48,612 bases of DNA from an uncultured Pelagibacteraceae bacterium. GTDB lineage: Bacteria > Pseudomonadota > Alphaproteobacteria > Pelagibacterales > Pelagibacteraceae. Made by a program: the position numbers and the translations under genes. The notes beneath the pieces are model-generated. The model was given only the letters and a program-made list of their open reading frames with translations, ran no database searches and was not told the origin of the DNA. Location of the stretch: contig CACFKI010000005.1 of assembly GCA_902566785.1 (NCBI GenBank), positions 1 through 48,612 on the forward strand, given 5' to 3'. This document shows, piece after piece, positions 1 through 48,612 of this stretch. How positions within the stretch are numbered: the stretch's first letter is position 1; the number at the start of each line of letters is the position of its first letter.

Positions 1-662
1 TTGCCAATACCCGCAAATGCTATTATTTTTTTATTAGTAAATTTTTGAATATTTTTTGGAATATACTTGAAATAAAAAATATTACTTTTACAAATTTTAT
101 TTATTTGATTTTCTATTTTAATATTTTTTTCACCATTTATGAAAACACAATTTGCTTTTTTTAAAGAATTTAGACTTTCTCTGAGAGGACCTGCGGGTAA
201 AACTAATCCATTACCTATCCATTGTTTCTCATTAAAACACAAAATTGAGAAGTCTTTTTTAATTGAATAATCTTGAAAACCATCATCCATTACTGCAACG
301 TTAAAGTTATTTTGTGTTAGTTTTCTTAAACTCGATGATCGATTTTTGTCTGAAAACACTTTACTTGTGGTTTCTAGTAATGATATTTCATCTTCTACAT
401 AATTATAATATTTTTTAATTATTGCAGGTTTTTTTCCAATAGAAATTAAAATATTATATATTTCTTTCACCAAAGGAGTTTTTCCAGTTCCACCTAAATA
501 AATATTACCAACACAAATAATTGGAATTTCAAATATTTGTTTTTTTTTTAGTTTACTGATTAGATTAAATACAAATAAATAAATAATTGAGAATGGATAT
601 AAAATTATTGGCCATATAGAAAAATTTTTTGAGTCCCAAAATCTTGGTTTTTTAATAAACAT
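1..662 (-). CDS. lpxK: Tetraacyldisaccharide 4'-kinase LpxK (3' end cut by window edge)
   Basis: This gene reads leftward off the window, so only about the first 220 codons are present. LpxK phosphorylates the 4' position of the tetraacyldisaccharide lipid A precursor at the inner membrane, using ATP. I translated it by hand. It has an N-terminal hydrophobic segment at about residues 15-35, the family P-loop GGTGKTP at about residues 57-63, and the family motif DDGFQD near residue 125. The ATG at 660-662 overlaps the TAA of waaA by one base, so it is the last visible gene of a ubiA-msbA-waaA-lpxK run. It is read as functional because no stop interrupts the visible part. Confidence 0.93.
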   Translation of the reverse strand, partial: MFIKKPRFWDSKNFSIWPIILYPFSIIYLFVFNLISKLKKKQIFEIPIICVGNIYLGGTGKTPLVKEIYNILISIGKKPAIIKKYYNYVEDEISLLETTSKVFSDKNRSSSLRKLTQNNFNVAVMDDGFQDYSIKKDFSILCFNEKQWIGNGLVLPAGPLRESLNSLKKANCVFINGEKNIKIENQINKICKSNIFYFKYIPKNIQKFTNKKIIAFAGIG

Positions 663-1906
663 TATATTAAATTTCTAATTTCTAAATTGATACTATTTAA
701 TATCTTTCTTCCTAATTGATTAATTTTGACTATATTTTTTTTTTGTTTCACATTAGTTTTTAAGTTTTTAATAATTTTTATTTTTGCATCTTTAACACCG
801 TTTATTTTGGAAGAAACTCCGATATTATTTAGTAACGCATATATCTCTTTGAAATTATCCACGTTTGAACCATGAATTACTTTACATCCGCTTCTAGCAG
901 CTTCTAGTGGATTTTGACCACCTCTTTTTATTATCGAGCCACCTAAATATACAACTTTGCACATATTTAAAAAAGATTTTGTTTCACCATATGTATCAAC
1001 TAAATAAATATCTGTATCATTTTCAATATTAATTTTTGAGCTATGTAAATGTACTTTAAGTTTAAGATTTTCTAAATCATTTTTTATACTCTCAGCTCGA
1101 TTTACGTGTCTAGGAATAATAATTGATATAAATTTTTTATATTTATTTTTAAGTTCTAGATGAACCTTGCCACAAAAAATTTCTTCATCATAGTGAGTAC
1201 TAATACCACCGAAAAGTATATTTTTATTATTGAGAAGCTTAAAATTTTTAATTTTATTGATTTTTTTTATTTTTTTTGATTCTGAAAATTTTAAATTTCC
1301 CAAATTTTTAATATTTTTTGATCCAAGTTTTTTTAAATATAGTTTTGTTTCTTTATTTTGACATAAGCATAAATCAAATTTATTAAATATATCTTTTGAA
1401 AAACTTTTAAATTTAAACCATTTTGTAAAAGTTTTATTTGTAATCCTTGCATTAAGTAGAGCTATTTTAATATTTCTTTTATGTAAATTTTGTATTGTAT
1501 TTGGCCATATTTCGGACTCAACAAAAAATACCGCTGTCGGTTTCCAATAATTTAAGAACTTTTTAATTATTAAATTAGCATCAATAGGAAAAAATTGATG
1601 AATTGTTTTGTTTAATTTATATTTTTCTAAAACTTTCGATGAACTTAATGTTGATGAAGTAATAACTATTTGTTTTATTTTTGAATTTTTTTCTAACCTC
1701 TCAATTAATGGCATTATACTTAAAACTTCCCCAACGCTGGATCCATGAAACCAAATTACTTTTCCCTGCATTCTATTTTTTGATGAAATTCCTAATTTTT
1801 CTAAAAATCTGGTTGGGTGTTCTTTTTTTTTTATTATTCTAAAAAGTATTATAATAGGAGATAATAGTAAAATTAGATTAATTAAAATTCTGTAAAAAAA
1901 TAACAT
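662..1906 (-). CDS. waaA: 3-deoxy-D-manno-octulosonic acid (Kdo) transferase WaaA/KdtA
   Basis: WaaA transfers Kdo from CMP-Kdo to the lipid A precursor at the cytoplasmic face of the inner membrane. The 414-residue product has the family layout: an N-terminal membrane anchor (residues 1-22), then the GSSVGE loop whose Glu60 matches the catalytic base known in the family, and a GT-B C-terminal half with the conserved GGSIIKRGGQNPLE loop that binds CMP-Kdo. The length is normal (E. coli about 425). Its start overlaps the stop of the upstream msbA-like gene by one base, and its stop overlaps the lpxK start. This is a tightly coupled lipopolysaccharide operon. Confidence 0.95.
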   Translation of the reverse strand: MLFFYRILINLILLLSPIIILFRIIKKKEHPTRFLEKLGISSKNRMQGKVIWFHGSSVGEVLSIMPLIERLEKNSKIKQIVITSSTLSSSKVLEKYKLNKTIHQFFPIDANLIIKKFLNYWKPTAVFFVESEIWPNTIQNLHKRNIKIALLNARITNKTFTKWFKFKSFSKDIFNKFDLCLCQNKETKLYLKKLGSKNIKNLGNLKFSESKKIKKINKIKNFKLLNNKNILFGGISTHYDEEIFCGKVHLELKNKYKKFISIIIPRHVNRAESIKNDLENLKLKVHLHSSKINIENDTDIYLVDTYGETKSFLNMCKVVYLGGSIIKRGGQNPLEAARSGCKVIHGSNVDNFKEIYALLNNIGVSSKINGVKDAKIKIIKNLKTNVKQKKNIVKINQLGRKILNSINLEIRNLI

Positions 1907-3648
1907 TAATCTTTTCTTAACTGCTTTTCATAAAAGTTTTTATATATAATAGACTTTTTAATTAAATCCTCGTGATTACCTTCATCTACTATTTGTCCTT
2001 GATCTAAAACAAAAATTTTATCAGAATTTAAAATTGTTGATAATCTGTGTGCAATTATAAGTGAAGTCTTGTCTTTAGTTAAATGATTGATTGCTTTCTG
2101 AATTTTACTTTCTGTTTCAGCATCTAAAGAAGATGTTGCCTCATCCAAAAGAATTATTTTCGTTTTTTTTAATATAGCTCTTGCAATCGAAAGTCTTTGC
2201 TTCTCTCCTCCAGAAAGTCGTACACCATTTTCACCTATAACCGTATTATACCCGTCTTTAAGTTTTGATATAAATTCTGTAGCATAAGCTAATTCAGCTG
2301 CTTCAAAGACTTCTTTATCAGATGCATCAAGATTTGCGTATTTAATGTTATTAATGACTGTGTCATCAAATAAAGTTGTATCCTGACTGACTATTGAAAT
2401 ATTTTCTCTTAAAGATCTTAATTTTACATTATGAATAGATTGATTATCAATTTTAATTTCACCACTATCAGGATCATAAAATCGTGGTATTAAGTTTAGC
2501 AAAGTTGATTTACCAGCACCACTATGCCCTACAAATGCTGAAATTTTTCCCCCTTCAATAGATATATTTACCGATTTTAAAGTTTTTTGTTCAGAGTCTT
2601 TTAAATAAGAAAAGTTTACATCTTTAAAAATTATTTCACCTTTACTTAATTGAATTGGATCACATTCTTCTTTATTTGTAATTTCGTTCTTAATATCTAA
2701 TATTGGTATAATTCTTTTACCTGCAGAAATTCCCTGTTGAACACCAATATTTAGAGTAGCTAGAGATCTTACAGGTTGATAGGCCAACATCATTGCTGCA
2801 AGAAATGAAAAAAAATTATTAATTTCAAGTTCTTCTGACATTATTAGTTTACCAGAATAAAAAATTAAAAAAGCGATCATTATACCAGTTAAAGTTTCCA
2901 TTATTGGGGTTGATCTAACATAAACAGTATTTATTTTTTTTACTTTATTCGCTAGATTTGAAATTAATTCATCCGATCTATTACTTTCAAAATTTTCTTT
3001 TTGAAAAATTTTTATTAATTTGTGATTTTTAAAAATTTCAACTAAATGTTTATTTAAAAAACCTGACCTTTCTTGAGCCTGAGTAGATACTTTACCCATT
3101 CTTTTACCTAAACTTTTAGCTGCTATTGATGCCAAGGGTATCATTATTATAGCCACTAAAGATAATTTCCAGTTTTGATAAAACATAACACTTAACAATC
3201 CTATTAAAGTTAAAGAATCTTTAATAAGATTTAATAAATTAATACTTAATACGTTTTTTATTAGTTCAACATCAAAATTTAAATTTGATATATATTTTCC
3301 AGAATGTTTACTTTCAATAAATTTAGTATCTGATTTAATCAATGCTTTGATCATATCTGATTGGATACTTTTTTTGACTTCCTCGGCTACATTTATAAGT
3401 AACACTTTTGCGGTATATAAAGAGAGTCCTTTAGTAGCAAAAGCGACAACTATTAATACTGGAATTAGATAAATTAGAGTTTGATCTTTGTTTATAAACA
3501 ATTTTTCAATTGCTGGATCTAATAACCATGCTATTGATGATGTACTTCCTGCTACCATGACAGAAAAGAAAACTGCAATAAATATTTTCTTTAAGTGTCT
3601 TTTTGTATATTGATTGTAAAACCTTTTTAAAACCTCAAAATTTTTCAT
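1906..3648 (-). CDS. msbA: MsbA-type ABC exporter (lipid A flippase), fused membrane and ATPase domains
   Basis: This is a half-size ABC exporter of 580 residues. It has a six-helix type I exporter domain (about residues 1-320) followed by an ATPase domain. Walker A (GHSGAGKST) lies near residues 373-381, the signature LSGGEKQR near 477-484, Walker B with the catalytic Glu (ILLDEATSSLD) near 495-505, and the H-loop IAHRLST after it. Such proteins export many hydrophobic substrates. The position directly upstream of waaA and lpxK makes lipid A-core flipping, as in MsbA, the best assignment. The start ATG shares four bases with the stop of ubiA. The family is certain; the substrate is inferred from neighbours. 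Confidence 0.88.
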   Translation of the reverse strand: MKNFEVLKRFYNQYTKRHLKKIFIAVFFSVMVAGSTSSIAWLLDPAIEKLFINKDQTLIYLIPVLIVVAFATKGLSLYTAKVLLINVAEEVKKSIQSDMIKALIKSDTKFIESKHSGKYISNLNFDVELIKNVLSINLLNLIKDSLTLIGLLSVMFYQNWKLSLVAIIMIPLASIAAKSLGKRMGKVSTQAQERSGFLNKHLVEIFKNHKLIKIFQKENFESNRSDELISNLANKVKKINTVYVRSTPIMETLTGIMIAFLIFYSGKLIMSEELEINNFFSFLAAMMLAYQPVRSLATLNIGVQQGISAGKRIIPILDIKNEITNKEECDPIQLSKGEIIFKDVNFSYLKDSEQKTLKSVNISIEGGKISAFVGHSGAGKSTLLNLIPRFYDPDSGEIKIDNQSIHNVKLRSLRENISIVSQDTTLFDDTVINNIKYANLDASDKEVFEAAELAYATEFISKLKDGYNTVIGENGVRLSGGEKQRLSIARAILKKTKIILLDEATSSLDAETESKIQKAINHLTKDKTSLIIAHRLSTILNSDKIFVLDQGQIVDEGNHEDLIKKSIIYKNFYEKQLRKD

Positions 3649-4520
3649 ATAAAAAAATTGTTCTTTTCTATCAAAATTATTAAAAATACAATTAATCCCA
3701 ATGTATTATTACTTTTAAATTTTTTGTGACATGAGTTGCTATTATTTACTTCCCAATTTTTTATTTGATACAAAAATAAATGAAAGAAAGGAATTAATAA
3801 AAATAAATAATATAAATTATTAAATTTCATAAAGTATCCAATCAAAATTAGACAAACAAAAAATAAAAAATAGCTACTACCAATAAATGTTTTTGGACTA
3901 TTTTTAAATTTTATTGATGTTGATTTTACTCCAATTATTTCATCATCCTTAATATCTTGATACCCATAAATCGTGTCATAACCAAGTGTCCAAAATATGG
4001 CTCCAAAATAAAATATCAATGGTGCCAAACTTATACTTTCTTTAATAGATACCCAGCCCAATAGGAGTCCATAATTAAATGTTAGTCCTAAAAAAAGTTG
4101 GGGCCAATATGTAAATCTTTTCATTAAGGGATATGTAAAAGCAAAGGGCATAGAACATAAAGCAAGAATAATTGTTAAATTATTAAAATTAATTAAAACA
4201 AGAAGTGCTAGTAAACATAAAATTAGAGCAATTACTAAAGCTGATCTGACCGAAATTTTATTTGATGCAAGAGGTCTATTTTTTGTCCTCTCAACTTTTT
4301 GATCATAATTTTTATCAATAATATCATTTACAATACAGCCTGCTGATCGCATTAATACTGCTCCAGAAAAAAATAAAAAAATATATAAAATATAATTTTC
4401 AAAGCCATTTTGAAAATCATAAGCTATTGTAAGCCCCCACGCACATGGCCAAAATAAAAGCATATAGCCAATTGGCTTTTTAAGTCTTGTTAATTCAAAG
4501 AAGATGCTTATATGAGTCAT
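3645..4520 (-). CDS. ubiA: 4-hydroxybenzoate polyprenyltransferase UbiA
   Basis: UbiA is an integral membrane prenyltransferase that attaches the polyprenyl tail to 4-hydroxybenzoate in ubiquinone synthesis. The product has 291 residues, about eight predicted membrane helices, and both Asp-rich prenyl-diphosphate/Mg motifs: NDIIDKNYD at residues 65-73 and YDTIYGYQD near residue 180. It is the first gene of the leftward ubiA-msbA-waaA-lpxK run. It is divergent from the DUF2721-like gene, with only 48 bases between the two starts. A Cox10-like heme farnesyltransferase is the main alternative, but a clear one (ctaB) lies in the oxidase operon, which leaves this as UbiA. Confidence 0.93.
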   Translation of the reverse strand: MTHISIFFELTRLKKPIGYMLLFWPCAWGLTIAYDFQNGFENYILYIFLFFSGAVLMRSAGCIVNDIIDKNYDQKVERTKNRPLASNKISVRSALVIALILCLLALLVLINFNNLTIILALCSMPFAFTYPLMKRFTYWPQLFLGLTFNYGLLLGWVSIKESISLAPLIFYFGAIFWTLGYDTIYGYQDIKDDEIIGVKSTSIKFKNSPKTFIGSSYFLFFVCLILIGYFMKFNNLYYLFLLIPFFHLFLYQIKNWEVNNSNSCHKKFKSNNTLGLIVFLIILIEKNNFFI

Positions 4521-4568
4521 ATAAATTATTAAATAACAAAGATTTATTATTAAGCAAATTTAATCGTC

Positions 4569-4976
4569 ATGAACATAGATTACACTGTAGTTGCACTAAT
4601 GTTTCCTGCAATTCCACTTATAATGAATGTTTATTCTACTAGGTTTCACACTTTAAGTGCATTAATTAGAAAAATTCATGATGAATATGTATTTGAAAAA
4701 CACACACCTCCAGAATGGAAAGACCAGCTTAATAATTTAAATTATAGAATTAGTTTTTTAAAATACTCTATAATGTTTGGTGCATTTGGTTTTTTATTTA
4801 ATATGGTCACTGTTTTTGCACTCTATTTGGATGAGTTATTTGTTGCTAGAATTATTTTCGGGTCATGTTGTTTGTCAATGATGACTTCAATAATATTTTT
4901 TATCAGGGAAATTCAGATTTCTACCAAAGCCTTAAGACTTCATATATCTGATATGGATCAGCAGTTTAAGGAATAA
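4569..4976 (+). CDS. DUF2721-like small membrane protein
   Basis: The function is unknown. The 135-residue product has an N-terminal hydrophobic segment (about residues 5-20), a short loop ending in an R-K-I-H-D-E stretch, and two more hydrophobic helices near residues 65-88 and 92-112, with a charged C-terminus. The pattern of N-terminal helix, the TRFHTLSALIRKIHDE loop, then paired helices resembles the DUF2721 family, recalled rather than searched. The ATG at 4569 lies 48 bases from the divergent ubiA start. The 3' end overlaps the convergent quinone reductase gene by 11 bases. No regulatory site is apparent. Confidence 0.7.
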   Translation: MNIDYTVVALMFPAIPLIMNVYSTRFHTLSALIRKIHDEYVFEKHTPPEWKDQLNNLNYRISFLKYSIMFGAFGFLFNMVTVFALYLDELFVARIIFGSCCLSMMTSIIFFIREIQISTKALRLHISDMDQQFKE

Positions 4977-5937
4977 TTATTGCAGGGCCTAAAATTTGTC
5001 TGGATTCTAAATCTTTATGTGCTTGTTCAGCATCAACTAATTTATATTTTTTATAAATTTTAATTTTAATTTGATTTGAACTAATTTTTTCAAATAGAAC
5101 TTTTGAGGCTTCATTTAATTCCTCTCTAGTACTCAAGTATTGTTGCATAGCCGGTCTAACTAAATAAAGTCCCTTAGGTTGAATATTCTTCGGAACGTTA
5201 ATATCTGATAACGGCCCTGACGCATTACCAAAAGAAACCATCATACCTCTTACACTTAAACATTCTAAAGATCCATCCAAAGTAGTTTTTCCAACACCAT
5301 CATAAACCACTGGAACTCCTTTGCCATTAGTAATCTCTAACACTTTTTTTGCAAAATTTTCCTTATTGTAATTAATTACAAAATCGTAGCCATTAGTAAT
5401 TGCTTGATCTATTTTTTCGTCAGTTCCAACAGTACCAATAGTAGTACATCCAAGTGATTTAGCCCACTGACCAAAGATTTGGCCAACACCTCCAGCTGCT
5501 GCGTGAAATAATATTGTTTGTCCTTTTTTAACAGGATAAGTTTTATGTAGTAAATAAAATGTTGTTAAGCCTTTAGTCATTATTGCAGCTGCTATTTCTA
5601 AATCTATATCATCTGGAACTTTAACAAGATTTTTAGTTTGATAATTTCTGTGAGTTGAATATGAACCAATAGGTGCACCTGCGTACGATACTTTGTCACC
5701 GACTTTAAAATCTTTAACCATCGATCCAATTTGAGTAATTATCCCTGAACCTTCCAATCCTAGTGGGGAAGGAAGTTTTAATGGGTACAACCCTGATCTA
5801 TGATATGTATCGATATAATTAAGACCAATTGCTTTATGCTCAATAGTAACCTCATCATCTTGTGGTTTATCAATAGATATATCTTTTAACTCTAAAACCT
5901 CAGGTCCTCCATTTTTAGATATTTCAATTGCTTTCAT
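4966..5937 (-). CDS. qor: NAD(P)H:quinone oxidoreductase, zinc-free MDR family (Qor-like)
   Basis: This is a medium-chain dehydrogenase/reductase of 323 residues. It has the N-terminal GroES-like fold with the quinone-reductase pattern GLNYIDTYHRSG and a GLEGSG motif near residue 60. A Rossmann domain carries AAAGGVGQ near residue 146 for NADPH binding. The catalytic-zinc Cys/His set of alcohol dehydrogenases is not seen, as expected for the zinc-free Qor group, which reduces quinones by one electron. The start overlaps the stop of the pirin gene by one base, forming a doxX-pirin-qor transcription unit. The true substrate may be another enone. Confidence 0.88.
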   Translation of the reverse strand: MKAIEISKNGGPEVLELKDISIDKPQDDEVTIEHKAIGLNYIDTYHRSGLYPLKLPSPLGLEGSGIITQIGSMVKDFKVGDKVSYAGAPIGSYSTHRNYQTKNLVKVPDDIDLEIAAAIMTKGLTTFYLLHKTYPVKKGQTILFHAAAGGVGQIFGQWAKSLGCTTIGTVGTDEKIDQAITNGYDFVINYNKENFAKKVLEITNGKGVPVVYDGVGKTTLDGSLECLSVRGMMVSFGNASGPLSDINVPKNIQPKGLYLVRPAMQQYLSTREELNEASKVLFEKISSNQIKIKIYKKYKLVDAEQAHKDLESRQILGPAIIIP

Positions 5938-6773
5938 TACTTTACAAACGTACCATTATGATAGTCTTGAACTGCTTGCAAGATCTCAGCTTTTGTATTC
6001 ATTACAAATGGTCCTCCTCTAGCAATTTCTTCATTAATAGGCTTTCCAGAGATTACTAAAAATTTTGCATTTGTCTTGCTTCTTACTTTTAAATCTTCTC
6101 CTTTTTCTAGCAATATCAAAGTACTGTCTTTTGTTGTATCATGCTTTTTATCACCAATTTCTATTTCTCCATTTATTAAATAAATAAATGAGTTGTGAGA
6201 TGATGGTAGATTAAATTTAAATTCTTTATCTTTTTTTAATTCAACATCAAAATATACTGGTTCGACGTTATGGCCTTTTACAGGACCTTCTGCTTTTTCA
6301 AATTTTCCAGCAATAATTTTTATTTTTTTATCATTATCTTTATGAACACTCATGTTATCGGAATCTATATAAATATAATTAGGCTTACTCATTTTTAGTT
6401 TTGCTGGCATATTAATCCATAATTGAAATCCATGAAGACGACCTTCAGACATCGCTGGCATTTCAGAATGAATTATACCACTACCTGTCTTCATCCACTG
6501 AACATCACCTGAAGACATTCTACCTTTTGCACCAGTGCTATCTTCATGTTCGAATTCACCTTGAAGCATATAAGTTACTGTTTCAATTCCTCTATGAGGA
6601 TGAGGGGGAAATCCCGCGATATAATCTTCACTGTTTTCAGAACCAAACTCATCTAACATTAAAAAAGGATCAAAGTAGTTTGGTTCAACACCAATACTTC
6701 TTTTTAATTTAACTCCAGCACCATCAGAAGCTAGAATTGGTTTAATAATTTTTTTTACCTCAATATTTGACAT
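5937..6773 (-). CDS. Pirin family protein (bicupin)
   Basis: This is a two-cupin pirin-like protein of 278 residues. The first cupin has the family hallmark FDPFLMLDEFG (residues about 32-42) and the metal-binding stretch PPHPHRGIETVTY, followed by EHEDSTG. These carry the His/His/His/Glu ligands of pirins, which bind iron; some act as quercetin 2,3-dioxygenases and others as redox sensors. The C-terminal cupin is the usual non-metal one. It sits between a DoxX-like gene, whose 3' end it overlaps by 14 bases, and a quinone reductase. This suggests a quinone or phenolic oxidative-stress function, which is inferred only from context. Confidence 0.9.
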   Translation of the reverse strand: MSNIEVKKIIKPILASDGAGVKLKRSIGVEPNYFDPFLMLDEFGSENSEDYIAGFPPHPHRGIETVTYMLQGEFEHEDSTGAKGRMSSGDVQWMKTGSGIIHSEMPAMSEGRLHGFQLWINMPAKLKMSKPNYIYIDSDNMSVHKDNDKKIKIIAGKFEKAEGPVKGHNVEPVYFDVELKKDKEFKFNLPSSHNSFIYLINGEIEIGDKKHDTTKDSTLILLEKGEDLKVRSKTNAKFLVISGKPINEEIARGGPFVMNTKAEILQAVQDYHNGTFVK

Positions 6774-7161
6774 TTTTTTTTTTAAATTTGTTATCCAAAC
6801 TTATACCCCTGGCACCATTTACAAAAAGAATTAAAAAACCACCAGCAAGGGCAATATTTTTTAAGAAAGAAGTAAATTGCATTTGATCAGTAAAGTCATT
6901 ATGAAAAATAAATGCAGTAGTTATACAAAATAAACTCAATAATCCAGCAGCAAACTTTGTTTTATAACCAATGACAATCAAAACTGGACCTGCTATCTCT
7001 AAAATTATTGCTGGAACAATAAACATTCCTGGAATACCAAAACTTTCCATCCATCCAATAGTTCCCTCATAATTACTTATTTTAAATATTCCATTTAAAA
7101 GAAATAATGCAGTAATTAAAATTCTTCCAATCAGGTCTATTATATTTGTCATAGTGATCAT
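6760..7161 (-). CDS. DoxX family membrane protein
   Basis: This small membrane protein of 133 residues has four predicted helices and the DoxX signatures: GRILITALFLLNGIFKI near the N-terminus, GWMESFGIP in the first loop, and EIAGPVLIVIGYKT in the second helix. DoxX-like proteins associate with quinone-linked redox enzymes, but most have no proven reaction. A second in-frame ATG at 7152 (residue 4) is an equally good start. The gene leads a doxX-pirin-qor unit on the minus strand, overlaps pirin by 14 bases, and follows the haloacid dehalogenase-like gene by 15 bases, so all four are probably co-transcribed. Confidence 0.85.
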   Translation of the reverse strand: MITMTNIIDLIGRILITALFLLNGIFKISNYEGTIGWMESFGIPGMFIVPAIILEIAGPVLIVIGYKTKFAAGLLSLFCITTAFIFHNDFTDQMQFTSFLKNIALAGGFLILFVNGARGISLDNKFKKKNVKY

Positions 7162-7176
7162 TTAATTAGTTTTTTT

Positions 7177-7839
7177 TTATAAAATATCAAGTAGTTGATT
7201 TAGTCCAGTAATTTGTTTTATTGGTTTATAATCAAGATTATCAAATATATTATTATTCCTATTTACCCATATAGATGTAAATCCATAATTTCCACCGCCA
7301 GAAACATCCCAAGTATTTGCACTTAAAAAAGCAACTTCCTCATTTTTGATATTATATTTTTTAATTGGTATCTCATAAACCTTAGAACTTGGTTTATAAA
7401 CTTTAACATCCTCTATAGAAAAAATATCATCAAAAAGATTTTTTAAATTGTTATTATTAACTAATTCATGAAGTAGAGAAGGTGTTCCATTTGATAGTAT
7501 CGCTAATTTATATTTTTTTTCTTTAAGCTTTTCCAGAGTTTCTTTTACCTCTGGGTAAGGTGATAAAACCTTATATAAATTTAATAGTTCATTTTTCATT
7601 TCGATATTTATTTTAAAAGCTTTCATAGATTTATCTAAACTATCCTCTGTAATTTGCCAAAAATCTTTGTGTTTTTTCATTAAGCTTCTAAGCCAGGTAT
7701 ATTCTAATTGTGTAGTGCGCCAATAATTTGCAAATCCCTCCCATTTATCTCCAATTTTATCTTTACATTTTTCTGCAGCTGAATTGACATCAAATAATGT
7801 TCCATAAGCATCAAAAATTATTGCTTTAATATTTTTCAT
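7177..7839 (-). CDS. Haloacid dehalogenase type II-like HAD hydrolase
   Basis: This HAD-superfamily hydrolase has 220 residues. Motif I FDAYGTLFDV supplies the nucleophilic Asp near residue 10, motif II is LSNGTPSLL near 115, motif III is the Lys in YKPSSKVYEI near 150, and the last motif is SANTWDVSGGGNYGF near 175. The form SxNxWD...G is typical of L-2-haloacid dehalogenases, which hydrolyse L-2-haloalkanoates to D-2-hydroxyacids. Sequence alone cannot exclude a phosphatase-like role. It starts 16 bases from the divergent rsmE start and leads the doxX-pirin-qor run. Confidence 0.85.
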   Translation of the reverse strand: MKNIKAIIFDAYGTLFDVNSAAEKCKDKIGDKWEGFANYWRTTQLEYTWLRSLMKKHKDFWQITEDSLDKSMKAFKINIEMKNELLNLYKVLSPYPEVKETLEKLKEKKYKLAILSNGTPSLLHELVNNNNLKNLFDDIFSIEDVKVYKPSSKVYEIPIKKYNIKNEEVAFLSANTWDVSGGGNYGFTSIWVNRNNNIFDNLDYKPIKQITGLNQLLDIL

Positions 7840-7855
7840 AATCTAATTTGTAAAT

Positions 7856-8554
7856 ATGAGCAATATTAGATTATTTTTTGAAGAAAGTTTATCATTAAAT
7901 TTAAAGTCACAACTAAACAGGTCTCAATCTCATTATCTTTCCAAAGTAATGAGGTTAGGCAATGGTCAAAAATTTTCATTATTTAATGAAAGTGGAGAAT
8001 GGGTAGCTAAAGTTGATGATATAAATAAGGGCATAGTAGAATTTACTATTCAAAAAAAATTAAGATCAGCAGAAAATGATAAAGAAATTTGGTTAGCATT
8101 TACGCCAATCAAACTAAATTATTTGAATTTAATGATCCAAAAAGCTACAGAACTTGGAATAACAAGATTCATACCAATTTTGACAGAAAGAACTGTTGTA
8201 AGAAAATTAAATGAAAAAAGAATAAATAAAATTATTGCTGAAGCTTCTGAACAAAGTAATAGGCTAAATATCCCAAAACTAGAAAAAATTACAAAATTGG
8301 AAAACTTTTTAAAATCCAATCAAAATACCAATATAATCTTTGGAGATTTAAATACTGAAAAAACTAAAATTAATTTAGAAAAAAATGAACCCATTTGTAT
8401 TTTAATTGGACCAGAGGGTGATTTTTCTTTAAAGGAAAGAGAAATTATATTAAAACAAAAAAAAATAATTCCTCTTAAAATAAATAAAAACATACTTAGG
8501 TCAGAGACTGCTGCTATTTCTATGATTTCAATAGTTGTTTTTAATTTACTATAA
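7856..8554 (+). CDS. rsmE: 16S rRNA (uracil-1498 N3)-methyltransferase RsmE
   Basis: RsmE uses S-adenosylmethionine to methylate N3 of U1498 in 16S rRNA of the small subunit. The 232-residue product has the N-terminal PUA-like part with the SHYLSKVMRL motif (residues about 25-34). A C-terminal SPOUT domain carries the knot motifs IGPEGDFSLKERE near residue 182 and LRSETAA near 213. The start codon lies only 16 bases from the divergent HAD gene, leaving no room for two ordinary promoters. The last 6 bases overlap the convergent SCO gene. Confidence 0.95.
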   Translation: MSNIRLFFEESLSLNLKSQLNRSQSHYLSKVMRLGNGQKFSLFNESGEWVAKVDDINKGIVEFTIQKKLRSAENDKEIWLAFTPIKLNYLNLMIQKATELGITRFIPILTERTVVRKLNEKRINKIIAEASEQSNRLNIPKLEKITKLENFLKSNQNTNIIFGDLNTEKTKINLEKNEPICILIGPEGDFSLKEREIILKQKKIIPLKINKNILRSETAAISMISIVVFNLL

Positions 8555-9136
8555 ATATTTATTTATATTTTTATAAATATCATCATAAGTTGCATGATGA
8601 CTTATTCTATTTATATATTTACCATCTTTTAAGAGAATTATAGAAGAACTATGATTTATAAGATATTCACCATCTCCAGTAAATATTTTTTCCGACATCA
8701 CTCCCCAAGATTGTGACATTAAAAAAATTTTTTTAGGATCTCCAGTAATACCATACATTTTATTATCAAAAGAATTTAGATATTCCTTAATTATTTCAGG
8801 AGTATCTCTTTCTGGATCAATACTTACAAAAAAAATTTTTAGTTTACTTTTCTTTTTTTCATCTAAATTATTTATTACTAAATCAAGATTATTTAATGTC
8901 ATCGGACATATATCAGGACAATTAGTAAATCCAAAAAATATTGCTGTTAAAGGACCCTCGAAGGATGACTCAGTTATTACCTCATTATTCACATCAATTA
9001 ACGAGAATTCCGAACCTTTAAATTTTGATTCAATGTCATCTTTAGTTTTTTCCATAGATAAAAAAACTGGCAACATTAAAAACAAGAAAATTACTAGACA
9101 TCCTGTAATTACGGTTATTGAGGTCTTTAATTTCAT
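8549..9136 (-). CDS. SCO1/SenC family copper chaperone for cytochrome c oxidase
   Basis: SCO proteins deliver copper to, or reduce thiols of, the CuA site of oxidase subunit II at the outer face of the inner membrane. The 195-residue product has an N-terminal anchor (about residues 7-27) and a thioredoxin fold with the copper motif CPDIC (Cys73, Cys77). A conserved His in YLINHSSSIILL (about 162) is the third ligand. All ligands are present. The gene is divergent, 36 bases away, from a subunit III-like gene and lies 1.6 kb upstream of the oxidase operon, which agrees with a CuA assembly role. Confidence 0.93.
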   Translation of the reverse strand: MKLKTSITVITGCLVIFLFLMLPVFLSMEKTKDDIESKFKGSEFSLIDVNNEVITESSFEGPLTAIFFGFTNCPDICPMTLNNLDLVINNLDEKKKSKLKIFFVSIDPERDTPEIIKEYLNSFDNKMYGITGDPKKIFLMSQSWGVMSEKIFTGDGEYLINHSSSIILLKDGKYINRISHHATYDDIYKNINKYL

Positions 9137-9172
9137 AGTTGCAAAATATGTTTTACTAATTATATAAGCATT

Positions 9173-9853
9173 ATGAATTCAATATTAAAGAAGATATTTG
9201 GCACATTAACTGAAAAGCCATGGGAAGCTAATCAAGCCGCAATAGATTCAAAGCATACTGGTCAAACTTTTAATATTTCCAACCAAATGTCAGTTGTAAT
9301 AATAATATTTGGAATTAGTTCAGTACTATTTAGTTTGATTTTTACGGGCTATTTATATTCATTACCCCCTGGGCAAGATACTACATTTATTCTTAAAACA
9401 AATATGCTTTGGATAAATACTTTAGTGCTCATAATGGTTACATATTTTTTTGATAAAATAAGAAGAGATTTCAATAATAACCTTACTAACAACATTAAAA
9501 AGAATCTAATCATTGTTGGTGCTTTAAGTTACTTATTTTTAATTTTACAATTAATTTTATGGTATCAGTTAATGATTGATGGAAATTATGTTTCAACTAA
9601 TACTTATTTTTCATCTTTTTATTTTTTTACAGCTTTACACGGCATCCATCTTCTTGGAGGTCTATTCTTTTGGGGAAAGGTTACATCAAAAATTTTTAAA
9701 TTAGAAGAAAGAGATTATAAAAAGGAAGAGAGAAGTATAACAGCTCTTTCAGTTTATTGGTTATTCTTATTTATTGTATGGTTTGTTTTTTTTACAATAA
9801 TGTTTGTCTATAACGATGCAGTTTTAGATTGGTGTAGATCACTAATTTCTTAA
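9173..9853 (+). CDS. Stand-alone heme-copper oxidase subunit III-like protein
   Basis: This 226-residue protein belongs to the cytochrome c oxidase subunit III family. It has about five predicted membrane helices and the family motif FTALHGIHLLGGLFFWG near residues 154-170, equivalent to FHGTHVSIG in coxC of the main operon. Family members form the non-catalytic transmembrane subunit packed beside subunit I. It is shorter and clearly different from coxC at 12873-13586, so it is a second subunit III-type gene, not a copy. It lies between an SCO gene and the oxidase operon. It could be an alternative subunit, an assembly factor, or part of a nitric-oxide-reductase-like complex; no partner catalytic subunit other than coxA is visible. 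Confidence 0.82.
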   Translation: MNSILKKIFGTLTEKPWEANQAAIDSKHTGQTFNISNQMSVVIIIFGISSVLFSLIFTGYLYSLPPGQDTTFILKTNMLWINTLVLIMVTYFFDKIRRDFNNNLTNNIKKNLIIVGALSYLFLILQLILWYQLMIDGNYVSTNTYFSSFYFFTALHGIHLLGGLFFWGKVTSKIFKLEERDYKKEERSITALSVYWLFLFIVWFVFFTIMFVYNDAVLDWCRSLIS

Positions 9854-9855
9854 TC

Positions 9856-10047
9856 CTATAAAAACAAAACTAAAACAGATCCAACCAAGGCAACAATTGC
9901 TAAAAGAATATTAACTGACTTTAAATATCTTTTTGTTTCTGGCTTTAATTTACCTTTAGAGAAAGCTCCCGCACCAAAAGCAATGACTAAATAGAATAGT
10001 AAAACTAATACGAGTATAGTTATAAAAATTCCTAATTTTCCGAGCAT
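9856..10047 (-). CDS. Small two-helix membrane protein, unknown function
   Basis: This 63-residue protein is not recognised. It has two hydrophobic helices (about residues 5-28 and 45-63) joined by a basic loop, KGKLKPETKRYLKS, a hairpin membrane topology. The stop lies 2 bases from the end of the convergent subunit III-like gene. The start faces coxB across an 87-base region containing an inverted repeat. The clean start, lack of overlap with a better frame and hydrophobic pattern support a real gene. Its placement among oxidase genes suggests, without proof, a small accessory or assembly factor. Confidence 0.65.
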   Translation of the reverse strand: MLGKLGIFITILVLVLLFYLVIAFGAGAFSKGKLKPETKRYLKSVNILLAIVALVGSVLVLFL

Positions 10048-10134
10048 ATTATCGTTGATTATATTAGTTTATTTTAATTGTTTTATGACATTTTGTCATA
10101 GGTATTTATAGTATTATTCATCTATATAACCCCT
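10048..10134 (+). promoter_or_regulatory. Divergent control region of the oxidase operon with a 17-base inverted repeat
   Basis: This 87-base spacer separates the start of the 63-residue membrane protein from coxB. At 10084-10100 it holds the perfect inverted repeat TATGACA-TTT-TGTCATA (7-base arms, 3-base centre), a good shape for a dimeric regulator site. A TATAAC hexamer at 10125-10130 lies only 4 bases before the coxB ATG, so a leaderless transcript is possible. No purine-rich ribosome-binding site precedes coxB. No -35/-10 pair could be fixed with confidence. Confidence 0.5.
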
Positions 10135-10989
10135 ATGCATGCAGGAATAATATTTTTATTAGTCATAGTAGGATCAATACTTTTCCATATTTTTACACCT
10201 TGGTATTGGACTGATATTGCATCTAATTGGCAAGGTATGGATGATACTATTACGCTAACATTCTGGGTTGGTGGTGGTGTCTTCGTTGCTGTATGTTTAT
10301 TCATGATTTATTGTGTATTTAAGTTTTCTTACAAAGAAGGAAGAAAAGTTGAATATAAACCAGAGGATAAAAAATTAGAAAGAATTCTTACTTGGGCTAC
10401 AACTTTAGGTGTTGCAGCTTTATTAGCTCCAGGTTTAATTATTTGGAATCAATATGTCAACGTTCCTAAAAATGCTTTAGAGGTTGATGTAATGGCATGG
10501 CAATGGGGATGGCAATATAGATTACCAGGAGATGATGGAAAGTTAGGAACAACAAAAGTAATTAACATTAGTGATGAAAATCCATTTGGAATAAACCCTG
10601 ATGATCCATTTGGTCAGGATGATGTAATTATTCAAAGTGATGTTTTAAACATGGAAACAAACAGACCAATTAAAATTTTATTAAGATCAGTAGATGTTTT
10701 GCACAATTGGTATGTCCCACAATTTAGAGCTAAAATGGATGCTGTTCCAGGAGTAGTTACTTTTTATTGGTTTGAACCGAATAAAGTTGGAGAGTATGAA
10801 GTTTTATGCGCAGAATACTGTGGTGTAGGACATTATGCAATGAGAGGTACAGTAATAGTTCAAACTAAGCAAGATTATAACCAGTGGCTTAACGAGCAAG
10901 AAACTTTCTCAGAATTAGTGGCTAAACAAAATAAACTAAAAATTGAAGAAAACAAAATTGCAAAAAAGATTAAATTAAACTTAAATTAG
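10135..10989 (+). CDS. coxB: Cytochrome c oxidase subunit II (CuA subunit)
   Basis: Subunit II receives electrons from cytochrome c at its CuA centre and passes them to heme a in subunit I. The 284-residue product has an N-terminal hydrophobic segment (1-20) and two membrane helices (about 42-63 and 86-104). A periplasmic cupredoxin domain has all CuA ligands: His190 in VLHNWYVP, then Cys225, Glu227, Cys229, His233 and Met236 in CAEYCGVGHYAM. The aromatic electron-entry patch AWQWGWQY lies at 121-128. The charged Lys/Glu-rich tail (about 252-284) is longer than usual. It is first in the coxB-coxA-coxC-coxD-unknown-ctaB operon. Confidence 0.97.
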   Translation: MHAGIIFLLVIVGSILFHIFTPWYWTDIASNWQGMDDTITLTFWVGGGVFVAVCLFMIYCVFKFSYKEGRKVEYKPEDKKLERILTWATTLGVAALLAPGLIIWNQYVNVPKNALEVDVMAWQWGWQYRLPGDDGKLGTTKVINISDENPFGINPDDPFGQDDVIIQSDVLNMETNRPIKILLRSVDVLHNWYVPQFRAKMDAVPGVVTFYWFEPNKVGEYEVLCAEYCGVGHYAMRGTVIVQTKQDYNQWLNEQETFSELVAKQNKLKIEENKIAKKIKLNLN

Positions 10990-10997
10990 TATATATA

Positions 10998-11004
10998 AAG
11001 AGGA
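10998..11004 (+). promoter_or_regulatory. Ribosome-binding site of coxA
   Basis: The purine run AAGAGGA ends 6 bases before the coxA ATG at 11011. It is one of the few well-formed Shine-Dalgarno sequences in a window where many genes have none, and it fixes the coxA start. Confidence 0.75.
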
Positions 11005-11010
11005 AAAAAA

Positions 11011-12849
11011 ATGTCAGATGAAATAGAAAATAAAACAGGTTATCAGGCTCAATCTTCTGAGACCATGAATGAATATTCAGGTGCAGCAGTTGGAGATATA
11101 GATTATGTAAGACCTGCAGAATTACCAGAACAAGATTTGTACCATGGGCATACATTTTTAACTAAATGGGTTTTTTGTCAGGATGCAAAAGTAATAGGCG
11201 TACAATATTTTTTAACAGCAGTTTTTACTGGTGTTGTTGGATTAATTTTATCATGGTTAATGAGATTACAATTAGGTTTTCCAGGATTAGCTGGGTTCAT
11301 GACAGCAGAGCATTACTATCAGTTTGTAACTATGCATGGAATGATAATGGTTGTTTATTTTTTAACTGCATTATTCCTCGGAGGTTTTGGTAATTATTTA
11401 ATACCTTTAATGGTTGGTGCACGTGATATGGTTTTTCCATATGTAAACATGTTAAGTTTTTGGATGTTTTTTGTTGCGGTCGCAGTTTTAATGGCAAGTT
11501 TCTTTGTGCCAGGAGGACCGACCGGCTCAGGATGGACCTTATATCCTCCACAAGCTATTTTAGAAGGAACACCTGGCTCTGGGGCTGGAATACTTCTGAT
11601 GCTTATATCTTTATCTCTTTTTGTAATTGGTTTTACAATGGGAGGATTGAACTACATGATTACGATCCTTCAAGCTAGAACAAGAGGTATGACTCTAATG
11701 AGAATGCCTTTAACGGTTTGGGGAATATTTACAGCTACTGTATTAGCGATGCTTGCGTTTCCTGCGCTTTTAGTGAGTTCTATAATGATGACTTTAGACA
11801 AAGTATTAGGAACAAGTTTTTTTATGCCAACAATTCTAAAAGCAGGTGAAGTATTGGAATATGGTGGTGGAAGTCCTATTCTTTTCCAACACTTATTTTG
11901 GTTTTTTGGTCACCCTGAAGTTTACATAGTTGCACTTCCAGCATTCGGTATTGTATCAGATTTAATTTCTGTTCATGCAAGAAAGAATATTTTTGGCTAT
12001 AGAATGATGGTTTGGGCAATTGTAGGTATAGGTGCACTAAGTTTCTTCGTATGGGCCCACCATATGTATGTTAGTGGAATGAACCCTTGGTTTGGCTTCT
12101 TTTTTGCTACAACAACTTTAATCATAGCCGTACCAACCGCCATGAAAGTTTACAACTGGATATTAACTTTATGGAGAGGAAATATAAGAATAAATGTTGT
12201 TATGCTATGGTGTTTAGGATTTATAGTAACATTTGTTAATGGTGGTATTACTGGAATTTTTTTAGGAAACGTTTCAGTAGATGTACCTTTGTCAGATACT
12301 TACTTTGTAGTTGCACATTTTCACATGGTAATGGGTATAGCCCCGCTGATGGTAATTATGGGTGCAGTTTATCACTGGTTCCCATTAGTTGCTGGAAGAA
12401 TGCTTAATGAAGGCCTTGGAAAATGGCACTTCTGGATAACTTTTTTAGGTGCTTATTCAATTTATTTTCCAATGCACTATTTAGGCTTCATTGGTGTTCC
12501 AAGAAGATATTTTGAAATGTACGATAGTCCTTATATGACCTCAGCTATAGGGATGAATGAGTTTATAAGCTTAGCTGCATTTATTGTAGGTGCCGCACAA
12601 TTTATATTGATTTATAATATTATTAAAACTTTAAAAACCGGAAAACCTGCTGGCAAAAACCCATGGAAAGCAAATTCATTAGAGTGGCATACTTCAACAG
12701 TTCCACCAGAACATGGTAATTTTGGTGAAAGACTTCCGGTTGTTCATAGATGGCCCTATGATTACAGCGTACCTGGAGCTAAAGAAGATTTTATGCCTCA
12801 AACTACACCGCCAAGTGAAGTTTTAAATACAGAGGTAGAAAAAACTTAG
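11011..12849 (+). CDS. coxA: Cytochrome c oxidase subunit I (aa3-type, A-family)
   Basis: This is the catalytic subunit reducing oxygen to water and pumping protons, with 612 residues and twelve membrane helices. The metal ligands are all present: His109 (MHGM) and His438 for heme a, His436 for heme a3, and His301, His350 and His351 for CuB. The cross-linking Tyr305 sits in HPEVY, and Glu303 of the same motif ends the D channel. Lys379 (TAMKVYNW) of the K channel is also there, so this is an A1-type pump. The N-terminal 45 residues are polar and longer than usual. It follows coxB by 21 bases with a strong ribosome site. Confidence 0.98.
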   Translation: MSDEIENKTGYQAQSSETMNEYSGAAVGDIDYVRPAELPEQDLYHGHTFLTKWVFCQDAKVIGVQYFLTAVFTGVVGLILSWLMRLQLGFPGLAGFMTAEHYYQFVTMHGMIMVVYFLTALFLGGFGNYLIPLMVGARDMVFPYVNMLSFWMFFVAVAVLMASFFVPGGPTGSGWTLYPPQAILEGTPGSGAGILLMLISLSLFVIGFTMGGLNYMITILQARTRGMTLMRMPLTVWGIFTATVLAMLAFPALLVSSIMMTLDKVLGTSFFMPTILKAGEVLEYGGGSPILFQHLFWFFGHPEVYIVALPAFGIVSDLISVHARKNIFGYRMMVWAIVGIGALSFFVWAHHMYVSGMNPWFGFFFATTTLIIAVPTAMKVYNWILTLWRGNIRINVVMLWCLGFIVTFVNGGITGIFLGNVSVDVPLSDTYFVVAHFHMVMGIAPLMVIMGAVYHWFPLVAGRMLNEGLGKWHFWITFLGAYSIYFPMHYLGFIGVPRRYFEMYDSPYMTSAIGMNEFISLAAFIVGAAQFILIYNIIKTLKTGKPAGKNPWKANSLEWHTSTVPPEHGNFGERLPVVHRWPYDYSVPGAKEDFMPQTTPPSEVLNTEVEKT

Positions 12850-12872
12850 AGAAAATATATAAAGGCAAATTA

Positions 12873-13586
12873 ATGTCTGAGCAAAAAATAGTCGATTACG
12901 AGTTTAAACCTGGTTTTAAGGGTATGGCTCATGATACGGGTTCAGATCAAACTATGTTCAAAGGTGTGCATTGGGGCAAAGCCATGATGTGGATCTTTTT
13001 GTTAAGTGATACATTTGTATTCAGCTGTTTCTTAATTTCATATATGAAGGGTAGAGCATCTACACCTATTGAGTGGCCAAACCCAAGTGAGGTTTTTGCT
13101 CTCGAAGCTTTTGGTGTTCCAGTACCATTGTTGCTGATCGCGCTTATGACTTTCGTTTTAATTACAAGTAGCGGTACTATGGCTCTAGCGGTCAAGTATG
13201 GATATGAGAAAAATAGAAAAATGTGTGGCTGGTTAGTATTAGCAACTGCCGTTGGGGGATTAATATTTGTAGGTATGCAAGCTTATGAATGGTCAAAACT
13301 AATTCATGAGGGTGTTAGACCTTGGGAAAATCCTTTTGGTGCACCACAATTTGGATCATTTTTCTTTATGATCACAGGATTTCATGGAACTCACGTTTCA
13401 ATAGGTGTTATATTTTTATTTATATATGCCTATAAGGTTTTTGCTGGACACTATGAAAATGGTGGAAAAAGAGGTTGGTTTACAACCATGCGAGGTGATT
13501 ACGTTGAAATTGAAATTTTAGGTTTATACTGGCACTTTGTTGACTTAGTTTGGGTATTTATTTTTGCATTTTTTTATTTATGGTAA
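12873..13586 (+). CDS. coxC: Cytochrome c oxidase subunit III
   Basis: Subunit III packs beside subunit I, binds lipid and maintains proton uptake into the D channel. The 237-residue product has a polar N-terminus containing HWGKAMMWIFLLSD, then seven predicted helices in total. The motif ITGFHGTHVSIGVIF lies near residues 164-178, and the C-terminal signature YWHFVDLVWVFIFAFFYLW closes the protein; both are strongly conserved. It lies 23 bases after coxA and 8 bases before coxD. This is the canonical subunit III of the operon, in contrast to the divergent one at 9173-9853. Confidence 0.97.
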   Translation: MSEQKIVDYEFKPGFKGMAHDTGSDQTMFKGVHWGKAMMWIFLLSDTFVFSCFLISYMKGRASTPIEWPNPSEVFALEAFGVPVPLLLIALMTFVLITSSGTMALAVKYGYEKNRKMCGWLVLATAVGGLIFVGMQAYEWSKLIHEGVRPWENPFGAPQFGSFFFMITGFHGTHVSIGVIFLFIYAYKVFAGHYENGGKRGWFTTMRGDYVEIEILGLYWHFVDLVWVFIFAFFYLW

Positions 13587-13594
13587 TTTAAATT

Positions 13595-13939
13595 ATGGAT
13601 GAAACGAAAAAAAAAGAGGAACAAGGAAGTACACATAAGATAGGTATTTATCTTTGGATATGGGGACTATTATTTGTACTAAGTTTTTTTTCATATTTAG
13701 TTGACTGGTATCAGTTTCAAGGACTTCTTAGATGGAGCTTAATTTTATTTTTTATGTTCCTAAAAGCAGGATTAATCATGGCGTTTTTTATGCACCTTTT
13801 TTGGGAGAGGTATGCACTTGTAAATGTTCTTTTATGGCCAATGACAGCAATAGTTTGTTTTGTTGTGTTGATGGTTGCTGAAGGAAAATATACTTTATTT
13901 ACAAGATTATTTTATTTTTTTGTAGGCGGAGGACAATAG
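13595..13939 (+). CDS. coxD: Cytochrome c oxidase subunit IV, prokaryotic type (COX4_pro)
   Basis: This small membrane subunit of 114 residues has a polar N-terminus (MDETKKKEEQGSTHKIGIY) and three predicted helices. The second contains the family pattern FMFLKAGLIMAFFMHLFWE, typical of the prokaryotic cytochrome C oxidase subunit IV family, which aids assembly or stability of the CuB region. It lies 8 bases after coxC, in the position where this subunit is normally found, and 3 bases before the next gene. The family assignment rests on length, topology and the MHL motif. Confidence 0.85.
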   Translation: MDETKKKEEQGSTHKIGIYLWIWGLLFVLSFFSYLVDWYQFQGLLRWSLILFFMFLKAGLIMAFFMHLFWERYALVNVLLWPMTAIVCFVVLMVAEGKYTLFTRLFYFFVGGGQ

Positions 13940-13942
13940 TTT

Positions 13943-14206
13943 ATGGATGGATATACTATTTTGGGGGGACTTTTAGTATTTTTTCTTCTATTTATTTATC
14001 TTACCTGGTTTGGTTTCTCAGTAAAAATAGATAATGAACAGAACGAAAGCTCTAAAATAAAGATAAATCCTTACGACAATGTACCACTTCATAGAAAACT
14101 CATTGATAAAAAAAATAGCAAAGTTGGAGTTTTTGATTTAGGAAACCATATTTTGATTATAGGAATGGTTTTAGTGGTTATATTTGTTACCTTAAACGTT
14201 GATTAA
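13943..14206 (+). CDS. Unknown two-helix membrane protein in the oxidase operon
   Basis: This 87-residue protein is not recognised. It has an N-terminal helix (about 4-26), a polar middle of about 38 residues including NPYDNVPLHRKLIDKK, and a C-terminal helix (about 65-85). A GGAGG-like purine run (about 13927-13933) precedes the ATG. Its position between coxD and ctaB suggests an assembly or structural role in the oxidase. The ctaG assembly factor that usually sits in such operons is missing, but this protein lacks the Cys motif of CtaG. It lies in the same reading frame as ctaB, separated by its TAA and one codon. Confidence 0.75.
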   Translation: MDGYTILGGLLVFFLLFIYLTWFGFSVKIDNEQNESSKIKINPYDNVPLHRKLIDKKNSKVGVFDLGNHILIIGMVLVVIFVTLNVD

Positions 14207-14209
14207 ACA

Positions 14210-15124
14210 TTGTCTACTAAATCAATCAAACAAAAATCAGTTAGCAACATTGATATTAATTCTTTTTTAAAATCCTTAATATTATTGCTTAAGCCAAGAG
14301 TTATGTCTCTTGTGATTTTTACTTGTGCTGTAGGGTACATTACTTCTAATTCAACAATCGAAACTATAAATGCAATTGTTGGAATTATTCTAGTAGCTAT
14401 TGGTGCAGGAGCAGCAGGTTGTTTAAACATGTGGTACGACTCAGACATTGATGCACTAATGACGAGAACATGTTTGAGACCAATACCAACTGGCAAGATA
14501 ACTAGAAATTATGCTCTAGTTTATGGATTAGCACTTACTGTAATCTCTGTAATTCTTTTAAATTATTTCACCAATTTTCTATCAGCAGCTTTATTACTTT
14601 TCACAATTTTATTTTATATATTAGTTTATACAATTTGGTTAAAGAGAAAGACTCCTCAAAATATTGTGATCGGAGGAGCTGCAGGAGCTTTGCCTCCAAT
14701 AATCGGTTGGACTATAGCTACTAATTCAATATCTTTAGAGCCTATCAGTTTATTCTTAATAATTTTTTTTTGGACTCCCTCACATTTTTGGGCACTAAGT
14801 CTTTATAAAGCAGGAGATTATAAAAAAGCAAAAATTCCCATGCTTCCTGTATCAGATGGAATTGAAAAAACTAAAAAATATATTTTTTTATACTCTTTAT
14901 CCATGATCCCTGTGATTATATTGCCATATTTAATCAACTTTGCAGGATTAAAATATTTAATTCCATCAATTATTCTGACTCTTTATTACAATTACATTTG
15001 TTATGAATTATTAAATTATAAAAAGAATAAGTTTGATCCTAAAAAAGCGAAGAAAATTTTTACTTATTCAATTTTTTACTTATTTATAATTTTTGTATTA
15101 TTTCTTGTAGATAGCTTAATTTAA
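14210..15124 (+). CDS. ctaB: Protoheme IX farnesyltransferase (heme O synthase)
   Basis: This enzyme farnesylates protoheme IX to heme O, the precursor of heme A for the oxidase encoded just upstream. The 304-residue membrane protein has the UbiA-superfamily motif NMWYDSDIDALMTRT near residues 75-89, the RPIPTGKI loop, and the second Asp site LYKAGDYKKAKIPMLPV near 204-220. The start appears to be TTG at 14210. The frame is closed by a TAA at 14204-14206 and the next in-frame ATG falls inside the conserved LLKPRVMSL segment, so TTG is the best choice. It ends the oxidase operon. Confidence 0.95.
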   Translation: MSTKSIKQKSVSNIDINSFLKSLILLLKPRVMSLVIFTCAVGYITSNSTIETINAIVGIILVAIGAGAAGCLNMWYDSDIDALMTRTCLRPIPTGKITRNYALVYGLALTVISVILLNYFTNFLSAALLLFTILFYILVYTIWLKRKTPQNIVIGGAAGALPPIIGWTIATNSISLEPISLFLIIFFWTPSHFWALSLYKAGDYKKAKIPMLPVSDGIEKTKKYIFLYSLSMIPVIILPYLINFAGLKYLIPSIILTLYYNYICYELLNYKKNKFDPKKAKKIFTYSIFYLFIIFVLFLVDSLI

Positions 15125-15163
15125 TATTGCCAGTTCAGATATAAGAGAGTATCTATAAATTCT

Positions 15164-16534
15164 ATGAACTATGTAAGTACAAGAAATAATAAAAATGAGC
15201 TTCATTTTAAAGATGTTTTTATTAAAGGTTTAGCTGACGATGGTGGATTATTTGTCCCAAAAAACGTTAAATCATTAAACTCTGAAGATTTAGATAAATT
15301 AAGAAACCTTAGCTACAACGATTTAGCTTGTGAAATTCTAAACCTATTTTGTTCAGATTTTATAAACAAAAAAGATCTTAAAACTATTATTACAAAATCG
15401 TATTCAACTTTTAGGGAAAAAGAAGTTGTAAAAATTAGTAATTTAGGAAGCATAAAACTTCTTGAATTATATCATGGTCCTACCCTTGCATTTAAGGATA
15501 TTGCAATGCAATTTATAGGAAACTTATATGATTATTATTTAAGTAAAAATAATGATTTTTTAAATGTAATAGTAGCTACATCTGGTGATACAGGAGCAGC
15601 TGCAATTGATGCAATTAAAGGAAAGAATAATATGAATATTTTTGTTCTTCATCCAAATAATAAAATATCCAAAGTTCAAAGAAAATTAATGACAACTGGC
15701 AATGAAAAGAATGTTTTTAATATTGCTATTGATGGAAATTTTGATGATTGTCAAAATTTAGTTAAAGCAATGTTTTCAGATCTTGAATTTTCAAAAAGTA
15801 TAAAAATGACTGGAGTAAACTCAATAAATTGGGCAAGAATAATTGCTCAGGCGGTTTATTATTTTTATACTTGTTTTAAACTTAATTCGAGTAAACCCAT
15901 ATCTTTTTCAGTTCCTACTGGAAACTTTGGAGATGTTTTTGCTGGTTATCTTGCAAAGAAAATGGGTTTACCAATAGATAAATTAATTGTTGCAACAAAT
16001 CAAAACGACATTTTGCATAGAGCAATTTCAAAAGGAGAGTATAGATCAAAGAAAGTTGAACAAACAATTTCCCCAAGTATGGATATTCAACTAGCGAGTA
16101 ATTTTGAAAGGTTAATTTACTATATTAATAATTCTAATTCAGAAATTACCGCAGAAATTATGAAAAAAATTAAAGAGAACGTTTATCAAATTGATAAAAT
16201 TAATTTAGAAAGTATTCAAAAAGATTTTGTTTCTGGAAGCTGTAATGAAAATGAAACTTTAGATATAATTAAAAAATACTACGAAAAAAATAATGTGATC
16301 TTAGATCCTCATACTGCAGTTGGAGTAGGGGTTGCAAATAAGTTATCTTTAAATGATTGTGTTGTCTTATCAACGGCACACCCATGTAAATTTCCAGATG
16401 CGACAGAAAATGCAATAAAAAAATATGAAAATTTACCAAAGGAACTTGAGCATGTCCTTAACAAAGATGAAAACTTCGAGGTGCTAAAAAACGATATTGA
16501 AGTAGTAAAAAACTTTGTTAAAAGCAAAATATGA
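15164..16534 (+). CDS. thrC: Threonine synthase
   Basis: Threonine synthase converts O-phosphohomoserine to threonine with pyridoxal phosphate. The 456-residue product matches the longer bacterial/fungal type. It begins MNYVSTRN with the DGGLFVP motif (26-32) and has the PLP lysine Lys111 in GPTLAFKD. The phosphate-binding stretch ATSGDTGAAA lies near 143-152, SINWARI near 220, and PTGNFGD near 248. The partner homoserine kinase gene thrB is not adjacent but lies at 20213-21181 on the other strand. The stop shares four bases with the peroxiredoxin start, so the two are translationally coupled. Confidence 0.97.
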   Translation: MNYVSTRNNKNELHFKDVFIKGLADDGGLFVPKNVKSLNSEDLDKLRNLSYNDLACEILNLFCSDFINKKDLKTIITKSYSTFREKEVVKISNLGSIKLLELYHGPTLAFKDIAMQFIGNLYDYYLSKNNDFLNVIVATSGDTGAAAIDAIKGKNNMNIFVLHPNNKISKVQRKLMTTGNEKNVFNIAIDGNFDDCQNLVKAMFSDLEFSKSIKMTGVNSINWARIIAQAVYYFYTCFKLNSSKPISFSVPTGNFGDVFAGYLAKKMGLPIDKLIVATNQNDILHRAISKGEYRSKKVEQTISPSMDIQLASNFERLIYYINNSNSEITAEIMKKIKENVYQIDKINLESIQKDFVSGSCNENETLDIIKKYYEKNNVILDPHTAVGVGVANKLSLNDCVVLSTAHPCKFPDATENAIKKYENLPKELEHVLNKDENFEVLKNDIEVVKNFVKSKI

Positions 16535-17016
16535 AATTAAAAGTAAATGACCTTATACCTGAGGCTAATATCTATATTTTAAAAGACGGCGAGCCAAAGG
16601 AGCAAAACATTAAAGAAACCTTGGGAAACAGCAAAGTACTCTTATTTGGATTACCAGGAGCATACACTTCTACATGCTCTAAATTTCATTTACCAGGGTA
16701 TGTAAAAAATGCTGAAAAAATCATAGCAAAAGGAATTGATAAAATATTTTGTATTTCAGTAAATGACCCACACGTAATGAATGCTTGGGGAGAAGCTAAC
16801 AATGTTCGAAATAATATCAAAATGTTAGCTGATCCGTATTTATCATTTACTAAATTAATTGGTGCAGAAATTGACAGAAATTCAAAAGGTATGGGAATTA
16901 GATCTAGTCGTTACGCTATGATTATTGAAAACTTAAAAGTCCAAAATATCCAAGAAGAAGAAGAAACTAAAAGTTGTGGTATTTCCTCAGCAGAGGGAAT
17001 TCTAGATATTATCTGA
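16531..17016 (+). CDS. Peroxiredoxin of the Prx5 type
   Basis: This thiol peroxidase reduces hydrogen peroxide and alkyl hydroperoxides. The 161-residue thioredoxin-fold protein has the peroxidatic Cys49 in LPGAYTSTCSKFHLPG, matching the Prx5 consensus PGAFTxxCSxxHLPG. A second Cys149 near the C-terminus, in SCGISSAEGIL, is where atypical two-Cys Prx5 enzymes place the resolving Cys. The ATGA overlap with thrC implies co-expression. Downstream, from 17023, begins the first repeat of the paralogue region. Confidence 0.92.
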   Translation: MKLKVNDLIPEANIYILKDGEPKEQNIKETLGNSKVLLFGLPGAYTSTCSKFHLPGYVKNAEKIIAKGIDKIFCISVNDPHVMNAWGEANNVRNNIKMLADPYLSFTKLIGAEIDRNSKGMGIRSSRYAMIIENLKVQNIQEEEETKSCGISSAEGILDII

Positions 17017-17022
17017 TTAGAA

Positions 17023-17179
17023 GGGGAGTTCTGTTGCCCGGCATTAGATAAGAAATTAGCATATTTACTCACTTAATTAAACTACTTCATTGCAAACTTC
17101 ATTGTCAGAAAGACTTATTTTCTTTTTAGTTGGTTTTTTTGATCTATTACTTCGTTGTAAGATTGGTTAAACTTATTTT
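17023..17179 (+). promoter_or_regulatory. Duplicated leader, copy 1, upstream of the first M23-like paralogue
   Basis: This 157-base non-coding leader is duplicated at 18690-18845. It opens with GGGGAGTTCTGTTGCCCGGC (17023-17042), a variant of the hairpin repeat that lacks the closing GCCCC arm. It then carries three near-identical copies of ACTTC(G/A)TTGT at 17084-17093 (last base C), 17096-17105 and 17149-17158, a T-rich tract, and TTAAACTTATTTT directly before the ATG. No open frame of note is present and no Shine-Dalgarno is seen. A regulatory leader or a transcription-factor array are both possible. Confidence 0.6.
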
Positions 17180-18070
17180 ATGAAAAGATTATCTCTATAC
17201 GTTTTTCTATTTTTGATGTTTTCTCTTTTTACTTCGCATTCGTTTGCAGCAAAAAAACATAAAATTTATAAAAAACTACCATGTTATTTTAATGGAGTGA
17301 AGGTCGGACCTTCTGCTCAAAAGGACTCTGGTGTTAGAGGTGGCAGATGCTGTGTTGGATGTTCAGCATATAAAGAGAAAAGAGGAACCTCAATGGAGGT
17401 AAGACGTGGAACTCCAGTAGTAGCAATAACTGATATGAAGGTAATAAAAATTGAAGACAGTAGTGCAGAACAAAGATCTACATCATATTTAAAAGATAAG
17501 TATGGGGTGGTTGCAGGTAAAGATCATTTTACAGGGGGAAAAGAACTTATAAAACCATTTGATGCTTTAAGAATTTATTTTTTGGATACTAATGGAAATA
17601 TTATTTTATATTACCACTTACATGAAACTCCTTTGGTTCCAGGTTTTAAGAAAGGCAAGTGTAAAATTCCACTTCAATATGAACAAGGTCGTAAAAAAAT
17701 GAAACCAGAAGATTGTGGAGGATATAGCGAAGACCTTATTAAAAATAACTTTAACGTAAAAAAAGGACAAGTTATTGGCACATCTGGACATGCGTACAAT
17801 CCACATTTTTCACTGGGGATTGCTATACCTGCAGATGAAGGAATTAGAAATTATATTTTAGAGATAAATAAAAATAAAAGCATTGAAGGGACTGAGTATG
17901 GTATGAAAAAAGAATTTTTTGAAAAACCATATCAATTTACAACAAAGTATATGAAATTTACTGCACCACAAAGAGATTTTAAGTGGGAAAATTTACCAAC
18001 AGACTCCGACGCTTACCTGTTTCCTGTTATGTCCAAAAAATATTTAAAAGAAATTGGGTATAACGATTAG
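17180..18070 (+). CDS. Secreted protein with degenerate M23/LytM-like domain, paralogue 1
   Basis: I do not recognise a named family. The 296-residue product begins with a clear signal peptide (residues 1-23, ending SHSFA). The body resembles an M23/LytM peptidase fold: RGTPVVAITDMKV near 75-87, YYHLHETPLVPG near 143-155, and VKKGQVIGTSGHAYNPHFSLGI near 193-214. These match the G-T-P-V-x-A, Y-x-H-L and V-x-x-G-Q-x-I-G...P-H-x-H-F motifs. The HxxxD zinc motif is absent and the HxH is HFS, so peptidase activity is doubtful. Six cysteines suggest disulfides. The first 37 and last 21 residues nearly match the paralogue at 18846-19760, while the middle differs. Confidence 0.8.
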   Translation: MKRLSLYVFLFLMFSLFTSHSFAAKKHKIYKKLPCYFNGVKVGPSAQKDSGVRGGRCCVGCSAYKEKRGTSMEVRRGTPVVAITDMKVIKIEDSSAEQRSTSYLKDKYGVVAGKDHFTGGKELIKPFDALRIYFLDTNGNIILYYHLHETPLVPGFKKGKCKIPLQYEQGRKKMKPEDCGGYSEDLIKNNFNVKKGQVIGTSGHAYNPHFSLGIAIPADEGIRNYILEINKNKSIEGTEYGMKKEFFEKPYQFTTKYMKFTAPQRDFKWENLPTDSDAYLFPVMSKKYLKEIGYND

Positions 18071-18073
18071 AAA

Positions 18074-18098
18074 GGGGCGTTCTGTTGCCAGGTGCCCC
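18074..18098 (+). repeat. G+C-rich hairpin repeat, copy after paralogue 1
   Basis: This 25-base element begins 4 bases after the stop of paralogue 1. It folds as a GGGGCG/TGCCCC stem, an inner CTG/CAG stem and a TTGC loop. An identical copy lies at 19764-19788 and partial ones at 17023 and 18690. No T-run follows on the plus strand, so it is not a textbook terminator in that direction. Confidence 0.8.
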
Positions 18099-18396
18099 GA
18101 ACTTTGTACCATTATTCGCGAATAATTTGAATTAAAAAGTCTGAAATTTGATGAAAATTACGCCACTATTACGTCAAGAGTTTTCTGTTAGCTTTAGATA
18201 TGAAAAAACTTTTAGGGATCGTGGTTCTGGGTTTAATGTGCTATAATTATTAATAATGAAAATAAAACATATATTTAATTTTTGGAAACACTGGAATTGT
18301 AATTTATTTGTTAAACTTCATTATATCCCTATTAAATAAATAATCTCTTTTATTACATTTAACTAATATTCAATTAATTTTAATTAAAGGATTTTT
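18099..18396. other. Spacer with a perfect palindrome and gene remnants
   Basis: This is about 300 bases without an intact gene. It holds the 16-base perfect palindrome ATTATTCGCGAATAAT (18111-18126), a 13-base sequence AAAATTACGCCAC (18154-18166) repeated at 18611-18623, and a short frame at 18200-18253 that looks like a lone signal peptide. A 27-codon frame at 18256-18339 has no recognisable features. The purine run AAAGG at 18386-18390 is the ribosome site of the next gene. The stretch looks like decayed sequence rather than a working element. Confidence 0.5.
18200..18253 (+). pseudogene. Possible truncated signal-peptide gene remnant
   Basis: An ATG frame of 17 codons encodes MKKLLGIVVLGLMCYNY and then stops. 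It has the basic start and hydrophobic core of a signal peptide but no mature protein, so it reads like the 5' end of a secreted-protein gene cut off by a frameshift or deletion. The sequence just before it (from 18154) is partly repeated at 18611-18683, where no frame survives. It could instead be a real small membrane peptide. Confidence 0.4.
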
Positions 18397-18591
18397 ATGA
18401 GTAAAAAAGGATTATTTTATAAATCAATTATTTGGCAAATTATCGGCATGATATGGATATCTTTGTTATCTTATCTATGGTTTGGTAATTGGATTCGATC
18501 ATTAAGTTTCACTAGCGTGGTTGTAGTCGTAAGTATTTTTGCTTATGTTTTGTATGAGTTAGCTTGGGAAAGATTTATGAATAAAAAATAA
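18397..18591 (+). CDS. DUF2061-like small membrane protein
   Basis: This 64-residue protein has two hydrophobic helices (about 10-30 and 36-53) and the pattern KSIIWQIIGM...WFGNW...YELAWERF. It resembles the DUF2061 family, recalled as K-x-x-x-W-R-x-x-x-T...G-x-x...H/YE-x-x-W-x-R; no function is known for it. An AAAGG purine run lies 6 bases before the ATG. The gene sits alone between the two tandem paralogue units, inside otherwise non-coding, partly repetitive DNA, so it may have been inserted or trapped there during the duplication. Confidence 0.65.
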   Translation: MSKKGLFYKSIIWQIIGMIWISLLSYLWFGNWIRSLSFTSVVVVVSIFAYVLYELAWERFMNKK

Positions 18592-18610
18592 ATAAAAAAA
18601 CTTTTAATTA

Positions 18611-18683
18611 AAAATTACGCCACCAGTGCGCCAAAGTGGCATTCTCTTTCTAAACGTGTTGCTATGATTATGTTTTCTAAGAA
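18611..18683. repeat. Decayed copy of the 18154-18253 sequence
   Basis: This segment starts with the same 13 bases AAAATTACGCCAC as 18154-18166. It continues with looser similarity through an inverted repeat, GCCAC (18619-18623) and GTGGC (18636-18640), to an ATG region that no longer encodes a signal peptide. It is probably a second, more decayed copy of the same upstream-plus-signal-peptide cassette. The similarity beyond the first 13 bases is weak by eye. Confidence 0.4.
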
Positions 18684-18689
18684 TAGGTA

Positions 18690-18845
18690 GGGGCGTTCTG
18701 TTGCCCGGCATTAGAATAGAAAGTAGCATATTTGCTTACTTTATCAAACTACTTCGTTGTAAACTTCGTTGTCATATTGACTTATTTTCTTTTTAGTTGG
18801 TTTTTTGATCTAACACTTCGTTGTAAAATTGATTAAACTTATTTT
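18690..18845 (+). promoter_or_regulatory. Duplicated leader, copy 2, upstream of the second M23-like paralogue
   Basis: This 156-base leader matches 17023-17179 almost throughout. It begins GGGGCGTTCTGTTGCCCGGC (18690-18709). Three exact copies of ACTTCGTTGT lie at 18751-18760, 18763-18772 and 18815-18824, with the same 12- and 52/53-base spacing as in copy 1. The T-rich tract TTTTCTTTTTAGTTGG and TTAAACTTATTTT before the ATG are also conserved. Conservation of spacing argues for a functional leader or binding array rather than drift. Confidence 0.6.
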
Positions 18846-19760
18846 ATGAAAAGATTATCTTTATACGTTTTTCTAGTTTTGATGTTTTCTTTGTTTACAT
18901 CACATTCCTTTGCAGCGAAAAAACATAAAATTTATAAAAAATTACCGTGCAGTTTTAATGGAGTGAAAGTTGGACCATCTGCTACTCCTTATGAGGATAA
19001 AAAAATTAGAAGACATAGGTGTGCTCCTGGAAGTTCTGGATATGTAGGAAAAAAAGGAACGTCAATTGAGGCAAGTTCAAATAAGTATAACCCTAAATCA
19101 AGTGGAATCCCTGTGGTAGCAATTACAAATATGACTTTGTACTCTGCAAAGAATTGGGGAGTTGAATATGGTTGCGCAAGTGGTTCGCGGATGGGTGGGG
19201 GAAAAGGACAATGGGGGAATGTAAACATCTTAAATCCTTTATCTGGAAAAAAAGAGCGTTGTAGCAACCCATTTGATAACGTATCACTTTGGTTTACTGA
19301 TGATAAATATGGAAATACTATTAGATATTATCATTTAAAGTCCACAACATTGGTACCAGGTTTTAACAAAGGTAAATGTAAAAAACCTAAATTTGGAAAT
19401 TTTGAGGAAATCCAAAAAAATGATTTTTTAGATCACGCTCAACCAGAAAATTGTGGAGGAATTAAATTTTATAAAGTTAAAAAAGGAGAGGTGATAGGTG
19501 AAATGGGTTATGCTGGAAATTCACATTTTTCTCTAGGTATAGGTTCCAGAAAAACTTCTTCAAATAATAATAATGAAATTAAAGACACAGATGATTGTAA
19601 AGGAATTTACAAACCTTCACATTGTTATGATGTAGGTCCATTATATTTAATTGCACCAGAAGATCGTTTCGAGTGGGAAAACCTTCCAACGGACTCTGAT
19701 GCCTATCTTTTTCCTGTAATGTCTAAGAAATATTTAAAGGAGATTGGTTATTATAATTAA
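18846..19760 (+). CDS. Secreted protein with degenerate M23/LytM-like domain, paralogue 2
   Basis: This is the tandem paralogue of the gene at 17180-18070, with 304 residues and the same 23-residue signal peptide apart from one change (F to V at residue 11). M23-like landmarks are GIPVVAITNMTL near 86-97, RYYHLKSTTLVPG near 158-170, and VKKGEVIGEMGYAGNSHFSLGI near 210-231. As in paralogue 1, the HxxxD site is missing and HxH is HFS. Eight cysteines are present. The Cys in LPC, RC, KGKC and ENCGG are shared, while four others are private. The middle has a copy-specific insertion rich in Gly (GSRMGGGKGQWGN). The function is unknown. Confidence 0.8.
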   Translation: MKRLSLYVFLVLMFSLFTSHSFAAKKHKIYKKLPCSFNGVKVGPSATPYEDKKIRRHRCAPGSSGYVGKKGTSIEASSNKYNPKSSGIPVVAITNMTLYSAKNWGVEYGCASGSRMGGGKGQWGNVNILNPLSGKKERCSNPFDNVSLWFTDDKYGNTIRYYHLKSTTLVPGFNKGKCKKPKFGNFEEIQKNDFLDHAQPENCGGIKFYKVKKGEVIGEMGYAGNSHFSLGIGSRKTSSNNNNEIKDTDDCKGIYKPSHCYDVGPLYLIAPEDRFEWENLPTDSDAYLFPVMSKKYLKEIGYYN

Positions 19761-19763
19761 AAA

Positions 19764-19788
19764 GGGGCGTTCTGTTGCCAGGTGCCCC
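19764..19788 (-). terminator. Hairpin repeat acting as terminator of the rnhA-side operon
   Basis: This is identical to the element at 18074-18098. Read on the minus strand it starts 3 bases after the rnhA stop. It forms a GGGGC/GCCCC stem with an inner CTG/CAG stem capped by a GCAA loop, and is followed at once by TTTTTAATT, a good rho-independent terminator for the long minus-strand run. On the plus strand it follows paralogue 2 but has no T-run. Confidence 0.75.
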
Positions 19789-19790
19789 AT

Positions 19791-20213
19791 TTATAAATTT
19801 GCTGCTTCTCTAGCAATTAAGTCTACTTCATTATTTAACTTATCAGTGGAATGTGCTTTTACCCAGCTCCATTTTATATCAAATTGACTTGAAAGCAGAT
19901 CAAGTTCTACCCAAAGATCTTTGTTTTTAACTTTTTGTTTATTTGCAGTTTTCCACCCATTTTTTTTCCAGTTATGGATCCACTCTGTAATTCCTGATTT
20001 AACATATTTAGAGTCTGTAAAAATTTGAACTTTACTACCTTTAGGAATTTTCTTTAAAGCTTCAATCGGAGCCATTAACTCCATTTGATTATTTGTAGTA
20101 TTTTTTTTACTTCCTTTTATTTGAGTCTTTTTTCCATCATCAATAATTATTGCTGCCCATCCACCGTTTCCAGGATTTTCTAAGCAAGAACCATCAGTAT
20201 AAATTTTAATCAT
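19791..20213 (-). CDS. rnhA: Ribonuclease HI
   Basis: RNase HI degrades the RNA strand of RNA-DNA hybrids, for example R-loops and Okazaki primers. The 140-residue product has all four catalytic carboxylates: Asp7 (IYTDGSC), Glu45 (NNQMEL), Asp67 (FTDSKY) and Asp131 (NEVDLIARE), plus the WVKAHS loop with its conserved His. The length is normal. The start overlaps the stop of thrB by one base. This is the last gene of the minus-strand run, ending just before a hairpin and T-run. A separate RNase HII gene lies at 35583-36155. Confidence 0.97.
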   Translation of the reverse strand: MIKIYTDGSCLENPGNGGWAAIIIDDGKKTQIKGSKKNTTNNQMELMAPIEALKKIPKGSKVQIFTDSKYVKSGITEWIHNWKKNGWKTANKQKVKNKDLWVELDLLSSQFDIKWSWVKAHSTDKLNNEVDLIAREAANL

Positions 20214-21181
20214 TAATTAATATAATTTTTGTATGACTTTACTTGACGATGAAAATTTAACTTTTTAATATATTCTTTTGGATCTTTAATTTTAATTATA
20301 GCATTTTTTGGCGTATTTAAATAATCATACGCTCTAGTTAGCAAATACCTCAAAGCGGACCCACGACACAGAACATTAAAGTATTTCTTTTCATTTCCAT
20401 TTAATTCTCTAACAGATTCATATCCTCTAATAAGATTAGTCGATTTTTTTTTATCAAATATAAAGGAACTATTTTTTTTTTTAAAACAAAGTGCGTTTAT
20501 ACAAATAGCTAATTCATATGCTAAAAAATCGTTGCAAGAAAAATAAAAATCAATGTACCCAAGAAATTTTTTCTTATGAAAGAAAATATTATCTATAAAC
20601 AAATCACTATGAATAATACCCTTTGGTAAATTTTTAGGCCATTTCTCCTTAATATCATTTAGGTCATGTTTCATTAAATTTTTTAAATTTTTTGAAAATT
20701 TGTTTATTCTATTATCGATTTTATTTAAGAGCGGTCCCCAAGAATTTATCGACATTGAATTTTTCCTGAAGATTTTAAGTTTTTTTGATGCTTTATGTAA
20801 TTTTCCAATATTTTTTCCAACAACATAACAGTCTTTAGCAGTTAACTCGTTTTTGTCTTTCCCATCAAGAAATGTAACTATACAAGATTGTTTTTTTTTT
20901 ATTTTAAATAAATAACTACCCTTTTTATTTTTAATAGGCATTGGGCATTTAATTTTTAATTTATGTAGCCCAGACATTAAATTCATAAAGAATGGAAGGT
21001 CTTTTGAATTTACTCGTTTTTCAAATATTGTAAGTATAAATTTTTTCTTTTTTGTCTTGATAAAATAATTAGTATTTTCTATTCCTTTTTTAATACCACT
21101 AAATTTAATTATTTTTCCTATGCTATAACTATTTTCAATTGATGAAATTATTGTTGAGTTTATCTTTGTGTAAACAGCCAT
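20213..21181 (-). CDS. thrB: Homoserine kinase, aminoglycoside-phosphotransferase-like (type II ThrB)
   Basis: This kinase phosphorylates homoserine to O-phosphohomoserine, the substrate of threonine synthase. The 322-residue product has the protein-kinase-like fold. It has KKFILTIFEKR in the N-lobe with the ATP-binding Lys, the Brenner motif HSDLFIDNIFF near residues 191-201, and the Mg-binding IDFYF near 211-215, followed by YELAICINALCF. This pattern is the alphaproteobacterial ThrB type rather than the GHMP-fold ThrB. It is packed between ispH and rnhA with 0 to 1 base of spacing. Confidence 0.9.
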   Translation of the reverse strand: MAVYTKINSTIISSIENSYSIGKIIKFSGIKKGIENTNYFIKTKKKKFILTIFEKRVNSKDLPFFMNLMSGLHKLKIKCPMPIKNKKGSYLFKIKKKQSCIVTFLDGKDKNELTAKDCYVVGKNIGKLHKASKKLKIFRKNSMSINSWGPLLNKIDNRINKFSKNLKNLMKHDLNDIKEKWPKNLPKGIIHSDLFIDNIFFHKKKFLGYIDFYFSCNDFLAYELAICINALCFKKKNSSFIFDKKKSTNLIRGYESVRELNGNEKKYFNVLCRGSALRYLLTRAYDYLNTPKNAIIKIKDPKEYIKKLNFHRQVKSYKNYIN

Positions 21182-22126
21182 TTAATTTAATTTTTTAGGG
21201 ACTTTAAAAGTTACGTTTTCTTTTATTATTTCTACCTCATCTATAGTAACAATAAATCTTTTTTTCAATTCCTTAATAAAATTTTCAACCAAAACTTCTG
21301 GGGCAGAAGCTCCAGAGGAAATTCCAATAGTGCTTGAGTTTTCTATTAAATCATAAGGTATTTCACTTTGAGAATGGATTAAATGAGATTTTAAACATCC
21401 TGATTTTTTTGCAACTTCAACTAACCTAACAGAATTAGATGAGTTTCTACTACCGATAACAAAAAACATATCACACTTTTTTGCAATATTTTTAACAGCC
21501 ATTTGTCGATTTGTAGTCGCGTAGCAAATATCTTCTTTTAAGGGCTCGCGTATATTTGGAAAACGTTCTTTTAAAATTTTTATTATATCCTTTGTATCAT
21601 CAACAGACAAAGTTGTTTGAGTTACAAAAGCAATTTGTTTTTTTTTATCAAATCTATAATTTTTTGCTTCCTCTTCATCTTGAATAAGATCGATAGAACC
21701 TTTGGGTAATTGGCCCATTGTTCCAACAACCTCAGGATGACTTTCATGACCAATTAATATTAAATGATATCCAGATTTATTTAGATTTTCAGCTTCTCTA
21801 TGAACCTTTGAAACAAGAGGACAGGTAGCATCTACAAAAGTCATATTATAACTTTTTGCATCCTCAGGAATTTTTTTTGGTACACCATGAGCTGAGAATA
21901 TTACTGGTCTTGATTTGTCTTCAATCTCTTCAAGTTCTTCTACAAATATTGCTCCTTTATTTTTTAAATCATCAACAACATATTTATTATGAACTATTTC
22001 ATGTCGAACATAAACCGGAGCTCCAAATTTCTTAATTGATTTTTCAACAATTTCAATTGCCCTTTCTACTCCAGCACAAAAACCTCGAGGAGCTGAAAGT
22101 AATATTTTGAGTTCTTTATTTTTCAT
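21182..22126 (-). CDS. ispH: 4-hydroxy-3-methylbut-2-enyl diphosphate reductase IspH
   Basis: IspH is the last enzyme of the MEP isoprenoid pathway. It reduces HMBPP to IPP and DMAPP using a 4Fe-4S cluster. The 314-residue product has the three cluster Cys: Cys17 (PRGFCAGV), Cys102 (DATCPLV) and Cys201 (CYATTNRQ). It also has the substrate-binding stretches RHEIVHN, FSAHGVP, GHESHPEV and SGASAPEVLV. It overlaps the end of the upstream blh gene by 11 bases. In this operon it would supply the building blocks for the carotenoid made by the genes before it. Confidence 0.97.
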   Translation of the reverse strand: MKNKELKILLSAPRGFCAGVERAIEIVEKSIKKFGAPVYVRHEIVHNKYVVDDLKNKGAIFVEELEEIEDKSRPVIFSAHGVPKKIPEDAKSYNMTFVDATCPLVSKVHREAENLNKSGYHLILIGHESHPEVVGTMGQLPKGSIDLIQDEEEAKNYRFDKKKQIAFVTQTTLSVDDTKDIIKILKERFPNIREPLKEDICYATTNRQMAVKNIAKKCDMFFVIGSRNSSNSVRLVEVAKKSGCLKSHLIHSQSEIPYDLIENSSTIGISSGASAPEVLVENFIKELKKRFIVTIDEVEIIKENVTFKVPKKLN

Positions 22127-23048
22127 TTTTTTCTAAAAGATATTCTAGCAATATATGTGGAAAGGTTAATGACGCCAAACCAATAAAAATTAATTTTAAA
22201 ATTGAATTATCAAAACCATAATTTTTATTTAAAAAGTATAGACCAACTATACATAAAACAGCAGTTAAAAATGTTAATGGCATTGCTTTTTTAATAAATG
22301 TTAATACACCATTTTTAAGATTATTTTTATCTATTTCAAATACTAATGTAATGCTATGTCTTATTGAGTGTAGGAAGCAAAAATACATTGTAAATGCTAC
22401 TAATGGTGAAAGAAAATAATTTAATAATATAATTGAAAAATAATCTAAAAAAATAGTAAACTTTTTTATCTCAAACTGCTTTGTAAATAAATAAATACTT
22501 GAAATAGAACTTATTATTATACTTAAAAGTAAGATATTTTTTTCTTCTACAAAACTTAATATTGTATAAAAAGTTTCATTTTCAACTAATAGTAATTTAA
22601 AAATAGATATTGTCTCATCAAAGTGAAAATACATGGGAGCCAATATTACCAATGACCCTTTTAATAAATACATTAACTGAATTAGGTATGATCTTTCGAA
22701 AAATAAAAAATCAGTATCTTCCTTACCGAAATGAAAAGAAGCGACTATTAGAAAAATTATTAAAGAAAAAGTAGGTAAGAATATCCATAAAATAATTATA
22801 AAAAAAGTAATTAAAATATAAATTAGATAAAAAGAAGAAATATTTTTAATTTTTAAAATTTCAAATAATTTTTTTCCTTTTATATGATCTAATGAGCCGT
22901 GTGATACACCAATTAATAAAATTAAAAATAAGCAAATTAACGGTGAAATATTAATATTCATTTTAAAGATTAATAAGGAAAAAATATTACAAAATATAAA
23001 AAAAATAAAAGAATGGTTAAAATTAATTTTTTTAATAAATTGACTCAT
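22116..23048 (-). CDS. blh: Beta-carotene 15,15'-dioxygenase, Brp/Blh family (retinal-forming)
   Basis: Blh cleaves beta-carotene with oxygen to two molecules of retinal, the chromophore of proteorhodopsin. The 310-residue membrane protein has about eight to ten hydrophobic helices. It carries the family His/acid motifs: GVSHGSLDHIKGKK near residues 48-61, SFHFGKEDTDF near 103-113, and LHSIRHSI near 226-233. These His residues bind the catalytic iron. It follows crtY by one base and precedes ispH. Together with crtI, crtB and crtY this completes the lycopene-to-retinal path, so the organism very likely carries a rhodopsin gene elsewhere. Confidence 0.93.
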   Translation of the reverse strand: MSQFIKKINFNHSFIFFIFCNIFSLLIFKMNINISPLICLFLILLIGVSHGSLDHIKGKKLFEILKIKNISSFYLIYILITFFIIILWIFLPTFSLIIFLIVASFHFGKEDTDFLFFERSYLIQLMYLLKGSLVILAPMYFHFDETISIFKLLLVENETFYTILSFVEEKNILLLSIIISSISSIYLFTKQFEIKKFTIFLDYFSIILLNYFLSPLVAFTMYFCFLHSIRHSITLVFEIDKNNLKNGVLTFIKKAMPLTFLTAVLCIVGLYFLNKNYGFDNSILKLIFIGLASLTFPHILLEYLLEKNEK

Positions 23049-23049
23049 T

Positions 23050-24114
23050 TTAAATTATCTCTTTTATAAAAGTCCACTTTGGCATTTTCGAAATTATAGC
23101 TATATCCTCAAAAAAATTACTTTTATTTGATAAAAAATTTATAACAGTGCTTGGTGAACTAAGAAACATTTTAAAAAAAATTTGGGACATTTTTTCAGGA
23201 TTCTTTTTAAGTACTTTTAAAAAAATATTATCTAAATATTTATATTTCTTTGTAATAGTAAATTTCTTATGATTTTTTATATTTTCAATATTTTTTGTAA
23301 TATATTTACTGTGCTCCTGAATATTTAAAAAAGTATAACCCGTGCTTAATCTAGTCATGCCGCCAGCTGTTCCAATATTTATTTGATTAATTTTTTGCTC
23401 ATTTTTTAAATGAAATAAAGGAATAGCACCTGTTTCAGTAAAATTAATTTTGTATTTTTTAATATTTAAATGATTTTCAATATAATCTTTTAATTGGTTC
23501 TCATAATCTTGAAGAGAATTATTATTTAGATCTGAAAGCCAAGTAGTCTCTATTAACGCATTTCTTCTTGAGAATGGAAGTGTATAAAAAAAATGAACAC
23601 TATTTTTTTGATCGCAATCAAAATCCATCAAATTGAAAATTTTATCGTCAAATAAATCTTTATCTGTTTCAATCTCAAAACCTGAGAAATGTTGCCATAA
23701 ATTTGATTTATCATAATGATTGTCTGACAAACTATTAAATACAAAAGAATTTTTTATCTCTACTTCATTAATATTTTTAAAAAAATTTATATTTTTATTT
23801 TTTTTTAAGGTGTTAATTATTTTTGAATAAAACAAGCCGCTATCAATTGTTTGATACGGCGTATTATTACATTCAATATGTTTTGTATTTCCTGGAATAT
23901 TAATTGTAAAATTATTCCAACTTTTTTTTACACAATCCTCAAAATTATGATTTATTACCTTCCAAAAAGACCAAGTTTTATCCCTTTTATATTCCTCCCT
24001 TGGTTCAATAATTGCTAATGATTTATCTTTTAATTTTTGATTAGTTTCTAATTCGTAGGCAAGTGAAAGACCAGCACAACCACCTCCTATAATAATATAA
24101 TCAAATTCTCTCAT
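23050..24114 (-). CDS. crtY: Lycopene beta-cyclase CrtY
   Basis: CrtY cyclises both ends of lycopene to beta-carotene. The 354-residue flavoprotein has the N-terminal dinucleotide motif DYIIIGGGCAGLSLAYEL (residues 5-22), the cyclase stretch TWSFW near 46-50, the family LPFSRRNALIETTW motif near 178-191, and GTAGGMTRLSTGYTF near 253-267. The start overlaps the last 14 bases of crtB. The length is slightly below the usual 380-390 residues, with no visible loss of a motif. Confidence 0.93.
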   Translation of the reverse strand: MREFDYIIIGGGCAGLSLAYELETNQKLKDKSLAIIEPREEYKRDKTWSFWKVINHNFEDCVKKSWNNFTINIPGNTKHIECNNTPYQTIDSGLFYSKIINTLKKNKNINFFKNINEVEIKNSFVFNSLSDNHYDKSNLWQHFSGFEIETDKDLFDDKIFNLMDFDCDQKNSVHFFYTLPFSRRNALIETTWLSDLNNNSLQDYENQLKDYIENHLNIKKYKINFTETGAIPLFHLKNEQKINQINIGTAGGMTRLSTGYTFLNIQEHSKYITKNIENIKNHKKFTITKKYKYLDNIFLKVLKKNPEKMSQIFFKMFLSSPSTVINFLSNKSNFFEDIAIISKMPKWTFIKEII

Positions 24115-24997
24115 TTAAATTAATTTCTGATTTGATAATATCATGTTCTTGTGATCTTTGATGACTTTCAATTTTTATGAAAAAAAGCTTTATTAAATCA
24201 ACTAAAGATAGAATTGTTTGGGTGATTTTTCCAAAATTATCTACATAAATTTTTCCAGATCTTTTGTAATTTTCAATATTTTTCTTTTTAATTATTTCTT
24301 TTCCAATCTGTCTATAAACTCTTCTTGCAACTATAATTGCAAATCTATATCTAATTGGAATTTTTTTCAGTGAACTGAATGAACTTTCATAAAACATATC
24401 TGCCAACTTTAAAGTTGATTTGATGTTTTCAAAGTCATCTTTAATATATTCTCTATTCATTTTATAGTCCTCTACGACATCCCTAGAAATGTTTGTAAGT
24501 TGCATAGCAATACCTAAATCAATTGCTCCTTTTAGAGCACGCTTATCACTTACATTTAAAATTTTAGCCATCATTAATCCTACTGTTCCTGCAACTCTGT
24601 AAGAATAAACGAGTAACTCTTTAACTGTGTTAAATTGAATTTTATCTTTAAGATCTGACTCTACTCCGTCCACCAAATCTTTAATTACTACATCTGGTAT
24701 TTTTTTATACCCAGAAATAACAATCATATCTGAAATTACTACTTTATTTTTTTCAAATGTCGATGATTGTAAATCATTATTTTTTAAAGTTTCTATTTCT
24801 TTAAAAATTTCTTTTAACTCATTAAATCTTTCTTTTTTAATTTCTAAATTTTGATTAGTATCTGCTACATCATCAAGAACTCTGCAAAAGGCGTAAAGTT
24901 TAGAACACTCTTCATAAGTATCTTTAGGTAAAAAAAAACCAGCCCAATTGAAAGATTTTGCAAAAAGAGCAAGATAATTTTTTTCTTTAATTATCAT
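24101..24997 (-). CDS. crtB: Phytoene synthase CrtB
   Basis: CrtB condenses two geranylgeranyl diphosphates to phytoene, the first committed carotenoid step. The 298-residue product has the SFNWAGFFLP and LYAFCRVLDDVAD motifs near the N-terminus; the Asp-rich DDVAD near residue 41 binds Mg-diphosphate. The second Asp-rich site TNISRDVVEDYKMNREYI lies near 158-175. Its substrate synthase (crtE) is not in the window. The start overlaps the stop of crtI by one base, in a tightly packed crtI-crtB-crtY-blh operon. Confidence 0.95.
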   Translation of the reverse strand: MIIKEKNYLALFAKSFNWAGFFLPKDTYEECSKLYAFCRVLDDVADTNQNLEIKKERFNELKEIFKEIETLKNNDLQSSTFEKNKVVISDMIVISGYKKIPDVVIKDLVDGVESDLKDKIQFNTVKELLVYSYRVAGTVGLMMAKILNVSDKRALKGAIDLGIAMQLTNISRDVVEDYKMNREYIKDDFENIKSTLKLADMFYESSFSSLKKIPIRYRFAIIVARRVYRQIGKEIIKKKNIENYKRSGKIYVDNFGKITQTILSLVDLIKLFFIKIESHQRSQEHDIIKSEINLNERI

Positions 24998-26457
24998 TAA
25001 ATTATTTTATCCAAGACTTTTGCAGATGAAAGCACACCTGGAACACCAGCTCCAGGATGAACACCTGCCCCTACAAAATAAAGTCCATCATAAATCTCTG
25101 ATTTATTATGAAATCTAAAATATGCTGATTGAGAGAATTTTGGTTGAATTGAAAAACCTGAACCATATTTTGTATTAAGCTCTTTCTCAAAATAATCTGG
25201 GGTTAAATAAAAATCTTCAATAATGTTTTCACGAAGATTGGGCATTAAATCTTTTTCCATTTTATCAATTACTAAATTCTTCATTTTCTCACCTTCAATT
25301 TTCCAATCTATTTTTGACTGATTATTAGGTACTGGCACTAAAACATAAAAACAATCATTTCCCTCTGGAGCCATTGATTTATCTGTAGCAGAGGGTCTAT
25401 GAAGGTAATAGCTTATATCATTATTTAATTTTTTGTTATTAAATATATCATCAAGATGCTCTTTATATTTATTTCCAAATTTAATTGTATGATGTTCAAC
25501 ATTTGAAAAAGTTTTTTTTGTTCCAAAGTAATAAACAAATAAACCCATTGAGTATTCCATCCTACTTTTTTTCCAATTAAATAACATTGAGTTGTTATTT
25601 TTACTGTTTAATAATTCTTCATATACAGCTGGGGGATCAGCATTACATACAACATAATTAGCATTTATTTTTCTCTCATTGTCAAGTTGGACGCCTATAA
25701 TTTTATTTTCATTTGAAAGTATCTTACTTACTTCATGTCCTTTAATTATTTCGATACCTTCTTCATTCATTAATTTTTCAAATCCTTTAATTATGTTACC
25801 AGTTCCTCCCATTGAGTAATGTATTCCCCATTTTTTTTCTAAATATAAAATCAATCCATATATAGACGTTGTAGTAAAAGGATTTCCACCAACTAATAAA
25901 GGATGCATACTTAGCATCCTTCTTAGTTTTTCATTTTTTACATATGAGGAAACTAATGAGTATACTGATTTATAACTTTTTAGTTTTAATAAAGCTGGCA
26001 ATTGTTTAAACATGACCACCGGTTTATCAAAAGGAATATCAGCAAGTTCAGTAAAACCTTTATCAAAAATCTTTTTAGTAAAGTTTACTAGTTTTTCATA
26101 ACCAAGGACATCTTCTTTACTAATTTTCTCTATTTGCTTTTTCATATCAGCTTCATCGCCCGAATAGTTAAATTTTGATTTATCTTCAAAAATAAATTGA
26201 TACCAAATTTTGAGAGGAGAAATATTGATATAATCCTTTGGATTTTTTTCGAACATTTCAAATAGTTCATTAATTAAATATGGTGCAGTAATAACAGTTG
26301 GACCACCATCGAATATAAAGCCATTTTTTGAAAATACTCTTGCTCGCCCACCTAGATCAGGATGCTTTTCAATTAATGTGACTTTGTGCCCTTTAGCTTT
26401 TAAACGAAGAGCTGCAGCGATACCACCAAAACCAGAACCAATAACAATAGAATTCAT
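24997..26457 (-). CDS. crtI: Phytoene desaturase CrtI
   Basis: CrtI carries out the desaturations from phytoene to lycopene with FAD at the membrane. The 486-residue product has the N-terminal FAD motif VIGSGFGGIAAALRL and the following GGRARVFSKNGFIFDGGPTV segment, then the C-terminal carotenoid-desaturase signature GLYFVGAGVHPGAGVPGV near residues 457-474. It is the first crt gene after the F0 operon, starting 39 bases after the atpF stop. The spacer is A+T-rich with TATAAA-like hexamers, so a separate promoter is possible but cannot be fixed. Confidence 0.96.
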   Translation of the reverse strand: MNSIVIGSGFGGIAAALRLKAKGHKVTLIEKHPDLGGRARVFSKNGFIFDGGPTVITAPYLINELFEMFEKNPKDYINISPLKIWYQFIFEDKSKFNYSGDEADMKKQIEKISKEDVLGYEKLVNFTKKIFDKGFTELADIPFDKPVVMFKQLPALLKLKSYKSVYSLVSSYVKNEKLRRMLSMHPLLVGGNPFTTTSIYGLILYLEKKWGIHYSMGGTGNIIKGFEKLMNEEGIEIIKGHEVSKILSNENKIIGVQLDNERKINANYVVCNADPPAVYEELLNSKNNNSMLFNWKKSRMEYSMGLFVYYFGTKKTFSNVEHHTIKFGNKYKEHLDDIFNNKKLNNDISYYLHRPSATDKSMAPEGNDCFYVLVPVPNNQSKIDWKIEGEKMKNLVIDKMEKDLMPNLRENIIEDFYLTPDYFEKELNTKYGSGFSIQPKFSQSAYFRFHNKSEIYDGLYFVGAGVHPGAGVPGVLSSAKVLDKII

Positions 26458-26496
26458 TTTTATAATTTATAGTTTTTTTTTTAAATTGTAAGGGTA

Positions 26497-26994
26497 TTAT
26501 GAGTTAATTTTTTTTAACTCGTTCTTAGCTTCTTCGAGATTTTTTTCAAAAATAGCATCTAATTTATTTTTATCTATAGATGTAGTTATTATTTTTTTCA
26601 CCGACTCTAATGCTATTCTAACTGACGTATCTTTGATCTCTTTAATTGCAGCTTCTTTCATTTGATGAATTTTGGTCTCAGCCATTTTCTTTTTAATTTC
26701 AGCAGATTTGTGAAATTTTTCGTTTAATTCTATAATTAATCTTTCACTATCTTTTTTTGCTTGATCAATAATTTTATCTTTTTCAGCATTTGCACTATTA
26801 AGTTTTGATTGAGCTTTATCCAATAGCTCTCGAGACTCACTTCTTAGTTTTTCACTTTCCTCTATCTCATTTTTAATATTAATGATTAAATTGGATAAAG
26901 TTTCATTAACTTTTTGAGGTATTTTAAAATAGATTAATAGACCAAAAAAAAGAAAAAAAGAAATCGCTACCCAAAAAGTTGCATCAATTGTCAT
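26497..26994 (-). CDS. atpF: ATP synthase F0 subunit b
   Basis: Subunit b forms half of the peripheral stalk joining F0 to F1. The 165-residue product has one N-terminal helix (about 5-25, ATFWVAISFFLFFGLLIYFKIP) and a long charged coiled coil to the end. The start is chosen as the ATG at 26994. A TTG two codons upstream (27000) is possible but would overlap the b' stop. It follows the b' gene directly, the paired b/b' arrangement of alphaproteobacteria. The last codons contain an inverted repeat (26501-26520) able to form a hairpin in the mRNA just before the crt genes. Confidence 0.93.
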   Translation of the reverse strand: MTIDATFWVAISFFLFFGLLIYFKIPQKVNETLSNLIINIKNEIEESEKLRSESRELLDKAQSKLNSANAEKDKIIDQAKKDSERLIIELNEKFHKSAEIKKKMAETKIHQMKEAAIKEIKDTSVRIALESVKKIITTSIDKNKLDAIFEKNLEEAKNELKKINS

Positions 26995-26996
26995 GA

Positions 26997-27566
26997 TCAA
27001 TTTCTCCTTTTAGAGATATCCTCCACAATTGCAGAAATACTACTTTGATTAACATCAACTCCTATCAATTGTTTAACTAAATCCGAAGATGTTTCAATTG
27101 CAATTTTCCTTATCTTTTCTGGGGAATTATTCTTCAGAGTTTCAATATCTTTTTCTGCTTTATTTATTTCTTCATTAATTTCTTTTTCCAAGCTTTCTCT
27201 TTTTTTATCTACATCCTTCAATATCTTTTCTCTTGTCTGATTAAATAAATTTTTTGCTTCGTTCTTACTTTGTAAAATTAAATTATCAAATTCTTTAATC
27301 TTGTTTTCACTCTCTAATCTTTGTTTTTCAGCATTTTCAATATTATCAGAAATTTGGGCTTTTCTAGTTTCTAAGTTTTCACTTATTTTTGGTAGAACCA
27401 ATTTAGCAAGAACAATAAACATAAAACCAAAAGTAACAATTAACCAAAATATTTGAGAAAACCAAAACTCAGGATTTAGTTGTGGCATGCCTCCACTTTC
27501 AGCACTGTTTACTTTTGAAAAAACAAAAAAGTAAAATAAAGCGACTTGAGAAAATTTAAAAAACAT
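26997..27566 (-). CDS. atpG: ATP synthase F0 subunit b' (second stalk subunit)
   Basis: This is the second peripheral-stalk subunit, pairing with subunit b. The 189-residue product starts with a hydrophobic leader (about 5-20), then has MPQLNPEFWFSQIFWLIVTFGFMFIVLAKLVLPKI, the usual b' membrane segment, followed by a long coiled coil rich in Lys, Glu and Asn. The N-terminal leader before MPQLNPEFW may be a cleaved signal, as seen in some b' proteins, or an over-long start. The stop lies at the start of atpF. The symbol follows alphaproteobacterial usage for b' and is not F1 gamma. Confidence 0.9.
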   Translation of the reverse strand: MFFKFSQVALFYFFVFSKVNSAESGGMPQLNPEFWFSQIFWLIVTFGFMFIVLAKLVLPKISENLETRKAQISDNIENAEKQRLESENKIKEFDNLILQSKNEAKNLFNQTREKILKDVDKKRESLEKEINEEINKAEKDIETLKNNSPEKIRKIAIETSSDLVKQLIGVDVNQSSISAIVEDISKRRN

Positions 27567-27569
27567 TAA

Positions 27570-27797
27570 TTAAAATGCAAATAAAATTATTAATGCAACA
27601 ACCAAACCAAATAAACCAGTTGCTTCAGCTAAAGCAAAACCTAATAATAAATTTGGAAATTGTTTTTGTGCTGCAGATGGATTTCTCATTGCACCTGATA
27701 GATAATTTCCAAAAATAATTCCTATACCTACACCAGCACCTGCTAAGGCTATTGCCGCAAGTCCTGCTCCAATCATTTTTGCTGCTTCTAATTCCAT
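27570..27797 (-). CDS. atpE: ATP synthase F0 subunit c (proton ring)
   Basis: Subunit c forms the rotating ring that carries protons. The 75-residue hairpin has two membrane helices with the Gly-rich first helix IGAGLAAIALAGAGVGIGIIFG, a polar loop (RNPSAAQKQ) for contact with F1, and the proton-binding Glu in GFALAEATGLFGLVVALI (about residue 58). No sodium-type residues are evident around it. It is preceded by the best ribosome site seen in the window, as expected for a subunit needed in many copies per complex. Confidence 0.97.
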   Translation of the reverse strand: MELEAAKMIGAGLAAIALAGAGVGIGIIFGNYLSGAMRNPSAAQKQFPNLLLGFALAEATGLFGLVVALIILFAF

Positions 27798-27802
27798 TAT
27801 AT

Positions 27803-27808
27803 CCTCCT
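27803..27808 (-). promoter_or_regulatory. Strong ribosome-binding site of atpE
   Basis: On the minus strand AGGAGG lies 5 bases before the atpE ATG. It is a full Shine-Dalgarno in a genome where most genes have weak or no such site, consistent with raised translation of subunit c relative to its operon neighbours. Confidence 0.8.
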
Positions 27809-27816
27809 ATAAGTTG

Positions 27817-28551
27817 TTAATGGTGTAAATTTAATGCATCATTTAAGTAGATGCAGGTTAATATTGCAAAAACATAAGCTTGGAGAAAAGCTACTAATAT
27901 TTCCAAGCCTGTTAAAGCTACTGAAAAGCCTAGTGGCAACCAACCACCGACTATTCCAAGACTTATAACAAAGCCTCCGAATACTTTCATCATTGTGTGA
28001 CCTGCCATCATATTTGCAAACAATCTTACTGATAAACTTACAGGTCTACTTAAATACGAAATAACTTCAATTACCACTATTAAGGGCAAAAGTACTACTG
28101 GGACACCGCTAGGTACAAATAATTTTAAATATCCAAATCCATGTTTCATAAAACCTATTACTGTAACCCCTACAAAAATAAATGCAGCCAGTACAAAAGT
28201 TACAATTATATGACTGGTCACGGTAAATGCGTAAGGTATCATTCCAAACATATTACAAAACAAAACAAACATAAATAAAGAGAAGATAAATGAGAAATAT
28301 GGCTTAGCCTTACTACCAGCTGTATCACTTATCATTTTAGATACGAATGTATAACTGAGTTCTGCGAGTAACTGTATTTTATTTGGTATTAAAGAATTTT
28401 TTTTTGATCCAAGATTAAAAATGATTAAAACGGCTAATGAACTTATAACCATAAACAAACTAGCATTAGTAAATGACAAGTCTATCTCACCTATTTTTAT
28501 TTCTGGTCCAATTCTGTAAACATTGAATTGGTACATTGGATTTGAGGCCAT
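27817..28551 (-). CDS. atpB: ATP synthase F0 subunit a
   Basis: Subunit a provides the two half-channels for protons next to the c ring. The 244-residue membrane protein starts MASNPMYQFNVYRIG, has five to six helices, and carries the essential Arg in SRPVSLSVRLFANMMAGHTMM near residues 166-186. The C-terminal helix ILVAFLQAYVFAILTCIYLNDAL has the conserved Gln and Tyr. It follows atpI by 15 bases and precedes atpE by 19 bases. Confidence 0.97.
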   Translation of the reverse strand: MASNPMYQFNVYRIGPEIKIGEIDLSFTNASLFMVISSLAVLIIFNLGSKKNSLIPNKIQLLAELSYTFVSKMISDTAGSKAKPYFSFIFSLFMFVLFCNMFGMIPYAFTVTSHIIVTFVLAAFIFVGVTVIGFMKHGFGYLKLFVPSGVPVVLLPLIVVIEVISYLSRPVSLSVRLFANMMAGHTMMKVFGGFVISLGIVGGWLPLGFSVALTGLEILVAFLQAYVFAILTCIYLNDALNLHH

Positions 28552-28566
28552 TTTTTCTCTTGTAAC

Positions 28567-28842
28567 TTATTTTTGCATGTTTTTAGCAGATCTGATTACA
28601 TTTAATATGCCAGCAATCACACCTACAAAAAAAAATATTAAAATTAACCAGGGTTTAGTACCAAACCATTCATCCAAAATAAACCCAATAATTGTCCCAA
28701 CAGCTACAGCTGCAACTAATTCTGTACTTAATTTAAAAGCCTCGCCAAAATTTGAATTTTTCTCATTTTTTGAGGAATTTGTTTTATTTTGAATCTTCTT
28801 TTTTGCAATCTCTAGGCGAGTCTTAAGTGATTGTTTTGACAT
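28567..28842 (-). CDS. atpI: AtpI/AtpZ-like F0F1 assembly protein
   Basis: This small protein of 91 residues heads the F0 operon. A charged N-terminal half (residues 1-38) is followed by two helices (about 39-58 and 65-84) with the family stretch STELVAAVAVGTIIGFILDEWFGTKP. AtpI/AtpZ proteins help assemble the c ring or act in Mg/Ca transport; the role in alphaproteobacteria is less sure. The start is directly adjacent to the smc stop, with no bases between, so F0 genes are probably read through from smc or have a promoter within its 3' end. Confidence 0.9.
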   Translation of the reverse strand: MSKQSLKTRLEIAKKKIQNKTNSSKNEKNSNFGEAFKLSTELVAAVAVGTIIGFILDEWFGTKPWLILIFFFVGVIAGILNVIRSAKNMQK

Positions 28843-31239
28843 TTATGCCACCATACTTTCAGCTTTTTGCAAGTCAACTGCAACAAGCTGGCTAACTCCT
28901 TTTTCCGGCATGGTAACACCATAAAGTCTATCCATTTTTGACATTGTTAAAGCGTGATGAGTAACAATGATAAACTTAGTTGATGTTATTTTTGTTAACT
29001 CTCCTAAAAGGCTACAAAATCTTGTTACGTTTGCATCATCAAGGGGAGCATCCACTTCATCAAGAACACAGATTGGTGATGGGTTAGTTAAAAATACTGC
29101 GAAAATAAGAGATAGAGCTGTTAAAGCCTGCTCTCCACCTGAGAGTAATGTAATAGATTGTAATCTTTTTCCAGGAGGACTAACCAATAGATCTAAACCA
29201 GCATCGAGAGGATCATCTGAATCTACTAATTCCAGTTTAGCACTACCTCCATTAAATAGTTTTGTATAAACTTCGTTAAATTTTCTATTTACTTTTTCGA
29301 AAGCATCTAAGAGTCTTTCCCTACCTTTTTGATTTAATTCATTAATACTTTCTTTAAGTTTGATTATTGCAGTTACAAGATCGGCTCTATCTTGTTCCAT
29401 TTTTTTTATTTCATTTTCGTATTTTTCTGTCTCTTCATCTGCTCTCAAATTTACAGATCCTAATTTTTCTCTTTGACGTTTTTTTTCGTCTAAAAGTTCT
29501 TCCTGTGAAAGAGCATCTGGAAATTCATCTTTTTGATCTAGATTAGAAAACTCTAAAATATTATTTTCGTTTAAATTTAATTCTGTTTCTATTCTTTCTA
29601 ATAAATCATTTCTTCTTTTATTAAGACCTTCTATTGTTGCTCCAGAACTAGCTTTTCTCTCTCTAAATTGAATTGTCTCTTCTTTAGTATTATTTAATTC
29701 TGTAGTCAAATTTAAAATCGTAATATCAGTTTCTTCAATTAAAACTTCATTTTCATTTTTTTCATTTTCAGCCAATCTAAGACTCTCTGATATTTGTCCT
29801 TTTTTTTCAGCTTGAGACTGAGGCTGTTTTTCAAATTCATCCAATCTATTTGATAGTTTTTGTTTCCTCTCATTTAATTCTTTAACCATCTTTTCAGAAT
29901 TAATTAATAGGTTTTTCCAACTTTCGACTTCTGTTTCTATAATGTTTATTCTTTCTTTCCTTTTTATAGATTCTTTTTTGATATTTTGATTTTTACTATA
30001 ACTTTCTGCATAAAAATTTATTATTTTTTTAAATTCTTCAATTGCTATTAAAGCTTCATTATTCATGTTTTCTTTTATTAATTGTTTAACCTTATTTATT
30101 TCACTATCTAATTTATTTTGAGAATTTTCCAGGTCAAAATTTGATTGTTTTTCAGTATCATAATATTTAGAATCTATTTCAATTAATTCTTTTTTTTCTT
30201 CTTTAAGCCTTTTCTCATTTGAATTTGCATCAATTATTATACTTTTTTCTCTATCAACATCTTCTGCAATTGTTTTAACCGATAATTTAATGTTATTAAT
30301 TTCATCGTCTATTCTCTTAGTTTCTTCGTCTAAGCTTTTTAATTCTAGATTTAATCTTTGAATTCTCGAGATATTTTCTATATTTTTATCTTTTACAGGA
30401 TTAATTTTATTTGTTTCTGTTGAAATTTTTGTTTCTATTTCATCTATTTTGTCTTTAAATTTTTTAACCTCGTTATCTGCTTCAGTGTTAATTTCATTTT
30501 CAAGTTTTATTTCTTGATCAATATCTTTTAGTTTTAAAAAATATAATCCTGCCTCGATTTTTTTAATTTCCTCAGATATTTCTTTATATTTTGCTGCTTC
30601 TTCTGCTTGTTTTTGAAGCCCTGCTAATTGTCTTTCTTGTTGTCGCCTTAACTCATCTGCTCTTTTTAAATTGTTTTCTGAAGCGTTTAGTCGAAGTTCT
30701 GCCTCATGTCTCCTTGCATGAAGTCCAGCAATTCCTGCTGCTTCCTCTATTATTGCTCTTCTATCAACTGGTTTTGCTGTTACTAATGCTCCAATTCTAC
30801 CTTGGCTTATTAAAGATGGAGAATGTGCTCCAGTAGACAAATCTGCAAAAAACATCTGAGCGTCTTTTGCTCTTACTTCTTTATCATTAATATAAAACTT
30901 TGAACCCTTGTCCTTTTCAATTTTTCTTCTTATTTGAATTTCATCTAAATCTTTATATTGTAACGGACCATCCTTATTATCATTTGAAAGGCCAATTGAG
31001 ACTTCAGCAATGTTTTTTGAAGGTTTATTTGATGTCCCAGAAAAAATAACATCTTCCATGCCTGAACCACGCATACTTTTTGCAGAAGTTTCTCCCATAC
31101 ACCATCTTAGGGATTCAACAATATTTGATTTTCCACAACCATTAGGACCAACAATACCAGTAAGACCATCTTCAATTAAAAAATCTGTCTTGTCAGCAAA
31201 TGATTTAAAACCATTAAGTTGAATTTTTTTAAACTCCAT
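28843..31239 (-). CDS. smc: Chromosome segregation ATPase SMC, short form apparently lacking a hinge
   Basis: SMC ATPases organise and segregate the chromosome. The N-terminal ATPase half has FKSFADKTDF and Walker A GPNGCGKSN (about residues 31-39). The C-terminal half has the signature LLSGGEQALTALSLIF near 688 and Walker B CVLDEVDAPLDDANV near 713. Between them lies only charged coiled coil. At 798 residues it is far shorter than the usual 1150-1200, and the Gly-rich hinge domain expected near the centre is not visible; the mid-region at about 350-420 has almost no Gly. The start is the ATG at 31239; a TTG one codon upstream is less likely. It lies 8 bases after the dsbA-like stop. Confidence 0.93.
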   Translation of the reverse strand: MEFKKIQLNGFKSFADKTDFLIEDGLTGIVGPNGCGKSNIVESLRWCMGETSAKSMRGSGMEDVIFSGTSNKPSKNIAEVSIGLSNDNKDGPLQYKDLDEIQIRRKIEKDKGSKFYINDKEVRAKDAQMFFADLSTGAHSPSLISQGRIGALVTAKPVDRRAIIEEAAGIAGLHARRHEAELRLNASENNLKRADELRRQQERQLAGLQKQAEEAAKYKEISEEIKKIEAGLYFLKLKDIDQEIKLENEINTEADNEVKKFKDKIDEIETKISTETNKINPVKDKNIENISRIQRLNLELKSLDEETKRIDDEINNIKLSVKTIAEDVDREKSIIIDANSNEKRLKEEKKELIEIDSKYYDTEKQSNFDLENSQNKLDSEINKVKQLIKENMNNEALIAIEEFKKIINFYAESYSKNQNIKKESIKRKERINIIETEVESWKNLLINSEKMVKELNERKQKLSNRLDEFEKQPQSQAEKKGQISESLRLAENEKNENEVLIEETDITILNLTTELNNTKEETIQFRERKASSGATIEGLNKRRNDLLERIETELNLNENNILEFSNLDQKDEFPDALSQEELLDEKKRQREKLGSVNLRADEETEKYENEIKKMEQDRADLVTAIIKLKESINELNQKGRERLLDAFEKVNRKFNEVYTKLFNGGSAKLELVDSDDPLDAGLDLLVSPPGKRLQSITLLSGGEQALTALSLIFAVFLTNPSPICVLDEVDAPLDDANVTRFCSLLGELTKITSTKFIIVTHHALTMSKMDRLYGVTMPEKGVSQLVAVDLQKAESMVA

Positions 31240-31247
31240 CAACTAAA

Positions 31248-31829
31248 TTATATCATTTTTTCTAAAGTTTTTTTCAACTTTTTATAGTTTTGAGGATTAT
31301 CAAACTTTTTATCGTTAATTATTAAGGTTGGAGTTGAATCTACCTCGTAGTTTTTTACCCCTTTGATTCGATCATTTAATATATAATCTTCAATATCCTT
31401 ATCGATTAAACAAGCATCTATATCTAAATCCTTGTCGATTTTATTTACAAATTTTTTTAAATTTTCATTTAAATCTTCTATAGATTGACCTTTTACCCAC
31501 TCAGATTGATTCTCAAATAACCTATGCAAAATTTTTGATTTTCCATCATTGCGACAGTGAGCTATTTTGGATGCATTAAATGCTGCTAAATCTAAAGGAA
31601 AATTTCTAAATTCTATTTTTACCAATCCAGTATCAATAAAATCCTTTTTTAAATCAGGATAAACATTTTTATGAAAATTTCCGCAGGCCCCACAAGTTAA
31701 TGACTCAAATACAATTATTTTAACCTTCGCATCCAAATTGCCTTCATAAATGGTTTGAATTTTTTTTTCAGCCAAAACAATTTGGAAATTAAAAAATAAT
31801 ACCAAAAGTATAAATAATTTTTTAGTCAT
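31248..31829 (-). CDS. DsbA-like periplasmic thiol-disulfide protein
   Basis: This secreted thioredoxin-fold protein has 193 residues and a signal peptide (residues 1-20, ending IVLA). The active-site motif is Cys46-Gly-Ala-Cys49 in ESLTCGACGNFH. The cis-Pro loop is VDSTPTLII near residue 166. The pattern IEFRNFPLDLAAFNASKIAHC is typical of the DsbA/DsbG-like Thioredoxin_4 family that oxidises or isomerises periplasmic proteins. It may act on Cys-rich secreted proteins, for example the two paralogues at 17-19 kb, which is speculative. It shares four bases with the dciA-like gene. Confidence 0.9.
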   Translation of the reverse strand: MTKKLFILLVLFFNFQIVLAEKKIQTIYEGNLDAKVKIIVFESLTCGACGNFHKNVYPDLKKDFIDTGLVKIEFRNFPLDLAAFNASKIAHCRNDGKSKILHRLFENQSEWVKGQSIEDLNENLKKFVNKIDKDLDIDACLIDKDIEDYILNDRIKGVKNYEVDSTPTLIINDKKFDNPQNYKKLKKTLEKMI

Positions 31830-32308
31830 TTTTTATTAAAATATTTACTTAATTCTGTTAAAGATTTTTTAACTTTTTCATTTTTTATCTTAGAAATTTC
31901 TAGATTGTACTTGTTATTTGTCGCATTTTTCTTAGTTTTTTCTTTTAAAAAACCATCATTTCCTTCAAAAGAAATAAATTTTAATTTTTCAACTGCATTA
32001 TATCCTAAATAACTATTCAATCTGCTTAATATTTGTTTTTTTGAATATTCAATATCAACCTCATGGCCTCTTTTAACCATTATGCTTAAGTAACTAGGGG
32101 TAATTCGATTGGAGTTTTTAAATGATTTTGGATAGCAAACTTTAAATAATTCCTCCCCTACAATTGATCTCCAATTATCCAATGTTTCTGTGTAAATATG
32201 TCCTTTTTTGCCAATAATTTTTTTTACTTCCTTTGGCAAAGTGTTTTTAAATGATCTTAACCCTTGAATGGTTTTGTATCTATGCTTAGTATTATTCTTA
32301 AAATCCAT
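31826..32308 (-). CDS. DUF721 / DciA-like protein
   Basis: This 160-residue protein has the DUF721 pattern: an N-terminal basic region, then W-x-x-I-V-G-E-x-L at DNWRSIVGEELFKVCYPKSF, then the Y-L-S-I-M-V-K-R...E-I-x-Y...Q-I-x-x-x-L-N...L-G segment. DciA proteins of this family load or regulate the replicative helicase DnaB in bacteria lacking DnaC. The chosen ATG at 32308 abuts the mutY ATG at 32309. A start 4 codons upstream (32320) would overlap mutY. The assignment to DciA rather than a generic DUF721 protein is from family knowledge. Confidence 0.75.
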   Translation of the reverse strand: MDFKNNTKHRYKTIQGLRSFKNTLPKEVKKIIGKKGHIYTETLDNWRSIVGEELFKVCYPKSFKNSNRITPSYLSIMVKRGHEVDIEYSKKQILSRLNSYLGYNAVEKLKFISFEGNDGFLKEKTKKNATNNKYNLEISKIKNEKVKKSLTELSKYFNKK

Positions 32309-33298
32309 ATGAATAATCAAAGTATATCAAAAGAAATTCTATATTGGTACGATAATAACAAACGAATTTTGCCTTGGAGAAAACATTTATCAAATAAACA
32401 GAAAGAATATTTTACACTTGTAAGTGAAATTATGCTGCAGCAAACACAGGTAAAAACTGTAATACCTTATTTTAACAATTTTATAAAAAAAATACCAAAT
32501 CTTAAAGCGCTCTCTAAAACTAATGATAAAAAACTAATGAAATGCTGGGAAGGGCTTGGTTATTATTCACGTGCAAGAAATTTAAAAAAAACCGCGCAGA
32601 CTTTAATTAAAGAATTTAATGGTAGGCTTCCAAGCAATATAGATCAGTTAAAAGAATTACCTGGAATAGGAGATTATACATCCACTGCAATAATGGCCAT
32701 AGTTTTTAATAAACAATTTATACCCCTAGATGGAAATGTTGAGAGAATCTTGAAAAGAGTTTTTTATTTAAAAACAGAAAAAAAAATTAGTAAGTATAAT
32801 TTGCATAAAAAAAAATCTTTTTTTGGCAAATCAGTTCGACCTAGTGATTATGCACAATCAATTATGGAAATTGGTGCCTTAATCTGTAGGCCTATAAATC
32901 CTTTATGTAAGGAATGCCCCATTAATAGAAATTGTTTAGCATATAAGAAAAAAGATTTTAACATAGTTTCAAAAAATAAGTTTAATAAAGTAAAATATTT
33001 TGAAGCAGAAATTTATATTAACAAAAATAAATATTTATTCGTTAAAAATAAAAAATTTAGTTTTTTGAAAAATTTACTTATTTTTCCGATGAAAGAAATT
33101 AATCAAAAAAAATTTAAATCTTCTTTAAACAAAAGAATAAATATTAAAATGTCTAATATGGACATGAAAATTACTATAAATAAAAAAAAAAGAAAAAAAA
33201 ATTTAAGCAATAGTTTTTTATTAGATAAAAAAGATATTAAAAATTATATTTTACCATCTTTTACAAAAAAAATTTTTAATTCAGTTGTAAGATATTAA
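32309..33298 (+). CDS. mutY: A/G-specific adenine DNA glycosylase MutY
   Basis: MutY removes adenine mispaired with 8-oxoguanine. Numbered from the ATG at 32309 (329 residues), it has the catalytic Glu40 in VSEIMLQQTQV, the helix-hairpin-helix LPGIGDYTSTAI (118-129), and catalytic Asp141 in PLDGNVERIL. The 4Fe-4S cluster has ligands Cys193, Cys200, Cys203 and Cys209 with the exact C-x6-C-x2-C-x5-C spacing. The C-terminal 100 residues are Lys/Asn-rich and only loosely like the NUDIX-type recognition domain. A start 15 codons upstream is open but overlaps the divergent gene. The TAATG overlap couples it to the next gene. Confidence 0.95.
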   Translation: MNNQSISKEILYWYDNNKRILPWRKHLSNKQKEYFTLVSEIMLQQTQVKTVIPYFNNFIKKIPNLKALSKTNDKKLMKCWEGLGYYSRARNLKKTAQTLIKEFNGRLPSNIDQLKELPGIGDYTSTAIMAIVFNKQFIPLDGNVERILKRVFYLKTEKKISKYNLHKKKSFFGKSVRPSDYAQSIMEIGALICRPINPLCKECPINRNCLAYKKKDFNIVSKNKFNKVKYFEAEIYINKNKYLFVKNKKFSFLKNLLIFPMKEINQKKFKSSLNKRINIKMSNMDMKITINKKKRKKNLSNSFLLDKKDIKNYILPSFTKKIFNSVVRY

Positions 33299-34431
33299 TG
33301 AAAAAAATTGCGATCATAGGAGCAGGAATTTCAGGTCTTTTTTTTGCAAACCTTTTAGAAAAAGATAAATTCTGTTCGTATAAAATCTTTGAAAAAAAAA
33401 ATTCTTTAAATCTAAATGATGGGTATGGTATACAATTGTCTGCAAATAGTGTTAAAATATTAAATACAATCGGTTTCCAAAAAATAAACGCAAACGATTT
33501 ATGTTTACCAAAAAAAGTTAATTTTTTTGATGCTAAAAGTTCAAAAAAAATATGTGAAATTAATATATCTCAATTTAATAATATTAATAATAGATATACG
33601 ACATTAAAAAGATCAAAACTTATTGAATTCCTTTTAAAAAATATTCCACCAGAAAAAATAATTTATGACTCAGATATTATTGATATTAAAAACCAAAATA
33701 GAATATCATTACTACTTAGAGGCAAGCAAACTGAGGAATTTGATTATTTAGTAGCTGCAGATGGGGTGTATTCTAAAACTAAACAAATTTTATTTAAAAA
33801 AGAAGGTCTACCAGAATATTTTAAATCAATTGCTATAAGAGGAAAAATCACTAATTTTGAAAATTCAGATATTTCAATCTATTTAGGTCCAAATTTTCAC
33901 TTCGTAATATATCCCATCAATCAAAGTAAAGAATTTAATTTTATTTCGATTATAAGAAAAAATTTAATCGAAGAGGAAATGTTAAATACAGATTTGTTTA
34001 AAAATAGCAATTTTGTTGAAAAATTATTAAATCAAATTTCTTTAAAATCTAAATTAAATTTAATTGAAAAAATTGATGGAATTAAATGTTTCCCAATTTT
34101 TGTAAGTAAAAAAATTCAAGTACCTAGCTCAAAAAATATTTTTTTTACAGGAGATGCCTTTTATTCATTTCCGCCATCATTTGCTCAAGGAGCATCGCAA
34201 TCAATAGAATCTGCAAATGAGCTTTTTCAGAATCTAAATAGTAATTCATCAAATTACTATAAAAAAAGAATTATAAAAACTAAGCAGATAAACTTTAGAT
34301 CTAAACTCAATCATTTTACATTTCACGTTTCAAATCCTTTTAACATTTTTTTAAGGAATATTTTTTTAAAATATCTTAGTAAAAATAAAAAATTTCTAGA
34401 AAATTATTTAGGTAAAATTTATAAAAATTAG
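33298..34431 (+). CDS. FAD-dependent monooxygenase (UbiH/salicylate-hydroxylase class)
   Basis: This group A flavoprotein hydroxylase has 377 residues. It has the GxGxxG FAD motif in IAIIGAGISGLFFANLL (4-20), the middle DG motif YLVAADGVYSKTK near 155-167, and the GD motif FFTGDAFYSFPPSFAQGASQSIESA near 283-307. Such enzymes hydroxylate aromatic rings with NAD(P)H, including ubiquinone ring steps and aromatic catabolism. No catabolic neighbours are visible, so a ubiquinone hydroxylase is possible but unproven. The ATG overlaps the mutY TAA by one base. Confidence 0.85.
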   Translation: MKKIAIIGAGISGLFFANLLEKDKFCSYKIFEKKNSLNLNDGYGIQLSANSVKILNTIGFQKINANDLCLPKKVNFFDAKSSKKICEINISQFNNINNRYTTLKRSKLIEFLLKNIPPEKIIYDSDIIDIKNQNRISLLLRGKQTEEFDYLVAADGVYSKTKQILFKKEGLPEYFKSIAIRGKITNFENSDISIYLGPNFHFVIYPINQSKEFNFISIIRKNLIEEEMLNTDLFKNSNFVEKLLNQISLKSKLNLIEKIDGIKCFPIFVSKKIQVPSSKNIFFTGDAFYSFPPSFAQGASQSIESANELFQNLNSNSSNYYKKRIIKTKQINFRSKLNHFTFHVSNPFNIFLRNIFLKYLSKNKKFLENYLGKIYKN

Positions 34432-35501
34432 TTTCTTGGTCTTAAACGTTGTCTAAGTTCATCTATTGGTTTTAGTATTTTTCCTGATTGATAATGCCAG
34501 TAAGTCCAACCATTACAACTTTCAGATCCTAATATTTGAGCAGCTACCTTATGGATAGAGCCTTCATTATGTTTACATTTAATACTGCCATCAATCATGA
34601 CTTTTGCAAAAATTTCTTTCTTTTTGTCATAAATTTCTATTCCAGGTTTGATTACACCCAATTCAATTAAAGAACCAAAAGGAATTCTTGGTTTAGATTT
34701 GTTGTTTTGCAATGTATCTAAATATTCATCTTTTATGGCACTGGTATCTTTTAATCTTTTAACAGATGCCTCAAAATATCTTTTTTCTTTTTCAATTCCA
34801 AAATAATTTCTTCCTAATTTTTTTGAGACTACAGCTGTTGTGCCTGATCCTAAAAATGGATCTAAAATATAATCATTTCTATTTGAAGAAGCTAAAATAA
34901 TCCTATGAAGTAAAGCTTCTGGCTTTTGTGTTGAATGAACCTTAACTCCGTTATTTTTTAATCTTTCTTTTCCATTGCATATAGGTAAATTCCATGTTGA
35001 TCTCATTTGTAAATCATCATTGAAAGATTTCATAGATTGATAATTAAAAGTATATTTTGATTTTTTACTTTTTGATGCCCAAATTAAAGTTTCGTGTGCG
35101 TTAGTAAATCTAGTGCCTCTAAAGTTTGGCATTGGATTATTTTTGTTCCAAATTACATCGTTTAAAATCCAAAAACCCAAATCTTGAATTGTTTTTCCAA
35201 CTCTAAAAATATTATGGTAACTTCCAATTACCCAAATAGATCCATTTTTTTTTAGTATCCTTTTACACTCATTAAGCCAATCGTTTGTAAATTTATCATA
35301 TTTATCAAAACTTTCGAATTGATCCCACTTGTCATTTACAGCATTCACTTTAGATCTATCTGGTCTAATTAAATTTCTTTGTAATTGCAAATTATATGGT
35401 GGATCAGCAAAGATTAAATCAAATGTTTCATTAGGAATTTTTTTTAACTCCTTAAGACTATCTCCGTTAATAATTTTGTTGTTTAAATTTTTAGTTAACA
35501 T
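34428..35501 (-). CDS. ccrM: CcrM-type DNA adenine methyltransferase (GANTC)
   Basis: CcrM methylates adenine in GANTC and links gene expression to the cell cycle in alphaproteobacteria. The 357-residue product is a beta-class methyltransferase. The catalytic DPPYNL lies at 33-38, the CcrM-typical stretch NLIRPDRSKVNAVNDKWDQF follows, and the SAM-binding DPFLGSGTTAVVS lies near 215-227. A C-terminal domain of about 90 residues (SLIELGVIKPGIEI...SCNGWTYWHYQ) is the CcrM-specific DNA-binding extension. No restriction enzyme is adjacent, so it is an orphan enzyme. The promoter just upstream contains GANTC sites. Confidence 0.95.
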   Translation of the reverse strand: MLTKNLNNKIINGDSLKELKKIPNETFDLIFADPPYNLQLQRNLIRPDRSKVNAVNDKWDQFESFDKYDKFTNDWLNECKRILKKNGSIWVIGSYHNIFRVGKTIQDLGFWILNDVIWNKNNPMPNFRGTRFTNAHETLIWASKSKKSKYTFNYQSMKSFNDDLQMRSTWNLPICNGKERLKNNGVKVHSTQKPEALLHRIILASSNRNDYILDPFLGSGTTAVVSKKLGRNYFGIEKEKRYFEASVKRLKDTSAIKDEYLDTLQNNKSKPRIPFGSLIELGVIKPGIEIYDKKKEIFAKVMIDGSIKCKHNEGSIHKVAAQILGSESCNGWTYWHYQSGKILKPIDELRQRLRPRN

Positions 35502-35514
35502 TTTTTAAAAAACA

Positions 35515-35543
35515 ATTAGACTCCAGGGTGGATTCCACGTCAA
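35515..35543 (-). promoter_or_regulatory. ccrM promoter overlapped by GANTC methylation sites
   Basis: Read on the minus strand, -35 TTGACG (35538-35543), a 17-base spacer and -10 TCTAAT (35515-35520) form a good sigma70-type promoter. It predicts transcription starting about 6 bases before the ATG. GANTC sites overlap the -10 box (35519-35523) and lie within the spacer (35531-35535). A third is upstream (35563-35567) and a fourth just inside rnhB (35591-35595). Methylation state could therefore affect ccrM transcription. Confidence 0.7.
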
Positions 35544-35582
35544 CCAGAGATTGAAATAAATAGACTCTTTTTGTTATGAAAT

Positions 35583-36155
35583 TTAATGAGGACTCAATAT
35601 ATTGTGTATAGGGCTGAAAGTTTTTCGATGATGCCTGGTAACACCAAATTTCTTAATTGCAAATAAATGTAATTTAGTTCCATAACCTGCATTTTTATCC
35701 CAGGCATAATTTTTGTATTTTTTTGAAATTTTATTTATAAGTCTATCTCTAGCAACTTTTGCAATTATTGATGCAGCAGATATTTCAGGTACTTTTTGAT
35801 CTCCTTTGATAATACTCTTTAACTTATAATTTTTCATTTTTGGAACTCTATTTCCATCAATTAAAATACAAGAAGGTTTTTTATTTAATTTAATTATCGC
35901 TCTTTTCATAGCTATCAAACTCGCATTAAGAATATTTAATTCATCTATTTCTTTTAAGGATGCAGATCCAATTGACCAATATGAATTTTTTTTTATATAT
36001 TTTTCTAAAACTTCACGTTTTTTTTTACTTAATTTTTTGGAGTCCTTAATTTTTTTTTTATTTAGGTTTGTCTTGAAAATAACTGCCGCAGCATATACTG
36101 GGCCAATCAAACTACCCCTACCGACCTCATCTACACCAGCAATAATTTTTTTCAT
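35583..36155 (-). CDS. rnhB: Ribonuclease HII
   Basis: RNase HII cuts at single ribonucleotides in DNA and at RNA primers. The 190-residue product has the N-terminal acidic pair in AGVDEVGRGSLIGPVYAAAVI (Asp9, Glu10) with the GRG motif, then the third carboxylate in CILIDGNRVP near residue 100, and the fourth in AASIIAKVARDRLI near 134. All catalytic groups are present. It is slightly short at the C-terminus, which is usual for the family. It directly follows the UDG gene and is followed by the ccrM promoter region. Confidence 0.96.
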   Translation of the reverse strand: MKKIIAGVDEVGRGSLIGPVYAAAVIFKTNLNKKKIKDSKKLSKKKREVLEKYIKKNSYWSIGSASLKEIDELNILNASLIAMKRAIIKLNKKPSCILIDGNRVPKMKNYKLKSIIKGDQKVPEISAASIIAKVARDRLINKISKKYKNYAWDKNAGYGTKLHLFAIKKFGVTRHHRKTFSPIHNILSPH

Positions 36156-36860
36156 TTATAAATTTAGTTTTAATTGATCGATTTTTTTTCTTATTTCCTT
36201 TAAATCTGACCAAGAATATTTTTTTTGATCAGCCTGTCTTAACAAATAAGCTGGGTGAAAAGTAATCATCGTTAAGTAGGTTTTATTATTAATTATTAAT
36301 TCCTTCCACGAACCTCTTGCTTTAGAGATTTTTAATTTTGATCCAAATAATGATTCCATTGCTGTACTACCCATAAGAATTAATATTTTAGGATCTATAA
36401 TGGAGATGTGTTCCCTTAAAAATTTTGAATACCTATTAATTTCTTGAGGTTCAGGTTTCCTATTATTTGGAGGCCTGTAATTGACAACATTTGTTATATA
36501 TGTTTTATGTCTATTAATGTTAATGGCCTTAAACATTTTATCTAATAACTGACCCGCATCACCTACAAAAGGTTTCCCCATTTCATCTTCTTTTTGACCA
36601 GGTCCTTCGCCCACAATCATTAATGGACTATTGATATCTCCATCATTAAATACAATATTTTTTGAATTAGACTTTAAGTTACAATCTTCAACCATTTTTA
36701 TACTTTCTTTTAAATTATCTAATTTTTCTAATTTTTCCTCTAGTGTAGGTTTAGTTTTAAATCTATTTATAGGTTTATTCTCAAAAATATAACCTATTTC
36801 ATATGATTTTATTAACTCATCGTTTATTTTGTCTTTTTGATTTTTGTTGTTATCAATCAT
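36156..36860 (-). CDS. Uracil-DNA glycosylase, family 4
   Basis: This enzyme excises uracil from DNA. The 234-residue product has the family-4 motif GEGPGQKEDEMGKPFVGDAGQLLD near residues 79-102, then ITNVVNYRPPNNRKPEP near 121-137, and the late ITFHPAYLLRQADQKKYSW motif near 198-216. Family 4 members bind a 4Fe-4S cluster through four Cys, but here the only Cys seen is the one in EDCNLKSNS near residue 59. The cluster is therefore doubtful and this may be a cluster-free subgroup. The N-terminal 60 residues are a variable extension. It is divergent from the TPR gene by 11 bases. Confidence 0.88.
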   Translation of the reverse strand: MIDNNKNQKDKINDELIKSYEIGYIFENKPINRFKTKPTLEEKLEKLDNLKESIKMVEDCNLKSNSKNIVFNDGDINSPLMIVGEGPGQKEDEMGKPFVGDAGQLLDKMFKAININRHKTYITNVVNYRPPNNRKPEPQEINRYSKFLREHISIIDPKILILMGSTAMESLFGSKLKISKARGSWKELIINNKTYLTMITFHPAYLLRQADQKKYSWSDLKEIRKKIDQLKLNL

Positions 36861-36871
36861 AAAATATCTTT

Positions 36872-38548
36872 GTGATTAAAAATAAAATAAAATTTTTTAT
36901 ATTTCTTACTTTTATTTTATACCAAAATTTTGCCTATTCTAAAACATCAACTGATAATGATTTCAACCCTAGATACTTATCTAATTATTTGTCTGCAATT
37001 ATTTCTTACAACAACGAAAATAATTCTAGTTCAGTAAAATTTTTTGATGCCTCTAAAAATTTAATAAATAAACACGAAAATTATTTAAAAGATTACATAT
37101 TTGCGTTGGTGTTAAACGGAGAAGTTGAAAAAGCTTTATACCAAATAAAATCAACTAAAAACCAACAAATAAAAAACTTTTTTGAGGCTGATTTATTATT
37201 GATTTTAGATAATTTTAAAAAAAAAAAATTTAAAAAAAACGATCTATTATTAAATAAATTGAAAAAGCATAATGAGTTAAACAATTATAATCAATTAATT
37301 TACAAGACTCTCAGTGAATATAATCAGCTGTTCCAAAAAAACAAAATACCCAAGGACAATAATCTTGGTAAATTAAGTTTAATTAACAATGCATTTATTT
37401 ATTGTTACTTAAATGATCAAGAGACAAGTTCTAAATTTTTGGAAATAATTGAAAGTGAGGAAGGGGGGTACTCAAGGTATTTGTTTTTTTATATAAATTA
37501 TTTGATAAATAACAATCAAATTGAAAACGCGATTAAACTAGCGGAAAAAATCGAGCTGATAGGAAGTAATTTAATAATAGCTCAAACTAAATTTTGGATG
37601 CAAAACTCAGAATTTAGCAAAATTAAAAATTTGTTTTCGTGTCAAAAAGAAACTGATATTTTAAGTGAATTTTTTTACCTTATTTCAAACCTCTTTTCAG
37701 TAAGTCAAGAATATGAAAAATCAAACTTTTATGGGTATTTATCAACTTATTTAAATACTCAATTTAATTATAATTATGTTCAAATTGTAGAAAATTATTT
37801 TGACACAAATAAACTTGATAATGCAAAGTTATTGTTAGGTAAGATAGATGATAATGACAAAATATATAATTGGTTTAAGCTCAAAAAACTATCTCAAATT
37901 ATTTCAGAAAATAATAGTGATAAAGAAGCATTAGTCTTCATTGAGAAAAAATTTAATAATTATAAAAATCCTCCTGTAAATATATTACTAGACATGGGTA
38001 ATATTTATAAACGTAATAATAAATTTAAAAAATCTATTAGAATATACTCAAACGTTTTAGATCAACTAGATCATAATTCAAACATATATGCTGAAATATT
38101 GTATAGAAGAGGGGGCAGCTATGAAAGGATTGGTGAGCACTTAAAATCTGATGAAGACTTGATTAAATCCTTAAATATTAGGCCTAACGATCCTTATGTA
38201 ATGAATTATTTAGCTTATGGTTGGCTAGATAGAAATTATAAAATTGAAGATGCGATCAATATGTTAGAAAAAGCTTATAAACAGAAAGTAGATGATCCTT
38301 ATATTATAGACTCAGTTGGTTGGGGTTATTTCTTAACAAATAATTATGTGAGTGCAGAAAAATATCTCCAAAGAGCTTTAAGATTAATGCCGAGAGATCC
38401 GATTGTTAATGATCATTATGGTGATGTTTTATGGAAATTAAACAGAAAGATACAAGCAAGATATTATTGGCAAAGTGCATTTGAATCTGACTATGCAGAT
38501 GATGATCTTAAAAATAAAATCTCTGAAAAGCTTTTAAAAGGATTATAA
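36872..38548 (+). CDS. Secreted or periplasmic TPR-repeat protein
   Basis: This 558-residue protein has a signal peptide (about 1-23, ending FAYS). A long helical region follows, with TPR-like units most obvious at about 370-545: INILLDMGNIYKRNNKFKKSIRIY, AEILYRRGGSYERIGEHLKSDEDLIKSL, PYVMNYLAYGWLDR and PYIIDSVGWGYFLTNNYVSAEKYLQRAL. TPR arrays are scaffolds for protein complexes, often in outer-membrane assembly or transport. The start is GTG at 36872, since no ATG precedes the signal peptide. It heads the plus-strand run to ispE. The precise role is unknown. Confidence 0.85.
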   Translation: MIKNKIKFFIFLTFILYQNFAYSKTSTDNDFNPRYLSNYLSAIISYNNENNSSSVKFFDASKNLINKHENYLKDYIFALVLNGEVEKALYQIKSTKNQQIKNFFEADLLLILDNFKKKKFKKNDLLLNKLKKHNELNNYNQLIYKTLSEYNQLFQKNKIPKDNNLGKLSLINNAFIYCYLNDQETSSKFLEIIESEEGGYSRYLFFYINYLINNNQIENAIKLAEKIELIGSNLIIAQTKFWMQNSEFSKIKNLFSCQKETDILSEFFYLISNLFSVSQEYEKSNFYGYLSTYLNTQFNYNYVQIVENYFDTNKLDNAKLLLGKIDDNDKIYNWFKLKKLSQIISENNSDKEALVFIEKKFNNYKNPPVNILLDMGNIYKRNNKFKKSIRIYSNVLDQLDHNSNIYAEILYRRGGSYERIGEHLKSDEDLIKSLNIRPNDPYVMNYLAYGWLDRNYKIEDAINMLEKAYKQKVDDPYIIDSVGWGYFLTNNYVSAEKYLQRALRLMPRDPIVNDHYGDVLWKLNRKIQARYYWQSAFESDYADDDLKNKISEKLLKGL

Positions 38549-38562
38549 ATTTTTTTAATTTT

Positions 38563-39399
38563 ATGATTAAATCTTATGCTAAAATTAATTTATCATTAAA
38601 TGTTCTAGGAAGAATAAATTCAAATTTACATAAAATAGAAACATTAGTTTCATTTATTGATTTAAATGATGAAATAAATATTAAAAAAATAAACAAAAAA
38701 AATCATAAAATTTATTTCTATGGAAAATTTGCAAAAGGAATACCAAGTAAAAATACTGTCTCAAAACTTATAAATCTCATGGATAAAGATAATCTTTTAA
38801 AAGGTAAAAAATATTTAATTAAAATTAAAAAGAATATTCCTCAAAAGGCAGGTTTAGGTGGAGGCTCGATGAATGCAGCTTCGTTAATAAGGTATTTTTT
38901 ATCTAAGAATAATCTGATTATTAAAAGAAATAAACTTATAAAATTATCTAAAAAAATTGGATTTGACGTTAATTTTGGACTCAAATTAAATAATACTATT
39001 TTGTTGAAAAATCAAAGTATATTGAGAACAAAAAAAAAAATTGGCTTATATTGTGTTTTAGTCAAACCGAGATTTGGATGTTCTACAAAATTAATTTATA
39101 AAAAAGTAAAAACTTTTTCAAAACCTGTCTTAAAAAAAAACTTTTTCCAAAATATTAATTTAAAAAATATAAAACGTTTAAATAATGATCTAGAAGAAAT
39201 AGCTAAAAAGGCATATCCTCAACTTGAAAAATTGATTAATTTTATGAAAAATTTGAGACATTTAGAATTTGTGCGCATGACAGGTTCTGGATCAACAGTA
39301 ATTGCCTACTTTAAAACTAGGAATGCCTCTGAAAATGCGACTAAAGTTATCAAAAAAAAATATAAAAAATATTGGTGTATATTATCTAAAACTATATAA
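38563..39399 (+). CDS. ispE: 4-diphosphocytidyl-2-C-methyl-D-erythritol kinase IspE
   Basis: IspE phosphorylates CDP-methylerythritol in the MEP isoprenoid pathway. The 278-residue GHMP kinase has the N-terminal SYAKINLSLNVLGR with catalytic Lys7 region, the ATP loop PQKAGLGGGSMNAASLIRY near 94-112, and the late glycine motif MTGSGSTVIAYF near 240-251. The catalytic Asp in GFDVNFGL near 132 is present. The 3' end lies 32 bases before tRNA-Gln. Together with ispH (21182-22126) the window holds two MEP-pathway enzymes. Confidence 0.95.
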   Translation: MIKSYAKINLSLNVLGRINSNLHKIETLVSFIDLNDEINIKKINKKNHKIYFYGKFAKGIPSKNTVSKLINLMDKDNLLKGKKYLIKIKKNIPQKAGLGGGSMNAASLIRYFLSKNNLIIKRNKLIKLSKKIGFDVNFGLKLNNTILLKNQSILRTKKKIGLYCVLVKPRFGCSTKLIYKKVKTFSKPVLKKNFFQNINLKNIKRLNNDLEEIAKKAYPQLEKLINFMKNLRHLEFVRMTGSGSTVIAYFKTRNASENATKVIKKKYKKYWCILSKTI

Positions 39400-39431
39400 A
39401 GTTTTTTTTTTATGTTATACGAAATTAATTT

Positions 39432-39505
39432 TGGGGTGTAGCCAAGCGGTAAGGCAGCGGTTTTTGGTACCGCCATCCTAGGTTCGAATCCTAGCACCCC
39501 AGCCA
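39432..39505 (+). tRNA. tRNA-Gln (anticodon UUG), 3' CCA encoded
   Basis: The 74-base gene folds as a standard tRNA. The acceptor arm TGGGGTG pairs with CACCCCA, the anticodon stem GCGGT pairs with ACCGC around the loop TTTTGGT with anticodon TTG, and the T arm is CCTAGGTTCGAATCCTAGC. The discriminator base is G and CCA is encoded in the DNA. The anticodon UUG reads CAA and, by wobble, CAG. It lies 32 bases after ispE and 3 bases before the ATG of the CCA-adding enzyme. Confidence 0.96.
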
Positions 39506-39508
39506 TAT

Positions 39509-40783
39509 ATGATTAATATATTTAATAAAATATTTAAAAGAAAAAATAATTTAAATTTTGTCAAATCAAAATTACAGGATTTAGAAAATAAAACAAATTT
39601 TTCAAAAATTTTTAATCTGATAAATAATTATTCAGATGGTTCTGAGGTAAGATTTGTTGGAGGCTGCATAAGAAAAATATTAACAGAAGATGAGATTGAT
39701 GACATTGATTTAGCAACAAACTTAGAACCAAAACAAGTTTGTGAAATACTTGCTGATAATAATATTAATTTTTTTAAGAGTGGAATTGAACATGGAACTA
39801 TAACAGCAAAAATTAAAGAAACAAATTTCGAAATAACCTCTTTAAGAAAAGATGTTATTACTGATGGAAGACATGCAAAAGTAGAATTTTCAAAAAACTG
39901 GTACGAAGATGCTTCAAGAAGAGACTTTACAATTAATTCAATTTATTCAGATCTTGAGGGAAATATTTATGATCCTTTTGATGGTAAAAATGATTTAAAA
40001 ATTGGATCTGTAAAATTTATTGGTGATGAGGAAAAAAGAATTAAAGAAGATTATCTAAGAATATTAAGATATGTAAGATTTTTTTTAGATTACAGTAAAA
40101 ATGATCATTCTGAAAGTTTAAAGAAAATAATAAGAAAAAACATTGATGGTATATCAAAAATATCAAAAGAAAGACTGTTAGATGAATTAAGAAAAATAGT
40201 TCTATCAAGAAATTTTTTAAATATTTATAGAGATAAATTTTCAACTGAAATATTACAATTAATATTTCCCCAGCTTAAAAATATTTTTATATTAAATAAT
40301 TTAAATGAAAAACAGATTAGTATTTTAAAATCAAAAGATTTTTATTTTATAATCTCCCTGATGATTATTGATGAAACTGATAATTCAGATTACTTCCTCT
40401 ATAAATTTAAAGTCTCAAATGAGCAAAAAAAAAGAATCAAATTACTAAAAAAATTTTATGTGGAAAATATTAAAAAAAATATTTTTACTGAAGAAAATTT
40501 ATGGAAGGTTTTTTATGAAAATGATAAAATGATATTAAATGATATAATTGATCTTCATTTGATGAAAAATAAAAGTTCAATCAAAAAGTTGATAAAACTA
40601 AAAGAATTTTTTAAAGATAAAGAACCACCAAAATTTAACATTAATGCTAGATATATTATGGAAAAATTTAAAATTGAAGAAGGTCCATTCCTTGGGCAAA
40701 AATTAAAACAAATTGAAAAGCAATGGTTAGAAAATAAATTCAAAATAAGTGAGCAAAAAATAACTGAAATTGTTAATAATTAA
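39509..40783 (+). CDS. cca: CCA tRNA nucleotidyltransferase / poly(A) polymerase family protein
   Basis: This class II nucleotidyltransferase adds or repairs the 3' CCA of tRNA. The 424-residue product has the [10 protein letters not shown] motif near residues 49-58, then the catalytic Asp pair in EIDDIDLAT near 62-70, the [11 protein letters not shown] stretch near 94-104, the [15 protein letters not shown] motif near 131-145, and the RNA-binding [19 protein letters not shown] block near 171-189. Sequence cannot separate CCA-adding enzyme from poly(A) polymerase with certainty; CCA-adding is favoured. It begins 3 bases after the tRNA-Gln CCA, with no ribosome site possible outside the tRNA. 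Confidence 0.92.
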
Positions 40784-41256
40784 ATATACTTAACATCTGT
40801 TATTTCAAAATTTTTTGTCCCAGATGGAGTGATTATTTCAACAAGATCTTTTTTATTTTTTCCAATTAAACCTTTACCTATTGGAGATTTAAAATATATT
40901 AATTTTTTCTTTATATCTGCTTCGTCTTTACCTACTATTTTATAATTAATTTTTTCACCTGTATCTAAATTTTCTAAAAATACTGAACTACCAAATATTA
41001 CTTTTCCATCATTATTTAGTTTTGTCACATCAATCACATTTGCTCGTGCTATTAAATCTTCTATTTCTTGAATTCTTCCTTCATTATGGGCTTGTTGCTC
41101 TTTTGCAGCATGATACTCAGCATTTTCTTTTAAATCACCATGTGATCTCGCTTCAGAAATTGCTGCAACTATTTCAGGTCTTTTTTTCTCTTTCAAAAAA
41201 ATTAATTCCACTTTTAATTTTTCTAAACCAGAATTTGTAATAGGTTCTTTTTCCAT
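40780..41256 (-). CDS. greA: Transcription elongation factor GreA
   Basis: GreA rescues backtracked RNA polymerase by stimulating transcript cleavage. The 158-residue product has the N-terminal coiled coil (about 10-75), with the acidic tip in [16 protein letters not shown] near 40-55, and the C-terminal FKBP-like domain including [21 protein letters not shown] near 120-140. The length is canonical. It is followed on the minus strand by nothing in this strand's direction except the convergent cca gene, which it overlaps by 4 bases. It lies 1 base after the hemF stop. Confidence 0.96.
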
Positions 41257-41257
41257 A

Positions 41258-42082
41258 TTATTTCCATTTTGCTATCGGAGGGAGTGACATTAAAATTGCG
41301 TTTGTATTTCCCCCTGTTTGCAAACCAAATTTCGTTCCTCTATCATATAATAGGTTAAACTCAATATATCTTCCTCTTTTTATATATTGAATTTCCTTTT
41401 GTTTCTTTGTCCATTTCTTTTTATTTTTATCCAATATTATATCTCTAGATATTTTTTTAAAAGTAAGCCCGACATCTCTAATAAAGTTAAAATCTTTTTC
41501 CCAGTTTTCTTTTTTATAATCAAAGAATATCCCTCCAATTCCTCTCATTTCATCTCTGTGAGGGAGATAAAAATATTCATCACATTGTTTTTTATACTTT
41601 TTATAAAACTTTTTATTATGTCTATCACATGTTCCCTTTAACTCTTTGTGAAACCAATTTTTTAATTTTTTGTCATCAAAGCAAGGTGTAACATCTATTC
41701 CTCCACCAAACCATCCATACGAAGTATGTATATATCTAGTATTAAAATGCATTGCAGGAACATGAGGATTTTGCATATGCATTACAATTGAAATTCCTGA
41801 TGCCCAGAATTTCGAGTCTTTTTTGGTCCCTGGTATTTTTTTTTTGAATTTTTCAGAAAACTTTCCATATACCTCAGAGAAATTTACTCCTACTTTTTCG
41901 AAAATTTTTCCATTTTCTAAAATTCTATATTCACCTCCACCTTCATCTTTTTTTTTATTTCTTCTCCAATTATTTGATTTAAATTTAGCTTTACCATCTA
42001 ATTTTTCAATTTCATTACAAATCATATCTTGAAGTATTTTGAACCAATTTTTAGCTAACTTTTTTTTTAATTCTATATCCAT
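41258..42082 (-). CDS. hemF: Coproporphyrinogen III oxidase, oxygen-dependent
   Basis: HemF converts coproporphyrinogen III to protoporphyrinogen IX using oxygen, a step of heme synthesis. The 274-residue product has the conserved [25 protein letters not shown] block near 118-142, the [15 protein letters not shown] motif near 173-187, and the C-terminal [34 protein letters not shown] signature. Use of the oxygen-dependent form fits an obligate aerobe. Its product feeds the hemes of the oxidase and bc1 complexes encoded in this window. It is packed between trmL and greA with no spacing. Confidence 0.97.
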
Positions 42083-42556
42083 TTAATTTTGTCTTATTTG
42101 TTCAGCTAATACTATACCAACTGATGTTGCAAGATTAAGCGACCTTTTATTCTTTATAATAGGTATTTTTAGCCTTTCATTTACTATTTTATGTATATGA
42201 TCTGGTACTCCAGAACTTTCTCTTCCAAATAAAATCGTATCATTTTTTCTAAACGAAAAACTAGTATATGTTTTGTCAGCTTTAGTTGTTATTAATATTA
42301 CCCTCTCATTTTTTTTTATTTCAAAGAATTCCTCATAATTCTTGTAGTAACTAATATTTTTAATATCCATATAGTCCATAACCACTCTTTTAAACCTTTT
42401 GTCTGAAAGCAAGAATCCACAGGGTTCAATAATCTCTAATTGTGCCCCCAGGCATGAACATGTTCTAACTATTGAAGCTGTATTTTGTGGTATATCAGGC
42501 TCATATAGTGCTATTTTAGGCGTTAATTTAGTATGTTCGTGTGTCATTGTATCCAT
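42083..42556 (-). CDS. trmL: tRNA (cytidine/uridine-34 2'-O)-methyltransferase TrmL
   Basis: TrmL methylates the 2'-hydroxyl of the wobble base in tRNA-Leu. The 157-residue SPOUT protein has the NTASIVRTCSCLGAQLEIIEPCGF block near 21-44, the knot motif ILFGRESSGVPDHIHK near 108-123, and SLNLATSVGIVLAEQIRQ at the C-terminus. The length matches the minimal single-domain TrmL. The start could be the ATG at 42556 or, three codons on, at 42547; the first is used here. It is divergent from petA across 63 bases. Confidence 0.93.
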   Translation of the reverse strand: MDTMTHEHTKLTPKIALYEPDIPQNTASIVRTCSCLGAQLEIIEPCGFLLSDKRFKRVVMDYMDIKNISYYKNYEEFFEIKKNERVILITTKADKTYTSFSFRKNDTILFGRESSGVPDHIHKIVNERLKIPIIKNKRSLNLATSVGIVLAEQIRQN

Positions 42557-42619
42557 GGAAAAATACCTTTTTTATTATTATTTAATCATATATTTAATCA
42601 TAAATAATTATAATTTTTA
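42557..42619 (+). promoter_or_regulatory. Divergent spacer upstream of petABC
   Basis: This 63-base A+T-rich spacer lies between trmL and petA. It has the direct repeat TTTAATCATA (42581-42590 and 42593-42602) and the hexamer TATAAT at 42609-42614, 5 bases before the petA ATG. If that is the -10 box the transcript would start at or near the ATG, so petA may be leaderless. No convincing -35 or ribosome site is seen. Confidence 0.4.
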
Positions 42620-43135
42620 ATGTCAGAAGAAAAAAAAAATAACAGAAGAGATTTTATATTTACAGCATCATACGCATTAGGAGCAGTGGGAGTAGGTGCA
42701 GCAGTATGGCCTTTAGTGGATCAAATGAATCCAGATGCTTCAGTAAAAGCATTAGCTAGTACAGAGGTAGATATTAGTGCATTAGAAGTCGGTCAATCCA
42801 TAACTGTTTTGTGGAGAGGTAAGCCAGTTTTTATAAGACGAAGAACAAATGAGGAAATTACAAAAGCAAAAAATGTAAAGTTAGAGGATTTACCACATCC
42901 TGAAACTGATGAGGATAGAACTAAGAATAATCCAGAGTGGTTAGTTATGTTGGGAGTTTGTACTCACCTGGGATGTGTTCCTTTAGGTGATAAGGGAGAA
43001 TATGGAGGTTGGTTTTGTCCATGTCACGGTTCACACTATGATACTTCAGGAAGAATTAGAAAAGGACCAGCACCAACAAACATGGAAATCCCAAAATATG
43101 AATTTGTAGATAGTAACACAATAAAAATTGGATAA
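42620..43135 (+). CDS. petA: Ubiquinol-cytochrome c reductase iron-sulfur (Rieske) subunit
   Basis: This subunit of the bc1 complex carries the 2Fe-2S cluster that takes the first electron from ubiquinol. The 171-residue product has a twin-arginine-like N-terminus ([15 protein letters not shown]) and one membrane anchor (about 12-32). The cluster domain has the ligands Cys114 and His116 in CTHLGC, and Cys133 and His136 in CPCHGSHYD, with the disulfide Cys119 and Cys135. All ligands are present. It is first in petABC, 5 bases before petB. Confidence 0.98.
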
Positions 43136-43140
43136 AAAAA

Positions 43141-44397
43141 ATGAGTGATCATAATTACACACCTAAATCAAAATTTGGAAAATGGTTTAATGATAGACTA
43201 CCATTGCTTTCATTGGCAAATCACTTAACTGATTATCCTACTCCAAAAAATCTCAATTATTGGTGGACATTTGGAGGAATACTTACTTTTTGTTTAATTA
43301 CACAAATAATTACAGGTCTTATTTTAGCTATGCATTACATAGCTCATGCTGATTTAGCATTTGAAAGCGTAGAACATATAATGAGAAATGTTAACTATGG
43401 TTGGTTAATTAGATACGTCCATGCAAATGGTGCTTCAATGTTTTTCTTAGCAGTATACATACATATTTTTAGATCGCTATATTATGGATCTTATAAAGCA
43501 CCAAGGGAAATAATATGGATTTTAGGAATGATAATATATGTTTTAATGATGGCCGCAGCATTTATGGGTTATGTCCTTCCTTGGGGGCAGATGAGTTTTT
43601 GGGGTGCAACTGTAATAACAAATTTATTCAGTGCTATTCCTTTAGTAGGTGAAAGTATAGTAACTTGGCTTTGGGGAGGATACTCTGTAGATAATCCGAC
43701 ATTAACAAGATTTTTCAGTTTACATTATTTAATACCTTTTTTAATTTTAGGACTTGTTGTTTTGCATATATGGGCTTTACATGTGCCTGGTAATAACAAT
43801 CCTATTGGTATAGATTTAAAAAAACCATCGAATGATACGGTACCATTTCACCCTTACATTGTAGTTAAGGATTTGTTTGCATTATTGTTGTTTTTAATTG
43901 TTTTTGCATTTTTTGTTTTTTACTCACCAAATATATTAGGACATGCAGATAATTATATTGAGGCAAATCCAATGGTGACACCGGCTCATATTGTGCCTGA
44001 ATGGTATCTTCTTCCATTTTATGCAATATTAAGATCTGTTCCAGATAAGCTCTTAGGTGTTGTTGCAATGTTTGCAGCTATTTTTGTTTTAGTCATTCTT
44101 CCTTGGCTAGATACTTCAAAAGTTAGATCTGCAATTTTCAGACCACTCTATAAGCAATTTTATTGGTTCCTAGTTGCTGACGTTCTAATATTGGGGTATG
44201 TCGGAGCGATGCCAGCAGAAGGTCTTTATTTACTTGTTGCAAGGGTTGCAACCGCTTATTACTTTTTACATTTCTTGGTAATACTTCCAGTACTAGGTTT
44301 AAAAGAAAAAACATTAGAAGTTCCTTTGAGTTTAACTGAACCTGTTTTAGGTGGTTCACCAAATGAAGCAATGGCAAGAAGTAAGAAAGAGTTTTGA
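43141..44397 (+). CDS. petB: Cytochrome b subunit of the bc1 complex
   Basis: Cytochrome b holds the two hemes and the quinol sites of the bc1 complex. The 418-residue membrane protein has the heme ligands His94 and His108 in helix B and His195 and His209 in helix D, with the usual 13 intervening residues in each pair. The PEWY motif of the Qo site is in [18 protein letters not shown]. Eight helices are expected. The stop TGA overlaps the petC ATG (TGATG), giving tight coupling. The length is typical of alphaproteobacteria. Confidence 0.98.
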
Positions 44398-45176
44398 TGA
44401 GAACTTTTAAGTCTCTTTTATTTATTTTTATATTTTCATTTTTTTCATACAATGGAACAGCAGCAGAAAGAACTCATGAATTATTAAATCCTGAATGGAG
44501 TTTTAAAGGTTTTTTTGGAAAATTCGACAGGGCATCTCCTCAAAGAGGTTACCAAGTATACACCGAGGTTTGTGCAGCATGTCATTCAATGAAATATTTA
44601 AGTTATAGAAATCTCTCAGAGCCAGGTGGTCCAGAGTTTACTAAAGAACAAGCTAAAATAATTGCCTCACAATTTGAAGTTACAGATGGACCCAACAGCG
44701 ATGGAGAAATGTTTACAAGGGCGGCTAGATTATCGGATAATTTTGTTGGTCCATATGAAAATATGCAAGCAGCAACTGCTGCAAATGGTGGAGCTTACCC
44801 TCCAGATATGTCAGTCCTGGTTAAAGCTAGAAAAGGAGGGGCAGACTATATTTACTCTCTTTTATTAGGGTATGAAGAACCACCAGAAGGCATAGTTTTA
44901 GATGATGGAGTTTATTACAACAAATATATGGCTGGTAACAAAATAAAAATGTCCAATCCATTATCTGATGGAATAGTTGAATATTTAGATGGAACCCCAG
45001 CAACTGAGGATCAAATGGCAAAAGATGTTACAAGTTTTTTAGCGTGGGCTGCGGAGCCTCATCTAGAGGCACGTCATAAGATAGGATTCAGAGCTTTAAT
45101 CTATTTATTCATTATGACAATATTAGTTTACTTTAGTATGAAAAAACTTTGGTCACGTATTGAATCTAAAATTTAA
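44397..45176 (+). CDS. petC: Cytochrome c1 subunit of the bc1 complex
   Basis: Cytochrome c1 passes electrons from the Rieske protein to soluble cytochrome c. Numbered from the ATG at 44397 (259 residues), it has a signal peptide (about 1-23, ending TAA), the heme c motif Cys59-Ala-Ala-Cys62-His63 followed by SMKYLSYRNL, the conserved NGGAYPPDMSVLVKAR block near 133-148, and a C-terminal membrane anchor (about 236-252). The ORF also opens with a TTG one codon upstream, which is not favoured. Its last 24 bases overlap the convergent ychF gene. Confidence 0.97.
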   Translation: MRTFKSLLFIFIFSFFSYNGTAAERTHELLNPEWSFKGFFGKFDRASPQRGYQVYTEVCAACHSMKYLSYRNLSEPGGPEFTKEQAKIIASQFEVTDGPNSDGEMFTRAARLSDNFVGPYENMQAATAANGGAYPPDMSVLVKARKGGADYIYSLLLGYEEPPEGIVLDDGVYYNKYMAGNKIKMSNPLSDGIVEYLDGTPATEDQMAKDVTSFLAWAAEPHLEARHKIGFRALIYLFIMTILVYFSMKKLWSRIESKI

Positions 45177-46226
45177 AATATCACCGTCTTTTACTATATA
45201 ATCTTTGCCCTCGAGTCTTAATTTTCCATTATTTTTTGAATTAAGCCATCCATTACATTCTACAAAATCATCATAAGAAACAGTTTCAGCTCTTATAAAT
45301 CCTTTTTCAAAATCACTATGGATTACTCCTGCAGCAGCAGGCGCTAAAGAATTCTTCGTTATAGTCCATGCCCTAGACTCCTCTGGACCAGAGGTAAAAA
45401 ATGTTTGCAGCTCTAGAAGTTTATATCCTTTTTTTATTAAAATATTCAAACCTGTCTCTTTTAAATCTATCATTTTCATATAATTAGTTTTTTCTTCATA
45501 ATTTAATCCATTTATTTGATTTTCAATATCTGCAGAAATTATTATCGTATTATTTTCACCATATTTATTAATAAATTCGTCTGTATATTTATTCCCTTTT
45601 AAAATACTTTTTTCATCTACATTACATACATATAAGCTAGGTTTTGTAGAGAGTAGACCTGCTTGATTAATTTCTTTTTTTCCAAAATTATTAATAAGTA
45701 ATTCAAAACTCTCATTATTATTTATGCATTTTAAAGCATTTTCTAAAATATTTAATTCATTTTCAGATGTATTTTTTTTATTTTTTTTATCTAGTCTTTT
45801 TTGAATTGAGTCAAGGTCGGCGAGTTTCATCTCTGTTTCAATTATTTCAAGGTCTCTTACAGGATCTATATTTGGATTCACGTTTTGTATATCATCAGAG
45901 TCAAAGCATCTAATCATATGAATTATTGCATCTACCTCTCTGATATGTGATAAAAATTTATTACCAAGACCCTCTCCTTTAGATGCCCCTTTTACGAGTC
46001 CAGCAATATCAACAAATGATATAGTTGTATTTATTTTTTTTTTGGAATTCGATATTGAAACTAAATTCTCCAATCTTTTGTCTGGAACAGGAACTATTCC
46101 AATATTAGGATCTATTGTGCAAAAAGGAAAATTTTCAGCTTGAGCTTTACTTGAATTTGTAAGAGCATTAAATAATGTAGACTTACCCACGTTAGGCAAA
46201 CCAACTATACCGCATTTAAATCCCAT
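45153..46226 (-). CDS. ychF: Redox-regulated ATPase YchF (OLA1-like)
   Basis: YchF is a TRAFAC-class P-loop ATPase linked to ribosomes and the oxidative stress response. The 357-residue product has the G1 loop GLPNVGKST (about 9-17), FCTIDPN in the G2 region, the G3-type DIAGLVKGASKGEGLGNKFL near 69-88, and the C-terminal TGS domain with FTSGPEESRAWTI near 280 and FIRAETVSYDDFVECN near 310. The length is normal. It is adjacent to pth, the usual ychF-pth pairing, and overlaps the 3' end of petC by 24 bases. Confidence 0.96.
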   Translation of the reverse strand: MGFKCGIVGLPNVGKSTLFNALTNSSKAQAENFPFCTIDPNIGIVPVPDKRLENLVSISNSKKKINTTISFVDIAGLVKGASKGEGLGNKFLSHIREVDAIIHMIRCFDSDDIQNVNPNIDPVRDLEIIETEMKLADLDSIQKRLDKKNKKNTSENELNILENALKCINNNESFELLINNFGKKEINQAGLLSTKPSLYVCNVDEKSILKGNKYTDEFINKYGENNTIIISADIENQINGLNYEEKTNYMKMIDLKETGLNILIKKGYKLLELQTFFTSGPEESRAWTITKNSLAPAAAGVIHSDFEKGFIRAETVSYDDFVECNGWLNSKNNGKLRLEGKDYIVKDGDILNFRFNT

Positions 46227-46787
46227 TTATTTATTATTTACTGTACTTGAAAAAAGATCTAATTTTTTGTCTATTAGTATAGGAATAGAATCTATAATAT
46301 TAATTGTAATTTGATCTAATTGAGTTTTTTCCTCATCGTTAAAGTTATTTAATACATAATCAGAAACCGAAATTTTTTTATCAGGTTTTCCTATGCCAAC
46401 CCTTACTCTTGAATACTCTTTACCTATAAATTTATCTATTGACTCAATTCCATTATGTCCAGCACTAGAACCACCAAATTTTGCTTTTATTTTTCCAAAA
46501 TCAACATCTAAATCATCATGAAAAACTATTACATCATCAATATCAATTTTAAAGTATTCCATAAGTTCTCTTATACAAATCCCAGAGTTATTCATAAACG
46601 TGAGGGGCTTTATTGCGTATACTTTTTTATTTGCAATAGTCCCTGTAGTTAATAGACCTTTAAATTTAGGTTTTTGTTTAGACAATCCAAACTTCTGGTT
46701 AATTGCATCAATAATTTTAAATCCTACATTATGCCTATTGTCATTACTATCAGGTGTGGGATTTCCAAGGCCAACTAACAAAATCAT
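46227..46787 (-). CDS. pth: Peptidyl-tRNA hydrolase
   Basis: Pth frees tRNA from stalled peptidyl-tRNA. The 186-residue product has GLGNPTPDSNDNRHNVGFKIID (6-27) with the catalytic His, the LTFMNNSGICIRELM block near 62-76, and VFHDDLDVDFGKIKAKFGGSSAGHNGIESI near 89-118 with the catalytic Asp and the substrate-holding Asn. All active-site groups are present. It lies directly before ychF and 38 bases after rplY, the common rplY-pth-ychF order. Confidence 0.97.
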   Translation of the reverse strand: MILLVGLGNPTPDSNDNRHNVGFKIIDAINQKFGLSKQKPKFKGLLTTGTIANKKVYAIKPLTFMNNSGICIRELMEYFKIDIDDVIVFHDDLDVDFGKIKAKFGGSSAGHNGIESIDKFIGKEYSRVRVGIGKPDKKISVSDYVLNNFNDEEKTQLDQITINIIDSIPILIDKKLDLFSSTVNNK

Positions 46788-46825
46788 AAGTTCTTTAATT
46801 TATGGAATTTTTTCAATTTAAATTA

Positions 46826-47560
46826 TTATTTTTTATCTGAAGAGGCTTTATCCTCTTTTTTGGTTTCTTCTTTTGCCTTTTTATCATCACCAGCTTTTTC
46901 CTCACCCTCTGCTGGTTTAGCTTCTGCTCCTTCTACTGCTCCCTCCGCTGCTGCTTCACCTTCAGCACCTTCAGCTTCTGCAGGTTTCTCTGGCTCTTTA
47001 AACACAGTTGGTGCTGCAACAGTTGCAATCACAAAATCTCTTCCTTGAATAGTTGGATTAACATTTTCTGGAAGTTTAATTGAAGATATTTTAATACTAG
47101 TTCCTATTTCTAATCCATCTAAATCAACCACTAATTCATCCGGAATAGTTTCTGTAGGGCATTTCAGCTCAACACTTCTTCTAACAATATTTAAAACTCC
47201 TCCTCTTTTAAGACCAGGAGATTTTTCGGTGTTAATAAATTTTACAGGGATCTCAATTATTACTTTTGCACCTTTTACTATTCTCAAAAAATCAATATGT
47301 ATAGGATTATCTGAAATTGGATCGTAATTTACTTCCCTTGGAAGCACATTTATCTGGTTTCCATCAATATTTATACTTATGATCTTTGATAAAAAATTTT
47401 CTTGATCAATTACAAATTGAACTTGTTTTTTTGATAAAGAAATTTTTTGATTTTCCTCTTTTCCACCATAAATTATAGCTGGAACTTGATCATTTTTTCT
47501 TAAAGAATTAAGTTCACCCTTTGTGGTCGTTTTTCTAATTGATGATTCTAAAGAATTCAT
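46826..47560 (-). CDS. rplY: 50S ribosomal protein L25 (CTC/TL5 form) with acidic-basic tail
   Basis: L25 binds 5S rRNA. The 244-residue product has the N-terminal L25 fold (about 1-92, RKNDQVPAIIYGG and VNYDPISDNPIHIDFLRI) and the C-terminal CTC beta domain (about 93-190). A 50-residue tail then follows, rich in Ala, Glu, Pro and Lys and probably disordered. The long form is standard in alphaproteobacteria. The tail coding sequence differs in base composition from its surroundings because of the many GCN and GAR codons; it is not a foreign insert. It lies before pth and 44 bases after prs. Confidence 0.95.
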   Translation of the reverse strand: MNSLESSIRKTTTKGELNSLRKNDQVPAIIYGGKEENQKISLSKKQVQFVIDQENFLSKIISINIDGNQINVLPREVNYDPISDNPIHIDFLRIVKGAKVIIEIPVKFINTEKSPGLKRGGVLNIVRRSVELKCPTETIPDELVVDLDGLEIGTSIKISSIKLPENVNPTIQGRDFVIATVAAPTVFKEPEKPAEAEGAEGEAAAEGAVEGAEAKPAEGEEKAGDDKKAKEETKKEDKASSDKK

Positions 47561-47604
47561 AAAGTGAGGGTTTTTAACTTATGATTGTAAATTTTACAAG
47601 TAAT

Positions 47605-48537
47605 TTATTTAAATAAATCTGATACAGAAGTAGAATTAGAAATTCGTTTTATTGCCTCACCGAGTAAATTAGCTATAGATAATACCTCAATATTTTTAGC
47701 TTTTTTTACCTTATCTGAGTTATCAATTGTATCAGTTATTACTAGTTTTTTTATTTTAGACTTTTTAATTTTTTCAACTGCTTCTCCACTTAATACACCA
47801 TGAGTAATATAAACATGAACTTCCTTTGCCCCTCTATTAATCAAAGCTTGTGCTGCATTTACAATTGTACCTCCTGAGTCAATGATATCATCTATAATTA
47901 TGCAGGTTTTGTTTTTTACGTTTCCAATTACATTCATCACTTGTGATTTTCCTGGGGCTGGTCGTCTCTTATCTATAATTGCTATCCCAATATCTAATTT
48001 TCTTGCAAGAGCCCTAGATCTTTCTACTCCACCTACGTCAGGAGAAACACAAATAAGATTTTTACTTTTTATATTTCTTTTTACATGTCTAGCAAATATT
48101 GGTGTTGCAAAAAGGTTATCAACTGGTAAATCAAAAAAACCTTGAATTTGTCCTGCATGCAAGTCAACCGTTACCACTCTGTCAGCACCTGCCTTCGTAA
48201 TTAAATTTGAAACGAGTTTGGCTGATATAGATGTTCTTGGTGCTACTTTACGATCTTGTCTTGCATAACCAAAATAAGGTATTACAGCAGTTATATTTTT
48301 TGCCGAGGATCTTTTTAATGCATCTATACATAACAATAGTTCCATAAGATTGTCATTTGCAGGTGAACTAACAGATTGAACTATAAATATACTATTTCCT
48401 CTTATGTTTTCCTTAATTTCAATATAAATTTCACCATCTGAAAATTTTTTAATACTTGAATGTACAAGTTTAGTTTTTAGAAATTTAGATATTTTAACAC
48501 TAAGATTTTTATTACTGTTCCCGGTGAGAAGTTTCAT
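47605..48537 (-). CDS. prs: Ribose-phosphate pyrophosphokinase
   Basis: Prs makes PRPP from ribose 5-phosphate and ATP for nucleotide, His and Trp synthesis. The 310-residue product has the flexible loop [17 protein letters not shown] near 97-113, the Mg-binding [13 protein letters not shown] near 129-141, the catalytic [12 protein letters not shown] near 189-200, and the PRPP-binding motif [18 protein letters not shown] near 211-228. The length is canonical. It is the first gene in the window of the leftward prs-rplY-pth-ychF run. The 75 bases upstream to the window edge hold A+T-rich sequence with no gene. Confidence 0.97.
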
Positions 48538-48612
48538 TTGTGAGATACCCTATTTAATCATAATAATTGATATATTTCTACCATAATCATCAAAATTATT
48601 TTTTAAAGATCT

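Follow-up and report, generated by a model that had tools for sequence, protein, structure and literature searches.

Paralogous proteins with a zinc-less M23/LytM-like fold as probable cargo of small mobile units bounded by copies of the tmRNA gene 3' end in SAR11

Integrons are arrays of small units with one site orientation, stacked beside a fixed anchor, and their cargo is varied and largely without family match. The SAR11 units described here share these features. They differ from integrons in that their repeated cores are copies of the tmRNA 3' end, no consensus fold was seen among 26 end modules, and 54/165 ORFs run against the core. No integron integrase was seen next to an array in the PF00589 search of 41 genomes, some of them incomplete. 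An earlier study did not find an integron signature (attC sites) in SAR11 variable regions (PMC2217521). The ssrA islands of Dehalococcoides (DsiB) likewise have stacked insertions, and the ssrA 3' end is directly repeated in them (PMC3146451). In contrast to them, the SAR11 units are ~0.2-3.4 kb in size, carry no integration module or serine recombinase (PF00239 matched in 0/42 genomes) and in some cases sit away from ssrA. The dif (pdif) modules of Acinetobacter are small gene modules between short recombination sites, reportedly moved by a host recombinase in trans, as is proposed below for SAR11 (PMC6449649 and PMC7399989). Their sites differ in being Xer sites; most are reported from plasmids, but chromosomes carry them too (PMC12907356). 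Among the matches listed from open-access papers, where other wording could escape the search, no description of such units was found for SAR11/Pelagibacter.

As for the encoded proteins, the closest known counterparts are the degenerate LytM/M23 proteins (EnvC, NlpD, DipM, SpoIIQ, and Csd2), which likewise have the M23 fold and have lost the zinc site. Such proteins serve as protein hubs (PMC9662197). DipM, EnvC, and SpoIIQ are among the structural matches of the model of the first window protein, P0001. The SAR11 protein differs from them as a single-domain, probable cassette cargo with a fast middle, in which both non-ligand histidines are kept and KxGTS is found. Active Peptidase M23 has the fold in common with the window proteins, but its H(x)3D and HxH zinc motifs are missing in them.

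The window, which is the whole analyzed stretch of 48,612 nucleotides from an uncultured Pelagibacteraceae bacterium, carries the two genes at one locus (Table 1). Both ORFs of the original prediction are present, and their products, P0001 and P0002, are 48% identical over 318 aligned columns. The genes had been called tandem; they are indeed two paralogues in one locus, but a DUF2061 ORF and two repeat boundaries lie between them. Neither protein has a match in NCBIfam or PADLOC. Against PHROGs, P0001 has no match and P0002 only weak ones (E 0.0073 and 0.097). Both neighbors were seen in 24 relatives. The locus is empty in 21 of these, with the neighbors 60 bp apart or less, and one of the 21 has a single intact core there.

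Table 1. Features of the two-gene locus (positions in the window).
Feature	Position	Strand	Remarks
Left neighbor gene, 161 aa, peroxiredoxin-like	16531..17016	+	Named by eye; anchors the insertion locus on the left; conserved position next to the 140-aa gene
Unit 1	17014..18102	+	Recurs at 99.54% in AG-426-E17 (L173), other locus
Left module 1	17019..17179	+	Core + ~142 bp, with three iterons ACTTC[AG]TTG
Core repeat 1	17023..17038	+	GGGGAGTTCTGTTGCC, one mismatch
Cargo 1, P0001, 296 aa	17180..18070	+	M23 fold without zinc ligands; signal peptide by eye
alpha_tmRNA, sub-threshold match	18071..18241	-	3'-end fragment beyond core 2; 31 bits, cut-off 50
Core repeat 2	18074..18089	+	Continues with AGGTGCCCC, like the tmRNA gene
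DUF2061 membrane protein, 64 aa	18397..18591	+	In the middle unit
Unit 2	18682..19788	+	Recurs at 91.3% in AG-325-C03 (L182), ssrA array
Left module 2	18689..18845	+	88% identical to left module 1
Core repeat 3	18690..18705	+	
Cargo 2, P0002, 304 aa	18846..19760	+	M23 fold without zinc ligands; signal peptide by eye
Core repeat 4	19764..19779	+	Adjoins 3' end of right neighbor
Right neighbor gene, 140 aa, RNase HI-like	19791..20213	-	Name by eye; right anchor

The core, a 16-bp sequence (GGGGCGTTCTGTTGCC), reproduces the alphaproteobacterial tmRNA gene at its 3' end (RF01849). The ssrA 3' end is present as direct repeats. Four sites were observed in the window against 0.05 expected. The core is present in 139 of 144 genomes of the genus, and the reversed pattern in none of those 144. 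At least two cores were found in 66 of these genomes, at least three in 26, and exactly one, presumably ssrA alone, in 73, in a set where many genomes are incomplete and most named ones are apparently single-cell assemblies, judged by name. The tmRNA gene is intact at all 8 ssrA loci among the 9 stretches scanned. Other Rfam matches in the region are weak (mir-737 and sroH). The cores are variable and some unit ends deviate. A core directly adjoining the gene is absent in 2/16 SAR11 members of the protein family (L177 and L180), and likewise in the SAR116 and caspase-fused relatives.

Each of the two window genes forms a unit of ~1.05 kb between directly repeated cores. In 62 stretches, 104 units and 107 protein clusters were counted, and neighboring core pairs have the same orientation in 111/111 cases. 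The median unit size is 764 bp, and ORFs fill much of the units. The copy of unit 1 in the AG-426-E17 chromosome matches over 1089 bp, and that of unit 2 in AG-325-C03 over 1108 bp. In none of eight homologous unit pairs is there flank homology on either side, and more sensitive BLAST scoring (E 1e-3) gave the same result. The control at ssrA showed matching right flanks in 120/120 pairs and matching left flanks in 2/120. The sensitive rerun left this control and the comparison of unit 1 unchanged as well, and it returned one extra short paralogous match, from unit 1 to unit 2. There is good support for the units moving as wholes.

Across 26 copies, the left module is conserved up to a sharp edge, and it is common to units with varied, unrelated cargo. 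A structured RNA or attC-like hairpin in the module was considered and dropped because RNAalifold gave only -3.97 kcal/mol; the 26 left modules show no consensus fold.

Tyrosine recombinases (PF00589) were found in 31 of 41 genomes, some of which are incomplete. Of the 33 matches, 31 are of Xer size, and the ~10-kb stretches around the two larger ones contain no core. No integrase was seen near a core, and no dedicated recombinase turned up, in the genomes searched. Spread by viruses was also considered and rejected. No relative of the cargo proteins was found in viral contigs or phage records, and the left module is absent from viral contigs (searched with one exact pattern), phages, and plasmids. 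The core occurs in eleven viral contigs, in eight of them within a phage-borne tmRNA gene; the remaining three, which gave no match to tmRNA, look unrelated. With a 37-base repeat query, phages gave chance-level matches only.

The two genes are probably the cargo of two small mobile cassettes bounded by cores from the tmRNA gene end, because of the boundaries, the single orientation, the changing neighbors, the recurrence elsewhere, and the empty and single-core forms of the locus. Our interpretation is an integron-like cassette system that a recombinase supplied in trans would move. A cassette would consist of one 16-bp core, copied from the last ~20 bp of ssrA, often the end module of ~142 bp, and in most cases between one and three short genes. 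Cassettes would insert at a core, either the ssrA 3' end or a secondary core such as that between the peroxiredoxin-like and RNase HI-like genes. They would stack without a change of orientation, leaving ssrA intact, and a site-specific recombinase acting in trans would move them.

It is unlikely that homologous recombination alone explains the movement, with the modules, signal-peptide codons, and C-terminal codons as the homology and the cores as passive hitch-hikers. On this view SAR11 recombines often; homologous exchange of one of its variable regions has been proposed and high recombination rates cited (PMC2217521). The failure to find a recombinase in the genomes searched agrees with such exchange, as do the signal peptides and 5' ends that differ between otherwise matching genes (L179/L181 and L178/L180). 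However, the homology of unit copies ends at cores of 16-25 bp, outside which all eight pairs lack homology, and such a length is too short for usual homologous recombination. Many units, moreover, share the core alone and have no left module, as seen from the unit listing.

The units could also be what is left of larger, integrase-bearing islands that targeted ssrA repeatedly and then decayed, although this appears improbable. Direct repeats of ssrA and stacked islands are known from Dehalococcoides (PMC3146451), and the three iterons of the left module might be integrase arm sites. Decay accords poorly with the compactness of the units, with the recurrence of both window units as wholes at other loci, and with the lack of an integrase near a core in the genomes searched. 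Movement as cassettes remains the preferred reading, and the following concerns the proteins that the cassettes would carry.

The M23/LytM-like fold predicted for both proteins was confirmed by profile search and structure comparison, on models of modest confidence (mean pLDDT 66.5 for P0001 and 56.5 for P0002). The Pfam M23 profile matched P0001 weakly (E 2e-5; 25.1 bits, below the cut-off of 28.7) and did not match P0002. Among seven relatives scanned, P0008 and P0010 scored above the cut-off and four below, and the caspase-fused P0004 had no match. A single-sequence phmmer search of the PDB with P0001 found nothing. A profile of 15 family members matched 14 PDB chains (E 2.4e-5 to 1.1), all of M23 type except the phi29 morphogenesis protein. 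The second motif region accounts for most of this match, the first segment being weak (7.1 bits). In the alignment to zoocin, HVGVD stands opposite KRGTS in the first segment and HLH opposite HIS in the second. Foldseek E-values are weak (best 9.6e-4 for P0001 and 1.3e-2 for P0002), yet the top rows are M23 chains. With VIA-align, the P0001 model superposed on the LytM domain of DipM (Z 11.4, rmsd 3.2, 119 residues) and the P0002 model on StM23 (Z 10.6, rmsd 3.4, 115 residues), and the best rows outside M23-type proteins reached Z 5.5 and 3.1, respectively.

The loss of HxxxD and the replacement of HxH by HFS had been noted in both copies, and the zinc ligands are indeed absent from both. All three ligands are replaced in each of 15 aligned relatives, one of which is from SAR116; among the genomes searched, the family was found in SAR11 and once in SAR116. 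The H(x)3D position reads KxGTS in 13 relatives, KxGTT in one, and KxGQS in one. At the HxH position, where the second His is the ligand, HxS is found in 13 and HFG in two. Together with dN/dS values of at most 0.68 in 24/24 segment comparisons (8 pairs; two comparisons with saturated dS), this agrees with the view of the original prediction that the loss is an old, family-wide state and not that of a pseudogene. The two non-ligand histidines, His146 and His209 in P0001 numbering, on which that prediction was silent, are invariant in all 15, as is Lys67, and Ser71 is kept in 14.

The M23 fold of the cargo proteins cannot hold zinc in the usual way. The most likely function is non-catalytic binding in the periplasm or on the cell surface, export being judged from a signal peptide assigned by eye; the former substrate groove, where the two histidines are retained, would bind peptidoglycan or a partner enzyme. 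It would be rather surprising if the protein had kept enzymatic activity, either through another metal or through a new site made up of Lys67, Ser71, His146, and His209. The conservation of these four residues speaks for such a site, and in active M23 enzymes the role proposed for the two histidines is water activation (PMC9662197). Against it stand the complete absence of the three zinc ligands from all 15 members and the caspase-fused P0004, which by eye seems to have lost both histidines too. The models are also too uncertain for site geometry to be read.

The pattern of conserved ends and a divergent middle holds, with amino-acid identities between P0001 and P0002 of 96% (N-terminal), 38% (middle), and 83% (C-terminal). 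In the middle, dN is 0.66 and dS 0.98; at the C-terminus, dN is 0.13 and dS is saturated, and the C-terminus is under purifying selection. The proposed diversification between constrained ends fits this contrast between middle and C-terminus. Gene conversion at the ends was the other proposal. Recent conversion at the C-terminus is disfavored because synonymous sites are saturated there. Exchange appears to take place at the 5' end: in L179/L181 and L178/L180, the mature protein is kept and the signal peptide differs within each pair. The 5' likeness of the two window genes begins 160 bp upstream of the ATG, in the module that also precedes unrelated genes. The original prediction had missed this, as well as the units with tmRNA-end repeats that probably carry the genes. 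Local tandem duplication of one gene, its ends kept alike by conversion, is very improbable: both ends carry long direct repeats and dS is lower at the N-terminus (0.58) than in the middle, but the C-terminal saturation indicates no recent conversion there, and each copy is far closer to a foreign relative at another place (99.5% and 91% DNA identity) than to its window partner.

Few bacterial groups are as abundant as SAR11, which is known for its streamlined genomes. A wider proposal, which we put at somewhat below an even chance, is that SAR11 has its own cassette-exchange system as a functional parallel to integrons. The tmRNA 3' end would be the master site, a 16-bp copy would mark each cassette, either a recombinase of the host, perhaps its single Xer, or another one would act in trans, and the cargo would be exchangeable secreted proteins, such as those with the zinc-less M23 fold, and defense genes. 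If such a compact cassette system is true, it would offer the streamlined SAR11 genomes a concrete way to gain and lose genes. It would also account for many short, functionally uncharacterized secreted proteins and would turn the missing recombinase into a testable question. The protein family, without any zinc ligand yet with both of the putatively water-activating histidines, is a clean case in which to ask what binds to a degenerate LytM groove.

The window carries four copies of TTCTGTTGCC(A/C)GG against 0.05 expected. Read as their reverse complement, these core repeats correspond to the 3' end of an alpha-type tmRNA gene; the alpha_tmRNA match in the window scores 31 bits, which is sub-threshold. 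Relatives have intact tmRNA genes in which this core falls within the final ~20 bases. Among nine stretches scanned, the tmRNA is intact at all eight loci of its gene, ssrA; the ninth, from AG-426-E17, is another locus. No intact tmRNA gene was found in the window's genome, whose assembly is 78% complete. Eight viral contigs (L132, L134-L136, L138-L140 and L142) have a complete alpha-type tmRNA gene with the core in its 3' end, and the adjacent genes resemble, by eye, myophage nrd-type genes.

Coordinates of the features discussed (P0001 and P0002, the two M23-like products; a unit is the stretch between directly repeated cores)
Feature	Stretch	Coordinates	Strand	Length
P0001 ORF	window	17180-18070	+	296 aa
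P0002 ORF	window	18846-19760	+	304 aa
Unit 1	window	17014-18102		
Unit 2	window	18682-19788		
alpha_tmRNA match	window	18071-18241		
P0004 gene	L123 (G379)	2977-6822		1281 aa
Endonuclease unit	L095 (G247)	1905-3504		
Variant-core array	L126 (G028)	2945-9969		
SAR116 relative	L186 (AG-343-O03)	5992-6972		

A 12.9-kb stretch of AG-426-E17 includes a copy of unit 1, with 99.54% identity over 1089 bp, flanked by other genes. Apart from this copy, that stretch resembles the window (E 1e-5) only through paralogous likeness to unit 2. Unit 2 has a counterpart at 91.3% identity in an ssrA array of AG-325-C03. In eight cross-genome pairs of units, the likeness (76.6-99.7% identity) covers at least 80% of each member. 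None of the eight pairs has a match in either 300-bp flank, even under sensitive scoring at E 1e-3. As a control, 16 ssrA-adjacent units showed alike right flanks in 120 of 120 pairs and alike left flanks in 2 of 120. Thus, the test detects flank homology where it is present, the strongly conserved ssrA being an easy control.

The locus without units is also observed. Both neighbors of the window locus, a peroxiredoxin-like and an RNase HI-like gene by eye, are present in 24 of 29 relatives. They are at most 60 bp apart in 21 of the 24, two of which have one core (intact in G033, at up to three mismatches in G021); in the other three, the gap is 411-1130 bp and has no core. Further remnants of the locus were seen by eye in L149 and L159.

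For the census, 62 stretches were used: 35 selected because they carry the left module, 12 because of family members, extra recombinases or additional cores, 14 loci of family relatives including SAR116, and the window. Several contigs are represented twice, once as a named and once as an unnamed stretch, and the choice of loci favors units, so the figures are descriptions and not frequencies. The stretches contain 169 cores at up to two mismatches, and adjacent cores at most 4 kb apart have the same orientation in 111 of 111 pairs, duplicate contigs counted. Removal of identical copies left 104 units (median 764 bp, range 195-3449) with 165 mechanically called ORFs of at least 45 aa in 107 clusters, of which 111 ORFs run in the core sense. 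A count without this selection covered 144 genomes of the genus, the window's own plus those with a completeness of 88% or more. At up to one mismatch, the core is present in 139, exactly once in 73, twice or more in 66 and three times or more in 26; the reversed core pattern was found in none of the 144. G337, a single 1.2-Mb contig, has one 2.3-kb unit adjoining its intact tmRNA gene, so fragmentation of single-cell assemblies does not by itself account for the units. The core of the G028 array, at another locus, is the variant GGGGCGTTCTGTTACCCGGTGCCCC; the array also has a common ~44-bp start, and its proteins have signal-peptide-like starts.

Across 26 copies of the left (end) module, conservation is about 90% in the ~142 bp that follow the core and does not extend to the 20 bp preceding it. 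Signal-peptide codons common to many copies follow; elsewhere, unrelated genes or an opposite-strand gene follow. Three copies of ACTTC(A/G)TTG in the module might be protein-binding sites. Of 399 genomes of the genus, 35 have the module at E 2e-12 or better. Many units have another sequence after their core instead.

No serine recombinase was found in 42 genomes searched. Tyrosine recombinases are present in 31 of 41 genomes. Of the matches, 31 fall in open frames of 307-337 aa and are taken to be Xer-like from their size; two more are larger, and the ~10-kb stretches around them contain no core. The favored reading is that a recombinase acting in trans would move the units, because homology ends at the 16-25-bp core. 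Some exchange at the 5' end probably comes from homologous recombination as well, through larger modules that units share.

Family loci in named genomes belong to Pelagibacteraceae or Candidatus Pelagibacter in 13 of 14 cases and to SAR116 in one; on this basis, the window's genome is assigned to SAR11. The SAR116 gene is the only relative found outside SAR11; no core is nearby, and a GlmS-like gene (by eye) adjoins. Among 16 members, the window's and those of Pelagibacteraceae loci as read from unit maps, nine are enclosed by two cores, five adjoin a core on a single side (one of them truncated by the contig end), and two (L177 and L180) have no core directly adjacent. Strong members (E 1e-50 or better) occur in 8 of 399 genus genomes, and nine weaker matches cover only a short stretch of open frames of ~250-450 aa. 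A sample of 384 further genomes from the class gave no member at E 1e-10.

P0001 and P0002 are 48% identical and are the only matches of P0001 in its own genome; a 64-aa DUF2061 protein is encoded between them. The M23-like fold proposed for both in the original prediction is borne out. Pfam M23 matched P0001 below the cut-off, P0002 not at all, and two relatives above the cut-off. A profile of 15 members matched 14 PDB chains (E 2.4e-5 to 1.1): one is the phi29 morphogenesis protein, and the other 13 are identified as M23-type by their names or, in the case of Csd proteins, their titles. Confidence in the predicted models is modest (mean pLDDT 66.5 and 56.5). Their Foldseek E-values are weak, yet M23 chains top both lists, and VIA-align gave these modest-confidence models Z 11.4 and 10.6 for M23 chains versus 5.5 and 3.1 for the best other rows.

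The loss of zinc ligands noticed in both copies extends to the family. In 15 of 15 members, Lys and Ser or Thr replace the ligand His and Asp, and the second His of HxH is Ser or Gly. His146 and His209 are invariant in all 15. In active M23 enzymes, according to PMC9662197, the first His of HxH and an upstream His are not ligands and are thought to activate water. These replacements and the two invariant residues indicate that the zinc site is gone and the remaining groove is kept. P0004 is a distant relative whose degenerate M23-like N-terminal domain matches the family profile (E 2.4e-53), with both histidines seemingly lost too (by eye); its C-terminus is a Peptidase_C14 caspase domain (E 2.1e-13) with HG and DTCYSG-type motifs by eye.

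The ends had been described as constrained and the middle as divergent, which fits the C-terminus and the middle. By Nei-Gojobori counts, rough on such short segments, the window copies show dN 0.04 and dS 0.58 in the first 46 codons, 0.66 and 0.98 in the middle, and dN 0.13 with 16.2 of 20.2 synonymous sites changed in the last 35 codons. Thus, the C-terminus is conserved at the protein level. The 5' end differs, as its likeness starts upstream in the non-coding module. N-terminal dS is below middle dS in five of eight pairs and above it in three. Two of these three, L179/L181 and L178/L180, keep the mature protein nearly alike with a different signal peptide, a sequence pattern that suggests swapping of the 5' part.

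Twelve of 20 hand-picked, mostly large cargo proteins match Pfam at E 0.01, and one of these matches is chance-like. They include a PvuRts1I-like SRA endonuclease and a NERD plus UvrD helicase, on which PADLOC concurs (284.9 and 225.9 bits), PD-(D/E)XK nucleases, a trypsin-like protease, a methyltransferase, an NMT1-like protein and an APS kinase. Polysaccharide lyases (PF14099) lie near the M23-like gene in two genomes. In three genomes (those of L178 and L180 and AG-325-C03), a 309-342-aa protein with no Pfam match lies beside the M23-like gene, in two gene orders. The ssrA-adjacent unit of G247 carries a PvuRts1I/SRA-type modified-DNA endonuclease, and units can therefore carry defence genes. 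For the family protein itself, we infer a binding role from its fold, from the export signal seen by eye and from what other degenerate LytM proteins are known to do.
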